From assembly GCF_005239225.2 (NCBI RefSeq), contig NC_133297.1:20200147-20264146 (forward strand): a stretch of DNA of 64,000 bases, in the 5' to 3' direction. Below the pieces are notes generated by a model. The model searched no databases. It had not been told where the DNA came from and saw nothing but the letters and a program-made list of their open reading frames with translations. Position 1 is the stretch's first letter; every line of letters starts with the position of its first letter. Origin of the DNA: Populus alba (lineage: Eukaryota; Streptophyta; Magnoliopsida; Malpighiales; Salicaceae). A program made the translations under genes and the position numbers. This document shows positions 1 through 64,000 of the stretch, in pieces.

Positions 1-640
1 ATTTGATTCTCCTTATCCCCTCATCCTTGGAGCTTTTAAGATGATATCACATCCCTTTCTGCTGGTCAAGGTAATAAACTGTAACCCAGGAAAAATCAGA
101 AAAGAAAAAAATACTGATTTAAAAAATATAATTTTATCATAGAAAACAACAATTGAAAACCTAAGAAAAAAAAAAACTCTTACTCAGATTTTACACGGGA
201 AAGAGGAAGGAAAGTCTGAGATGAGAGGACACCTGAGTCTATTTTCGGCAGCATGGAGGATGTGGATTAGTTCACAAACACCAGCAATCATTCATTATAT
301 ATTTTAAATGGGTCAATGAATTGAGTCTAAAACAAAGGCATTGAATGCATTGGTTTTGAATATTTCAACCAATTCGGATTTAAAGGATTCATCGGAACAT
401 CAAGATAAGGTCTTAGTACATTTTATCTATATGTAAAAGGGATCCAATCTAACCTTGTTCGGGCCATGAGATTTCGGTAATAAAGCTGACAATTTTCCAA
501 ATTTTCAACCAGCTTTGCTTTTATGATGTTTCTATGTGTTTTGTGGATTTCTAATTTGTTTTGGACTTCCTATTAGATATGGGAACATTAATTATTTTCT
601 TTAAGTATTATGATTTATTTATTTTCTTTTTAGGTGATGA
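1..640. other. Unassigned AT-rich DNA at left edge
   Basis: I recognise no gene here. The stretch is AT-rich and could be the upstream part of the family D LTR that ends near 1249, or DNA in which D sits. No second copy of this LTR is present in the window, so its left border cannot be fixed. Bases 2-70 can be read without a stop and are followed by GT, but this is too short to support an exon. Confidence 0.3.
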
Positions 641-1249
641 GAAAACACAGCAAAGAAAATAAAATAATCCTACTACAACTTGAAAAATAATATGGGCGGC
701 TACTTTTTCCTTTCATTTCTAGGATTAATGGGTTACATATAAGGCTATAAATAAGCGTTGAATTAGTTCTGTAATATTTTCTTTCTTTCTCTTCTTCTCA
801 CGTCATAACTTGTAATTATAAGCTTTATTTTATTTTGTTAGCTACAACCCAAGGCTTGTTTAAGCTTAATTAATATTTTGTTTTCAGCTAGGATCCAAGA
901 CTAGTTTGGATCAGGTTATGAGCTTTTTAATTTAAGATTTTTGGGTCAGTTTTGTATATGGGCCAAATCAGTCCACTAGGGTAAATCCATTAGAGTTAAT
1001 TTTTCAAGAGCCATTTAAACTCATGTAACCAAAATTCCAGCAGTCATTGATGAATAATACTTCTAAATTTTTTAGTTTTAATGTATGAAAATGATTTTTG
1101 CATTCTTTAATTTTTGAACGAATTGAACCTGACTTATTAAAGATGTTTTTATTATGTCACACTCCTATTAGACCTATTTCAGATTTTTAGGATTAGATCT
1201 TGATCTTGATTATGGGTTGCATGACCACATGATCATAGGGTTCACATCA
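641..1249 (+). repeat. Family D 5' LTR, right part (left border unresolved)
   Basis: The segment ends in CATCA one or two bases before a TGATATCAGAGC primer-binding site, which is the layout at the end of a 5' LTR in Ty3/gypsy elements primed by initiator tRNA-Met. A TATAAATA box lies at 746-753, followed by a pyrimidine-rich stretch, as expected across the U3/R boundary. The left limit given is only a working boundary, because there is no partner LTR to compare with. The exact end could be 1246 or 1249. Confidence 0.5.
746..753 (+). promoter_or_regulatory. TATA box of the family D LTR
   Basis: TATAAATA, in the context GGCTATAAATAAGCG, lies about 500 bases upstream of the D primer-binding site. 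It is the best core-promoter candidate in this LTR. Confidence 0.45.
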
Positions 1250-1251
1250 AT

Positions 1252-1267
1252 TGATATCAGAGCTAGG
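1252..1267 (+). other. Primer-binding site of element D (initiator tRNA-Met type)
   Basis: TGATATCAGAGCTAGG matches the usual plant retrotransposon site that begins TGGTATCAGAGC and is complementary to the 3' end of initiator tRNA-Met, with a few changes. It starts two bases after a plausible LTR end and precedes D gag, so it fixes D on the plus strand. Confidence 0.65.
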
Positions 1268-2366
1268 ATCCGGAATCAAGTTATATCCTTATTATTTTTG
1301 TTATCTATTTATTTTCGTGTTAGTTTCTCTTTGTTTATCTTTGTTTTGTTTAAAGTCAATATTTGTTTTGTTTCAAGTCAGTTTTTTGTTTTCTTTCATG
1401 TGTGTATTCTTGGTATTCTGTGTTTATTGTCTTCTATTTTGAGTAGAAAAAAAGAAAGCAATCATAAAATGTTATTTGGGTTAAGATAGGTCTATAATAC
1501 ATCTATTTCATGACAACACGTCAAAAGTTATCGTAATTAACTCAAAACTGATATTCTAGTTATTTAGTGTGAAATAGTACTAATTATCAAGTATCAAGTC
1601 ATTTGAACATCGTTGGGCCTAGGTTGTAAATTCAGGTTTTAAAGGGGTTGTTTCATGTCCATATATCAAATCAACTCAAAATTTATATTTTATTTACTAG
1701 GGTCCTAATCGCAAAATATATTAAATTTAAGGTCATTTGAATATAGTTGTTTTTAGGTTTCATAATCGAGTTTTATCTTGCCATAAGGAGTCTCTTTTGT
1801 GTTAGCTTTCAAAACTTGTTTTGTTTCTATTGATTTTATTCTTGCCAATATATTATCACCATATTTGGGATATTTTGTTGTTATTTGAATCATTTTCATC
1901 ACTTTCACATATGTTTGTTTTCGATCAATTTTGGTCCAAACAAAAGTCAGATTTGTAATTTCAAGTCTAAATTAGTGTTCTTCCTATTGTAAACTCTATT
2001 CTTGTTGTGTGAAGTCTTCTTCTTCTTCATTTTTCTCTTTGTGTCATGTATTCAGCAAGGAAGAGGGAACAAAGGAGGATTCTAGCTCAAGGATGCAAAA
2101 AACTAAGCCATGAGTTTATGAAATAAACTTGTGTTTTGCGTGATGCAACACATTATTTTTGTTGGGATAAAGATCGAATCTAACTTATCAAGGTATAACT
2201 AACTTTATAGCATCATTCAATTTAATTTCAATAATGTTAGTGCCTTGGGACAGGTTTCCATTGTGTCATACTTCTCAAACCTGATTTTCAACTTTTTTAA
2301 AGAAGTATCATCTTTGTTGGGGTTGTTTGATCATGTGATCAAGAAGTTTGCATCAGTTGATATTAG
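1268..2366 (+). other. Family D leader between primer site and gag
   Basis: This is an untranslated, T-rich stretch. It holds two diverged copies of a sequence of about 134 bp (roughly 1520-1650 and 1654-1785); the GTCATTTGAA words at 1598 and 1732 mark the period. At 2330-2366 the sequence again resembles the LTR-end and primer-site region (GCATCAGTTGATATTAG) and runs straight into the middle of gag, so a deletion has removed the gag N-terminus. The hydrophobic reading frames at 1217-1489 have no family support. Confidence 0.45.
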
Positions 2367-2990
2367 TTGAATCAAGATTCTAAGTCAGTAGATGAATATC
2401 ATAAAGACATGGATATAGCAATGATTTGGTCTAATGTTGTTGAGGATAGAGAAGCCACTATGGCTAGATTTTTTAATGGGTTGAATCGGGACATTACCAA
2501 TATTATTGAGCTACAACACCATGTGGAGCTAGAGGACATGATTCACATGGCTATGAAAGTTGAGAGATAACTTAAAAGGAAGTGACATGTTCGACCAACA
2601 TTTAGTTCAAGTTCTTCATCATCTTGGAAGTCAAATCCAAGGAGAGAGGGTATTGTCCAACCGAGGTCATTTGTTCCTTCTAAAGCCGAACCATCGAAGG
2701 TTAAAGTTGATGTCCCTATTGGTTCCAAAGGTAAATCTAAAACTCAACCTAAATGTACTTGTGATGTTAAATGTTTAAAGTGTTAGGGATGAGGACATTA
2801 TGCTTCAAAGTGTCTAAACAAGATAATCATGATAATTGGAGATAATGGTGATATCGAATTTGAAAGTGACAAATTTAATTGTGAAGGCATGCCACCATTG
2901 GTAGATAGTGATGGGATGAGTTAGCATTACCGGTTGAGGATTCTTTGGTTATAAGGAAAATACCTCAAGTTTAGATCAAGGAAGATGGAT
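2367..2990 (+). pseudogene. Element D gag fragment (capsid part and zinc knuckle)
   Basis: Gag is the structural protein that packages element RNA in cytoplasmic particles. The frame begins in mid-domain with NQDSKSVDEYHKDMDIAM and continues through ATMARFFNGLNRDI and VELEDMIHMAMKVER, a pattern typical of the retrotransposon gag domain in plant Ty3/gypsy elements. A stop at 2568-2570 falls where Gln is expected. Further on, around 2766-2815, a CCHC zinc knuckle (C-x2-C-x4-H-x4-C) can be read, but two of its spacer codons are stops (TAG and TGA). An acidic tail follows. The N-terminus is missing. All three stops fit C-to-T decay of Gln or Arg codons. It is certainly non-functional. Confidence 0.8.
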
Positions 2991-3088
2991 CTAATCAACA
3001 AAGGGATAACATCTTCTATACATGTTGCTATATACAAATCAAGGTGTGTAGTTTAATTATAGATAGTGGAAGTTGTGATAATGTTTGT
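2991..3088 (+). pseudogene. Element D protease, N-terminal piece
   Basis: The reading frame gives a short strand followed by LIIDSGSCDNV. The D-S-G is the aspartic protease active site that processes the polyprotein. The frame is cut at 3088 by insertion of the family C LTR. It resumes at 7008 with SINLVSKLNLCTVKH, and the two pieces fit the usual order of this protease family. The last five bases (TTTGT, 3084-3088) are the left target-site duplication of the insertion. Confidence 0.75.
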
Positions 3089-3417
3089 TGTAACAGTCCG
3101 ACTATACAACTTGATCAATATTAAAAGATTCCAACATATCCTCTTTTAATTTGAGGGTAGTTTTTTTTTTTTTACCAAAAATTTGGCGGAGTTTCGTTTG
3201 TATTTAGAACATCCTTAGTTATCGACAACTATCAATTTACTCAATTAACCCATCATCACAAAGTCCCATAATTCCAAACCTTATATCAAACATCATAATT
3301 CAACACCTCATACAATCCACACAATATATATATCCTACAAGTAAGTTCAATATCAACATAGTCCATATATCATATCATAAAATTTAAAAGAAAAGAAATA
3401 CTAACTTGTAAAGAAAG

Positions 3418-4985
3418 TGACACGACCAAAAGATTAATGTCTTCTCTCAAGTGTAGGAGTGTCAAAGTAATAAATAAATCGGCAAGACTGGGGTCAAACC
3501 ATAAGGAGGTTAACTATATAAATTATAAACAACAACAACATTAGTAGTAGTAGTAGTAGTAGTAGTTATAATAATAATAATAATAATAATATTAAAGAGA
3601 GCTTTGAGATGTGATATTGATATAAGGATTATACAATGATAAAAAAATTGTCAAGGTTAGAGGATCCACTAATGGTATTTCAAATAAGTATAGTATAAAC
3701 TCCTATTATTTAACTGGAAACCACACATAAAGAAGGTTCCAATCAGATTATAAATTATTAACATGATTACATTAGTTATCTTATTCGAATAATGCTAATA
3801 CTTGTAAATGTTGTCAGGCATCCATAATGCTAACTTATGTTAGCAACAAATCAAGTTCCCTTTTATAGCACAGGTGTAGGTTATACCATATGGTTGGCTA
3901 TGAAAGTGTCAAGCATTTGTTGTACCAAGTGTTATACAGCACAAATCTAGATTAACCATTTAACAAGCAAAGTATTAAAAGTGAACAAGATAACAAATAT
4001 AAAACATGTTAATATCAAACATTAAAGTCCATGTTAAGTTTACACTATATTTATTCTTACACCATTAGTATAACCTTTTCACCTTGACATAATAAACTTA
4101 ACTAAACATAATGAATAAGAGAAACATAAATGAACAAGATAAGAACATATAAGTTAACTAAGTAACAGAAAGGAAATGAAAAGCATAAACAAGAGATTAA
4201 TATAAACAAAACTTAAGCATTACAAAAATATAAAAAGACAGAACAAGAACATGATTTGATCTGGAAAAAAAATATGCCTAAATGTATGGAAAATGCCTCC
4301 TTTTATAGGCTAAAATTTGAAACTATTGATTTGATGACTAATTGTTGAGTGGGGGGCCGCATCTTGACTTGGTGACAATCCTTATCTTCTTGTCTAAACA
4401 AAACGCCATTGATAACATCAGAATTTGAACATAATTAACCATGAAAGTTCTAGGAAATTGTCTCAGCTTTCCAACAAAACATAATTGAGGTCATTTGGAC
4501 TTCTAGAACTTGAGATATGGATTGAACACTAAACATAGTCTAGGTTGCAGGACTGATTCAGACTTCTCTGTTGTTGCTACAATTTGGACTTGAAAATGAC
4601 CTTTTTAAATCTTGGACTCCTAGAAAATTTTTAGGTCTATTTATTAGCTTTCCATCCATATAGAGCAGACCTAAATCCAAGATCTACAGCTCCATATATG
4701 ACCTAATGACCAAACAGTGTTCCAGTTTGAACTGAACCAGCATCTCTTTTCTAAGCTTAGCCCCCTCTCTTTGTCTTTTAAATTTCTGTAGTTAAACTTA
4801 TCAATCAATCCTTTTATTTATGTGATAGGCCTGCATTTAAAATGAACATTTACCATAAATTAAAGGTATCTTATAGTATCAAACTTGCTATTATAAAACA
4901 TGCATTCGTTAAGGAGTTATTGATAGTTCAAGTGCAAAATGATGATATAAAACCTTGATAAAAATGCACTTTTAAGTGCTAATCA
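3418..4985 (-). mobile_element. Solo family A LTR with intact target-site duplication
   Basis: The sequence runs TGACACGACC to GTGCTAATCA, the reverse complement of a complete family A LTR (1568 bp, TG..CA ends). It is flanked by GAAAG at 3413-3417 and GAAAG at 4986-4990, a perfect 5-bp duplication. No internal sequence is present, so it is the product of LTR-LTR recombination. The TATA box (minus strand) is at 4300-4307. A trinucleotide microsatellite (AAC, TAG and ATA units) lies at about 3527-3592, as in the other A LTRs. Confidence 0.92.
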
Positions 4986-5406
4986 GAAAGCATTTACATC
5001 ATAATAAGTGTTCTTAAACATTTCAAAAGGGTTAATTACAAGATAACTAAAATACTACATGCTAAGCTGAATTTTTATAAATACATTAAGGTTTACGCAA
5101 AAGTATACCACATAAATGCGTTAATTCCCTTTTGTTTAAATTAAATATTTACATAAGCTTGACAAAGTAGAGTCCTAATGATCACCCTGGATATTTGATG
5201 GACCTGTTACATAAATAAATATACTATTATGTTGATAAAGAAAATATATATGCTCATGTAATGTATACAAATGAAGTATTACTTTTCTATTAGATCCATA
5301 AGAATTCTAACAGAGAACTTATATTTTGCTTATAAATCTTTTAAACCTAATTAACACTCATTTACATATTCTTAATTTGAATACTCTTATTTACTTGCAT
5401 GAATCG

Positions 5407-5622
5407 GGTGACCTTGCAAAGTCTAATCTTGTAATTCATTTCCCAGCAATCCTATCATGAATGCCATTAGCCGAAGCAAATATTGTAAATCATCTCCCGG
5501 CAATCCTATCACGAATGCCATTAGCCGAAGCTAATCTTGTAAATCATCTCCCCGCAATCCTATCATGGATGCCATTAGTAGAAGCTAATCTTGTACATAC
5601 ACTAGACTTTATTTGCACTGAA
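5407..5622 (+). repeat. 54-bp tandem repeat, four units, in C1
   Basis: Unit starts at 5461, 5515 and 5569 are 54 bp apart, and a first, more diverged unit occupies 5407-5460. Each unit contains ATGCCATTAG, GAAGC and CAATCCTATCA blocks. Because 54 is a multiple of three, an open frame repeats an 18-residue unit, but nothing suggests that it is translated. Confidence 0.85.
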
Positions 5623-5974
5623 CAAGATATTTCTTATAATTGCATTCACTAGAAGAATTTTATATTGTATAAGTGCAAATAGAAGGAAGACCACGCACCT
5701 ATTTCGTCTGTCTCGCGATCTCTTCTAACAGAAGATCCAATCCTTGTTGCTCCTCTTGAATCACAAGGAAGTTTTTGGTTATGATTCCTTGAAGCTGATA
5801 ATACAGAGAATCCATATTAATCCATTACTCATATGTTACTTTCTATACATGTTCATTTCCTCATAATAACATACATACATATAACATGTATATTTTCAGA
5901 GTTAGTATCTCGATATGCAAGTGTTCATATAACTCAATTCTTTTATATTCTTATATATATTGTATTCATGTAAA

Positions 5975-6170
5975 AGTCTACTGTTACTGTCTAACTTCTA
6001 ACTATTATTGTCCAACTGTTACTATCTAGACATTGAACTGTTACTGTCCAACTGTTACTGTCTAAACATTGACCTATTACTGTCTAATTGTTACTGTCAA
6101 ACCATTATTGTCTAGATATTGAACTGTTACTGTCCAACCGTTATTGTCTAACTATTACTGTCCAACAGAA
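5975..6170 (+). repeat. TGTTACTGTC-type minisatellite in C1
   Basis: Irregular tandem copies of a 10-20 bp motif (CTGTTACTGTCYAAC, with CATTGAAC spacers) fill this stretch. A homologous array is at about 63772-63935 in C2, so it is an old part of the family C LTR. Confidence 0.75.
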
Positions 6171-7002
6171 TCAGTCATGACTCGGTCTCGGTTGGTAACC
6201 TATAACTAGAGTTCTACATCTCCAAATTGAGCAAGACCAGTTACCTTGGTTAGGTAACATTCAAATCTACAATTTATATGAGGAACCTAATCTTAATTCC
6301 CTCATCCTCTTGCCCAAAATCTCACCGAAAGTCAAGAGACAAGTCTATCTAGATTCGTCACCCGTTTCCCTTCACACAATACTTTCATAACCTACATACC
6401 ACATATGAATTAACTTAATTTTAATAACAAATACTTTTTCCCCAATTCATGTCTAAGAATCCTAACCTATAATTTATTATTAAGGCATCAATTCATTATC
6501 GAATTTGAAATGAATTTTTAAGATCATGTTTAGAATACCTTACTTGGTACAAATTAAGATTTTAATCTTCAACTAGTTGAAGATTTTCAACTCCCTCCTT
6601 TCTTTTCTTCTTGTTCATCCTTTGCACACAAATGTTTATCCCATCTATAAACCCTTAATCTTGGATGGGTTCTTGAAATTTTAGTGTTTCTTTCTTTATT
6701 TTGCAAGAATGGATGCAAAACTCCCTATTTTCTTTCCTTATGGTTCCTGCAGATTTTTTTTGGTGAGGAGAGGGTATTTATACGCTATAATTTCCCTTAT
6801 TTGAATTTAGGTCCCCTTTTCCTTTAAGTGTATTATTCTCTTCAATTACATCCAACCCTCAATAGTATCGGGTTTATTATAATGTCTCGAATTATTTCGC
6901 CTGGAAATTTATATTCAAAATTTTTTGAATTCCTGTTTTTATTTAACAATATCCATGAATTTCTTCACTTTTATTTATTTATTTTTTTTCCCAGGGTTTA
7001 CA

Positions 7003-7720
7003 TATTTAGTATTAACCTTGTTAGTAAATTGAATTTGTGTACTGTTAAGCATGCTAAACCATATAGATTGCAATAGTTGAATGATAGTAGTGAAGTGAAA
7101 GTGACTAAACAAGTTGTGGTTTCATTTTTTATTGGGAAGTATGTTGATGAAGTTATATGTGATATGGTACCAATACAAGCAAGTCACATCTTATTAGGGA
7201 GACCATAGCAATATGATAGGAAGGTAATTCACGATGGGGTTAAAAATAGGTATACCATTGTAAAAGATGGTAAAACCATCACTCTTGTACCTTTTACACC
7301 TAAACATGTGTATGATGATCAAATAAACCTAAAACATGAGCATGAGGCTATTTAGAGAGAAAATCAAGGTGAGAAAAAAGGGAAGAGAAGACTATTAAAT
7401 TCAACTAGAACCCAAAACACTACTACAACTTAGTAGGTCACCCATCTAAACACAAATAAAATTAAGCCAACACTCCAAACAAATCAGACCATTTGATCAC
7501 CACTTAAAAACACTCAAATCTAGCTGAGAGTGAAGGTAAGACAAGAGGAGTGAAGAAAATCATGAAGGGTGATGAGAATTATGTGAAAAAACTAAAAAAA
7601 ACAACCTAATTTTTATGCTATAGAGGGTAAGGTCAAATCTATATTTTTCACTAACAAGCCAATGATTTTACTTATGTACTAAGAGTCATACTTTAATACT
7701 AATGATCTTGATCATATTAT
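7003..7720 (+). pseudogene. Element D protease C-terminal part and linker to RT
   Basis: From 7008 the frame reads SINLVSKLNLCTVKH, then SEVKVTKQVVVSFFIGKYV, ASHILLGRP and NRYTIVKDGKTITLVPFTP. These are typical second-half blocks of the protease domain in plant Ty3/gypsy polyproteins; ILLGRP is the conserved end strand. Two Trp positions have become TAG (about 7072 and 7207). From about 7340 a poorly conserved charged linker leads to the reverse transcriptase, with several stops. It continues the piece ending at 3088. Confidence 0.75.
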
Positions 7721-8690
7721 GCCTAGTGCTGTTATTTCTTTATTACAGGAGTTTGATGATTTGTTTCCTAGCAATATTACTAGTAGATTACCACCATTAA
7801 AAGGGATAGAATATCATATTGATTTCATACTCGAAGCTTCAATTCCTAACAGGTCAACCTATAGAAGCAATCCCAAGGAGACAAATGAGATTTAAAGGTA
7901 AGTTGGTATATTCATGAGAGTATTAGCCTGTGTGTTGTACCCATGCTACTTGTGTCTAAAAAGAATGAAACATAGAGGATGTTTGTTGATTGTCAAGCCA
8001 TCAACAATATAATGGTAAAGTATAAACATCCCATTCCTAGGCTTGATGACATGTTAGATGAGTTACATGGATCTTGTATTTTCTTTAAAATTGAATTGAA
8101 AAGTGAGTACCATCAAATTATGATAAAAGGAGGTGATGATTGGAAAATAACATTTAAGACTAAGCATGGTTTGTATGAATGGTTAGTAATGTTGTTTGAA
8201 CTTACAAATACACCTAGTACATTTATGCATTTAATGAATCATGTGTTGCGTGCATTCATAAGTAAGTTTGTGGTTGTGTATTTTGATGACATTATGATCC
8301 ATAACAAGAATTTAATTGAGTATCTTGGTTATTTTCATAATATACTTAATGCGTTGCGTAGTGATAAATTATATGTTAATATTAAAAAGCATACCTTTTG
8401 CATGGAGAAAATTAAGTTTCTTAGCTATGTTTTAACTGCACAGGTATCAAGATGGATGAGGGGAAAGTTAAGACCATTCGGGATTGGCCTACACCAAAAT
8501 CGGTAAGTGAGGTAAGAAGTTTTCATGGGTTAGATAGTTTTTATAAGCGTTTTGTGAAAGATTTCAGTACATTAGCTACACCTTTGAATGACGTTGTTAA
8601 GAAGTCAATTGGGTTTAAATAGGAAAAGGAACAAGAATTGACTTTTGTTCTTTTGAAAGAGAAATTATGCTCTGCACTTGTTTTGGTTTT
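7721..8690 (+). pseudogene. Element D reverse transcriptase
   Basis: The RT domain copies element RNA into DNA. The N-terminal blocks LLQEFDDLFP and LPPLKGIEYHIDF are at 7740-7830. The longest open stretch (7979-8506, 175 residues) contains FVDCQAIN, YKHPIPRLDDMLDELHG, HGLYEWLVMLFELTNTPSTF and the catalytic VVYFDDIMI, with both Asp residues kept. The thumb region, with its FYKRFVKDFS-like block, follows in another frame after about 8500. Stops and frameshifts separate the parts. YEWLVM with YFDD points to the chromovirus side of Ty3/gypsy; I do not assign a finer lineage. Confidence 0.82.
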
Positions 8691-9080
8691 ACCTAACTTT
8701 ATGAAAGCATTTGAAATAGAATGTGATGTGTCTAGAATAAGAATAGGTGTTGTTTTGATCTAGGATCGGGGACCTATTGTGTATTTCAGTAAAAAAATTA
8801 AGTAAAACGACCTTGAACTATCCCACTTATGACAAATAACTTTATGCATTGGTAAGAGCACTTAAGACATGGCAACATTACTTATGGCTAAAAGAGTTTG
8901 TAATCCATTCAGATCATAAGTCCTTGAGGCATCTAAAAGGACAAGGTAAGTTGAATAGAAGACATGCAAAATGGATTGAATTCATTGAAACTTTTCCTTA
9001 TGTAATCAAGTATAAGCAAGGCAAAGACAACGTAGTGGCTAAAGCACTTTCACGTAAGTGTGTTATTTTAAACAACACGA
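8691..9080 (+). pseudogene. Element D RNase H
   Basis: RNase H removes RNA from the RNA:DNA hybrid. The readable blocks are FEIECDVS (first catalytic Asp), [44 protein letters not shown] and [26 protein letters not shown]. The 8849-9205 frame covers the C-terminal half. Stops occur near 8761 and 8838. The order and spacing are normal for Ty3/gypsy pol, directly between RT and integrase. Confidence 0.8.
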
Positions 9081-9994
9081 ATAATATATTGCTAGGCTTT
9101 GAATATGTGAAGGAATTGTATGTTAATGATTTTGACTTTTTCGAGATTTATAATACATGTGGACATTCAGCTTTTGATAAGTTTTATTTAATAGATGGTT
9201 ACTAGTTCTTTGCATGAATTGCTTCTTCGTGAAGTACATAGGGGTGGTTCAATGGGTCATTTTGGGGTTGCAAAAACTTTGGATGTATTTCATTTATATT
9301 TTTATTGGCTAAAGATAAAAAGGAATGTATAATGAATATGTAAATAATGCATTGCTTGTAGAAAGATAAAATCTAAAATATAACCGCATAGATTGTATAC
9401 ATCATTGCATGTGCCTACTAAACCGTGGGTAGATATCTCTATGGACTTTGTTTTAGGATTGCCTAGGTCAAAGAAAGGTAGAAACTCTATTTTTATTATG
9501 GTTGATAGGTTTTTTAAGATGGCGCATTCCATTGCATGTCATAAGACTAGTGATGCATCTCATATCGTAGACTTGTTTTATGGAAGATGTACATTTGCAT
9601 GGCATTCCTAGGAGTATAGTATCAGATCGTGATGTTAAGTTCTTTAGCTACTTTTGGAAGACTTTGTGTGGAAAGTTAGGAACTAAACTCTTATTTTCAA
9701 CAACTTGTCATCCTCATACATATGAGCAAACTAAGGTAGTAAGAAGAATTTTATCCCAACTTTTGTGTGTTGTTATTTAAAAGAATCTGAAAAGTTGAGA
9801 AGAATTTTTGCCTTTTGTTGAGTTTGTTTGTAATATAATTGTGCATTCGAGCACTGACTTTTCTCCTTTTGAAATTATTTATGGATTAAACTTTTCTCTT
9901 TTTAAAATTATTTATGAGTTTAATCCATTAACTCCAATAAACTTAATTCCTTTACCTTTTTAAAAAAGAGTAAGTTTAGATGGTGAAAAAAAGA
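9081..9994 (+). pseudogene. Element D integrase, interrupted at 9995
   Basis: Integrase joins the cDNA to host DNA. GGSMGHFGVAKTLD marks the N-terminal zinc-binding region. The core shows [19 protein letters not shown] (first catalytic Asp) and [10 protein letters not shown] (second Asp). The third catalytic residue, Glu in the expected GQTEVV block, reads TYEQTKVV, so Glu is replaced by Lys. A 33-bp tandem duplication (about 9859-9922) repeats the FSPFEIIYG-like block. The frame runs through NLIPLPF and VSLDGEKK and stops where an A-family LTR begins. The rest must lie right of this window. Confidence 0.8.
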
Positions 9995-11015
9995 TGATTA
10001 GTAATTAAAAATGTATTTTTATCAAGGTGTTATATCATCATTTTGCATTTGAAGTATCAATAACTCCTTAACTAAAGCATGTTTTATAATAACAAGTCTG
10101 ATACTATAATACCTTTAATTTATGATAAATGTTCATTTTAAATGCAGGCCTATCGCATAAATGAAAGGATTGATTGATGAGTTTAACTACTTAAATTGAA
10201 AGGATAAAGAGAGGGCCAAACTTAGAAAAGAGATGTTGATTCAGTCCAAACTGGAACACTGTTTGGTCATTGGATCATATTTGGAGCTGTAGATCTTGGA
10301 TTTAGGTCTGCTTTATATGGATGGAAAGCTAAGGCATAGGCCTAAAACTTTCATGGGAGTCCAAGAATTAAAAAGGCCGTTTTCAAGTCCAAATTGTAGC
10401 AACAACAGAGAAGTTTGAATCTATCCTGTAGCCCAGACATTGTTCAGTGTCCAACCCATATCTCGAGTTCGAGAAGTTAAAATGCACCGATTCTTTTTTT
10501 GGTTGGAAAGCTGAGACAATTTCCTAGAACTTTCATGTGTTAAGTTTGTTTAAATTCTGACGTTATCAATGACGTTTTGTTCAAACAAGAAGATAAGGAT
10601 TGTCACCAAGTCAAGATGTTGTCACCCACTCAACAATTAGTCATCAAATCAATAGTTTTAAATTTTGGCCTATAAAAAGAAGCATTTGCCATGAATTTAG
10701 GCATCTTGGTTTTCAGATCAAGATCATGCTTTTTATTTCTTTCTTTATATTTTTATTAACTTGTCTTATCTTTTTATCTTATTAATTCTTAATACTTTGC
10801 TTATTAAATGGTTAATCTAGATTTCTGCTGTATAACACTTGATACAACAAATGTTTGGCACTTTCATAGCTAACCATATGGTATAACCTACACCTGTGTT
10901 ATGAAAGGAACTTGATTTATTGTTAACATAAGTTAGCATTATGAATTCCTGATAATATTTAAAAGTATGGTGTTACTTAAATAATATAATTAATATGATC
11001 ATGTTAAAAATTTAT
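9995..11015 (+). mobile_element. Family A LTR copy A5, left part, inserted in D integrase
   Basis: It starts TGATTAGTAATTAAAAATG and matches other A LTRs over about 1 kb, with a TATAAAAA box at 10671-10678. The left flank AAAGA (9990-9994) is the expected 5-bp target copy. The LTR is cut at 11016 by a family C element, so its 3' end and any internal region are outside the window. No coding sequence is present. Confidence 0.8.
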
Positions 11016-11829
11016 TGTAACAACTCTGATTTTCTACTTTCTTTTTCACGATACTTTGGAAATTTTCAGGTAATTTTTTTTTAAAAAATATACAAGTTCC
11101 ACCAAAATTCCTACCTAAATTTCAACAAAGTCTCCCCTATACTGGGAGGTCCTAAGTTATCGACATATACCTGTTTACACTTCTAATATCTCACATCTCA
11201 TAACTCAATCACGACCTAATTGTCTTAATCTCAATCCCACAAAGATCATCCTCATCGCAACCATAATATTTATAACATACATTGAATAACAAATATCATT
11301 ATAGAGCAATAAATGAGATAAACATGCATACATGAAACATGATTATATGAAATCCGGAGTTAAGTTCATCTATTCAAGTTTAAACATCAAATATATAACT
11401 TAAGTTCATCTATTCTAGGTAGTATTTCAAAATACTACCTAGAACTACACAACAAAAGGTGAACAAAAGCTAGGATCTACTCCTATAGTACACACGATGG
11501 TCTTGAAACAAAATACATATTATTGAAACATGAATATCACAATAAGTATAGTAGCATAAATACCCAACAATTTAAAAAGGCATACATGTATTCATATTCT
11601 ATTCACTTCTCCATTTTTGTTTGCATTAGAACTCTTCTTCATTCAACTACTAAAATTGTTTCATCTTCCCTTTTTAACTTCCATTTAAGATTCCATAAGA
11701 TCAACCACAACTATTTCTGTCTACCTCATTGTCAATACTAATTCCACCGGCATCATCTTCACCTCGTAAGCCTCGATGTTTAGCGATCCCCTTACCCGAG
11801 ACCCTAACATACACTAAATGTATGCTAGT
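11016..11829 (+). mobile_element. Family C LTR copy C2, left part, inserted in A5
   Basis: It begins TGTAACAACTCTG right after TTTAT (11011-11015, presumed target copy) and shares its start and a CTAAGTTATCGAC block with C1. The last part (about 11768-11829) is the first unit of a 73-bp tandem repeat. It is cut at 11830 by A-family element A0, and the same repeat resumes at 63325. No coding potential was recognised; the short frames here are not conserved in C1. Confidence 0.72.
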
Positions 11830-11991
11830 TGATTAGTACTTAAAAGTGCATTTTTATCAAGGTTTTATATCATCATTTTGCACTTGAAGTATCAATAACT
11901 CTTTAACTAAAGCATGTTTTATAATAACAAATCTAATAATATAAGATACCTTTAATTTATGGTAAATGTTCAACTTAAATGGAGGCCTATC
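11830..11991 (+). mobile_element. A0 5' LTR, first 162 bp
   Basis: It starts TGATTAGTACTTAAAAGTGC after CTAGT (11825-11829). The same CTAGT follows the 3' LTR ending at 63324, so the two LTR pieces belong to one insertion. Shared variants such as ATCTAATAATATAAG (against TCTGATACTATAAG in A1) support the pairing with 61765-63324. The piece stops at CTATC, where another A LTR (A1) begins. Confidence 0.82.
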
Positions 11992-13660
11992 TGATTATCA
12001 CTTAAAAGTGCATGTTTATCAAGGTTTTATATCATCATTTTGCACTTGAAGTATCAATAACTCCTTTATTAAAGCATGTTTTATAATAACAAGTCTGATA
12101 CTATAAGATACCTTAATATATGGTAAATGTTCATCTTAAATGCAGGCTTATCACATAAATCAAAGGATTGATTGATGAATTCAACTACTGAAATTGTGAA
12201 GATAAAGAGAGGGTAAAGCTTAGAAAACAGATGTTGGTGCAGTCCAAACTAGAACACTGTTCGGTAATTGTGTCATATCTCGAGTTCTAGATGTCCAAAT
12301 GATCTCAATTTTTTGGATAGATTTGGTAAGACATAGGCCTATAACTTTCATGTGGAGTCCAAGATTTAAAAAGGCCATTTTCAAGTCCAAATTATAGCAA
12401 CAACGGAGAAGTCCGAATCTGTTTTGCAACCCAGACATTGTTCAATGTTCAGCCCATATCTAGAGTTCTAGAAGTCTAAATGACCTTAATTTTTTTTCCT
12501 GGAAAGCTACGACAATTTCCTAGAACTTTCATAGTAAAGGTGGTTCAAATTTTGACATTAACAATGATGTTTTGTTTAGACAAGAAGATAAGGATTGTTA
12601 CCAAGTCAAGATGTGGTCACCCACTCAACAATTATTCATCAAATCAATAGTTCCAAATTTTGGCCTATAAAAGGAGGCATTTGTCATGCATTTAGACATC
12701 TTGGTTGTTCAGAGCAAGATCATACTCTTGCTCTCTTTCTTTGTTTTTTGTAATGTTTAAGTTTTATTTTATGTTATATTAATCTCTTGTTTATGCTTTT
12801 CATTTCCTTTCCTTTACTTATATAATTATGTTCTTATCTTGTTTATTTATGTTTCTTTCTTTCATTATGTTTATCTAAATCTATTATGTCAAGGTGAAAA
12901 GGTTACACTAATGGTGTAAGAATAAGTATAGTATAAACTCAACATGGACTTTGATGCTTGATACTAACATGTTTTATATTTATTATCTTGTTCACTCTTA
13001 ATACCTTGCTTGTTAAATGGTTAATCTAGATTTGTATTGAACAACCCTTGGTACAACAAATGCTTGGCACTTTCATAGCCCAATCGTATGGTATAACCTA
13101 CACCTGTGCTATGAAAGGAACTTGATTTGTTGTTAAAATAAGTTATCACCATGAATACCTGATAATATTTACAAGTATTGGCATTACTCGAATAACATAA
13201 TGAATATAATCATGTTAACAATACAATCTAATTGGAACCTCCTTTATTTGTGGTTTCCAGTTGAGTAATAAGAGTTTATACTATATATTGGCATTACTCG
13301 AATAAGATAATTAATATAATCATGTTAACAATACAATCTAATTGGAACCTCCTTTATTTGTGGTTTCCAGTTGAGTAATAAGAGTTTATACTATATTTGT
13401 TTGAAGTACTATTAGTGGATCCTCTAACCTTGACATTTTTTATTATTATTGTTTAGTCCTTACATTAATCTTACATCTCCAAGTCTTCTTTATTATTATT
13501 ATTACTATTATTAATATCATTACTACTATTATTACTATTACTACTACTACTACTACTACTAATTATTATAATTATTATTGTTGTTGTTGTTGTGTTGTTG
13601 ATATTTATAATTTATATAGTTAACCTTCTTGTGGTTCGACCCCAGTCTTGCCGAGTTATT
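11992..13660 (+). mobile_element. A1 5' LTR, 3' end deleted
   Basis: It starts TGATTATCACTTAAAAGTGC, directly after CTATC. It contains a TATAAAAG box (12666-12673), a 78-bp duplicated segment around 13180-13390, and a trinucleotide microsatellite at about 13481-13590. At about 13656-13665 the LTR jumps into the gag leader: compared with A3, about 110 bp holding the LTR end and the primer-binding site are missing, with TTATTT at the breakpoint. Without a primer site this copy cannot be reverse transcribed. Confidence 0.85.
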
Positions 13661-13840
13661 TTATTTTCTATTTTCACTTTTCATTTTATCTAACTTTTGT
13701 TTCCTTTGTTTTGTTTTGTTTTGTTTCTTTTTCTTCTTTTTCTTTTCTTCCTTTTATTCTCTTCTTACACGTGCATGAGAGTTTGGTCACGTACATTAAG
13801 TGGTAGACTTTGTAGAGTATCCTCATTATTTTCAGAAAAT

Positions 13841-15431
13841 ATGGCTGAAGAATTTAACCAATCGCTTCATAATGAGAATAACCATGTGAGAACACTTAGA
13901 GACCACATGAATCCCACAAGAACAAGTGCACCCTCATGCATAGTTCTCCATCCTGATGCATCTCATTTTAATTTTAAGCCAGACATTATTCAACTTTTAC
14001 CTTCTTTTCATGGCTTAGACTTATAAAATCCATACTTGCATTTAAGGGAATTTGAGGAGGTCTGTAACACATATAATTACTCAAATTGTAACATGAACAT
14101 CATTAGATTAAAGCTTTTTCCTTTTTCATTAAAAGATAAAGCTAAAACATGGCTACAAATTTTGAGATCAGGATTTATTCGTGCTTGGGATGAAATGCAA
14201 CAACAATTTTTAAAGAAGTTTTTTCCGTCTCACAGAACAAACTCTTTCAAAAGACAAATCATCACTTTCACTTAAAAGCCAGGAGAAACATTTTACCAAT
14301 GTTAGAATAGGTATCGAGACTTGCTTAATACTTGCCCTCATCATGGTTTTGAAACATGGAGATTGGTTTCATATTTTTATGAAGGGTTAACACCTAGAGA
14401 TAGGCAAATGGTTGAATTGATGTGCAATGGAACTTTTGAAGATAAAGACCCTAATGAAGCAAAGGAGTACCTCGACTTGCTAGCAGAAAATGCTCAAAAT
14501 TAGGATACCACAAGTACTTATAAGGCACCAAGTAAAACTCAACCTCATACATCAAATGGAGGTATGCATAACCTTAGGGAAGATCATAACCTCCAAGCCA
14601 AGTTTGCATCTTTAGCTAGAAAAGTCGAAGCACTTGAATTGAAAAAGAGTGGTCAATTAAAATCTCTTCAAGACATTATGTGTCAAATATGTGAAACCAA
14701 TGAACACTCAATAAATGATTGTCCAACTTTGCCTTCTTTTAGGGAATGCCTCCATGAACAAGCCCATGCTTTAAATAGTTTCCAAAGGCCCAATCATAAC
14801 CCATACTCATAAACATATAACCCTAGTTGGAGAAATTACCCAAAATTCAGTTGGAAGAGTGATAACAACAATGCACAAACTTCACAACCACTGTTTCAAG
14901 CACACCATAATTTCTAAAATTCTCATGGATATGCACCTCCTTATGCTCCCCTCCTAGAAGAAATCTTGAGGAAACATTGCATGCATTCATTGAAAAGCAG
15001 GAGGCAATCAACACTCAACTTGCTCAAGGCATGACAGATTTTAAAGATACTCTTGCAAAGTTAACATTTGCTCTCAGTTTCCAAGAGAAAGGTAAGTTTT
15101 CATCTCAACCACATCAAAATTCAAAAGGGCAATACAATGCAAATGCAAGTAGTTCTGGAAGCCAACACATGGATCAAGTCAAATTAGTCATCACTCTTCG
15201 CAGTGGTAAGGTTATTGAAAAACCCACTCTTGAACCTTGTGAGAAAGATGATGAGTTAATCTTTGAGGGTAAGGAAGGGGTTGTATCTTAATATTGTAAA
15301 GAAAAAACTGATTCTCCGCCAACACTTCATTTTCCTCATGCCATGACTAAACAAACAAAAGTCAATCACAATTCTGAAATCTTTGAAACTTTCAAACAGG
15401 TAAGGATCAATATACCTTTGTTGGATGCTAT
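13841..15431 (+). pseudogene. A1 gag (Athila-like), cut by A2
   Basis: The start at 13841 (MAEEFNQSLHNENN) is shared with A2 and A3. Blocks in order are NPTRTSAPSC, IIQLLPSFHGLDL, LHLREFEEV, KLFPFSLKDKAKTWLQ, the FLKKFFPSHRTNSFKR capsid core, YEGLTPRDRQMVELM and the zinc knuckle CQICETNEHSINDC (C-x2-C-x4-H-x4-C). A basic tail with ITLRSGKVIEKP follows. Five in-frame stops (14024, 14273, about 14306, 14501 and 14810) replace Glu, Gln, Trp, Trp and Gln, mostly by C-to-T or G-to-A changes, and at least one frameshift follows at about 14955. The gene ends at DAI, where A2 enters; GCTAT (15427-15431) is the left target copy. Confidence 0.88.
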
Positions 15432-17075
15432 TGACACGACCTTTTCTTTCTTCTCCCAAGTGCAAGAGTGTCGAAGTAATAAATAACACGGCAAGATCAG
15501 GGTCGAACAACAGGGAGGTTAACTATATAAATTATCAATAACAACAACACAACAACAATAACAACAACAACAACAACAACAATAATAATACTAATAATAA
15601 TTAGTAGTAGTAGTAGTAGTAGTAATAATAGAAATAGTAGTAGTGATGATAATAATAATAATGATAGTAATAATAGTAATGGTAATAATAAAGAAGACTT
15701 TGAGATGTAAGATTAACATGAGGATTAAACAAAAACAAATGTCAAAGTTAGAGGATCCACTAATGGTACTTCAAACATGTATAGTATAAACTCTTATTAC
15801 TCAACTGGAAACCACACACAAAGGAGGTTCCAATCAGATTATAAATTGTTAACATGATTGCATTAATTATCTTATTTGAGCAATGCCAATACTTGTAAAT
15901 ATTATCAGGTATTCTTGGTGATAGCTTATGTTAACAACAAATCAAGTTACTTTCATAGCACAGGTGTAAGTTATACCATATAGTTGGGCTATGAAAGTGC
16001 CAAGCATTTGTTATACCAAGGGGTGTTCAACACAAATATAGATTAACCATTTAACAAATATGGTATTAAGAGTGAGTAAGATAATAAATATAAAACATGT
16101 TAGTATCAAGCATTAAATTCCATGTTGAGTCTATACTATACTTATTCTTACTTCATTAGTGTAACCTTTTCACCTTGACATAATAGATTTAGCTAAACAT
16201 AATGAAAGAAAGAAACATAAATAAACAAGATAAGAACATAATTATATAAGTAAAGGAAAGGAAATGAAAAGCATAAACAAGAGATTAATATAACATAAAA
16301 TAAAACTTAAACATTACAAAATACAAAGAAAGAGAGCAAGCGCATGATCTTGATCTAAACACTAAGATGTCTAAATGCATGGAAAATGCCTCCTTTTATA
16401 GGCCAAAATTTGGAACTATTGATTTGATGAATAATTGTTGAGTGGGTGGCCACATCTTGACTTGGTAACAATCCTTATCTTCTTGTCTGAACAAAATGTC
16501 ATTGCTAATGTCAAAATTTGAACCACCTTTATCATGAAAGTTCTAGGAAATTGTCTCAGCTTTCCAGGAAAAACAATTGAGGTCATTTGGACTTCTAGAA
16601 CTCCAGATATGGGCTAAACACTGAACCGTGTCTAGGCTGCAAGACAGATTCGAACTTCTCCGTTGTTGCTATTATTTCAACTTGAAAATGATCTTTTTAA
16701 ATCTTGGACTCCACGTGAAAGTTTTAGGAATATGTCTTAGCTTTCCATCCATATAAAGAAGATCTAAATCCGAGATCTACAGCTCCAGATATGACCTAAT
16801 TACCGAACAGTGTTCTAGTTTGGACTGAATCGACACCACTTTTCTAAGCTTCACCCTCTCTTTATCTTCACAATTTTAGTAGTTGAATTCATGAATCAAT
16901 CCTTTGATTTATGTGATAGGCTTGCATTTAAGATGAACATTTACCATATATTAAGGTATCTTAAAGTATCTGACTTGTTATTATAAAACATGTTTTAGTT
17001 AAGAAGTTATTGATACTTTAAGTGCAAAATGACGATATAAAACCTTGAAAAAAATGCACTTTTAAGTACTAATCA
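15432..17075 (-). repeat. A2 3' LTR
   Basis: The LTR runs TGACACGACC to AAGTACTAATCA (1644 bp). The internal sequence of A2 abuts it at 17076. The TATA box on the minus strand is at 16393-16400. A long trinucleotide tract (AAC, AAT and TAG units) spans about 15536-15690. The outer ten bases (ACCTTTTCTTTC) differ from the usual ACCAAAAGATTGAT at the LTR end, a local change at the integrated terminus. Confidence 0.9.
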
Positions 17076-17439
17076 GCCCTCCAACCAGCTTATTACTAGT
17101 CCCTAGTAATCAAAGCATTAAAATAGAAAAATAATTTGAAAGTTCCACAAAGCAAGGCATTCATCATTCAACTTCCATTAATCTATCTAGATAGACAAAC
17201 TCTCATTAAATTTATATTTCTGCTTCATATTTCTTAAACAAGATATTAATAAATCTTCTTTTTATGTGCTCAATTTATGAAAACATAGATGATGGGGCTT
17301 TTGTTGGAAGAAAACAATATTATGTTCTAGTGTTTAAGGTTAACTTCCTTGGGTTGGGATTATTACTATTTTTTTTTTGTTTTTTTTTCTCTTTTTTTAT
17401 TATTATTTATATACACATACAACTTAAAACAAAATGTAT

Positions 17440-17710
17440 CTTTAACCCATGTAACGAGTTTTAGGCTAATGACTCACAAACCAGTTGGTCTTAGGGCATT
17501 AGGTGTTAAAACACCCTTACGAGCTTAGCAACCCGGGTTGCAGATACTAATACGTAGATAGTGCAATGTTTGATTCCCTTAAGCTTTTCTCCTTAACCCA
17601 TGTAACAAGCTTTGGGCCAATAGCTCCCAAGTTAGTTGACTTTAGGTTATTAGGTGTTGAAACACCACTTCGAGCTTAATTGCTTAAGTTAGGGAGGCTA
17701 CGAAACCAAA
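17440..17710 (-). repeat. Duplicated units carrying GGTGTT..AACACC palindromes
   Basis: The palindromes GGTGTTAAAACACC (from 17502) and GGTGTTGAAACACC (from 17653) sit in two imperfect direct repeats about 151 bp apart. A0 has the same arrangement (61200 and 61351), also 151 bp apart. Each could form a short stem-loop in the 3' end of the RNA. Confidence 0.7.
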
Positions 17711-18180
17711 CTTATCTACGTTTTTATTATCATCAATATTATCAATTTCTTTTTCTTTTTTTGCAAATTATATACAATCCCTTTTCCTTAGTTGTTACAT
17801 TTAACAAAAGAACATAAATAATGTAATAAACCAATGCATAACCCACAATCATATGTTAAAGTGTGTGTGTGAAAATGAAGGTTTAAGAATACTTGTTAAA
17901 TGAGTATATGAGCAGGATCAAGTAATAACAATGCGAGAGTTTGTAAACCTGAATATTTCAAGAAGTATTATGATAGACCTTGGTAATGATACTTACTAAG
18001 ATGCATCTCAAGAGTAAATAAAATTTCCTCCTTACTGTGCCATCCTAATAAAAATACTTACTAAGATTTATCTCAAGAGTTAATAAAACTTACTCCTTAC
18101 TCTGCCATCCTAATAACAATTTTGTCAAATGATTTTAATAATAGCAAAAACAGTTCGTAAGTTATTTTTTTTTAATGTCA

Positions 18181-18226
18181 ACTACTACCCTCCCCCCCAA
18201 CCAAAACAAGACATTGTTCTCAATGC
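18181..18226 (-). promoter_or_regulatory. Internal G-rich tract with upstream hairpin (A2)
   Basis: On the minus strand, CATTGAGAACAATGT is followed closely by TTGGTTGGGGGGGAGGGTAG. The first is a near-perfect stem-loop and the second is polypurine-like. The same pair occurs in A0 (60703-60740) and in family B. It lies about 1.1 kb before the LTR, so it would be an upstream polypurine tract rather than the terminal one. Confidence 0.5.
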
Positions 18227-18415
18227 CCTAAGGTAGAAAGATAGAATATAGAAGACATCACCTGAAACAGCGAACAATGACAAACCTGAAACACACTTAA
18301 ACAAATATAAGAAGTAACAAAATAAAATAATATGCTATTAATAAAACCAAAAGACACGAGGTTTCACAAATTGAAGGCTCGAATCTAATCTAAGCTTTTT
18401 ACAGCTTTCCTTAGT

Positions 18416-19017
18416 TTACCAATTTAGGCGACTCATGCATGGATCAATGACAGGGATAAAAGATTGTAGTTGGTCAATCAATTGTTCAACAATAGTAGCA
18501 GAGTTATGAATTGTCGTGTCGAAGATGTTAGAAATTCATGTTCCACAGCTTGATCAAGAAAAGACAACAAATTATCATAGAAACCATTAACATTTAATAA
18601 ACCTATAAGTTTATGGTGAATGTACAGTTGGGTCAAAGAGGAAATATGAAATATCTCTTCCAATGTGCCCAGACCACCTGGTAAGGTAATGAAGGCATCA
18701 ACATGGTTAAACATGGCATTTAATCGATCAGACATTGTGAGGACTTGTAGTTCCTCTTCAATTGTTTTTATAATGATGTTCCCATTTGCTAAATCTTTGG
18801 GGACAACCCCTAAAACTTGACTGCCTTCTAAAAATAGAACTATTGACACACACCCTGTTAACCCAAGGCTGCCTCCCCCATACACTAAATGAATCTTTCT
18901 CTCAGCTAGTACCTCACCAAGATGATTTGCTGATTCTAAAAACTCTTTTTCTTTCCCAGGACTGGATCCACCGAAAACAAAAAAATTTCTTATGTGATGA
19001 CTTGAGGAACCTGCCAT
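18416..19017 (-). pseudogene. LOG: Intronless LOG-like cytokinin riboside 5'-monophosphate phosphoribohydrolase (cargo of A2)
   Basis: LOG enzymes release active free-base cytokinin from its riboside 5'-monophosphate in one step. The frame starts at 19017 (MAGSSSHHIRN) and is open for 179 residues. It shows VFGGSSPGKEKEF (14-26), VYGGGSLGLTG (45-55), SDRLNAMF with R98, and the signature LPGGLGTLEEIFH (112-124) with E121. R98 and E121 match the Arg and Glu conserved in the family. A frameshift near 18515 disrupts the end; another frame continues EQLIDQLQSFIP to RLNW and a stop at 18416, giving the family's usual length of about 200. Plant LOG genes normally have several introns and this copy has none, so it looks retro-captured. 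It lies downstream of the Cys-rich gene within A2. Confidence 0.88.
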
Positions 19018-19264
19018 TTCTACACACTTTTATATTTGATGGATGTATGGGTTAAGTAGAAATGAAGGGAACGAAGAGAAGAATTTATTGATGAGAAATT
19101 GAAAATGCAATCATACCACCTATATGTAGGCCAGGTGTAGTCTCACAAACTCACTCTTTCTTTATTAATTATTTATTTTGAAAAAGCATGTGTATGTACA
19201 GGTAGTTGTGATTGTGGCTCACATCTTTCCTTGGTTTTACGTCCAAGAACGACTTAAATACCCT
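19018..19264 (-). promoter_or_regulatory. Spacer upstream of LOG with polyA-like and leader sequences
   Basis: The spacer is 247 bp. On the minus strand it has AATAAATAATTAATAAAG (polyadenylation-like), then CTACATATAGG, then a pyrimidine-rich leader (AATTCTTCTCTTCGTTCCC) before the LOG start. The TATAAAT seen at the matching place in A3 (46214-46220) reads AATAAAT here. The function is inferred only from position and from conservation with A3. Confidence 0.4.
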
Positions 19265-19808
19265 CTATAGGTCAAAGATAGGCTTCCCATCCAGTTTTTT
19301 AAAAAACTGGCAAACAGGGTCTTTTTTAGTCAGATTCCCAAAACTAAGTCGAGCATGTTCTTTATGGAATTGTGGCCATAAATCATGAATTGCATGATGC
19401 ACATCTCCACTAAGATGCGTCTCAAGGGTCAATAGAAGATTATCTAAAGACTCCTTACTCAGGCCATCCTTAATGAATTGTATTTTATCTTTATGGTTTA
19501 CAGATACCATTCCTAAAAAATAACATGTCACATTACAAGTCCATCTAGCACATTTATGACAGACTTTCAGTTGTTTTGCACGACGTTTCTTTGTAAAAGT
19601 GTTTTTACTTGTTCCAGGAATTTATGAAATGAAAGAATTGGAGGACTCACCTGATAACCTTTGCTTCAATTAGCAAGCGAATATCTTCAGGAATTCCATG
19701 ATTCATTAACAACCTCAATCTTGCACACCTAGCACGGTAAATTTTTGTAATCGCATTTGGAGGCAAAGCAGGAAAATGCCTTATTAATTTTTCAAGAGTA
19801 GTGTCCAT
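19265..19808 (-). pseudogene. Basic Cys-rich cargo protein, resembling viral nucleic-acid-binding proteins
   Basis: The start is at 19808 (MDTTLEKLIRHFPALPP). The N-terminal half is helical and Arg-rich (IYRARCARLRLLMNHGIPED). The middle has RRAKQLKVCHKCARWTCN followed by VTC, that is an Arg-Arg-Ala-Lys block and C-x2-C-x4-C-x3-C. The C-terminal half (VSVNHKDKIQFIKDGLS, then LLLTLETH and LTKKDPVCQFF) ends with a stop at 19265. Intact length would be about 180. A 5-bp deletion at about 19650 and a 2-bp loss near 19620 break the frame. The basic block next to a four-Cys motif resembles nucleic-acid-binding or silencing-suppressor proteins of Betaflexiviridae-type plant RNA viruses; this is a resemblance, not a proven homology. 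A host origin is possible. A3 has the same gene. Confidence 0.6.
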
Positions 19809-20018
19809 TTTCAAATGAGAATTGAAGAAGAGATTCAAAGAAGGGAGAAAGAGCAAAGAATTGTACAAATATATACATATATCAGTTATTATAGGAAAAC
19901 TGAAAGAACCGACTTAAGTCACGGAGTACCATTATCCGCCATTTGATCGGGGTGAGAGAGAGACTAGCAAAACAAAAGTTATACCAAAACAAAACACACA
20001 AAAATGTGAGAAAAAGAA
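19809..20018 (-). promoter_or_regulatory. Spacer between pol and Cys-rich gene, with TATA-like promoter
   Basis: The 210-bp spacer contains, on the minus strand, TATGTATATATTTGTAC about 60 bases before the start codon, followed by a pyrimidine-rich leader (GCTCTTTCTCCCTTC). A3 has the same layout (TATATATT at 45425-45432, ATG at 45492). This suggests that the cargo gene had its own promoter, but there is no expression evidence. Confidence 0.4.
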
Positions 20019-21340
20019 TCAATCTTTATATACAGGATCACTTAATTCAATAAAGTCATTTTCAACTGAAAAATTATCAAAATAAACTTTTAAACGATGC
20101 CCATTTACCTTGAAAACATTGTCATTCTTTGGATTTTTGATATCACAGGCCCCATATGGATACACATGTTTCACAATAAAAGGACCACTCCATCTTGATC
20201 GTAGTTTTCCAGGAAATAAATGGAGTCGAGAATTATAAAGCAAGACTTTTTTACCAACATTGAATGTTTTTCTCAATATTTTCTTGTCATGAAACTCTTT
20301 GATTCTTGCTTTATGAATTCTTGAATTGTCATATGCATTATTTTTTATTTCCTCAAGCTCATTTATTTGTAATTTTCGCAGCTGACTAGCATTATCAAGG
20401 TTTGAATTGAAAGCTTTAATAGCCCAATAAGCTTTATGTTCAATTTTCCAGAGGCAAGTGACAAGGTTTTTCATAGACTACTCTATAAGGTGACATACCT
20501 AATGATGTTTTATAAGTAGTTTGATAAGCCCAAAGTGCATCATTAAGTCTTAAAGACCAGTCTTTCCTATTAGGGTTTGCTATTTTCTCCAAGATCTGTT
20601 TGATCTCCCTATTAGCAAGCTCTACTTGTCCACTTGTCTAAGGGTGATAAGGGGTGGAAACTTTGTGCGTGATTCCATATTTCTTCACTAAAGAATCAAA
20701 TGGCTTGTTGCAGAAATGTGTTCCACCATCACTTATCATGGCTCGAGGGATTCCAAATCGACTCAAAATATTGTCTTTCAAAAACTTTATCATTGTTTTG
20801 TGATCATTGTTTCGACTTGGAATTGCCTCTATCTATTTTGAAACATAATCTATTGTGACTAATATGTACATAAAACCAAATGATAGAGGAAATGAACCCA
20901 TGAAATCTATACCCCAACAGTCAAAGATCTCAATGACAAGAATATGATTTAAAAGCAACATGTGATGTTTTGGAATAGATCCCAACTTTTGACAATTTTC
21001 AAAAGTCTTGCAGAATGCATTTGAGTCCTTGATCATGGTGAGCCAATAAAATCCACTTTGTAAGATTTTTTTAGTTGTCTTTTTTAACAAGAAATGACCC
21101 TCACATGCCTTAGAATGACAAAATTTAATGACACTACTTACCTCATTGTCAGGAATGCATCTTTGAAATATTTGATCAGGACAATATTTAAAAAAAAAAG
21201 GGTCTTCCCAATAAAAGTTTTTCACTTCGTTCAAGAACTTTCTTTTGTCTTGGGTACTCCAATAAGTTGGCAATTGTCCTGAAACAAAAAAATTAACAAT
21301 ATTAGCAAACCAAGGCATTATAGATATGGAAAGTAAAGAT
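20019..21340 (-). pseudogene. A2 integrase
   Basis: Integrase inserts the cDNA. The N-terminal zinc region is readable (FCHSKACEGHF, then CENCQK). In the core, IFDCWGIDFMGSFP holds the first Asp (about 20900), AMISDGGTHFCNK the second (about 20720), and [14 protein letters not shown] the Glu (about 20610). A stop replaces Gln just before it (HP-stop-TSGQ). The C-terminal part (FNVGKKVLLYNSRLHLFPGK, RSRWSGPFIVKHVYPYG) ends DPVYKD with the stop at 20019. No chromodomain is seen. Frameshifts are near 20475 and 20833. Confidence 0.85.
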
Positions 21341-22930
21341 TCATCAGGAAAGTAGTCATCGATTGGTGTAATGTTAGATTTCGAATCTGTTGTCAATCTT
21401 GACAAATGAACTGCGACAACATTTTCGTTGCCTTTCTTGTCTTTAATTGTGATATCAAATTCTTGAAGTAAAAAAATCCACTGCACCAATCTCACCTTAG
21501 AATCTTTCTTAAAAAGAAGATATTTCAATACTGCATGATCACTAAAAACAACAATAGGTGAGCCAACAAAATAAGACCTGAATTTATCACATGCAAATAC
21601 TACTGCAAGTAATTCTTTTTCAGTGGTGGTGTAATTCATTTTAGCATTATTTAAAGTTTACTTGCATAGTAAATCATATAAGGTTTCTTATCTTTTCTAT
21701 CCCAAAACAGCACCCACGACATAATCACTAGCATCACACACTAATTCAAAAGGTTATAATCAATCAGGAGATTGAATGACAGGAGCAGAAGTAAGTAAGT
21801 TTTTAAGTTTAACATAGGCTTTTTCACATTGTTCAGTCCATTCAAAAATATTATCTTTTGTTAGAAGGTTACTCAAGGGCTTAGATATTACACTAAAATC
21901 TTTGATGAACCTTCTGTAAAAACCAACATGTCCTAAGGATGATCTAACATCCTTAATAGATTTTGGTGTTGGTAAGTTGGGAATTAACTCGATTTTAGAT
22001 TTGTCAACCTCAATTCCTTTCGATGAAACAATGTGACCAAGTACAATGCCGTTTATTACCATAAAGTGACATTTTTCCCAATTTAGTATAAGATTTTTCT
22101 CTTCACACCTACTCAAAACCTTTTTTAAGTTAGTTAAACAATCATCAAATGAATCACCAAAAACAGAAAAATTATTCATAAAAATCTCAAGAAAACATTC
22201 AACCATATCATTGAATATGCTAAGCATGCATCTTTAAAACGTGGCTCATGCATTATATAATCCAAAAGGCATCCTTCGATATGCAAAAGTAGCAAATGGA
22301 CATGTGAAAGTAGTCTTCTCTTGATCTTCCAATGCAATTTCAATTTGATTATAACCTCAATAGCCATCTAGGAAACAATAAAATTCATGACCTGCAACTC
22401 TTTCTAGGATTTAATCCATGAAAGGTAAAGGGAAATGATCTTTTCTAGTCATTGAATTAAGTTTCCTATAGTCAATGCACATGCCCCAACCAGTAATAGT
22501 CCTAGTTGGAATTAACTCATTTTTCTCATTTATTATCACAGTGACTCCAGACTTTTTTGGTACAACTTGGGCAGGACTTACCCATTTGCTGTCAGAAATA
22601 GGATAAATGATTCCATTATCTAAAAGCTTAATGACTTCATTTTTCACTACTTCTTTCATATTAGGATTAAGCCTTCGTTGCATTTCTCTAGAGGGTTTAG
22701 CATTTTCCTCCAAATAAATTCTGTGTGTGCAAATCAAAGGGCTAATTCCTTTTATGTCAGCTATGGTCCATCCTAATACATTTTTGTGCATTTTCAGAGT
22801 CTGTAATAACTTACCTTCTTGATGTGCATTAGGTTTGGAAGAGATTATTATTGGAAAAGTTTCATTTTCTCCCAAAAATGAGTATTTGATATTCAATGGT
22901 AACAACTTCAAATCAGGTTTTAGTGGTTGA
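21341..22930 (-). pseudogene. A2 reverse transcriptase and RNase H
   Basis: The RT start shows LLPLNIKYSFLGENETFP and the ISPLICTHRI, YPISDSKWVSPAQVVPKKSG and MCIDYRKLN blocks (22911-22411). The active-site block reads EIFMNNFSVFGDSFDD (about 22165-22190): both catalytic Asp residues of FMDD have become Asn. Thumb motifs [14 protein letters not shown] follow. RNase H has MNYTTTEKELLAVVFACDKF and SDHAVLKYLL. Stops and frameshifts lie near 22400, 22230 and 21650-21760. The catalytic loss alone would abolish RT activity. Confidence 0.86.
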
Positions 22931-23700
22931 ACACTTAAAGGTATTGACTCAATTGATCATGGTGGCAATTCCTTAATTTGTGGTCTCCAATTACATGCCT
23001 TTAATTCCTCCTAAAAGTAGACCATTTGCAAATCATCAGATTCATCAATCTCAGTTTCACTAGAAATGGTTTGAAATTGATCATGAACTAATTTTTCAAT
23101 AAAGTCCACTTCCTGTAAATCATTATTATCTCTAGGTTGCTTGTAAATGTTGAAAATATTCATCTCCAATGTCATGTTTCCAAATGATAGCTTCATCAGT
23201 CCATTCCTACAATTAATCAATGCATTAGAAGTGGCAAGAAATGGACATCCTAAAATGATAGGAATTGAATTACATGCTTCAACAGGTTGTGTATCCAAGA
23301 CAACAAAATCTATAAGGTAAATGAATTTATCAACTTGTACTAACACATCCTCAACTATTCCTCTAGGCACTTTTACCGATCTATCAGTAAGTAAAAGAAT
23401 TACAGAGGTTGGTTTTAACTCACCTAGATTGAGACTTTAAAAGACTGAATATGGAAGTAAATTCACACTAGCTCCAAGATCAAGTAAGGCTCTTTCAATT
23501 TTATGTTCTCCAATAAAGCAAGAAATTGTAGGACAACCAAGGTCTTTATATTTCAAAGCATTATTGTTCTGAAGAATGACACTTACTTGTTCGACTAAAC
23601 AGGCTTTCTTTTTTACATTCAATTTTCTCTTCACAATGCACAAATCTTTCAAAAATTTAGCATAAGAGGGAACTTGTTTCATAGCATCCAATAAAGGTAT
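22931..23700 (-). pseudogene. A2 aspartic protease
   Basis: The active site is LLDLGASVNLLPYSVF (about 23437-23485), with D-L-G-A as in Athila-type proteases. ADRS and VPRGIVEDVLVQVDKFIY follow, then IPIILGCPFLATSNALINCR. One stop lies near 23437-23400 and a few frameshifts are present. The N-terminal lead-in (DAMKQVPSYAKFLKDLC) is conserved between families A and B. Confidence 0.82.
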
Positions 23701-25268
23701 ATTGATCCTTACCTATTTGAAAGTTTCAAAGATTTCAGAGTTATGATTGACTTTCCTTTGTTTGGTCATGGCATGAGGAAATGGGAGTGCTGGTGGGGAA
23801 TCAACCTCAACCTTTTCTTTGCAATGTTCAAGTTCAACCTCTTCCTTACCCTCAGAGATAGACTTATCATCTTTCTCACAAGGTTTAAGAGTGGGTTTTT
23901 TAATAACTTTACCACTACAAAGAGTGATGACTGATTTAACTTGATCCATGTGTTGGCTTCCGGAACTACTTGTATTTACATTGTATTGCCCCTTTGGATT
24001 TTGTTATGGTTGAGATGGAAACTTACCTTTCTCTTGGAAACTGAGAGCAGATGTCAATTTTGAAAGAATATCTTTAAAATCTATCATGCTTTGAGCAAGT
24101 TTAGTGTTGATTGGTTCCTGCTTTCAATGAATGCATGCAATGTTTCCTCAAGATTTTTTCTAGAAAGGGGAGCATAAGGAGGTGCATATCCATGAGAATT
24201 TTTAAAATTATAGTGTGCTTGAAACGGTAGCTGTGAAGTTTGTGCATTGTTGCTATCACTTTTCAAACTAAAATTTGGGTGATTTCTCTAACCAGGGTTA
24301 TATGTTTGTGAGTATGGGTTATGGTTCGACCTTTGAAAACTGTTTAAAGCATGGGCTTGTTTATGGAGGCATTCCCTAAAAGAAGGCAAAGTTGAACAAT
24401 CATTTATTGAGTGTTCATTAGTTTCACATATTTGACACACAATGTCTTGAAGAGATTTTAATTGACCACTCTTTTTCAATTCAAGTGCGTTGACTTTTCT
24501 AGCTAAAGATGCAAACTTGGCTTGGAGGTCATGATCTTCCCTAAGGTTGTGCATACCTCCACTAGATGTATGAGGTTGAGTTTTACTTGGTGCCTCATAA
24601 GTACCTGTGGTGTCCTAATTTTGAGCATTTTCGGCTAACAAGTCCAGGTACTCTATTGCTTCATTATGGTCTTTATCTTCAAAAGTTTCATTGCACATTC
24701 CTCTAGGTGTTAACACTTCATAAAAATATGAAACCAATCTCCATGTTTCAAAACCATCATGAGGGCAAGTATTAAGCAAGTCTTGATACCTATCCCAACA
24801 TTAGTAAAATGTTTCTCCTAGGTTTTGAGTGAAAGTGATTATTTGTCTTTTGAAACAGTTTGTTCTATGAGACGGAAAAAGCTTCTTTAAAAATTGTTAT
24901 TGCATTTCATCCCAAGCATGAATAGATCCTTGTCTCAAATTTTATAGCCATGTTTTAGCTTTATCTTTTAATGAAAAAGGAAAAAGGTTTAATCTAATGG
25001 TGTTCATGCTACAATTTGAGTCATTATAAGTGTTATAGACCTCCTCAAATTCCCTTAAATGCAAGTATGGATTTTCTAGGTCTAAGCCATGAAAAGAAGA
25101 TAAAAGTTGAATAATGCCTGACTTCAAATTAAAATGAGATGCATTAAGAGGGAAAACTATGCATGAGGGTGCACTTGTTCTTGTGGGATTCATGTGGTCT
25201 CTAAGTGTTCTCACACGGTTATTCTCATCATTCTCATTATGAAGTGATTGGTTATCTTTTTCGGCCAT
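23701..25268 (-). pseudogene. A2 gag
   Basis: The start at 25268 (MAEKDNQSLHNEND) is chosen because A1 and A3 begin in the same way; the upstream codons are leader. Blocks in order are NPTRTSAPSC, LHLREFEEVYNTYND, KDKAKTWL (stop at 24942 from a frameshift), RQFFPSHR-type capsid core, the zinc knuckle CQICETNEHSINDC at about 24390-24440, NHNPYSQTYNPG, and ITLCSGKVIKKPTL. Several stops are present, including one where Trp is expected. No slippery site between gag and pol is evident; family members read gag-pol as one frame. Confidence 0.85.
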
Positions 25269-25474
25269 ATTTTCTGAAAATGATGAGGATACCCTACAAA
25301 GTCTACCACTTAATGTACGTGACCAAACTCTCATGCACATATAAGAAGAGAATAAAAGGAAGAAAAGAAAAGAGAAGAAAAAGAAAAAAAAACAAAGGAA
25401 ACATAAGTTAGATAAAATGAAAAGTGAAAAGAGAAAATAAAATAAATATTATAATTTATATAAGAATTTACCTC

Positions 25475-25491
25475 CTCGGCAACGACGCCAG
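25475..25491 (-). other. A2 primer-binding site (tRNA-Asp type)
   Basis: On the minus strand TGGCGTCGTTGCCGAGG starts five bases after the LTR end. It matches the TGGCGCCGTTGCCGGGG site used by Athila-like elements (tRNA-Asp), with two changes. It fixes the element's orientation. Confidence 0.8.
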
Positions 25492-25496
25492 GAACT

Positions 25497-25666
25497 GACA
25501 CGACCAAAAGATTGATATCTTCTCCCAAGTGCAAGAGTGTCGAAGTAATAAATAATCCGGCAAGACCGAGTTAGAACCACAAGGAGGTTAACTATATAAA
25601 TTATAAATAACAACAACACAACAATAACAACAACAACCATAATAATAATAACAATTAGTATTAATA

Positions 25667-25701
<35 letters not shown>

Positions 25702-25984
25702 GATAGTAATAATAATAATAAAGAGGATTTTGAGATGTAAGATTAACGTGATGATTAAACAAAAACAAATATCAAGGTTAGAGGATCCACTAATGGTACT
25801 TCAAACAAGTATAGTATAAACTTTTATTACTCAACTGGAAACCACACACAAAGGAGGTTCCAATCAGATTATAAATTGTTAACATGATTACATTAATTAT
25901 CTTATTCGAGTAATGCCAATACTTGTAAATATTATCAGGTATTCATGGTGATAGCTTATGTTAACAACAAATCAAGTTCCTTTC
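25497..25984 (-). repeat. A2 5' LTR, truncated by B1
   Basis: It starts TGACACGACCAAAAG next to the primer site and runs 488 bp until a family B LTR begins at 25985. It includes the trinucleotide tract (about 25605-25730). The missing remainder would resume after B1, but that end was deleted (see the junction near 59250). Confidence 0.88.
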
Positions 25985-27602
25985 TGTTGTGATGTCGCGG
26001 TCGCACAAATTAATTACCCTAGATTAAAACACAACACACAAGATAGTATACAGCAAGCAAGGGGTCGATCCCACGAGGAAGATTTAGTTCAGATTTTTAT
26101 GCTATATGGTATGCAATTTAGGGGGGTTTGGATGTTATATAGGCTAAAGCAAAATAAAACAGAAAACTATCAAACAGAATTTAATAAAATCAGAAAATTA
26201 TCAAGAGAACAAACCTTGGTCGCAATCACACATCCACCTATAGAAATTAGAACTAATCCTTGAAACAAAACTCCAATTTATATTCTGGATTTTTATCTTT
26301 TCTTAATGTTGGTTAATTAACAGATCCGCCATATAACTAACCCTAACCAACAAATAATCACAGTGTCCGCACTAATGATTTAATCCAATAGTAACCTTAA
26401 GATCTAGATAAGTTCATTAATCTTAACAACCAAGTTGTCTACTTATGTTGCTTTGATCGAATGTTCTCCCTAAGTTTAATAACGTAGTTCCGCTACAATT
26501 ATCAAACTTAGTTGCTTCACAAGTTTACATACCACAACTCCGGTTTTGATATCAAACTTAGCAATAAATTGTCTACAATAATAACTTAGAGTCCGCTCTA
26601 GCAATTAAAATAAACAATCATAGGAAAAATAAGCATAGGAGAACAGACATATTCATCATATAAATTGAAAAGAAAAGGTAAAATAGATCTCACAGTTCTT
26701 AAAATCCGAAGGTTTCCGTGTCCTTGCAACCAAGAAATTGAGTTTAGCCTTGCATGTTTGTTGAACAACAAATAAAAAAGATGGAAGAATGCATGATTTA
26801 GGGTTTCTTAGAGGAGGGGGGCGTTTTTCTCTTGTTGGCTGGCTGCCCCCCTTCTTTTCTCTCATTCTTTTTATATGTTAGGAAACTCTAATCTCTATTT
26901 TACAAAATAGTCCTCCCTTAAGTAGACAGTTTACATTTAAGTAGTTCAATAACTATTTTCCTAAAAAAGGAGAATAGCTTGCATGAAATCTTCAATCTTT
27001 GACTTAGAGGAGCTAAATTGCTGAAATAAAAACTTGGATGTCGGTTTAGATGCTTCGGAATGTAATTTGGACTCGTTTCTTTACGAAACCTGTTTGCTGG
27101 CAGAATTCAGTAGTCATCTTTGAAAAATCATATCTCCCTCATATGACATCGTTTTTAGTTGAAATTTGGAGCGTTTATAGGCCTTTGAGTTAGGAATCCA
27201 AAACAATTGATTTTGAATCAAATGGACTTTTGTAGCTCTAGATATTCAAGTCGGAATGACCGAAGGTCAACATTGGCAGATTGCGAGATTTGACTTTAAA
27301 AGCTTCAATTTCCATGCTCTTTCTTATTTATTATCTTGCCTTAGATGTCCAGAAAAGTATGGGTGTTAGCTTTTTAATGCCACTGGAATCACTTCATTTT
27401 GACCTTTAGAGCTCACGCTCTGCACAAAACATCGACTGAACGTCAAATCTGCCATTTACCTTCAATTTACTCCTTTTTGCATCTTTGATCCAAAAATGCC
27501 TTCAAAACATAAAACAAAGAATATCAAGGCATTTTATATATAAAACATAGGCAAAACACTAGTTAAATGTGGGTGAAACTATCGAATAATATGGTTGCAT
27601 CA
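25985..27602 (-). repeat. B1 3' LTR
   Basis: It runs TGTTGTGATGTCGCGG to GGTTGCATCA (1618 bp), the reverse complement of the family B LTR. The left flank CTTTC (25980-25984) is the presumed target copy. The TATA box (TATAAAAA, minus) is at 26868-26875. B1 is a minus-strand element inserted in the A2 5' LTR. Confidence 0.9.
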
Positions 27603-29096
27603 AATACCCCCACACTTAGCTCTTGCTCGTCCTCGAGAGAGGATAGGTAAAATCAAATTGAAGTTAAATTAAATCAAATCACTATGACTAATCTCCTAAT
27701 CTCCCATCAATATCCAAGAATATATGCATTATAAACAAGAACACAATTAAGAAGGATAAAGAGTATAAATTTTCATGAATTTATTTACATGCAAACTTCA
27801 AAACTCAATTAATTGTCGGGATTTAAATGAAATCTGTGCCATGCCAAAGTGATAGGTCCTCTCATTGATATACACTCCAACACTCACATGTTTAGGGCTT
27901 ATGTGTTTAAATCTCTCAAATTCAATCAATGAATATGTTCTACCATAAGCTTGCTCTTCAATCTCATCTCCATTACTAACATATTACAAGCAATGCATGA
28001 ATCAAAAGGTCTTATTTCCGGTTGTAATGGGGCTAAGGTTAAGGTGAGGTAAAAGAGAGTAAAAGAGAAGGTACAAACCAAAGAAAGTAGAGCATTCTCA
28101 AAAATGATATTTCAAACAAGATATTCCATCAAAGCACATAAATTTTCCATCTTTAATCACCAATGCTTAACTTCTTTTGATTTTAAGCTCTTTCAACATA
28201 AAATCTTAAGAACATGAAGGAACACTTCTTTCTTTCTTTCTTTTGTTTTTGTTTTTTTTTTTTTTTTTCACCTTTGGCAACTTTGCCCATATTTTCATCA
28301 AACATCACTTCTTCTTTCTTTTCACATAATTTCCAACCATAATTCCATGAGATATCACAAGTATATGCTCTACTAATTCTTGGCCAGGGGAAAAGGAAAA
28401 CATATAAAAAGTTAAGGCTTATACATGGATAAAGCAAAGAAAAGATAAACAAGCTCAAAAGGGGCTCACTAAGGATAATATGCTTTAGGTTGGCTTTTTG
28501 GCTCAAATGGTTAAAATTCATAATGCCTTTATCATTCATGTATATATGTAATGCGAATGTAATCTCAACAAGATATGAAGCAAGTTCTAGAGATACATAT
28601 CATTGAAAGAATGCACACTCAAAGAATATAATGTTGAAGGCTCAAAAGCTTACATTGGTATAACACTATAAAGTCAACATGGCATATTCTCAAAGTCAAT
28701 CCCTAAACCAATTAAACCTTAAAATTTGCATGCATACTCCTTCATTTGATTTATATCTTCATCTATCTCAATTAATTCTCATACATAATACTCATATTCT
28801 CAAAAACCAATGGGAGTTAAAAAGATCAAACACAATTTTTTTTTTAAAAGAACAACAAAGAAAACTAAAATAAGAAAACCAAAATTCTCCCAATACCCCC
28901 ACACTTAAAACACAACATTGTCCTCAATGTTGAAATAAAAGCAAAGGAACATAAGAGAATGACAGAAAATAAATTAAAATGCAAAAAAATAAAAGATAAC
29001 GAAAAAGAAAGCAAATCTAATTTTTTTTCTTTTTGTGCTGGGTTGCCTCCCAGCAAGCGCTTTTGTTTTATGTCATTGGCTCGACATGTTGCATGC
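27603..29096 (-). other. B1 3' untranslated region
   Basis: Directly next to the LTR the minus strand reads GAGCTAAGTGTGGGGGTATT, the terminal polypurine tract. About 1.28 kb upstream of it, AACATTGTCCTCAATGTT (hairpin, from 28912) and a second AAGTGTGGGGGTATT occur. GCTGGGTTGCCTCCCAGC (29037-29054) is a perfect 6-bp stem just after the pol stop. There is no conserved frame; the region matches 36171-37654 of B2. Confidence 0.8.
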
Positions 29097-29141
29097 CTAT
29101 TCTTCATAGATTGGTTCATCTAACTCTGCAGATGCGGTGAC
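29097..29141 (-). pseudogene. B1 pol C-terminal codons
   Basis: The minus strand reads ELDEPIYEE and a stop (29097-29099), matching ELAEPIYEE at the end of B2 pol. B2 enters at 29142. GTGAC (29137-29141) against GTGAG on the right side is the target duplication with one mutation; copy Y has GTGAG on both sides. Confidence 0.85.
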
Positions 29142-30761
29142 TGATGCAACCATATTATTCGATAGTTTCACCCACATTTAACTAGTGTTTTGCCTATGTT
29201 TTATATATGAAATGCCTTGATATTCTTTGTTTTATGTTTTGAAGGCACTTTTGGATGAAAGATGCAAAAAGGAGTAAATTGAAGGTAATTGGCAGATTTG
29301 ATGTTCAGTCGATGTTTTGTGCACAACGTGAGTTCTAAAGGTCGAAATGAAGTGATTCCAGTGGCATTAAAAAGCTAACATCTATACCTTTCTGGACATC
29401 TAAGGCAAGACAATAAAATAAGGAAGAGCATGGAAATCGCAGCTTTCAAAGTCAAATCTCGCAATCTGCCAATGTTGACCTTCGGTCATTCCGACTTGCA
29501 TATCTAGAGCTACAAAATTCCAATTGATGCAAACTCAATTTTTTTCGATTCCTAACTCAAAGGCCTATAAACGCTCCAAATTTCAACCAAAAACGATGTC
29601 ATATGAGGGAGATATGATTTTTCAAAGATGACAACTGAATTCTGCCAGCAAACAGGTTTCGTGAATAAATGAGTCCAGATTACGTTCCGAAGCATCTAAA
29701 CCGACATCCAAGTTTTTATTTCAGCAATGTAGCTCCTCTAAGTCAAAGCTTGAAGATTTTATGCAATGCTATTTCTCCTTTTTTAGGAAAATAGTTATTG
29801 AACTACTTAAATGTAAATTGTCCACTTAAGGGAGGACTATTTTGTAAAATAGAGATTAGGGTTTCCTAGCATATAAAAAGAATGAGAGTAGAGAAGGGGG
29901 GCAGCCACCCAAGAGGAGAAAAACGCCCCCCTACTCTAAGAAACCCTAAATCATGCATTCTTCCATCTTATTGATTAGTTGTTCAACAAACATGCAAGGC
30001 TAAACTCAATTTCTTGGTTGCAAGGACACGGAAACCTTCGGATTTCAAGAACTGTGAGATCTATTTTACCTTTTCTTTTCAGTTTATATGATGAATATGT
30101 TTGTTCTCCTATGCTTATTTTTCCTATGATTGTTTATTTTAATTGCTAGAGCGGACTCTAAGTTATTATTGTAGATAATTTATTGCTAAGTTTGATATCA
30201 AAATCGAAGTTGTGGTATATGAACTTGTGAAGCAACTGAGTTTAATAATTGTAGCGGATCTATGTTATTAATCTTAGGGAGAACATTCGATCAAAACAAC
30301 ATAAGCAGACAACTTGGTTGTTAAGATTAATGAATTTATCTAGATCTTAAGGCTGCCATTGGATTAAATCATTAGTGCGGACACTGTGATTATTTGTTGG
30401 TTAGGGTTAGTTATACGGCGGATCCGTTAATTAACCAATGTTAAGAAAAGATAAAAATTCAGAATATAAACTGGAGTTTCATTTCAAGGATTAGTTCTGA
30501 TTTCTATAGGTGGATGTGTGCTTGCGACCAAGGTTTGTTCTCTTGATAATTTTCTGATTTTATTAAATTTTGTTTGATAGTTTTCTGTTTTATTTTTCTT
30601 TAGCCTATATAACATCCAACCCCCCCAAATTGCATAACGTATAGCAAAAAATCTTAACTTGAATCTTTCTCGTGGGATCGACCCCTTGCTTGCTCTATAC
30701 TATCTTGTGTGTTGTGTTTGAAGCTAGGGTAATTAATTTGTGCGACCGCGACATCGCAACA
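29142..30761 (+). repeat. B2 5' LTR (copy X)
   Basis: It runs TGATGCAACCATATT to CATCGCAACA (1620 bp). The TATA box is at 29872-29879, followed by AAACCCTAAATCATGC in the presumed transcribed leader. Diagnostic variants GCACAACG and GAGTTCTA are shared with the 5' LTR of copy Y, not with its own 3' LTR. Confidence 0.93.
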
Positions 30762-30766
30762 AATTT

Positions 30767-30786
30767 TGGCGTCGTTGCCGGAGAAG
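30767..30786 (+). other. B2 primer-binding site (copy X)
   Basis: TGGCGTCGTTGCCGGAGAAG begins five bases after the LTR. It is the tRNA-Asp-type site of Athila-like elements with small changes. Confidence 0.8.
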
Positions 30787-31144
30787 TAATTTTAGTTGAT
30801 TCTTGTGCTTTTACTGTTATTTTTAGTTGCTGTGATTGTTATTTATATTTCTGGAAAAAAAAAAAAAAGAATTTTTGCTTGCGGCGGTACTGGTCACTTG
30901 CGGCAACGATACTGTTCAAAACAGATTTTTTGGTGGAATTAGGTTTTGGCCTTTTGTTTTTTGAAGGAAAACGACGTTCTAAACAGGACTAGTGGTAAAC
31001 CACTAGCCCCACTCTATCAAGGCCAAATTCCGCTTTTTTAGAGTTTTTAGGCAGTTTTAGTTTTCTAACGTAAGATTTTCGTACAATTTGCATTGTTTTC
31101 GATCTCTTGCGTGGTTGGTTTCTTTTGAGTTTTCTTGATGCTTT

Positions 31145-32383
31145 ATGTCAGTAACCCATTCTACTAATCAAAGTCAAGTGCAGTTAGATCTCGAAATAGA
31201 AAAAACTTTACGCAGGTTACGAAAGGAAGCTCGCCTCAACACCATGGCTAATGCACGACAACAAACACTCAAGGAGCTTGCTGCTCCTAACATGGAAAAT
31301 CAGCCATTGTGCATAAACATCGACAATAGTGTAAACTTTGAGCTCAAATCTGGTTCTATACATCTGCTACCAACATTTAATGGTCTTGCAGGAGAAGATC
31401 CTCATACTCATCTCAAGGAGTTCCATATGGTTTGTGTTGGCATGAAACCGAATGGAGTTGACGAAGAACAAGTTAAGTTGAAAGCTTTCCCTTTCTCTTT
31501 AAAAGGGGCAGCAAAGGTATGGCTTTTCTCCATTCTCCCAGGTTCAATTGGAACTTGGAATGGCATGAAAAAGATCTTCCTTGAGAAGTATTTCCCAGCA
31601 TCTCGAGTTGCCAACATAAGAAAAGAAATATGTGGGATTCGACAATCTCATGGAGAGACACTTTCCGAGTATTGGGAAAGATTTGAGCAACTGTGTATTC
31701 AATGCCCTCATCATCAAATACCCGATCAGCTGCTCATTCAATATTTCTATGAAGGATTGATACCTACTGACCGTAGTATCATTGATGCTGCAAGTGGAGG
31801 GGCATTGGTAGATAAGACACCCGAGGCTGCACGCCAATTGATCTCAAATATGGCAGCCAACTCGAAACAATTTGGCACGCGAAGAGACTTCGCAAACAAA
31901 CGAGTAAATGAGGTAAGTATTTCTAACCTTGAGAATAAAGTTAATGATCTTACTTCTCTTGTGCGTTCTTTGGCTTGTGACAATGTACAACAGGTGAAAG
32001 CTTGTAGCATATGCTCCTTACAAGGACATGCTTCAGATATGTGCCCAACAATGCAAGAAGATTACATTGAACAAGCTAATGCAGTTGATGGAGCATTTAA
32101 TGGACAACCTCAGTGTAAGTATGATCCTTTTTCCCACACGTACAATCCTGGATGGAGAGATCATCCTAACCTACGGTATGGGAACCAACCTCAACAAGGC
32201 AATCAAGGCCGACAATTCCATCCCAATGGATTTCAGCCCCAACAGAATTATCAAGCGAGACAGCCCCCTCCATTCACAAACTCCAATGTTATGGGGTCGT
32301 CATCCACTGATGATCTTCGTGAGATGATGAAAACTTTGGCTTCTAACACTGTGACTTTGCAACAAAATGTCATGTCTTTTTAA
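31145..32383 (+). pseudogene. gag: B2 gag (copy X)
   Basis: An open frame of 412 residues begins MSVTHSTNQSQVQ, about 380 bp after the LTR. The capsid blocks are SGSIHLLPTFNGLAGEDPH, KAFPFSLKGAAKVWL, FLEKYFPASRVANIRKEI and YEGLIPTDRSIID. The zinc knuckle CSICSLQGHASDMC (C-x2-C-x4-H-x4-C) is at residues 287-300, followed by a Gln/Asn/Pro-rich tail with HTYNPGWRDHPNLRYGNQ. The TAA at 32381 falls in MSF-stop-ETRSS, where B1 has Gln, so it is a mutation and gag originally ran into protease. Copy Y shares this stop. Confidence 0.88.
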
Positions 32384-33500
32384 CAGGAAACAAGGTCAAG
32401 TATTCACAACTTGGAGAAGCAAATGGGGCAAGTAGCTTCAAGTGTGGGGAAATTGGAAGCACAAATGAATGGAAAATTGCCCTCCCAAGCATTGAATCCA
32501 AAAGAGAATGTTAGTGCGATCATGCTGCGAAGTGGGAAAGAACTTGAAGAGAAAAGGTTAAAACAAATTGAGATGGAGGAAGAAGAAGAGATAGAAACTG
32601 AATTGAGTACAAAGAAGGAACATCCTCCTTCTCCACAAACTGAAACAAAGACCAACACTCCAAAGGTAACTCCTCACTTAATGAATTCTAGTTTTAAAAC
32701 AATTCCACCCTTTCCTATGAGTTCTTCTAGGTCAAAGAAAGAGGACAAAGAAAAAGAGGTTTTAGAGGTCTTCAAGAAAGTAGAACTCAACATTCCTTTA
32801 CTTGATGCTATCAAACAAATTCCTAAGTATGCTAAATTTTTGAAAGAGTTGTGTACTACCAAGAGAGCTTTCAAACTGAAAGGTCATGAAATGGTAAGTA
32901 TGGGTGAAGTTGTATCTGCTGTTGTTCAAAAGAATATGCCTTTAAAGCAAAAGGACCCAGGTGCGTTTACTATCCCATGTGTTATTGGTAATGCTAGTTT
33001 CAAAAGGGCCTTGTGTGATTTAGGTGCATCCATTAGTGTTATGCCTAAACATGTTTATGATTCTCTTAGTCTTGAGCCTTTGAATAAAACTAGCATTGTA
33101 ATACAACTTGCGGATCGTAGTTTTGTTTACCCACTTGGTGTGATAGAAGATGTCCTAGTCAAGATTGATAGTTTGATCATTCCATGTGATTTTTATGTTC
33201 TTGATATGGAACATGATTCTTGTGATTCATCAAACAGCACTTATATATTGTTTGGGAGACCATTCTTGAAAACTGCCTATCCAAAGATTGATTGTGGTAA
33301 GGATACTTTGTCTATGGAAGTAGGAGATGAAAAGATTGAATTTAATTTTCATGATGCAATGAAATATCCTTATAGCAATGTTTATTCTATCACATGCTAT
33401 AACCAAGTTGATAAGTGTGTGCAGCAAGTTTTTGATTTTGATTGTGAGGATGGATTAAGAGTAGCTTTGAGCTATGGCTATGATGTTATCGAGATAGAAG
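32384..33500 (+). pseudogene. B2 gag tail and aspartic protease (copy X)
   Basis: The frame (from 32411) covers a coiled, charged tail (EKQMGQVASSVGKLEAQMNG, MLRSGKELEEKR), the conserved LDAIKQIPKYAKFLKELC lead-in, then the protease active site [18 protein letters not shown] (Asp at codon 203, 33017). The later blocks are [20 protein letters not shown] and [11 protein letters not shown]. It is the only open part of copy X that keeps a full protease. Confidence 0.85.
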
Positions 33501-34420
33501 AGATGGAGAGGCATATATGTGTACCCCAAACCATGCATGAATCTGCATTGGATTTGCAAGCTTTGCAAATTATCCTCAATGATGCAGGAGTCATTCACCC
33601 CATCATGGATAGTAAATGGGTAGCGTCAATCCATGTGGTGCCCAAAAAGACCGGAATCACGTTGGTGAAAAACAAAAAGGATGAGCTCATTCCTACTCGC
33701 ATCTCGAGTGGATGGAGAATGTGTGTTGATTATAGAAAGCTAAATCTTACTACACGCAAAGATCATTTCCCATTACCATTCATGGATCAAATGCTTGAAC
33801 GCCTAGCAGGTAAGTCTTTTTATTGCTTTCTTGATGGATATAGTGGATACAATCAGATTGTTATTAATCCTGAGGATTAAGAAAAGACTACATTTACATG
33901 TCCATTTGGTACATATGCATATAGGAGAATGCCCTTTGGTCTCTGTAATGCACCTGCAACTTTTCAAAGATGCATGAATGTTGAAAGAATAATTGAGGTT
34001 TTCATGGATGATTTCACAGTGTATGGTGATTCTTTTGATAAATGTCTAGAAAATTTGTCTTTGATCTTGAAAAGGTGTATTGAAACCAACCTTGTCTTAA
34101 ACTATGAAAAGTGTTATTTTATGGTAGAACAAGGAATAGTTCTTGGGCATGTTGTTTCTTCATGTGGATTAGAGGTTGATAAAGCTAAAATAGACGTTAT
34201 TTCATCATTGCCTTACCCCTCCTGCGTGAAGGAAATTCGTTCTTTTCTTGGCCATGCAGGTTTCTATCGACGTTTTATCAAAGATTTCTCGAAGATTACA
34301 TCACCCTTGTGCAAACTATTAGCCAAAGAAGTGGATTTTGTGTTTGATCAAGCATGTAAAGATGCCCATGATGAGCTTAAAAAGCGTGTCACATCTGCAC
34401 CTATCATCCAACCACCAAAT
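33501..34420 (+). pseudogene. B2 reverse transcriptase (copy X)
   Basis: The motifs are [80 protein letters not shown] and the catalytic FMDD at 34001-34012 (intact). A TAA at 33878 replaces Gln, which is kept in copy Y. An 18-bp deletion near 33978 removes six residues, also kept in copy Y. The thumb block [16 protein letters not shown] follows. Confidence 0.87.
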
Positions 34421-34800
34421 TGGGATGAGCCTTTTGAGATAATGTGTGATGCGAGTGACTATGCGATAGGGGCTGTCCTTGGGCAAAGAATAGAGAAGAA
34501 TTTGCATGTTATCGCTGATGCTTCCCGCATGTTGGACGAAGCACAATGCAATTACCATACAACTGAAAAGGAACTTTTTGCAGTAGTGTTTGCTCTTGAA
34601 AAATTCAGGTCATATCTACTTGGTACAAAAGTCATTGTTTTTACTGACCATGCAGCTTTAAGGTATCTTTTGAAGAAAAAAGAGTCCAAACCAAGATTGA
34701 TTAGGTGGATCTTGCTTTTACAAGAATTTGATCTTGAGATTAAAGATAAAAAAAGGTGCCGAAAACCATGTGGTTGATCACTTGAGCCGACTGAGAACTA
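34421..34800 (+). pseudogene. B2 RNase H (copy X)
   Basis: The blocks are [17 protein letters not shown] (first Asp), [21 protein letters not shown] (Glu), [17 protein letters not shown] (Asp) and [16 protein letters not shown]. An extra A in an A-run at about 34748 shifts the frame just before [10 protein letters not shown]. Copy Y has the same frameshift. X reads [10 protein letters not shown] where Y has [10 protein letters not shown]. Confidence 0.85.
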
Positions 34801-36170
34801 AGGATATACAAACTGAAACAATACGAGAGACATTCCCTGATGAGCAGTTGTATGTGTTACATTCCTCTACAAGACCATGGTATGCTGATTTGGTGAACTA
34901 TTTAGTCACCAAAGAATTCCCTCCAGGTTTGTCTACATCCCAAAAAGACAAGTTACGAGCTGATGCTAAATATTATTTTTGGGATACTCCTTATCTGTGG
35001 AAATTTTGTGTGGATCAAGTAGTTAGGAGATGTGTACTACAAGATGAATTTCATTCCATTCTTACCTTTTGTCATTCTCATTCTTGTGGTGGGCATTTTG
35101 GAGCAAAAAGAACGGCCCACAAGGTCCTTGAAAGTGGTTTTTATTGGCCTTCTATTTTTAAGGATGCATATCATTTTTGCAAATCATGTGAAAAATGCCT
35201 AAAAACAGGTAATATCACTCATAAGAATCAAATGCCTTTAATGAATATTCTTGTGAGTGAAATTTTTGATGTTTGGGGTATTGATTTTATGGGTCCATTT
35301 CCTTCTTCTTTGGCAATCTTTATATCCTTCTTGTTGTTGATTATGTGTCCAAATGGATTGAGGCAAAAGCCACACGAACTAACGATGCTAAGGTTGTTTT
35401 AGATTTTATCAGGAATCATATATTTAACAGGTTTGGAATCCTTAAAGCTATCATTAGTGATCGTGGTACTCATTTTTGCAATCGTTCAATGGAAGCATTG
35501 TTACGCAAATATCATGTGACTCATCGGACTTCCACAACATACCATCCTCAAACAAATGGCCAAGCTGAAATTTCAAATCGAGAAATCAAGTCCATTTTGG
35601 AGAAGACAGTGCAACCCAACCGGCGAGATTGGAGTTTACGACTTAGTGATGCACTTTGGGCTTATCGGACTGCTTACAAATCACCTATAGGAATGTCACC
35701 TTATAGGATGATTTATGGAAAAGCATGTCATCTACCGGTGGAGCTTGAACACAAAGCTTTTTGGGCCATTAAAAAATGTAACATGGATTATGATGCTACC
35801 GGGATTGCAAGAAAGTTGCAATTGCAAGAGTTGGAAGAGATACAAAATGATGCTTATGAGAATGCAAGGATTTACAAAGAAAAGACTAAGAGTCTCCATG
35901 ACCGAATGATTATAAGAAAAGAATTTAATGTTGGGGACAAAGTCCTTCTTTATCATTCGTTTGAAACTTTTTCCTGGAAAGTTGCGCTCCCGTTGGATTG
36001 GACCCTTTGTTGTTTCTAATGTTTTTCCTTATGGTGCATTTGAAATTACAAGTTTAGAAACCAACAAAGTACTCAAGGTCAATGAGCATCGTTTGAAACC
36101 TTTCTATGAAGGTTGGACGGCAGAACTCACCGCTTTTGAAGAGTTAGCTGAACCAATCTATGAAGAGTGA
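34801..36170 (+). pseudogene. B2 integrase (copy X)
   Basis: The zinc-binding region [15 protein letters not shown], with CKSCEKC, is followed by the core: [11 protein letters not shown] (Asp), [12 protein letters not shown] (Asp) and [15 protein letters not shown] (Glu). The C-terminal part ([35 protein letters not shown]) ends AEPIYEE with a stop at 36168. Two 1-2 base deletions (about 35317 and 35960) break the frame; copy Y is uninterrupted here. There is no chromodomain. Confidence 0.87.
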
Positions 36171-36330
36171 GAATGCCAAATGTCAAGCCAATGACATAAA
36201 ACAAAAAGCGCTTACTGGGAGGCAACCAGCACAAAAAAAAATCAGATTTTACTTTCATTTTCGTTATCTTTTATTTTTTTGCATTTTAATTTATTTTTTG
36301 TCATTCTCTTATGTTCCTTGCTTTTATTTC

Positions 36331-36370
36331 AACATTGAGGACAATGTTGTGTTTTAAGTGTGGGGGTATT
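36331..36370 (+). promoter_or_regulatory. Hairpin plus upstream polypurine-like tract (B2, X)
   Basis: A perfect 7-bp stem (AACATTG/CAATGTT, loop AGGA) is followed seven bases later by AAGTGTGGGGGTATT, identical to the terminal polypurine tract 1284 bp downstream. The position and duplication suggest a second initiation site for plus-strand DNA; this is inference. Confidence 0.5.
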
Positions 36371-37639
36371 GGGAGAATTTTGGTTTTCTTATTTTTAATT
36401 TTCTTTGTTATTCTTAAAAAAAAAAAAAATTGTGTTGATCTTTTTAACTCCATTGGTTTTTGAGAATATGAGTATTATGTATGAGAATTAATTGAGATAG
36501 ATCGAAGATATAAATCAAATGAAGGAATATGCATGCAAATTTTAAGGTTTAATTGGTTTAGGGATTGACTTTGAGAATATGTCATGTTGACTTATAGTGT
36601 TATACCAATGTAAGCTTTTGAGCTTCAACATTATATTCTTTGAGTGTGCATTCTTTCAATGATATGTATCTCTAGAACTTGCTTCATATCTTGTTGAGAT
36701 TACATTCGGCATTACATATATACATGAAGATGATAAAGGCATTAGGAATTTTAACCATTTGAGCCAAAAAGCCAACCTAAAGCATATTATCCTTAGTAAG
36801 CTCCTTTTAAGCTTGTTTATCTTTTCTTTGCTTTATCCATGTATAAGCCTTAACTTTTTATATGTTTTCCTTTTTCCCTAGCCAAGGATTAATAAAGCAT
36901 ATACTTGTGATATCTTATGGAATTATGGTTAGAAATTATGTGAAAAGAAAGAAGAAGTGATGCTTGATGAAAATATGGGCAAGTTGCCAAAGGTGAAAAA
37001 ACAAAAAAAAAAAAAAAGAAAGAAAAGAAGTGTTCCTTTATGTTCTTAAGATTTTTATGTTGAAAGAGCTTGAAATCAAAAAAAGTTAAGCATTTGGTGA
37101 TTAAAGATGGAAAATTTATGTGCTTTGATGGAATATCTTGTTTGAAATATCATTTTTTAGAATGCTCTACTTTCTTTGGTTTGAACCTTCTCTTTTACTC
37201 TCTTTTACCTCACCTTAACCTTAGCCCCATTACAACCGGAAATAAGACCTTTTGATTCATGCATTGCTTGTAATATGTTAGTAATGGAGATGAGATTGAA
37301 GAGCAAGCTTATGGTAGAACATATTCATTGATTGAATTTGAGAGATTTAAACACATAAGCCCTAAACACGTGAGTGTTGGAGTGTATATCAATGAGAGGA
37401 CCTATCACTTTGGCATGGCATAGATTTCATTTAAATCCCGACAATTAATTGAGTTTTGAAGTTTACATGTAAATAAATTCATGAAAATTTATACTCTTTA
37501 TCCTTCTTAATTGTGTTCTTGTTTATAATGCATATATTCTTGGATATTGATGGGAGATTAGGATATTGGTCATAATGATTTGATTTAATTTAACTTTGAT
37601 TTGATTTTACCTATCCTTTCTCGAGGACGAGCAAGAGCT

Positions 37640-37654
37640 AAGTGTGGGGGTATT
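37640..37654 (+). promoter_or_regulatory. Terminal polypurine tract of B2 (copy X)
   Basis: AAGTGTGGGGGTATT abuts the 3' LTR start TGATGCAACC. This is the position of the plus-strand primer in LTR retrotransposons. Confidence 0.7.
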
Positions 37655-39277
37655 TGATGCAACCATATTATTCGATAGTTTCACCCACATTTAACTAGTG
37701 TTTTGCCTATGTTTTATATATAAAATGCCTTGATATTCTTTGTTTTATGTTTTGAAGGCACTTTTGGATGAAAGATGCAAAAAGGAGTAAATTGAAGGTA
37801 ATTGGCAGATTTGACGTTCAGTCGATGTTTTGTGCAGAACGTGAGCTCTAAAGGTCGAAATGAAGTGATTCCAGTGGAATTAAAAAGCTAACATCCATAC
37901 CTTTCTAGACATCTAAGGCAAGACAATAAAATAAGGAAGAGCATGGAAATCGCAGCTTTCAAAGTCAAATCTCGCAATCTGCCAATGTTGACCTTCGTTC
38001 ATTCCGACTTGCATATCTAGAGCTACAAAATTCCAAATGATGCAAAATTAATTTTTTTCGATTCCTAACTCAAAGGCCTATAAACGCTCCAAATTGCAAC
38101 CAAAAAAGATGTCATATGAGGGAGATATGATTTTTCAAAGATGACAACTGAATTCTGCCAGCAAACAGGTTTCGTGAATAAACGAGTCCAGATTATGTTC
38201 CGAAGCATCTAAACCGACATCCAAGTTTTTATTTCAGCAATGTAGCTCCTCTAAGTCAAAGCTTGAAGATTTCATGCAATGCTATTTCACCTTTTTAGGA
38301 AAATAGTTATTGAACTACTTAAATGTAAATTGTCCACTTAAGGGAGGACTATTTTGTAAAATAGAGATTAGGGTTTCCTAGCATATAAAAAGAATGAGAG
38401 TAGAGAAGGGGGGCAGCCACCCAAGAGGAGAAAAACTCCACCCTACTCTAAGAAACCCTAAATCATGCATTCTTCCATCTTTTTGATTAGTTGTTCAACA
38501 AACATGCAAGGCTAAATTCAATTTCTTGGTTGCAAGGACACGGAAACCTTTGGATTTCAAGAACTGTGAGATCTATTTTACCTTTTCTTTTCAGTTTATA
38601 TGATGAATATGTTTGTTCTCCTATGCTTATTTTTCCTATGATTGTTTATTTTAATTGCTAGAGCGGACTCTAAGTTATTATTGTAGATAATTTATTGTTA
38701 AGTTTGATATCAAAATCGGAGTTGTGGTATATGAACTTGTGAAGCAACTGAGTTTAATAATTGTAGCGGATCTATGTTATTAATCTTAGGGAGAACATTC
38801 GATCAAAACAACATAAGCAGACAACTTGGTTGTTAAGATTAATGAATTTATCTAGATCTTAAGGCTGTCATTGGATTAAATCATTAGTGCGGACACTGTG
38901 ATTATTTATTGGTTAGGGTTAGTTATACGGCGGATCCGTTAATTAACCAATGTTAAGAAAAGATAAAAATTCAGAATATAAACTGGAGTTTCATTTCAAG
39001 GATCAGTTCTGATTTTTATAGGTGGATGTGTGCTTGCGACCAAGGTTTGTTCTCTTGATAATTTTCTGATTTTATTAAATTTTGTTTGATAGTTTTCTGT
39101 TTTATTTTTCTTTAGCCTATAGAACATCCAACCCCCCCCCCCAAATTGCATAACGTATAGCAAAAAATCTTAACTTGAATCTTCCTCATGGGATCGACCC
39201 CTTGCTTGCTCTATACTATCTTGTGTGTTGTGTTTGAAGCTAGGGTAATTAATTTGTGCGACCGCGACATCGCAGCA
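37655..39277 (+). repeat. B2 3' LTR (copy X)
   Basis: It is 1623 bp, TGATGCAACC to CGACATCGCAGCA, with a TATA box at 38384-38391. The variants GCAGAACG, GAGCTCTA and TTCTAGAC match the 3' LTR of copy Y and differ from its own 5' LTR. GTGAG (39278-39282) follows as the right target copy. Confidence 0.92.
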
Positions 39278-40319
39278 GTGAGTTCTGCCGTCCAACCTTT
39301 ATAGAAAGGTTTCAAACGATGCTCATTGACCTTGAGTACTTTCTTGGTTTCTAAACTTGTAATTTCAACTGCGCCATAAGGAAAAACATTAGAAACAACA
39401 AGGGTCCAATCCAACGGGAGCGCAACCTTCAAGGAAAAAGTTTCGAACGTGAATGATAAAGAAGGACTTTTTCTCCAACATTAAACTCTTTTCTTGTAGT
39501 CATTCGGTCATGGAGACTCTTAGTCTTTTCTTTGTAAATCCTTACATTCTCATAAGCATCATTTCGAATCTCTTCCCATATAATTCCAATCTTTTTGGGC
39601 ACCAAAAAGATAGGCGCCACCCATTCACTATCCGTGATAGGGTGAATGACTCTTGCATCATTGGGAACAGTTTGCAAAGCTTGCAAAGCCAATGCTGATT
39701 CATGTATGTTTTGGGGAACACATATGTGCCTCTCCATCTCTTCTATCTCGGTAACATCATAGCCATATCTCAAAGCTACTCTTAATCCATCCTCACAATC
39801 AAAATCAAAAACTTGCTGCACACACTTATCAACTTGGTCATAGCATGTGATAGAATAAACATTACTATAAGGATATTTCATTGCATCATGAAAATTAAAT
39901 TCAATCTTTTCATCTCCTACTTCCATAGATAAAGTATCCTTACCACAATCAATTTTTGTATTGGTAGTTTTCAAGAATGGTCTCCCAAACAATATAGGAG
40001 TGCTGTTTGATGAATCACAAGAATCATGTTCCATATCAAGAATATAAAAGTTGCATGGAATGACCAAACTATCAATCTTGACTAAGACATCTTCTATCAC
40101 ACCAAGTGGGTAAACAAAACTACGATCCGCAAGTTGTATTATAATGCTAGTTTTATTCAAAGGCTCAAGACTAAGAGAATCATAAACATGTTTGGGCATA
40201 ACACTAATGGATGCACCTAAATCACACAGCCCTTTTGAAACTAGCATTACCAATCACACATGGGATAGTAAACGTACCTGGGTCATTTTGCTTCAAAGGC
40301 ATATTCTTTTGAGCAACAG
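39278..40319 (-). pseudogene. B1 internal remnant: protease fused to integrase C-terminus
   Basis: On the minus strand, protease ([29 protein letters not shown]) runs into the first RT block ([20 protein letters not shown]) and then, in frame, into the integrase tail ([32 protein letters not shown]). About 2 kb holding RT, RNase H and the integrase core is missing. A frameshift at about 39430 leads to the last codons (NVFPYGAVEITSL to WTAELT) abutting B2. A 2-bp deletion just before CDLGAS is shared with copy Y. The remnant stops at 40319, where A3 enters; AACAG (40315-40319) is the left target copy. Confidence 0.87.
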
Positions 40320-42055
40320 TGATTAGTACTTAAAAGTGCATGTTTATCAAGGTTTTATATCATCATTTTGCACTTGAAGTATCAATAACTCAACTAAAGC
40401 ATGTTTTATAATAACAAGTTTGATATTATAAGATACCTTAATTTATGGTAAATGCTCATTTTAAATGCAGGACTATCACATAAATAAAAGGATTGATTGA
40501 TGAGTTTAAGTATTGAAAGTTAAAGGACAAAGAGATGGCCAAACTCAGAAAAGAGATGTCGGTGCAGTCCAAATCGGAACATTGCTCGGTAATTGGATCA
40601 TATCTGGAGCTCTAGATCTCGGATTTAGGTCCATTTTATATGGATGGAAAGGTAAGACAAAGGCCTACAACTTTCATGAGGAGCCCAAGATCTAAGAAGG
40701 CCGTTTTGAAGTCCAAATTGAAGGAACAACGAAGAAGTCCGAAGCTGTCCTGCAGCCCAGATACTATTTAGTGTTCAGCCCATATCTTGAGTTCTAGAAG
40801 TCCAAATGACCTCATCTTTTTTTTGTTGGAAAGCTGAGACAATTTCCTAGAACATTCCTGAGGATTCTGGGCAAAATATGATGTTAGCAATGACGTTTTG
40901 TTCAGACAAGAAGATAAGGATTGTCACCAAAGTCAAGATGTGGCCACCCACTCATCAATTAGTCAACAAATCAATAGTTCCAAATTTTGGCATATAAAAG
41001 GAGGCACTTACCATGTATTAAGGCATCTTGGTTTCCAGATCAAGATCATGCTCTTGCTTTCTCTCTTTGTATTGCTTATGTTTTGCTTTCATTAATATCA
41101 AGTTTATGCACTTAATTTCCTTTCCTTTACTTAGTTAACTTCTTTCTCATTTATGTTTCTTACCTTGTTCATTTATGTTTCTTTCTTTCATTAATGTTTA
41201 GCTAAGTTAATTATGTCAAGGTGAAAAGGGTACACTAATGGTGTAAGAATAAATATAATATAAACTTAACATGGACCTTAACGTTGGATACTAACATGTT
41301 TTATATTTGTTATCTTGTTCACTTTTAATACTTTGCTTGTTAAATGGTTAATCTAGATTTATGTTGTATAACACTTGGTACAACAAATACTTGGTACTTT
41401 CATAGCCCATACTGTATGGTATAACCGACACCTGAGCTATGAAAGGGACTTGATTTTGTTGTTAACATAAGTTATAATCATGAATGCCTGCAACATTTAC
41501 AAGTATTAGCTTTATTCGAATAAGATAACTAATGTAATCATGTTAACAATTTATAATCTGATGGGAACCTCCTTTATGTGTGATTTCCAATTGAGTAATA
41601 AGAGTTTATATTATACTTGTTTGAAGTACCGTTAGTGGATCCTCTAACCTTGACATTCGTTTTTATCATTGGTTAATCCTTACATTAATCTTCCAACTCA
41701 AAGTTCTCATTAATTTCTTCATCTTCTTTCTATTACTACTACTACTACTATTGTTATTATTATTATTGTTATTGTTGTTATTTACATTCTGTAATATATC
41801 CCTTTGATCTTTTCATAAAACTCAGTATATAGGCTGGAAACCTGTGACCCGGTCTTTTGGATCATTCTCAGGTGTAACAACGCCACGTACTGAGTATTGT
41901 AATTATTATTGTTATTATTATTGTTGTTGTTGTTGTTTTGTTATTTATAATTTATACAATTAACCTCTCTGTGGTTCGACCCCGGTCTTGCCGGGTTATT
42001 TATTACTTCGACACTCCTGCACTTGGGAGAAGACATCAATCGTTTGGTCGTGTCA
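40320..42055 (+). repeat. A3 5' LTR
   Basis: It runs TGATTAGTACTTAAAAGTGC to TGGTCGTGTCA (1736 bp). The TATA box is at 40993-41000. Trinucleotide tracts lie at about 41735-41780 and 41900-41940, separated by about 115 bp (41783-41895) that no other A LTR here has. This is the most complete A LTR in the window and defines the LTR end missing from A1. Confidence 0.92.
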
Positions 42056-42061
42056 AGTTTT

Positions 42062-42079
42062 TGGCGCCGTTGCCGGGGA
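42062..42079 (+). other. A3 primer-binding site (tRNA-Asp type)
   Basis: TGGCGCCGTTGCCGGGGA, six bases after the LTR, is the standard Athila-type site complementary to tRNA-Asp, without visible mutations. Confidence 0.88.
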
Positions 42080-42293
42080 GGTAAATTCTTGTATAAATTA
42101 TAATATTTAATTTATTTTCTCTTTTCACTTTTCATTTTATCTATTTTTGTTTTCTTTGTTTTGTTTTGTTTTGTTTCTTTTTCTTCTATTTTCTTTTCTT
42201 CCTTTTATTCTCTTCTTACACGTGCATGAGAGTTTGGTCACGTACATTAAGTGGTCGACTTTTGTAGGGTATCTTCATCATTTTCAGAAAAAT

Positions 42294-43860
42294 ATGGCCG
42301 AAGAAGATAATCAATCGCTTCATAATGAGAATAATGAGAATAACCGTATGAGAAACACTTAGAGACCACATGAATCCCACAAGAACAAGTGCACCCTCAT
42401 GCATAGTTTTCCCTCCTGATGCATCTCATTTTAATTTTAAAGCCCAGACATTATTCAACTTTTACCATCTTTTCATGGCTTAGACTTAGAAAATCCATAC
42501 TTGCATTTAAGGGAATTTGAGAGAGGTCTGTAATACCTATAATAACTCAAATTGTAGCATGAACACCATTCGATTAAAGCTTTTTCCTTTTTCATTAAAA
42601 GATAAAGCTAAAACATGGCTACAAATTTTGAGACCAGGATCTATTCATGCTTGGGATAAATGCAACAACAATTTTTAAAGAAGTTTTTTCCATCTCACAG
42701 AACAAACTCTTTCAAAAGACAAATCATCACTTTCACTCAAAAGCCAGGAGAAACATTTTACCAATGTTGGGATAGGTATCGAGATTTGCTTAATACTTGC
42801 CCACATCATGGTTTTGAAACATGGAGATTGGTTTCACATTTTTTATGAGGGTTTAACACCTAGAGATAGGCAAATGGTTGAATTGATGTGCAATGGAACT
42901 TTTGAAGATAAAGACCCTAATGAAGCAATGGAGTACCTAGACTTGCTAGCTGAAAATGCTCAAAATTGGGACACCACAGGTACTTATGAGGCACCAGGTA
43001 AAACTCAACCTCATACATCTAGTAGGTATGCACAACCTTAGGAAGATCATGACCTCCAAGTCAAGTTTGCATCTTTAGCTTAGAAAAGTCGAGGCACTAG
43101 AATTAAAAAAGAGTGGTCAATTAAAATCTGTTCAAGACATTGTGTGTCAAATCTGTGAAACAAATGAGCATGCAACCAATGATTGTCCAACTTTGCCTTC
43201 TTTCAAGGAATGCCTCCATGAACAAGCCCCATGCTTTAAACAGTTTCCAAAGACCCAACCATAACCCATACTCACAAACATATAACCCTGGTTGGAGAAA
43301 TCACCCAAATTTTAGTTGGAAGAGTGATAGCAACAATGCACAAACTTCACATCCACCGTTTCAAAGCACACCATAATTTTCAAAATTCTCATGGATATGC
43401 ACCTCCTTATGCTCCACCTCCTAGAAGAAATTTTGAGGAAACATTGCATGCATTCATTGAAACAGGAGACAATCAAACACTCAACTTGCTCAAAGCATGA
43501 CCGATTTTAAAGATGCTCTTGCAAATTAACAACTGCTCTCAGTTTCCAAGAGAAAGGTAAGTTTTCTTTCTCACCACAGCAAAATCCAAAGGGGCAATAC
43601 AATGCAAATGCAAGTGGTTCTGGAAGCCAACACATGGATCAAGTCAAATCAGTCATCACTCTGCGTAGTGGTAAGGTTATTGAAAAACCCATTCTTGAAC
43701 CTTGTGAGAAAGATGATGAGTCTATCTCTGAGGGTAAGGAAGGGGTTGAACCTGAACATTGCAAAGAAAAGGCTGATTCCCCGCCAGCACTTCCATTTCC
43801 TCATGCCATGACCAAAGAAAGGAAAGTCAATCACAACTCTGAAATATTTGAAATTTTCAA
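42294..43860 (+). pseudogene. gag: A3 gag
   Basis: The start MAEEDNQSLHNENN (42294) matches A1 and A2. The readable blocks are KAKTWLQ, FLKKFFPSHRTNSFKR, TFTQKPGETFYQCWDRYRD, YEGLTPRDRQMVELM, a zinc knuckle (CVKSVKQ... frame broken; CETNEHATNDC pattern at about 43155-43190), HNPYSQTYNPGWRNHPNF and ITLRSGKVIEKP (43640-43690). At least seven one-base indels, mostly in homopolymers, shift the frame, while very few stops by substitution are seen. Sequencing error is a real alternative to decay. Confidence 0.83.
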
Positions 43861-44570
43861 ACAGGTAAGGATCAATATACCTTTGTTGGATGCTATTAAA
43901 CAGGTTCCTTCCTATGCTAAATTTTTGAAAGATCTGTGCACTGTGAAGAGAAAACTGAATGTGAAAAAGAAAGCCTTTTAGCCGAACAAGTAAGTGCCAT
44001 TCTTCAGAACAATTAATGCTTTGAAATATAAAGACCCTGGTTGTCCTACAATTTCTTGCTTTATTGGAGAACATAAAATTGAAAAGAGCCTTAACTTGAT
44101 CTTGGAGCTAGTGTGAATTTACTTCCATATTCAGTTTTTCAAAGTCTCAATCTAGGTGAGTTAAAAACCAACTTCTGTAACTCTTTTTACTCGCCGATAG
44201 ATCTGTAAAAGTGCCTAGAGGAATAATCGAAGATGTGTTAGTACAAGTCGATAAATTCATTTATCCTGTGGATTTTATTGTCTTGGACACGCAACCTGTT
44301 GAAGCATGTAATTCATTTCCTATTATTTTTAGACGTCCATTTCTTGCAACTTCTAATGCATTGATTAATTGTAGGAATGGACTCATGAAGTTATCTTTTG
44401 GAAACATAACATTGGAGATGAATATTTTCAACATTTGCAAGCAACCTGGAGATGATAATGATTTACAAGAAGTAGATCTTATTGAAGAATTAATTCATGA
44501 TCAACTTGAATCTACTTTGAGTAAAATTGAGTTGGATGAATCTGAAGATTTGCAAATGATTTATTCTCAG
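43861..44570 (+). pseudogene. A3 aspartic protease
   Basis: The blocks are INIPLLDAIKQVPSYAKFLK (43871 onward), the active site LDLGASVNLLPYSVF at about 44095-44140 (frame broken just before it), PRGIIEDVLVQVDKFIYPVD, IFRRPFLATSNALINCR and LQEVDLIEELIHDQ. Conservation beyond the active site is good. A 1-2 base indel separates the two halves. Confidence 0.8.
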
Positions 44571-45262
44571 GAAGAAATCACGGATGAAAAAGGCACCGAA
44601 AATATTGATGCCGATCTTTTGTCAAGAGTGACAACCGATTCGAGATCTGACATTACACCAATCGATGACTACTTTCCTGATGAATCTTATTTTCTGTCTC
44701 TACGATGCCTTGGTTTGCTAATATTGTTAATTTTCTTGTTTCAGGACAATTGCCAGCTCATTGGAGTACCCAAGACAAAAGAAAGTTCTTGAACGAAGTA
44801 AAGAACTTTTATTGGGATGACCCTTAATTTATTCAAATATTGTCCTGATCAAATATTTCGAAGATGCATTCCTGACAATGAGGTAAGTAATGTCATTAAA
44901 CTTTGTCATTCTGAAGCATGTGGGAGTCAATTCTCATCAAGAGAGACGACTGCAAAAATCTTACAAAATGGATTTTATTGGCCCACCATGTTCAAGGATA
45001 ACACATGCATTCTGCAAAACTTGTGAAAATTGTCAAAAAGTTGATACTGGTCAAAAAAGTTTTGCTTTATAATTCTCAACTCCATTTATTTCCTGAAAAA
45101 CTAAGATCAAGATGGAGCGGTCATTTATTTTGAAACACGTGTATCCTTATGGGGCCCTTGATATTGAGAATCCAAAGAATGACAATGTTTTTCGAAGGTA
45201 AATAGACATCGTTTGAAAGCTTACTTTGATGAGTTTCCTAGTGAAAATGATCCATTGGTTTG
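44571..45262 (+). pseudogene. A3 pol remnant (RNase H end, integrase ends only)
   Basis: Protease is joined directly to the last RNase H codons (EKGTENIDADLLSR, ITPIDDYFPDES), removing RT and most of RNase H. The integrase zinc region follows (CPDQIFRRCIPDNEV, NGFYWPTMFKD, CENCQK), then a second junction at about 45040 joins CENCQK to the C-terminal block (QKVLLYNS-like, then KHVYPYGALDIENPKNDNVF). The repeated GTCAAAAAGTT at that junction suggests a microhomology deletion. The catalytic core is absent. Confidence 0.8.
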
Positions 45263-45491
45263 AATAATCTTATTGATAAAGGTTGATTTTTTTTTCTCAC
45301 ATTTTTTTTTGTTGCTTTTTTAGTGTGACTTTTGTTTGCTAGTCTCTCACCCCGGTCAAATGGCGGATAACGGTACTCCGTGACTTAAGTCGGTTCTTTC
45401 AGTTTCCCAAATAACTGATATCTGTATATATTTGTACAATTCTTAGCTCTTTCTCCCTTCTTTGAATCTCTTCTCCAATTCTCTTTTGAAA
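45263..45491 (+). promoter_or_regulatory. A3 spacer before the Cys-rich gene, TATA-like promoter
   Basis: It contains TATATATT at 45425-45432, 60 bases before the ATG, followed by a pyrimidine-rich leader (CTCTTTCTCCCTTCTTTG). It is homologous to 19809-20018 of A2. The CACCCCGGTCAAATGGCGG block (about 45348) is conserved in both copies. Confidence 0.42.
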
Positions 45492-46041
45492 ATGGACATC
45501 ACTCTTGAAAAGTTGAAAAGGTATTTTCCCGCTCTGCTCAGAATGCGATTACAAAAATTTTACCGTGCTAGGTGTGCAAGATTGAGGTTGTTAATGAATC
45601 ATGGAATTCCTGAAGATATTCGCTGGCTAATTGAAGCAAAGGTCCGATTATCAGGTGAGTCCTCCAATTCTTTCATTTCACACATGCCTGGAACAGGTAA
45701 AAAGCACTTTTGCAAAGAACGTCGTGCAAAACGACTGAAAGTCTGTCATCGATGTGCCAGATGGACTTGTAATGCAACATGTCGTTCTTTAGGAATGGTA
45801 TCTGTAAACCGTGAAGATAAGATACAATTCATTAAGGATGGCCTGAGTAAGGGGTCTTTAGATAATCTTTTGTTGACCCTTGAGACGCATCCTAGTGGAG
45901 ATGTGCATCGTGTAATTCATGATTTATGGCCACAATTCCATAAAGAACATGATCGACTTAGTCTTGGGAAATCTGACTAAAAAAGACCCTGTTTGCCAGT
46001 TTTTAAGAAAACTGGATGGGAAGCCTATCCCCGACCCATAG
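45492..46041 (+). pseudogene. Basic Cys-rich cargo protein (A3 copy)
   Basis: The frame from 45492 (MDITLEKLKRYFPAL) is open to 45980. It shows IYRARCARLRLL-like helices (here FYRARCARLRLLMNHGIPED), then KERRAKRLKVCHRCARWTCN and ATC, keeping C-x2-C-x4-C-x3-C, and REDKIQFIKDGLSKGSLDNL. A 1-base insertion near 45968 causes the early end; the original frame continues through DPVCQFF-like codons to a stop at 46039-46041. A second difference from A2 is the missing Pro-Pro-Asn region near residue 15. The Cys and Arg residues are the best-kept part in both copies. It resembles viral nucleic-acid-binding proteins; origin unproven. Confidence 0.62.
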
Positions 46042-46286
46042 AGGGCGTTTTAAGCCGTTCTTGGACGTAAAACCAAGGGAAGATGTGAGCCACAATCACA
46101 ACTACCTATACATACATGCTTTTTCAAAATAAATAATTAATAAAGAGAGAGAGTTTGTGAGACTACAGTTGGCCTACATATAGGTGGTATGATTGCATTT
46201 TTACTTTTTCATCTATAAATTCTTCTCTTCCTTCCCTTCATTTCTACTCATCCCATATATTCATCAAATATAGAAGTGTTGTAGAA
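46042..46286 (+). promoter_or_regulatory. A3 spacer between Cys-rich gene and LOG
   Basis: The spacer is 245 bp. It has AATAAATAATTAATAAAG at 46127-46144 (polyadenylation-like), CTACATATAGG, TATAAAT at 46214-46220, and a pyrimidine-rich leader before the LOG ATG at 46287. Order and spacing match A2 (247 bp). Confidence 0.42.
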
Positions 46287-46455
46287 ATGGCAGGTTCCTC
46301 AAGTCATCATATAAGAAATATTTGTGTTTTCGGTGGATCCAGTTCTGGGAAAGAAAAAGAGTTTTTAGAATCAGCAAATCATCTTGGTCGGGAACTAGCT
46401 GAGAGAAAGATTCATTTAGTGTATGGGGAGGTAGGTAGCCTTAGGTTAATGGGAG
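46287..46455 (+). pseudogene. LOG: LOG-like cargo gene, 5' part, cut by gap (A3 copy)
   Basis: The first 56 codons are open: MAGSSSHHIRNICVFGGSSS, GKEKEFLESANHLGRELAER and HLVYGEVGSLRLMG. They match the A2 copy closely. The Gly-rich loop reads GEVGSLRLMG instead of GGGSLGLTG, with one extra codon, which would probably disturb nucleotide binding. The rest, with the PGGxGTxxE signature, lies in the N stretch. ICVFGG is nearer to the family consensus than NFFVFGG of A2. Confidence 0.85.
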
Positions 46456-46955
46456 NNNNNNNNNNNNNNNNNNNNNNNNNNNNNNNNNNNNNNNNNNNNN
46501 NNNNNNNNNNNNNNNNNNNNNNNNNNNNNNNNNNNNNNNNNNNNNNNNNNNNNNNNNNNNNNNNNNNNNNNNNNNNNNNNNNNNNNNNNNNNNNNNNNNN
46601 NNNNNNNNNNNNNNNNNNNNNNNNNNNNNNNNNNNNNNNNNNNNNNNNNNNNNNNNNNNNNNNNNNNNNNNNNNNNNNNNNNNNNNNNNNNNNNNNNNNN
46701 NNNNNNNNNNNNNNNNNNNNNNNNNNNNNNNNNNNNNNNNNNNNNNNNNNNNNNNNNNNNNNNNNNNNNNNNNNNNNNNNNNNNNNNNNNNNNNNNNNNN
46801 NNNNNNNNNNNNNNNNNNNNNNNNNNNNNNNNNNNNNNNNNNNNNNNNNNNNNNNNNNNNNNNNNNNNNNNNNNNNNNNNNNNNNNNNNNNNNNNNNNNN
46901 NNNNNNNNNNNNNNNNNNNNNNNNNNNNNNNNNNNNNNNNNNNNNNNNNNNNNNN
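46456..46955. other. Scaffold gap (500 N)
   Basis: Exactly 500 undetermined bases. The left side is A3 LOG and the right side is B1 of copy Y. The missing DNA must include the rest of A3 and may be far longer than 500 bp. Apparent frames across it are artefacts. Confidence 0.99.
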
Positions 46956-47019
46956 GGCTCGACATGTTGCATGCCTATTCTTCATAGATTGGTTCATCTA
47001 ACTCTGCAGATGCGGTGAG
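46956..47019 (-). pseudogene. B1 pol end in copy Y
   Basis: The minus strand has the B1 pol C-terminus and stop, identical in layout to 29080-29141. It ends with GTGAG (47015-47019), the target copy of B2. Only this short piece emerges from the gap. Confidence 0.85.
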
Positions 47020-48644
47020 TGATGCAACCATATTATTCGATAGTTTCACCCACATTTAACTAGTGTTTTGCCTATGTTTTATATATAAAATGCCTTGATA
47101 TTCTTTGTTTTATGTTTTGAAGGCACTTTTGGATGAAAGATGCAAAAAGGAGTAAATTGAAGGTAATTGGCAGATTTGACGTTCAGTCGATGTTTTGTGC
47201 ACAACGTGAGTTCTAAAGGTCAAAATGAAGTGATTCCAGTTGCATTAAAAAGCTAACATCCATACCTTTCTGGACATCTAAGGCAAGACAATAAAATAAG
47301 GAAGAGCATGGAAATCGCAGCTTTCAAAGTCAAATCTCGCAATCTGCCAATGTTGACCTTCAGTCATTCCGACTTGCATATCTAGAGCTACAAAATTCCA
47401 ATTGATGCAAACTCAATTTTTTTCGATTCCTAACTCAAAGGCCTATAAACGCTCCAAATTTCAACCAAAAACGATGTCATATGAGGGAGATATGAGTTTT
47501 CAAAGATGACAACTGAATTCTGCCAGCAAACAGGTTTCGTGAATAAACGAGTCCAGATTACGTTCCGAAGCATCTAAACCGACATCCAAGTTTTTATTTC
47601 AGCAATGTAGCTCCTCTAAGTCAAAGCTTGAAGATTTTATGCAATGCTATATTTTCTCCTTTTTTAGGAAAAATAGTTATTGAACTACTTAAATGTAAAT
47701 GTCCACTTAAGGGAGGACTATTTTGTAAAAATAGAGATTAGGGTTTCCTAGCATATAAAAAGAATGAGAGTAGAGAAGGGGGCAGCCACCCAAAGAGGAG
47801 AAAAACGCCCCCTACTCTAAGAAACCCTAAATCATGCATTCTTCCATCTTATTAATTAGTTGTTCAACAAAACATGCAAGGCTAAACTCAATTTCTTGGT
47901 TGCAAGGACACGGAAACCTTCGGATTTCAAGAACTGTGAGATCTATTTTACCTTTTCTTTTCAGTTTATATGATGAATATGTTTGTTCTCCTATGCTTAT
48001 TTTTCCTATGATTGTTTATTTTAATTGCTAGAGCGGACTCTAAGTTATTATTGTAGATAATTTATTGCTAAGTTTGATATCAAAATCGGAGTTGTGGTAT
48101 ATGAACTTGTGAAGCAACTGAGTTTAATAATTGTAGCGGATCTATGTTATTAATCTTAGGAGAACATTCGATCAAAATAACATAAGTAAGACAACTTGGT
48201 TGTTAAGATTAATGAATTTATCTAGATCTTAAAGGCTGCCATTGGATTAAATCATTAGTGCGGACACTGTGATTATTTGTTGGTTAGGGTTAGTTTATAC
48301 GGCGGATCCGTTAATTAACCAATGTTAAGAAAAGATAAAAATTCAGAATATAAACTGGAGTTTCATTTCAAGGATTAGTTCTGATTTCTATAGGTGGATG
48401 TGTGCTTGCGACCAAGGTTTGTTCTCTTGATAATTTTCTGATTTTATTAAATTTTGTTTGATAGTTTTCTGTTTTATTTTTCTTTAGCTTATATAAATCC
48501 AACCCCCCCAAATTGCATAACGTATAGCAAAAAATCTTAACTTGAATCTTTCCTCGTGGATCGACCCCTTGCTTGCTCTATACTATCTTGTGTGTTGTGT
48601 TTGAAGCTAGGGTAATTAATTTGTGCGACCGCGACATCGCAACA
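47020..48644 (+). repeat. B2 5' LTR (copy Y)
   Basis: It is 1625 bp, TGATGCAACC to ATCGCAACA, with a TATA box at 47754-47761. Several one-base gains and losses in homopolymers relative to X lie in its right half. Confidence 0.92.
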
Positions 48645-48650
48645 AATTTT

Positions 48651-48670
48651 TGGCGTCGTTGCCGGAGAAG
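48651..48670 (+). other. B2 primer-binding site (copy Y)
   Basis: TGGCGTCGTTGCCGGAGAAG, identical to copy X; the spacer from the LTR is one base longer. Confidence 0.8.
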
Positions 48671-49033
48671 TAATTTTTAGTTGATTCTTGTGCTTTTACT
48701 GTTATTTTTAGTTGCTGTGATTTGTTATTTATATTTCTGGAAAAAAAAAAAAAAGAATTTTTGCTTGCGGCGGTACTGGTCACTTGCGGCAACGATACTG
48801 TTCAAAACAGATTTTTTGGTGGAATTAGGTTTCGGCCTTTTGTTTTTTGAAGGAAAACGACGTTCTAAACAGGACTAGTGGTAAACCACTAGCCCCACTC
48901 TATGAAGGCCAAATTCCGCTTTTTTTAGGAGTTTTTAGGCAGTTTTAGTTTTCTAACGTAAGATTTTCGTACAATTTGCATTGTTTTCGATCTCTTGCGT
49001 GGTTGGTTTCTTTTGAGTTTTTCTTGATGCTTT

Positions 49034-50273
49034 ATGTCAGTAACCCATTCTACTAATCAAAGTCAAGTGCAGTTAGATCTCGAAATAGAAAAAAACTTTA
49101 CGCAGGTTACGAAAGGAAGCTCGCCTCAACACCATGGCTAATGCACGACAACAAACACTCAAGGAGCTTGCTGCTCCTAACATGGAAAATCAGCCATTGT
49201 GCATAACATCGACAATAGTGTAAACTTTGAGCTCAAATCTGGTTCTATACATCTGCTACCAACATTTAATGGTCTTGGCAGGAGAAGATCCTCATACTCA
49301 TCTCAAGGAGTTCCATATGGTTTGTGTTGTCATGAAACCGAATGGAGTTGACGAAGAACAAGTTAAGTTGAAAGCTTTCCCTTTCTCTTTAAAAGGGGCA
49401 GCAAAGGTATGGCTTTTCTCCATTCTCCCAGGTTCAATTGGAACTTGGAATGGCATGAAAAAAGATCTTCCTTGAGAAGTATTTCCAGCATCTCGAGTTG
49501 CCAACATAAGAAAAGAAATATGTGGGATTCGACAATCTCATGGAGAGACACTTTCCGAGTATTGGGAAAGATTTGAGCAACTGTGTATTCAATGCCCTCA
49601 TCATCAAATACCCGATCAGCTGCTCATTCAATATTTCTATGAAGGATTGATACCTACTGACCGTAGTATCATTGATGCTGCAAGTGGAGGGGCATTGGTA
49701 GATAAGACACCCGAGGCTGCACGCCAATTGATCTCAAATATGGCAGCCAACTCGAAACAATTTGGCACGCGAAGAGACTTCGCAAACAAACGAGTAAATG
49801 AGGTAAGTATTTCTAACCTTGAGAATAAAGTTAATGATCTTACTTCTCTTGTGCGTTCTTTGGCTTGTGGCAATGTACAACAGGTGAAAGCTTGTAGCAT
49901 ATGCTCCTTACAAGGACATACTTCAGATATGTGCCCAACAATGCAAGAAGATTACATTGAACAAGCTAATGCAGTTGATGGAGCATTTAATGGACAGCCT
50001 CAGTGTAAGTATGATCCTTTTTCCCACACGTACAATCCTGGATGGAGAGATCATCCTAACCTACGGTATGGGAACCAACCTTAACAAGGCAATCAAGGCC
50101 GACAATTCCATCCCAATGGATTTCAGCCCCAACAGAATTATCAAGCGAGACAGCCCCCTCCATTCACAAACTCCAATGTTATGGGGTCGTCATCCACTGA
50201 TGATCTTCGTGAGATGATGAAAACTTTGGCTTCTAACACTGTGACTTTGCAACAAAATGTCATGTCTTTTTAA
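49034..50273 (+). pseudogene. gag: B2 gag (copy Y)
   Basis: The start is MSVTHSTNQSQ at 49034. Indels at about 49086, 49206, 49277, 49463 and 49487 break the first half; all are single bases in runs and absent from X. The second half is open (IPTDRSIID to NLRYGNQP) with the zinc knuckle CSICSLQGHTSDMC. Stops at 50083 (Gln to stop) and 50271 (shared with X) follow. The indels could be assembly errors. Confidence 0.83.
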
Positions 50274-51452
50274 CAGGAAACAAGGTCAAGTATTCACAAC
50301 TTGGAGAAGCAAATGGGGCAAGTAGCTTCAAGTATGGGGAAATTGGAAGCACAAATGAATGGAAAATTGCCCTCCCAAGCATTGAATCCAAAAGAGAATG
50401 TTAGTGCGATCATGCTGTGAAGTGGGAAAGAACTTGAAGAGAAAAGGTTAAAACAAATTGAGATGGAGGAAGAAGAAGAGATAGAAACTGAATTGAGTAC
50501 AAAGAAGGAACATCCTCCTTCTCCACAAACTGAAACAAAGACCAACACTCCAAAGGTAATTCCTGACTTAATGAATTCTAGTTTTAAAACAATTCCACCC
50601 TTTCCTATGAGTTCTTCTAGGTCAAAGAAAGAGGACAAAGAAAAAGAGATTTTAGAGGTCTTCAAGAAAGTAGAACTCAACATTCCTTTACTTGATGCTA
50701 TCAAACAAATTCCTAAGTATGCTAAATTTTTGAAAGAGTTGTGTACTACCAAGAGAGCTTTCAAACTGAAAGGTCATGAAATGGTAAGTATGGGTGAAGT
50801 TGTATCTGCTGTTGTTCAAAAGAATATGCCTTTAAAGCAAAAGGACCCAGGTGCGTTTACTATCCCATGTGTTATTGGTAATGCTAGTTTCAAAAGGGCC
50901 TTGTGTGATTTAGGTGCATCCATTAGTGTTATGCCCAAACATGTTTATGATTCTCTTAGTCTTGAGCCTTTGAATAAAACTAGCATTGTAATACAACTTG
51001 CGGATCGTAGTTTTGTTTACCCACTTGGTGTGATAGAAGATGTCCTAGTCAAGATTGATAGTTTGATCATTCCATGTGATTTTTATGTTCTTGATATGGA
51101 ACATGATTCTTGTGATTCATCAAACAGCACTTCTATATTGTTTGGGAGACCATTCTTGAAAACTGCCAATCCAAAGATTGATTGTGGTAAGGATACTTTG
51201 TCTATGGAAGTAGGAGATGAAAAGATTGAATTTAATTTTCATGATGCAATGAAATATCCTTATAGCAATGTTTATTCTATCACATGCTATAACCAAGTTG
51301 ATAAGTGTGTGCAGCAAGTTTTTGATTTTGATTGTGAGGATGGATTAAGAGTAGCTTTGAGCTATGGCTATGATGTTATCGAGATAGAAGAGATGGAGAG
51401 GCATATATGTGTACCCCAAACCATGCATGAATCTGCATTGGATTTGTAAGCT
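50274..51452 (+). pseudogene. B2 gag tail and protease (copy Y)
   Basis: A TGA at 50418 replaces Arg of MLRSGK. The frame 50463-51449 then covers the tail, [36 protein letters not shown] and [22 protein letters not shown] at 51447 replaces Gln, which is kept in X. All active-site residues are present. Confidence 0.84.
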
Positions 51453-52320
51453 TTGCAAATTATCCTCAATGATGCAGGAGTCATTCACCCCATCATGGAT
51501 AGTAAATGGGTAGCGTCAATCCATGTGGTGCCCAAAAAGACCGGAATCACGTTGGTGAAAAACAAAAAGGATGAGCTCATTCCTACTCGCATCTCGAGTG
51601 GATGGAGAATGTGTGTTGATTATAGAAAGCTAAATCTTACTACACGCAAAGATCATTTCCCATTACCATTCATGGATCAAATGCTTGAACGCCTAGCAGG
51701 TAAGTCTTTTTATTGCTTTCTTGATGGATATAGTGGATACAATCAGATTGTTATTAATCCTGAGGATCAAGAAAAGACTACATTTACATGTCCATTTGGT
51801 ACATATGCATATAGGAGAATGCCCTTTGGTCTCTGTAATGCACCTGCAACTTTTCAAAGATGCATGATGAGTATTTTTTCTGATTATGTTGAAAGAATAA
51901 TTGAGGTTTTCATGGATGATTTCACAGTGTATGGTGATTCTTTTGATAAATGTCTAGAAAATTTGTCTTTGATCTTGAAAAGGTGTATTGAAACCAACCT
52001 TGTCTTAAACTATGAAAAGTGTTATTTTATGGTAGAATAAGGAATAGTTCTTGGGCATGTTGTTTCTTCATGTGGATTAGAGGTTGATAAAGCTAAAATA
52101 GATGTTATTTCATCATTGCCTTACCCCTCCTGCGTGAGGGAAATTCGTTCTTTTCTTGGCCATGCAGGTTTCTATCGACGTTTTATCAAAGATTTCTCGA
52201 AGATTACATCACCCTTGTGCAAACTATTAGCCAAAGAAGTGGATTTTGTGTTTGATCAAGCATGTAAAGATGCCCATGATGAGCTTAAAAAGCGTGTCAC
52301 ATCTGCACCTATCATCCAAC
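51453..52320 (+). pseudogene. B2 reverse transcriptase (copy Y)
   Basis: The stretch 51453-52040 is open, with [64 protein letters not shown] and the intact FMDD. It keeps the six residues deleted in X. A TAA at 52038 replaces Gln before [10 protein letters not shown]. The thumb ([16 protein letters not shown]) follows. Confidence 0.87.
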
Positions 52321-52670
52321 CACCAAATTGGGATGAGCCTTTTGAGATAATGTGTGATGCGAGTGACTATGCGATAGGGGCTGTCCTTGGGCAAAGAATA
52401 GAGAAGAATTTGCATGTTATCGCTTATGCTTCCCGCATGTTGGACGGAGCACAATGCAATTACCATACAACTGAAAAGGAACTTTTTGCAGTAGTGTTTG
52501 CTCTTGAAAAATTCAGGTCATATCTACTTGGTACAAAAGTCATTGTTTTTACTGACCATGCAGCTTTAAGGTATCTTTTGAAGAAAAAAGAGTCCAAACC
52601 AAGATTGATTAGGTGGATCTTGCTTTTACAAGAATTTGATCTTGAGATTAAAGATAAAAAAAGGTGTTGA
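52321..52670 (+). pseudogene. B2 RNase H (copy Y)
   Basis: The blocks are [50 protein letters not shown] and [12 protein letters not shown]. The frame ends KDKKRC because of the same extra A in the A-run as in X. Residue identities are closer to the family pattern than in X. Confidence 0.85.
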
Positions 52671-54081
52671 AAACCATGTGGTTGATCACTTGAGCCGACT
52701 GAGAACTAAGGATATACAAACCGAAACAATACGAGAGACATTCCCTGATGAGCAGTTGTATGTGTTACATTCCTCTACAAGACCATGGTATGCTGATTTG
52801 GTGAACTATTTAGTCACCAAAGAATTCCCTCCAGGTTTGTCTACATCCCAAAAAGACAAGTTACGAGCTGATGCTAAATATTATTTTTGGGATACTCCTT
52901 ATCTGTGGAAATTTTGTGTGGATCAAGTAGTTAGGAGATGTGTACTACAAGATGAATTTCATTCCATTCTTACCTTTTGTCATTCTCATTCTTGTGGTGG
53001 GCATTTTGGAGCAAAAAGAACGGCCCACAAGGTACTTGAAAGTGGTTTTTATTGGCCTTCTATTTTTAAGGATGCATATCATTTTTGCAAATCATGTGAA
53101 AAATGCCTAAAAACAGGTAATATCACTCATAAGAATCAAATGCCTTTAATGAATATTCTTGTGAGTAAAATTTTTGATGTTTGGGGTATTGATTTTATGG
53201 GTCCATTTCCTTCTTCTTTTGGCAATCTTTATATCCTTCTTGCTGTTGATTATGTGTCCAAATGGATTGAGGCAAAAGCCACACGAACTAACGATGCTAA
53301 GGTTGTTTTAGATTTTATCAGGAATCATATATTTAATAGGTTTGGAATCCTTAAAGCTATCATTAGTGATCGTGGTACTCATTTTTGCAATCGTTCAATG
53401 GAAGCATTGTTACGCAAATATCATGTGACTCATCGGACTTCCACAGCATACCATCCTCAAACAAATGGCCAAGCTGAAATTTCAAATCGCGAAATCAAGT
53501 CCATTTTGGAGAAGACAGTGCAACCCAACCGGCGAGATTGGAGTTTACGACTTAGTGATGCACTTTGGGCTTATCGGACTGCTTACAAATCACCTATAGG
53601 AATGTCACCTTATAGGATGATTTATGGAAAAGCATGTCATCTACCGGTGGAGCTTGAACACAAAGCTTTTTGGGCCATTAAAAAATGTAACATGGATTAT
53701 GATGCTGCCGGGATTGCAAGAAAGTTGCAATTGCAAGAGTTGGAAGAGATACAAAATGATGCTTATGAGAATGCAAGGATTTACAAAGAAAAGACTAAGA
53801 GTCTCCATGACCGAATGATTATAAGAAAAGAATTTAATGTTGGGGACAAAGTCCTTCTTTATCATTCACGTTTGAAACTTTTTCCTGGAAAGTTGCGCTC
53901 CCGTTGGATTGGACCCTTTGTTGTTTCTAATGTTTTTCCTTATGGTGCATTTGAAATTACAAGTTTAGAAACCAACAAAGTACTCAAGGTCAATGAGCAT
54001 CGTTTGAAACCTTTCTATGAAGGTTGGACGGCAGAACTCACCGCTTTTGAAGAGTTAGCTGAACCAATCTATGAAGAGTGA
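52636..54081 (+). CDS. pol: B2 RNase H end and complete integrase, uninterrupted (copy Y)
   Basis: The open frame of 481 residues has no conventional start; it is the end of the pol polyprotein after the frameshift. It contains [11 protein letters not shown], the zinc region [15 protein letters not shown] with CKSCEKC, the core with [15 protein letters not shown] (Asp), [12 protein letters not shown] (Asp) and [15 protein letters not shown] (Glu), then [20 protein letters not shown] and [11 protein letters not shown], ending AEPIYEE. All catalytic and zinc residues are present, making it the best-preserved enzyme in the window. It would need the upstream frame to be translated. Confidence 0.85.
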
Positions 54082-55563
54082 GAATGCCACATGTCAAGCC
54101 AATGACATAAAACAAAAGCGCTTACTGGGAGGCAACCCAGCACAAAAAAAAATCAGATTTTCTTTCATTTTCGTTATCTTTTATTTTTTTGCATTTTAAT
54201 TTATTTTTTGTCATTCTCTTATGTTCCTTTGCTTTTATTTCAACATTGAGGACAATGTTGTGTTTTAAGTGTGGGGGTATTGAGAGAATTTTGGTTTTCT
54301 TATTTTAATTTTCTTTGTTATTCTTAAAAAAAAAAAAATTGTTTTTGATCTTTTTAACTCCCATTGGTTTTTGAGAATATGAGTATTATGTATGAGAATT
54401 AATTGAGATAGATGAAGATATAAATCAAATGAAGGAATATGCATGCAAATTTTAAGGTTTAATTGGTTTAGGGATTGACTTTGAGAATATGGCATGTTGA
54501 CTTTATAGTGTTATACCAATGTAAGCTTTTGAGCCTTCAACATTATATTCTTTGAGTGTGCATTCTTTCAATGATATGTATCTCTAGAACTTGCTTCATA
54601 TCTTGTTGAGATTACATTCGCATTACATATATACATGAAGATGATAAAGGCATTAGGAATTTTAACCATTTGAGCCAAAAAGCCAACCTAAAGCATATTA
54701 TCCTTAGTAAGCTCCTTTTGAGCTTGTTTATCTTTTCTTTGCTTTATCCATGTATAAGCCTTAACTTTTTATATGTTTTCCTTTTTCCCTGGCCAAGGAT
54801 TAATAGAGCATATACTTGTGATATCTTATGGAATTATGGTTAGAAATTATGTGAAAAGAAAAAAGAAGTGATGCTTGATGAAAATATGGGCAAGTTGCCA
54901 AAGGTGAAAAACAAAAAAAAAAAGAAAGAAAGAAAGAAAGAAGTGTTCCTTTATGTTCTTAAGATTTTATGTTGAAAGAGCTTGAAATCAAAAAAAGTTA
55001 AGCATTGGTGATTAAAGATGGAAAATTTATGTGCTTTGATGGAATATCTTGTTTGAAATATCATTTTTTAGAATGCTCTACTTTCTTTGGTTTGAACCTT
55101 CTCTTTTACTCTCTTTTACCTCACCTTAACCTTAGCCCCATTACAACCGGAAATAAAACCTTTTGATTCATGCATTGCTTGTAATATGTTAGTAATGGAG
55201 ATGAGATTGAAGAGCAAGCTTATGGTAGAACATATTCATTGATTGAATTTGAGAGATTTAAACACATAAGCCCTAAACACGTGAGTGTTGGAGTGTATAT
55301 CAATGAGAGGACCTATCACTTTGGCATGGCATAGATTTCATTTAAATCCCGACAATTAATTGAGTTTTGAAGTTTACATGTAAATAAATTCATGAAAATT
55401 TATACTCTTTATCCTTCTTAATTGTGTTCTTGTTTATAATGCATATATTCTTGGATATTGATGGGAGATTAGGATATTGGTCATAATGATTTGATTTAAT
55501 TTAACTTTGATTTGATTTTACCTATCCTTTCTCGAGGACGAGCAAGAGCTAAGTGGGGGTATT
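54082..55563 (+). other. B2 3' untranslated region (copy Y)
   Basis: It has the same elements as X: post-pol hairpin (CTGGGAGGCAACCCAG near 54125), AACATTG-AGGA-CAATGTT (from 54241), upstream AAGTGTGGGGGTATT (about 54268) and a terminal tract that here reads AAGTGGGGGTATT, two bases shorter. No conserved frame. Confidence 0.8.
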
Positions 55564-57184
55564 TGATGCAACCATATTATTCGATAGTTTCACCCACATT
55601 TAACTAGTGTTTTGCCTATGTTTTATATATAAAATGCCTTGATATTCTTTGTTTTATGTTTTGAAGGCACTTTTGGATGAAAGATGCAAAAATGAGTAAA
55701 TTGAAGGTAATTGGCAGATTTGACGTTCAGTCGATGTTTTGTGCAGAACGTGAGCTCTAAAGGTCGAAATGAAGTGATTCCAGTGGCATTAAAAAGCTAA
55801 CATCCATACCTTTCTAGACATCTAAGGCAAGACAATAAAATAAGGAAGAGCATGGAAATCGCAGCTTTCAAAGTCAAATCTCGTAATCTGCCAATGTTGA
55901 CCTTCGTTCATTCCGACTTGCATATCTAGAGCTACAAAATTCCAATTGATGCAAACTCAATTTTTTTCGATTCCTAACGCAAAGGCCTATAAACGCTCCA
56001 AATTTCAACCAAAAACGATGTCATATGAGGGAGATATGATTTTTCAAAGATGACAACTGAATTCTGCCAGCAAACAGGTTTCGTGAATAAACGAGTCCAG
56101 ATTATGTTCCAAAGCATCTAAACCGACATCCAAGTTTTTATTTCCGAAATGTAGCTCCTCTAAGTCAAAGCTTGAATATTTCATGCAATGCTATTTCACC
56201 TTTTTAGGAAAATAGTTATTGAACTACTTAAATGTAAATTGTCCACTTAAGGGAGGACTATTTTGTAAAATAGAGATTAGGGTTTCCTAGCATATAAAAA
56301 GAATGAGAGTAGAGAAGGGGGGCAGCCACCCAAGAGGAGAAAAACGCCCCCCTACTCTAAGAAACCCTAAATCATGCATTCTTCCATCTTTTTGATTAGT
56401 TGTTCAACAAACATGCAAGGCTAAATTCAATTTCTTGGTTGCAAGGACACGGAAACCTTCGGATTTCAAGAACTGTGAGATCTATTTTACCTTTTCTTTT
56501 CAGTTTATATGATGAATATGTTTGTTCTCCTATGCTTATTTTTCCTATGATTGTTTATTTTAATTGCTAGAGCGGACTCTAAGTTATTATTGTAGATAAT
56601 TTATTGCTAAGTTTGATATCAAAATCGGAGTTGTGGTATATGAACTTGTGAAGCAACTGAGTTTAATAATTGTAGTGGATCTATGTTATTAATCTTAGGG
56701 AGAACATTCGATCAAAACAACATAAGCAGACAACTTGGTTGTTAAGATTAATGAATTTATCTAGATCTTAAGGCTGTCATTGGATTAAATCATTAGTGCG
56801 GACACTGTGATTATTTATTGGTTAGGGTTAGTTATACGGCGGATCCGTTAATTAACTAATGTTAAGAAAAGATAAAAATTCAGAATATAAACTGGAGTTT
56901 CATTTCAAGGATCAGTTCTGATTTTTGTAGGTGGATGTGTGCTTGCGACCAAGGTTTGTTCTCTTGATAATTTTCTGATTTTATTAAATTTTGTTTGATA
57001 GTTTCTGTTTTATTTTTCTTTAGCCTATATAACATCCAACCCCCCCCCCAAATTGCATAACGTATAGAAAAAAATCTTAACTTGAATCTTCCTCGTGGGA
57101 TCGACCCCTTGCTTGCTCTATACTATCTTGTGTGTTGTGTTTGAAGCTAGGGTAATTAATTTGTGCGACCGCGACATCGCAGCA
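55564..57184 (+). repeat. B2 3' LTR (copy Y)
   Basis: It is 1621 bp, ending CGACATCGCAGCA as in X, with a TATA box at 56293-56300. It shares GCAGAACG and GAGCTCTA with the X 3' LTR. Confidence 0.92.
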
Positions 57185-59253
57185 GTGAGTTCTGCCGTCC
57201 AACCTTTATAGAAAGGTTTCAAACGATGCCCATTGACCTTGAGTACTTTGTTGGTTTCTAAACTTATAATTTCAACTGCACCATAAGGAAAAACATTAGA
57301 AACAACAAGGGTCCAATCCAACGGGAGCGCAACCTTCAAGGAAAAAGTTTCAAACGCGAATGATAAAGAAGGACTTTTTCTCCAACATTAAACTCTTTTC
57401 TTGTAATCATTCGGTCATGGAGACTCTTAGTCTTTTCTTTGTAAATCCTTACATTCTCATAAGCATCATTTCGAATCTCTTCCCATATAATTCCAATCTT
57501 TTTGGGCACCAAAAAGATAGGCGCCACCCATTCACTATCCGTGATAGGGTGAATGACTCTTGCATCATTGGGAACAGTTTGCAAAGCTTGCAAAGCCAAT
57601 GCTGATTCATGTATGTTTTGGGGAACACATATGTGCCTCTCCATCTCTTCTATCTCGGTAACATCATAGCCATAGCTCAAAGCTACTCTTAATCCATCCT
57701 CACAATCAAAATCAAAAACTTGCTGCACACACTTATCAACTTGGTCATAGCATGTGATAGAATAAACATTACTATAAGGATATTTCATTGCATCATGAAA
57801 ATTAAATTCAATCTTTTCATCTCCTACTTCCATAGATAAAGTATCCTTACCACAATCAATTTTTGTATTGGTAGTTTTCAAGAATGGTCTCCCAAACAAT
57901 ATAGGAGTGTTGTTTGATGAATCACAAGAATCATGTTCCATATCAAGAATATAAAAGTTGCATGGAATGACCAAACTATCAATCTTGACTAAGACATCTT
58001 CTATCACACCAAGTGGGTAAACAAAACTACGATCCGCAAGTTGTATTATAATGCTAGTTTTATTCAAAGGCTCAAGACTAAGAGAATCATAAACATGTTT
58101 GGGCATAACACTAATGGATGCACCTAAATCACACAGCCCTTTTGAAACTAGCATTACCAATCACACATGGGATAGTAAACGTACCTGGGTCCTTTTGCTT
58201 CAAAGGCATATTCTTTTGAGCAACAGTAGATACAACTTCACCCATACTTACCATTTCATGACCTTTTAGTTTGAAAGCTCTCTTGGTAGTACACAACTCC
58301 TTCAAAAATTTGGCATACTTAGGAATTTGCTTGATAGCATCAAGCAAAGGAATGTTGAGTTCTACTTTCTTGAAAACCTCTAAAATCTCGTTTTCTTTGT
58401 CCTTTTTCTTTGACCTAGAAGAACTCACAAGAAAGGGTGGAATTGTTTTAAAACTGGAATTCATTGAGTGAGGAGTTACCTTTGGAGTGTTGGTCGATGT
58501 TTCAGTTTGTGGAGGAGGAGGATGTTCCTTATTTGTACTCAATTTAGTTTCTATCTCTTCTTCTTCTTCCATCTCAATTTGTTTCGACCTTTTCTCTTCA
58601 AGTTCTTTCCCACTTCGCAGCATGATCGCACTAACATTCTCTATTGGATTCCATGCTTGGGAGGGCAAATTTCCATTCATTTGTGCTTCCAATTTCCCCA
58701 CACTTGAAGCTACTTGCCCCATTTGCTTCTCCAAGTTGTGAATACTTGACCTTGTTTCCTGTTGAAAAGACATGACATTTTGTTGCAAAGTCACATGTTA
58801 GAAGCCAAAGTTTTCATCATACTTACGCTGAGGTTGTCCATTAAATCCTCCATCAATAGCATAAACATGTTCAATGTAATCTTTTTGCATTGTTGGGCAC
58901 ATATCTGAGGTATGTCCTTGTAAGGAGCATATACTACAAGCTTTCACTTGCTGTACATTGCCACAAGCCAAAGAACGCACAAGAGAAGTAAGATCATTAA
59001 ATTTATTCTCAAGGTTAGAAATACTTACCTCATTTACTCGTTTGTTTGCGAAGTCTCCACGAGTGCCAAACTGTTTCGAATTGGCTGCCATGTTTGAGAT
59101 TAATTGGCATGCAGCCTCGGGTGTCTTATCTACCAATGCCCCTTCACTTACAGCATCAATAATACTACGGTCAGTAGGCATCAATCCTTCATAGAAATAT
59201 TGAATGAGCAGCTGATCGGGTATTTGATGATGAGGGCATTGAATACACAGTTG
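57185..59253 (-). pseudogene. B1 internal remnant in copy Y: integrase tail, protease, gag
   Basis: On the minus strand from right to left: gag from CIQCPHHQIPDQLLIQYF through the zinc knuckle CSICSLQGHTSDMC to QRKYD, then a deletion joining KYD to MKTLASNTVT-region codons, then TLQQNVMSFQQETRSS (no stop, unlike B2), the charged tail, protease (CDLGAS after a 2-bp deletion) and the same RT-to-integrase fusion as in X. The site AACAG (58222-58226) is where A3 sits in X. The gag is cut at about 59250. Confidence 0.87.
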
Positions 59254-60591
59254 AAGCATGTAATTCAATTCCTGTCATTTTAGGACTTCCATTTCTTGCA
59301 ACTTCTAATGCATGCATTGATTAATTGTAGGAATGGATTGATGAAGCTATCATTTAGAAACATGACATTAGAGATGAATATTTTCAACATTTGCAAGCAA
59401 CCTGGAGATGATAATAATTTACAGGAAAAAGTAAAGGCATGTAATTGGAGATCATAAATTGAAGAATTGCCACCACGATCAATTGAGTCCATACCTTCAA
59501 GTGTTCAACCACCAAAATCTGATTTGAAGCCATTACCATTTAATCTCAAATACTTATTTTTTAGGAGAAAATGAAACTTTTCTGGTATTAAATCTCTTCC
59601 AAACTTAATGCATATCAAGAAGGTAAGTTATTACAGACTCTGAAAATGCATAAAGATGTATTAGGATGGACCATAGGTGACATAAAAGGAATTAGCCCTT
59701 TGATTTGCACACACAAGATTTATTTGGAGGAAAATGCTAGACCCTCTAGAGAAAATGTAACAAAGGCTTAATCCTAATATGAAAGAAGTAGTGAAAAATG
59801 AAAAAATTAAGCTTCTAGATAATGGAATCATTTATCCTATATCTGACAGCAAATGGGTATGTCCTACCCAAGTTATACCCAAAAGTCTGTAGTCACTATG
59901 ATAACAAATGAGAAAAATGAGTTTATTCCAACTCAGACTATTACTGGTTAGTGCATGTGCATTGACTATAAAAAACTTAATTTAATGACTAGAAAAGATC
60001 ATTTCCCTTTACCTTTCATTGATCAAATCCTAAAAAGAGTTGCAGGTCATGAATTTTTATTGTTTCCTAAATGGCTATTCAGGTTACAACCAAAATTTAA
60101 ATTGCATTGGAAGATCAAGAAAAAGAACTACTTTCACATGTCCATTTGGTACTTTTGCATATCGAAGAATGCCTTTTGGATTATGTAATGCACTAGCCAC
60201 ATTTCAAGATGCATGCTTAGCATATTTAGTGATTTGGCTGAATGTTTCCTTGAGATTTTTATGGATAACTTTTCTATTTTTGATGATTCATTTGATGATT
60301 GTTTGACTAACTTAGAAAAGGTTTTGAGCAGGTGTGAAGAGAAGAATCTTGTACTGAATTGGGAAAAATGTCACTTATGGTAACAAACGGCATTGCACTT
60401 GGTCACATTGTTTCATCGAAAAGAATTGAGGTTGACAAATCTAAAATCGAGTTAATTGCCAACTTACCAACGCCAAAATCTGTTAAAGATGTTAGATCAT
60501 TCTTAGGACATGCTGGCTTTTATAGAAGGTTCATCAAAGATTTTAGTGTAATATCTAAACCATTGTGTAACCTTGTGTCTTTTGGTTTTGT
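59254..60591 (+). pseudogene. A0 (or A1) pol fragment: protease end and RT
   Basis: After the junction in GTTG, the plus strand reads VEACNSIPVILGLPFLATSN (protease), a shortened linker (PPRSIESIPSSVQPPKS), then RT blocks [58 protein letters not shown] and an active site that reads FMDN (60258-60270), with the second Asp changed to Asn. [13 protein letters not shown] ends near 60540. At about 60591 it jumps to the 3' untranslated region, so RNase H, integrase and the cargo genes are missing. Many stops and indels. Assignment to A0 rests on adjacency to the A0 3' LTR. Confidence 0.8.
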
Positions 60592-60702
60592 TAATAGCAC
60601 ATTTTTTTTTTTTATTTCTTATATTTGTTTAAGTGTGTTTCAGGTTTGTTAGTATTCGTTGTTTCAGGTGATGTCTTCTATACTCCATCTTTCTACCTTA
60701 GG

Positions 60703-60740
60703 ACATTGAGGACAATGTCTCGTTTTGGTTGGGGGGAGAG
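60703..60740 (+). promoter_or_regulatory. Hairpin plus upstream polypurine-like tract (A0)
   Basis: ACATTG-AGGA-CAATGT forms a perfect 6-bp stem, followed by a G-rich tract. It is the same arrangement as in family B, although the surrounding sequences differ. Confidence 0.5.
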
Positions 60741-61129
60741 GGTAGTAGTTGACATTAAAAAAAAACTTATTAACTGTTTTTGCTATTATTAAAACCTTTT
60801 GACAAAACTGTTATTACTAGGACGGGTGAGTAAGGGAGAATTTTATTGACTCTTGAGACGTATCTTAGTAAACATTTTCCAATGGTTATTTGCAATAATA
60901 ATAACCAGGTTTATCACATACTTCTCTTGAAATATTCAGGTTTACAAACTCTCGCATTTTTATCACTTAATTTTGTTCATATACTCATTTAACAAGTATT
61001 CTTAAACCTTTATTTTCACACACACTTTAACATATGATTGTGGGTTGCATATTGGATTATTACATTATTTATGTTCTTTTGTTAAAGGTAACAACTAAGG
61101 GAAAGGGAAAGTATATAATTTGCAAAAAA

Positions 61130-61440
61130 AAAATGATAATAAAAACGTAGATAAGTTTAGTTTCGTGGCCTCCCTAACCTAAGTAATTAAGCTCGAAGGG
61201 GTGTTTTAACACCTAATACCCTAAAGTCAACTGACTTGGAAACTATTGGCCCAATGCTTGTTACATGGATTGAGGAGAAAAGCTTAAGCGAATCAAACAT
61301 TGCACTATCTACGTATCAGTATCTGCAACTCGAGTTACTAGGCTTGTAGGGGTGTCTCATCACCTAATGCCCTAAGACCAATTAGTCTGGGAGTCATTAG
61401 CCGAAAGCTCATTATATGGGTTAAAGATGCATTGTGTTTT
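61130..61440 (+). repeat. Duplicated palindromic units in A0 3' region
   Basis: Two imperfect direct repeats 151 bp apart, each with a GGTGT..ACACC-type palindrome followed by CACCTAAT and CCCTAA words. They match 17440-17710 in A2. Confidence 0.7.
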
Positions 61441-61764
61441 AAGTTATATGTCTATATTAAAAAATATATATATAAATTCTCAACCCAAGGAAGTTAACTT
61501 CAAACATTAGAAGAAAAAAAATTTGTATTCTTCCAAGAAAAGCCCAATAACTATATGTTGATATTTTGAGCACAAAAGAAAGGTTTATTAATATCTTGTT
61601 TAAGAGGTATTTGAGCAAATATATGAATTTAATGAGAGTTTGTTTATATGGAAACATTAATGAAAGTCGAATGATGAATGCCTTGCTTTGTGGAATTTGC
61701 AAATTGTTTTTTCTATTTTAACGCTTTAATTACTAAGGACTAGTAATAAGCTGGTTGGCGGGTG

Positions 61765-63324
61765 TGATTAGTACTTAAAAGTGCAATTTTATCAAGGTAT
61801 TATTATCATCATTTTGCACTTGAAGTATCAATAACTCTTTAACTAAAGTATTTTTTATAATAACATATCTAATAATATAAGATACCTTTAATTTATGGTA
61901 AATGTTCATCTTAAATGCAGGCCTATCACATAAATGAAAGGATTGATTGATGAGTTTAAGTACTGAAATTGAAAGGACAAAGAGAGGGCCAAACTTAGAA
62001 AAAAGATGTTGGTGCAGTCTAAATTGGAACACTATTAAGTAATTGGGTCATATCTGGAGTTGTAGATCTCAGATTTAGGTCTGCTTTATATGGATGGAAA
62101 AGTAAGACATAAGCCTACAACTTTCATGTGGAGTCCAAGATTTAAAAAGGCCGTTTTCAAGTTCAAATTATAGCAACAACGGAAAAGTACGAATCTGTCC
62201 TGCAGCCCAGACACTATTCAGTGTTCAACCCATATCTCGAGTTCTAGAAGTCCAAACGACCTCAATTTTTTTTCCTAGAAATGTAAGAAAATTTCCTATA
62301 ACTTTCATGAGTACAAGTGGTTCTAGTTCTAATGTTAGCAATGATGTTTTGTTCAGACAAGAAGATAAGGATTTTCACCAAGTCAAGAGTTGACCACCCA
62401 CTCAACAATTAGTTATCAAATCGATAGTTTCAAATTTTGGCCTATAAAAGGAGGAATTTGCCATACATTTAGGCATCTTGGTTGTTTAGATCAAGATCAT
62501 GCTATTTCTCTATTTATATTTTTTGTAATTCTTAAGTTTTGCTTTCATTATTATCTTGTTTATGCTTTTCATTTCCTTTCATTTACTTAGTTAACTTGTA
62601 TCTTATTTATGTTCTTCTTTTGTTTATTTATGTTTCTCTTCTTCATTATGTTTAGCTAAGTTTATTATGTCAAGGTGAAAAGGTTACACTAATGGTATAA
62701 GAATAAGTATAGTGTAAACTCAACATGGACTTTAATGTTTAATATTAACATGTCTTATCTTTTTATCTTACTAATTCTTAATGCCTTGCTTGTTAAATGG
62801 TTAATCTAGATTTGTGTTGTATAACACTTGGTACAACAAATGCTTGGCACTCTCATAGCCCAACCGTATGGTATAACCTACACATGTGCTATGAAATGAA
62901 CTTGATTTGTTGTTAACATAAGGTAGCATAATAAATTCATGACAATATTTAAAAGTTTAGTGTTACTTAAATAAGATAATTAATATGATCTTGTTAACAA
63001 TTTAAAATGAGCTATTAATGACAAATCATCTGATTGGAACCTCCTTTGTGTGTGGTTTCCAGTTGAATAATAAGAGTTATACTACTATACTTGTTTGAAA
63101 TACCATTAGTGCATCCTTTAACCTTGACATTTTTTTTTATCATTGTTTAATCCTTACATTAATATCCCATGAAATTCTCATAAACTCTTTATTTTATTAA
63201 ATATATATATTATTTGTAATTTATATAGTTCACCTCCCTGTTGTTCGACCCTGGTTTTGTCGAGTTATTTATTACTTCGACACTCCTTCACTGAGGAGAA
63301 GACATCAATCTTTTGGTCGTGTCA
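61765..63324 (+). mobile_element. A0 3' LTR
   Basis: It is 1560 bp, TGATTAGTACTTAAAAGTGC to TGGTCGTGTCA, with a TATAAAAG box at 62443-62450. It is followed by CTAGT (63325-63329), equal to the five bases before 11830. The trinucleotide tract is nearly absent here and replaced by a short TA run (63203). Confidence 0.92.
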
Positions 63325-63327
63325 CTA

Positions 63328-63612
63328 GTTAATGCATGGTGATCCCCTTACTCGGGATCCTAACATACACTAAATATATACTAGTCCTTGCCCCATAGGC
63401 GTTAATGCATGGTGATCCCTTTACCTAGGATCCTAACATACACTAAATATATGCTAGTCCATGTCACATAGGCATCGATGCATGGTGATCCCCTTACTCG
63501 GGATCCTAACATACACTAAATGTATGCTAGTCCATGCCCCATAGGCATCAATATAGGACGATTCCTTACCCGGGATCCTAACATATACTAAATGTATGGT
63601 AGTCCATGCCAA
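63328..63612 (+). repeat. 73-bp tandem repeat in C2, about four units here
   Basis: Unit starts at 63328, 63401, 63474 and 63547 are exactly 73 bp apart. Each contains GATCC, CGGGATCCTAACATA and CACTAAATRTATG. A further unit (about 11768-11829) lies before the A0 insertion, which therefore landed inside the array. Confidence 0.88.
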
Positions 63613-63771
63613 TTTCATCCATTACTCGTATGTTACTTTCTATGCATGTTCATTTCCTCATAATAACATACATACATATATCATGTATATTTTCAGAGTT
63701 AGTATCTCAATGTGCAAGTGTTCATACGACTCAATTTTTTTATATTCTTCTATATAGTATTCACGTGAAAG

Positions 63772-63935
63772 TCTACTATTACTGTCTAACTTTGAACTAT
63801 TATTGTCTAAATGTTATTGTCTAGATATTGAACTGTTAATGTTCAACTGTTATTGTCTAGGCATTGACCTATTACTATCCAGCTATTATTGTCTAGACAT
63901 TGAAATGTTACTATCCAATTGTTACTGTCCAACAC
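63772..63935 (+). repeat. TGTTACTGTC-type minisatellite in C2
   Basis: Irregular copies of TATTRYTGTCTAA and ATTGAMCTGTTA words, homologous to 5975-6170 in C1 and equally degenerate. Confidence 0.7.
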
Positions 63936-64000
63936 AATCAGTCACAATCTCGATTGGTAACCCATAACTAAAGTTCTATAGCTCCAAATTGAGTAAGGCC

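Follow-up and report, generated by a model that had tools for sequence, protein, structure and literature searches.

A candidate two-gene accessory module, LOG-like and NABP-like, in an Athila-like Ty3/gypsy retrotransposon family of Populus

Extra open reading frames (ORFs) of the LOG type have been met in plant retrotransposons before, and Steinbauerova et al. 2011 (Genetica) reportedly described a LOGL4-like extra ORF in two Athila-like elements. In agreement with that study, a YgdH (LOG) domain was found in the LTR-element consensuses of two Citrus species and, with a filter off, of P. trichocarpa, so that the presence of LOG in plant LTR elements is already published (PMC9289625). Those elements resemble the one analysed here in having a LOG-type extra ORF within Ty3/gypsy, Populus being among the hosts; they differ in that the part of the report available to us mentions neither a viral-type nucleic-acid-binding protein (NABP) next to LOG nor non-autonomous carriers, and gives no test of selection on LOG (PMC9289625). 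Enzyme cargo is likewise present in orchid Ty3/gypsy elements with an m6A demethylase domain (PMC9289625) and in elements with cytosine methyltransferases (PMC5890265); the enzymes are different, and no partner of viral type is seen in the available parts of these two sources. Plant aORFs and eORFs lie, as the Populus frames do, between pol and the 3' LTR and in sense orientation, whereas the available sections describe env-like or unknown proteins there and the Populus element has two identifiable families (PMC7264820, PMC6317226). On the viral side, the cysteine-rich/NABP proteins of flexiviruses (carla-, allexi- and mandariviruses) are, in the part of the source available, of similar size to the second Populus frame and likewise have a basic patch followed by a C4 zinc finger (PMC12172455). 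Unlike them, the Populus protein is encoded by an LTR element, has extra N- and C-terminal parts beyond the Pfam match and has no virus genome around it.

The DNA analysed was a stretch of 64,000 nucleotides of Populus alba contig NC_133297.1 (the window), followed by related copies elsewhere in the genome. The reading that we favour, with a probability of roughly 0.6, is that of a Populus Ty3/gypsy (Athila-like) family with two accessory genes, in the order gag-PR-RT-RH-IN-NABP-LOG-3'LTR, both under purifying selection and with activities that we infer from sequence. Three copies, here A, B and the third copy, were located in the window, as follows.

15432..17075, minus strand: 3' LTR of copy A (TGATTAG ... 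GTGTCA; self-comparison and ends read)
18416..19017, minus strand: LOG-like frame of copy A (open at 18478-19017, 179 aa, ATG at 19017)
19337..19822, minus strand: NABP-like frame of copy A (tblastn with copy B as query)
20019..23370, minus strand: pol of copy A, split over several open pieces that cover the protease region, RT, RNase H and integrase
24942..25340, minus strand: gag-like open piece of copy A (position as in homologous copies: 5' LTR, gag, protease)
25496..25984, minus strand: 5' LTR remnant of copy A (ends ..GTGTCA; self-comparison and ends read)
40320..46455, plus strand: copy B, same family (RT part of pol deleted; ends at a 500-N gap)
45492..45980, plus strand: NABP-like frame of copy B (open, 162 aa)
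46287..46454, plus strand: LOG-like frame of copy B (first 56 codons, up to the 500-N gap; tblastn)
59423..63324, plus strand: third family copy (self-comparison; LTR end read)

LTRs, a primer binding site, a polypurine tract and the domain order gag-PR-RT-RH-IN were found, as in Ty3/gypsy elements. The sequence TGGCGCCGTTGCCGGGGA follows an LTR end in three of the copies studied (L054, L055 and L056), and we take this primer site to be a match to tRNA-Asp. Gene order, long LTRs and primer site would fit an Athila-like assignment. The Athila ORF-1 domain (pfam03078) was absent from the frames scanned, which is weak evidence; the domain is given as present in 16% of Athila elements in the available part of PMC6317226.

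Copy A is old and damaged. Its 5' LTR was cut at 25984 by another element, the primer binding site lies just inside that LTR (~25473-25490), and the LTR pieces are 84% alike by self-comparison. The gag-like piece at 24942..25340 had no match in a Pfam scan. The pol region is interrupted by stops and frameshifts, with RT_RNaseH and Integrase_H2C2 over their Pfam cutoffs and RVT_1 (9e-5) under its own, and the NABP-like frame is broken into two halves in different frames, its open piece at 19340-19615 matching Carla_C4 (0.0064) and Viral_NABP (0.017), both under cutoff. On the plus strand, the gag of a sister copy (13656-15431) breaks off where the 3' LTR of copy A ends (15432), so that copy A appears to be inserted into a member of its own family. 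In the 3' untranslated region of copy A, two tandem repeats of ~65 bases each were observed (17989-18120), one of which is similar to part of the NABP-like frame (71% over 62 bases), as if copied from it.

The frame at 18416..19017 had been predicted from the letters alone to be a LOG-family gene without introns, with PGGLGTLEE, R98, E121 and both Gly-rich loops, on the element's own strand between pol and the 3' LTR. This description was borne out. The copy A protein matched PF03641 (Lysine_decarbox) at 1.2e-27 and TIGR00730 with 129 bits (cutoff 96), the motif, the two residues and the two loops were all found in the alignment, and the gene is one frame on the minus strand, as gag-pol, between the end of pol (~20019) and the 3' LTR. 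The predicted span stands for its open part, 18478-19017, and fails below 18478, where the LOG-like tail is out of frame. Indeed, the reading frame shifts after about residue 171 and the C-terminal tail continues in another frame to an early TAA at 18416, for which reasons copy A LOG is considered damaged near its C-terminus. As to accessory content, LOG had been correctly recognised, and the NABP-like frame between integrase and LOG had been missed.

The best solved relative of the copy A LOG is Arabidopsis At2g37210 (7e-40), aligned over nearly the full length. Among the 120 relatives in the matches listed, the exact PGGLGTLEE occurs in 72, R98 and E121 are each kept in 95% of those readable there, and an intronless single frame of 217 aa is present in 69; some of these listed relatives have changes in the catalytic motif, e.g. 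PGG to LGG or E to K. The majority residues of 92 relatives were compared with four reference LOGs, two from plants and two from bacteria, and 57 of the 66 columns invariant in the references were found to be kept, against 37 of 112 other columns equal to AtLOG3 as a control (p 2e-12). The nine lost residues include two of the MHxRK motif, where in the majority of the 92 relatives H is replaced by S and K by L. Since these two stand beside R98, full cytokinin-LOG activity is not to be assumed. The NCBIfam cytokinin-LOG equivalog was not reached either (93 bits, cutoff 300), and there is also a match to SLOG cluster 4.

These observations leave room for a LOG-type protein kept for an activity other than cytokinin release, such as another nucleotide hydrolase or a SLOG nucleotide-binding sensor, acting e.g. 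on element RNA or on the nucleotide pool. The lost H and K, the other losses among the invariant columns, the equivalog score and the SLOG match all point that way, as does the fact that two element LOGs (P0003 and P0010) are hardly closer to two plant LOGs (44-49% identity) than to five bacterial ones (39-51%). Against it, most relatives keep R98, E121 and PGGxGTxxE, and the best solved relative, aligned nearly end to end, is a plant LOG; we regard such an activity as a real possibility that is nonetheless less likely than cytokinin release. In the reading that we favour, the gene product would be a nucleoside monophosphate hydrolase, with cytokinin riboside monophosphate as the likeliest substrate, and might favour the dividing or meristematic cells where insertions are inherited; for this we see an even chance.

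In a small tree including two plant LOGs, the element LOGs grouped together with support 100, on a long branch that lies outside the AtLOG3+AtLOG8 pair, and they are ~50% diverged from cellular LOGs. This position and the identities given above make a recent copying of a Populus LOG gene unlikely; the source may be either an old capture from a plant LOG or something else. A search of viral contigs for LOG was without relatives, and a search of genome contigs returned three bacterial LOGs only. Structure predictions (AlphaFold) had pLDDT values of 37 and 45, too low for fold searches.

Within the window, copies A and B, which both retain the interval between pol and the 3' LTR, both carry LOG, whereas the third copy has lost the whole interval, part of pol and NABP and LOG being deleted at ~60563-60574. 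The NABP-like frame of copy B passes PF05515 (24.7 bits, cutoff 23) and fails PF01623 (16.0 bits, cutoff 20.9). An intron in the NABP-like region, suspected from copy A, was rejected, as copy B is open straight through. A direct repeat of 11.3 kb with 98.6% identity (29078-40320 and 46956-58227), the second copy of which begins after the N gap at 46456-46955, was also noted; it is either a recent duplication or an assembly artefact. A second Ty3/gypsy family lies at 29142-39278 and 47020-57185, where gag and pol are open over greater lengths and pol is ~66% identical, at the nucleotide level, to that of the family of copies A and B; tblastn of the window found neither LOG nor NABP-like frame in it.

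The two LOG copies of the original prediction are indeed the two of the window, and they are not the only ones in the genome: 150 LOG frames were scored, the best 150 of 1624 first-look candidates and all with E < 1e-84, and 134 of them had no stop inside the match. From these, the eight best matches (window copy included), 40 taken at about every third position and the copy L058 were sampled; together with nine repeats included for context they make 58 loci, of which 49 have distinct LOG DNA. The LOG frame was open from ATG for at least 217 codons in 41 of these 49 copies. They were taken from the 150 frames that best match the window protein, a choice that favours conserved copies, and the intact share in the whole family may therefore well be lower.

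The arrangement around LOG was read in ten stretches of ~10 kb. Integrase sequence, then NABP, then LOG was the order in all ten, and a 3' LTR lies downstream of LOG in nine, the tenth stretch ending first. RT of this family is visible in four (L052, L058, L060 and L061), and L057 is interrupted by another element beside integrase. In the remaining five (L053, L054, L055, L056 and L059) diverged remnants of RNase H and integrase come straight after the protease, with the family RT missing, and in each of the five LOG is open over 217 codons or more; an RT stretch at 29% identity, 3.6 kb further upstream in L059, was taken for part of another element. A view of the LOG frames as normal host retrogenes, or as domesticated genes, that just happen to sit in old elements would agree with the many open frames and with the constraint described below. 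This was rejected for the copies examined, as the same element parts flank LOG in 10 of 10; the 150 scored copies are moreover spread across many contigs, and variants found in single copies are near neutral, as in element copies and unlike host genes. We hold this explanation to be very improbable.

When the 49 sampled copies were sorted by type, 21 were of the deleted type, 23 had the full integrase C-terminus and five were without class, and LOG was intact in 19, 19 and three of them, respectively. Deleted and full types are intermixed in the LOG DNA tree, which suggests exchange between the types or repeated loss. The LTRs of L053, a deleted-type member, have four differences in 1515 positions, and their near identity indicates that deleted-type elements have moved recently; those of L056, one of the three pairs compared, are 96% and 92% alike in two pieces and clearly not recent. 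The outer flanks of the L055 LTRs are element sequence, with a purine tract before and a primer site after, as in a tandem array sharing LTRs, and because of this array the 99.2% likeness of that pair is not an insertion date. Members that have lost RT retain LOG and also, among the open copies sampled, NABP.

Selection on LOG was evaluated on 40 copies of exactly 217 codons, giving a pooled dN/dS of 0.29. The per-site N/S ratio falls with the number of copies that share a variant, from 0.71 in singletons (50 N, 21 S) to 0.49 in variants present in 2-4 copies (26 N, 16 S) and 0.19 in those present in five or more (9 N, 14 S). Singletons differ from the latter class with a Fisher p of 0.012, the class having 23 variants only. 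When singletons are set against all variants in two or more copies, the set as a whole gives a p of 0.053. In the RT-deleted group (0.96 in singletons vs 0.30 in shared variants) p is 0.031, and in the group whose integrase C-terminus is complete it is 0.005. For comparison, that C-terminus itself, measured in 20 copies, has a dN/dS of 0.54, with 0.63 in singletons and 0.23 in variants of two or more copies. NABP behaves in the same manner: dN/dS is 0.22 in 16 open copies, and N/S declines from 0.79 in singletons to 0.07 in variants of five or more copies (p 0.003). The variants in these frequency tests are not independent, because the copies are related and appear to recombine. A protein-only frequency test, run with 92 of the 120 relatives in the matches listed, did not reach significance (p 0.14), and the LOG pair of the window (A vs B), with a dN/dS of 1.75 from six nonsynonymous and one synonymous changes in 38 codons, was likewise not significant and without power.

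The LOG pattern is what one would predict for constrained source copies whose new insertions are free to decay. Could the two genes instead be passive hitchhikers, picked up once and unused, their conservation reflecting the recent multiplication of few sources? Near-neutral LOG singletons, in the whole set and even more in the RT-deleted group, relatives with altered catalytic motifs and the borderline p of singletons against all shared LOG variants are in keeping with this. Hitchhiking accounts poorly for the scarcity of amino-acid changes among variants of five or more copies in both LOG and NABP, similar to what the integrase C-terminus displays, for the persistence of LOG where RT is lost, and for the survival of most LOG-invariant columns at ~50% divergence from cellular LOGs, and we judge it improbable. 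The original prediction had tied a captured but passive LOG to two copies only or to a dN/dS near 1; given the 134 of 150 frames without a stop, the 41 of 49 open copies and the pooled dN/dS far from 1, passive capture is unlikely. LOG is selected cargo, and is retained also where RT has been deleted.

In the 300 bases upstream of LOG, divergence among 49 copies is 0.040, vs 0.066 at LOG synonymous sites in 40 copies, hinting at a conserved control or leader sequence.

The second extra frame, between integrase and LOG, is 182 aa long in open copies. Four of the 16 open copies were scanned, and all four matched PF05515 (Viral_NABP; 24.3-32.1 bits, cutoff 23) and PF01623 (Carla_C4; 21.6-26.9 bits, cutoff 20.9), the matched residues of the two models overlapping and covering the basic patch and the C4 finger over ~85 aa. 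None of ten shuffled or reversed controls matched either model; three of the ten gave hits at E < 1 to unrelated families, the strongest of which (2.4e-4) fell a little short of its cutoff, so that NABP E-values near that level are not to be overread. Of the 49 sampled copies, 48 have a recognisable NABP-like frame; the search for frames found it open over 182 codons with the expected start in 16 of the 49, and gave no usable frame in 11 of the 49. Its four cysteines are kept in 41/43, 41/41, 44/44 and 44/44 of the copies readable at each position, and the basic, NLS-like patch is nearly invariant across the sampled copies. No relatives of the frame were found in viral contigs, the best hits in PDB and PHROGs had E-values of 0.46 and 0.09, and NCBIfam returned none.

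A short matching region and modest scores are what one might also see if the frame were not related to the viral proteins by descent, either as a basic zinc-finger protein born in the element at the env position and convergent with them, or because the viruses took theirs from elements. Two separate Pfam models exceeding their curated cutoffs in every copy scanned, together with the silence of the controls for both, speak for a common origin, and we consider the alternative rather unlikely. In what is available of PMC12172455, virus proteins of this kind combine a zinc finger with a nuclear localization signal; RNA silencing is suppressed by several of them, and a carlavirus member is a transcription factor that induces hyperplasia. 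By analogy with these relatives, the Populus protein may blunt the small-RNA silencing of the element or may be a nuclear regulator, a proposal for and against which we see the odds as equal. A viral-type NABP or suppressor in retrotransposons was not found in the literature searched, as far as the sources were available, and the available part of a 2011 report on endogenous RNA-virus sequences in plants contains neither 'nucleic acid binding' nor 'cysteine-rich' (PMC3136472).

In the reading that we prefer, that of a selected two-gene module, NABP and LOG would occupy, in fixed order, the place of the usual env-like frame. The first gene would code for a basic protein of 182 aa with a C4 zinc finger, of the type of the cysteine-rich (nucleic-acid-binding) proteins of flexiviruses, and the second for a 217-aa intronless LOG-type enzyme, and both proteins would be made from the 3' part of the element RNA. 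The NABP-like protein may then bind nucleic acid and protect the RNA of the element against silencing, or have a nuclear role, and the LOG-like protein could release free cytokinin bases and favour dividing cells. A more elaborate version, which we think unlikely, is that the module is partly derived from an RNA virus and pairs a viral-type suppressor, guarding the element RNA against small-RNA silencing, or a regulator that turns on cell-proliferation genes like one carlavirus protein, with a cytokinin-releasing LOG, the element being expressed in, and promoting, the dividing cells that feed the germ line; non-autonomous members would keep the module because any copy in the same cell is helped, or because their own RNA is marked.

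As far as our search reached, three things are new: the viral-type NABP partner, the evidence that both genes are under selection, and the finding that members without RT keep them. LOG-carrying plant elements are known, and a benefit of LOG to them is not reported in the literature that we have seen. A selected and abundant LOG, kept also without RT and nearly always paired with a flexivirus-type protein from a family of silencing suppressors, would make of this family a testable transposon with its own counter-defence and hormone tools, and would also be a case of gene sharing between plant RNA viruses and LTR retrotransposons.
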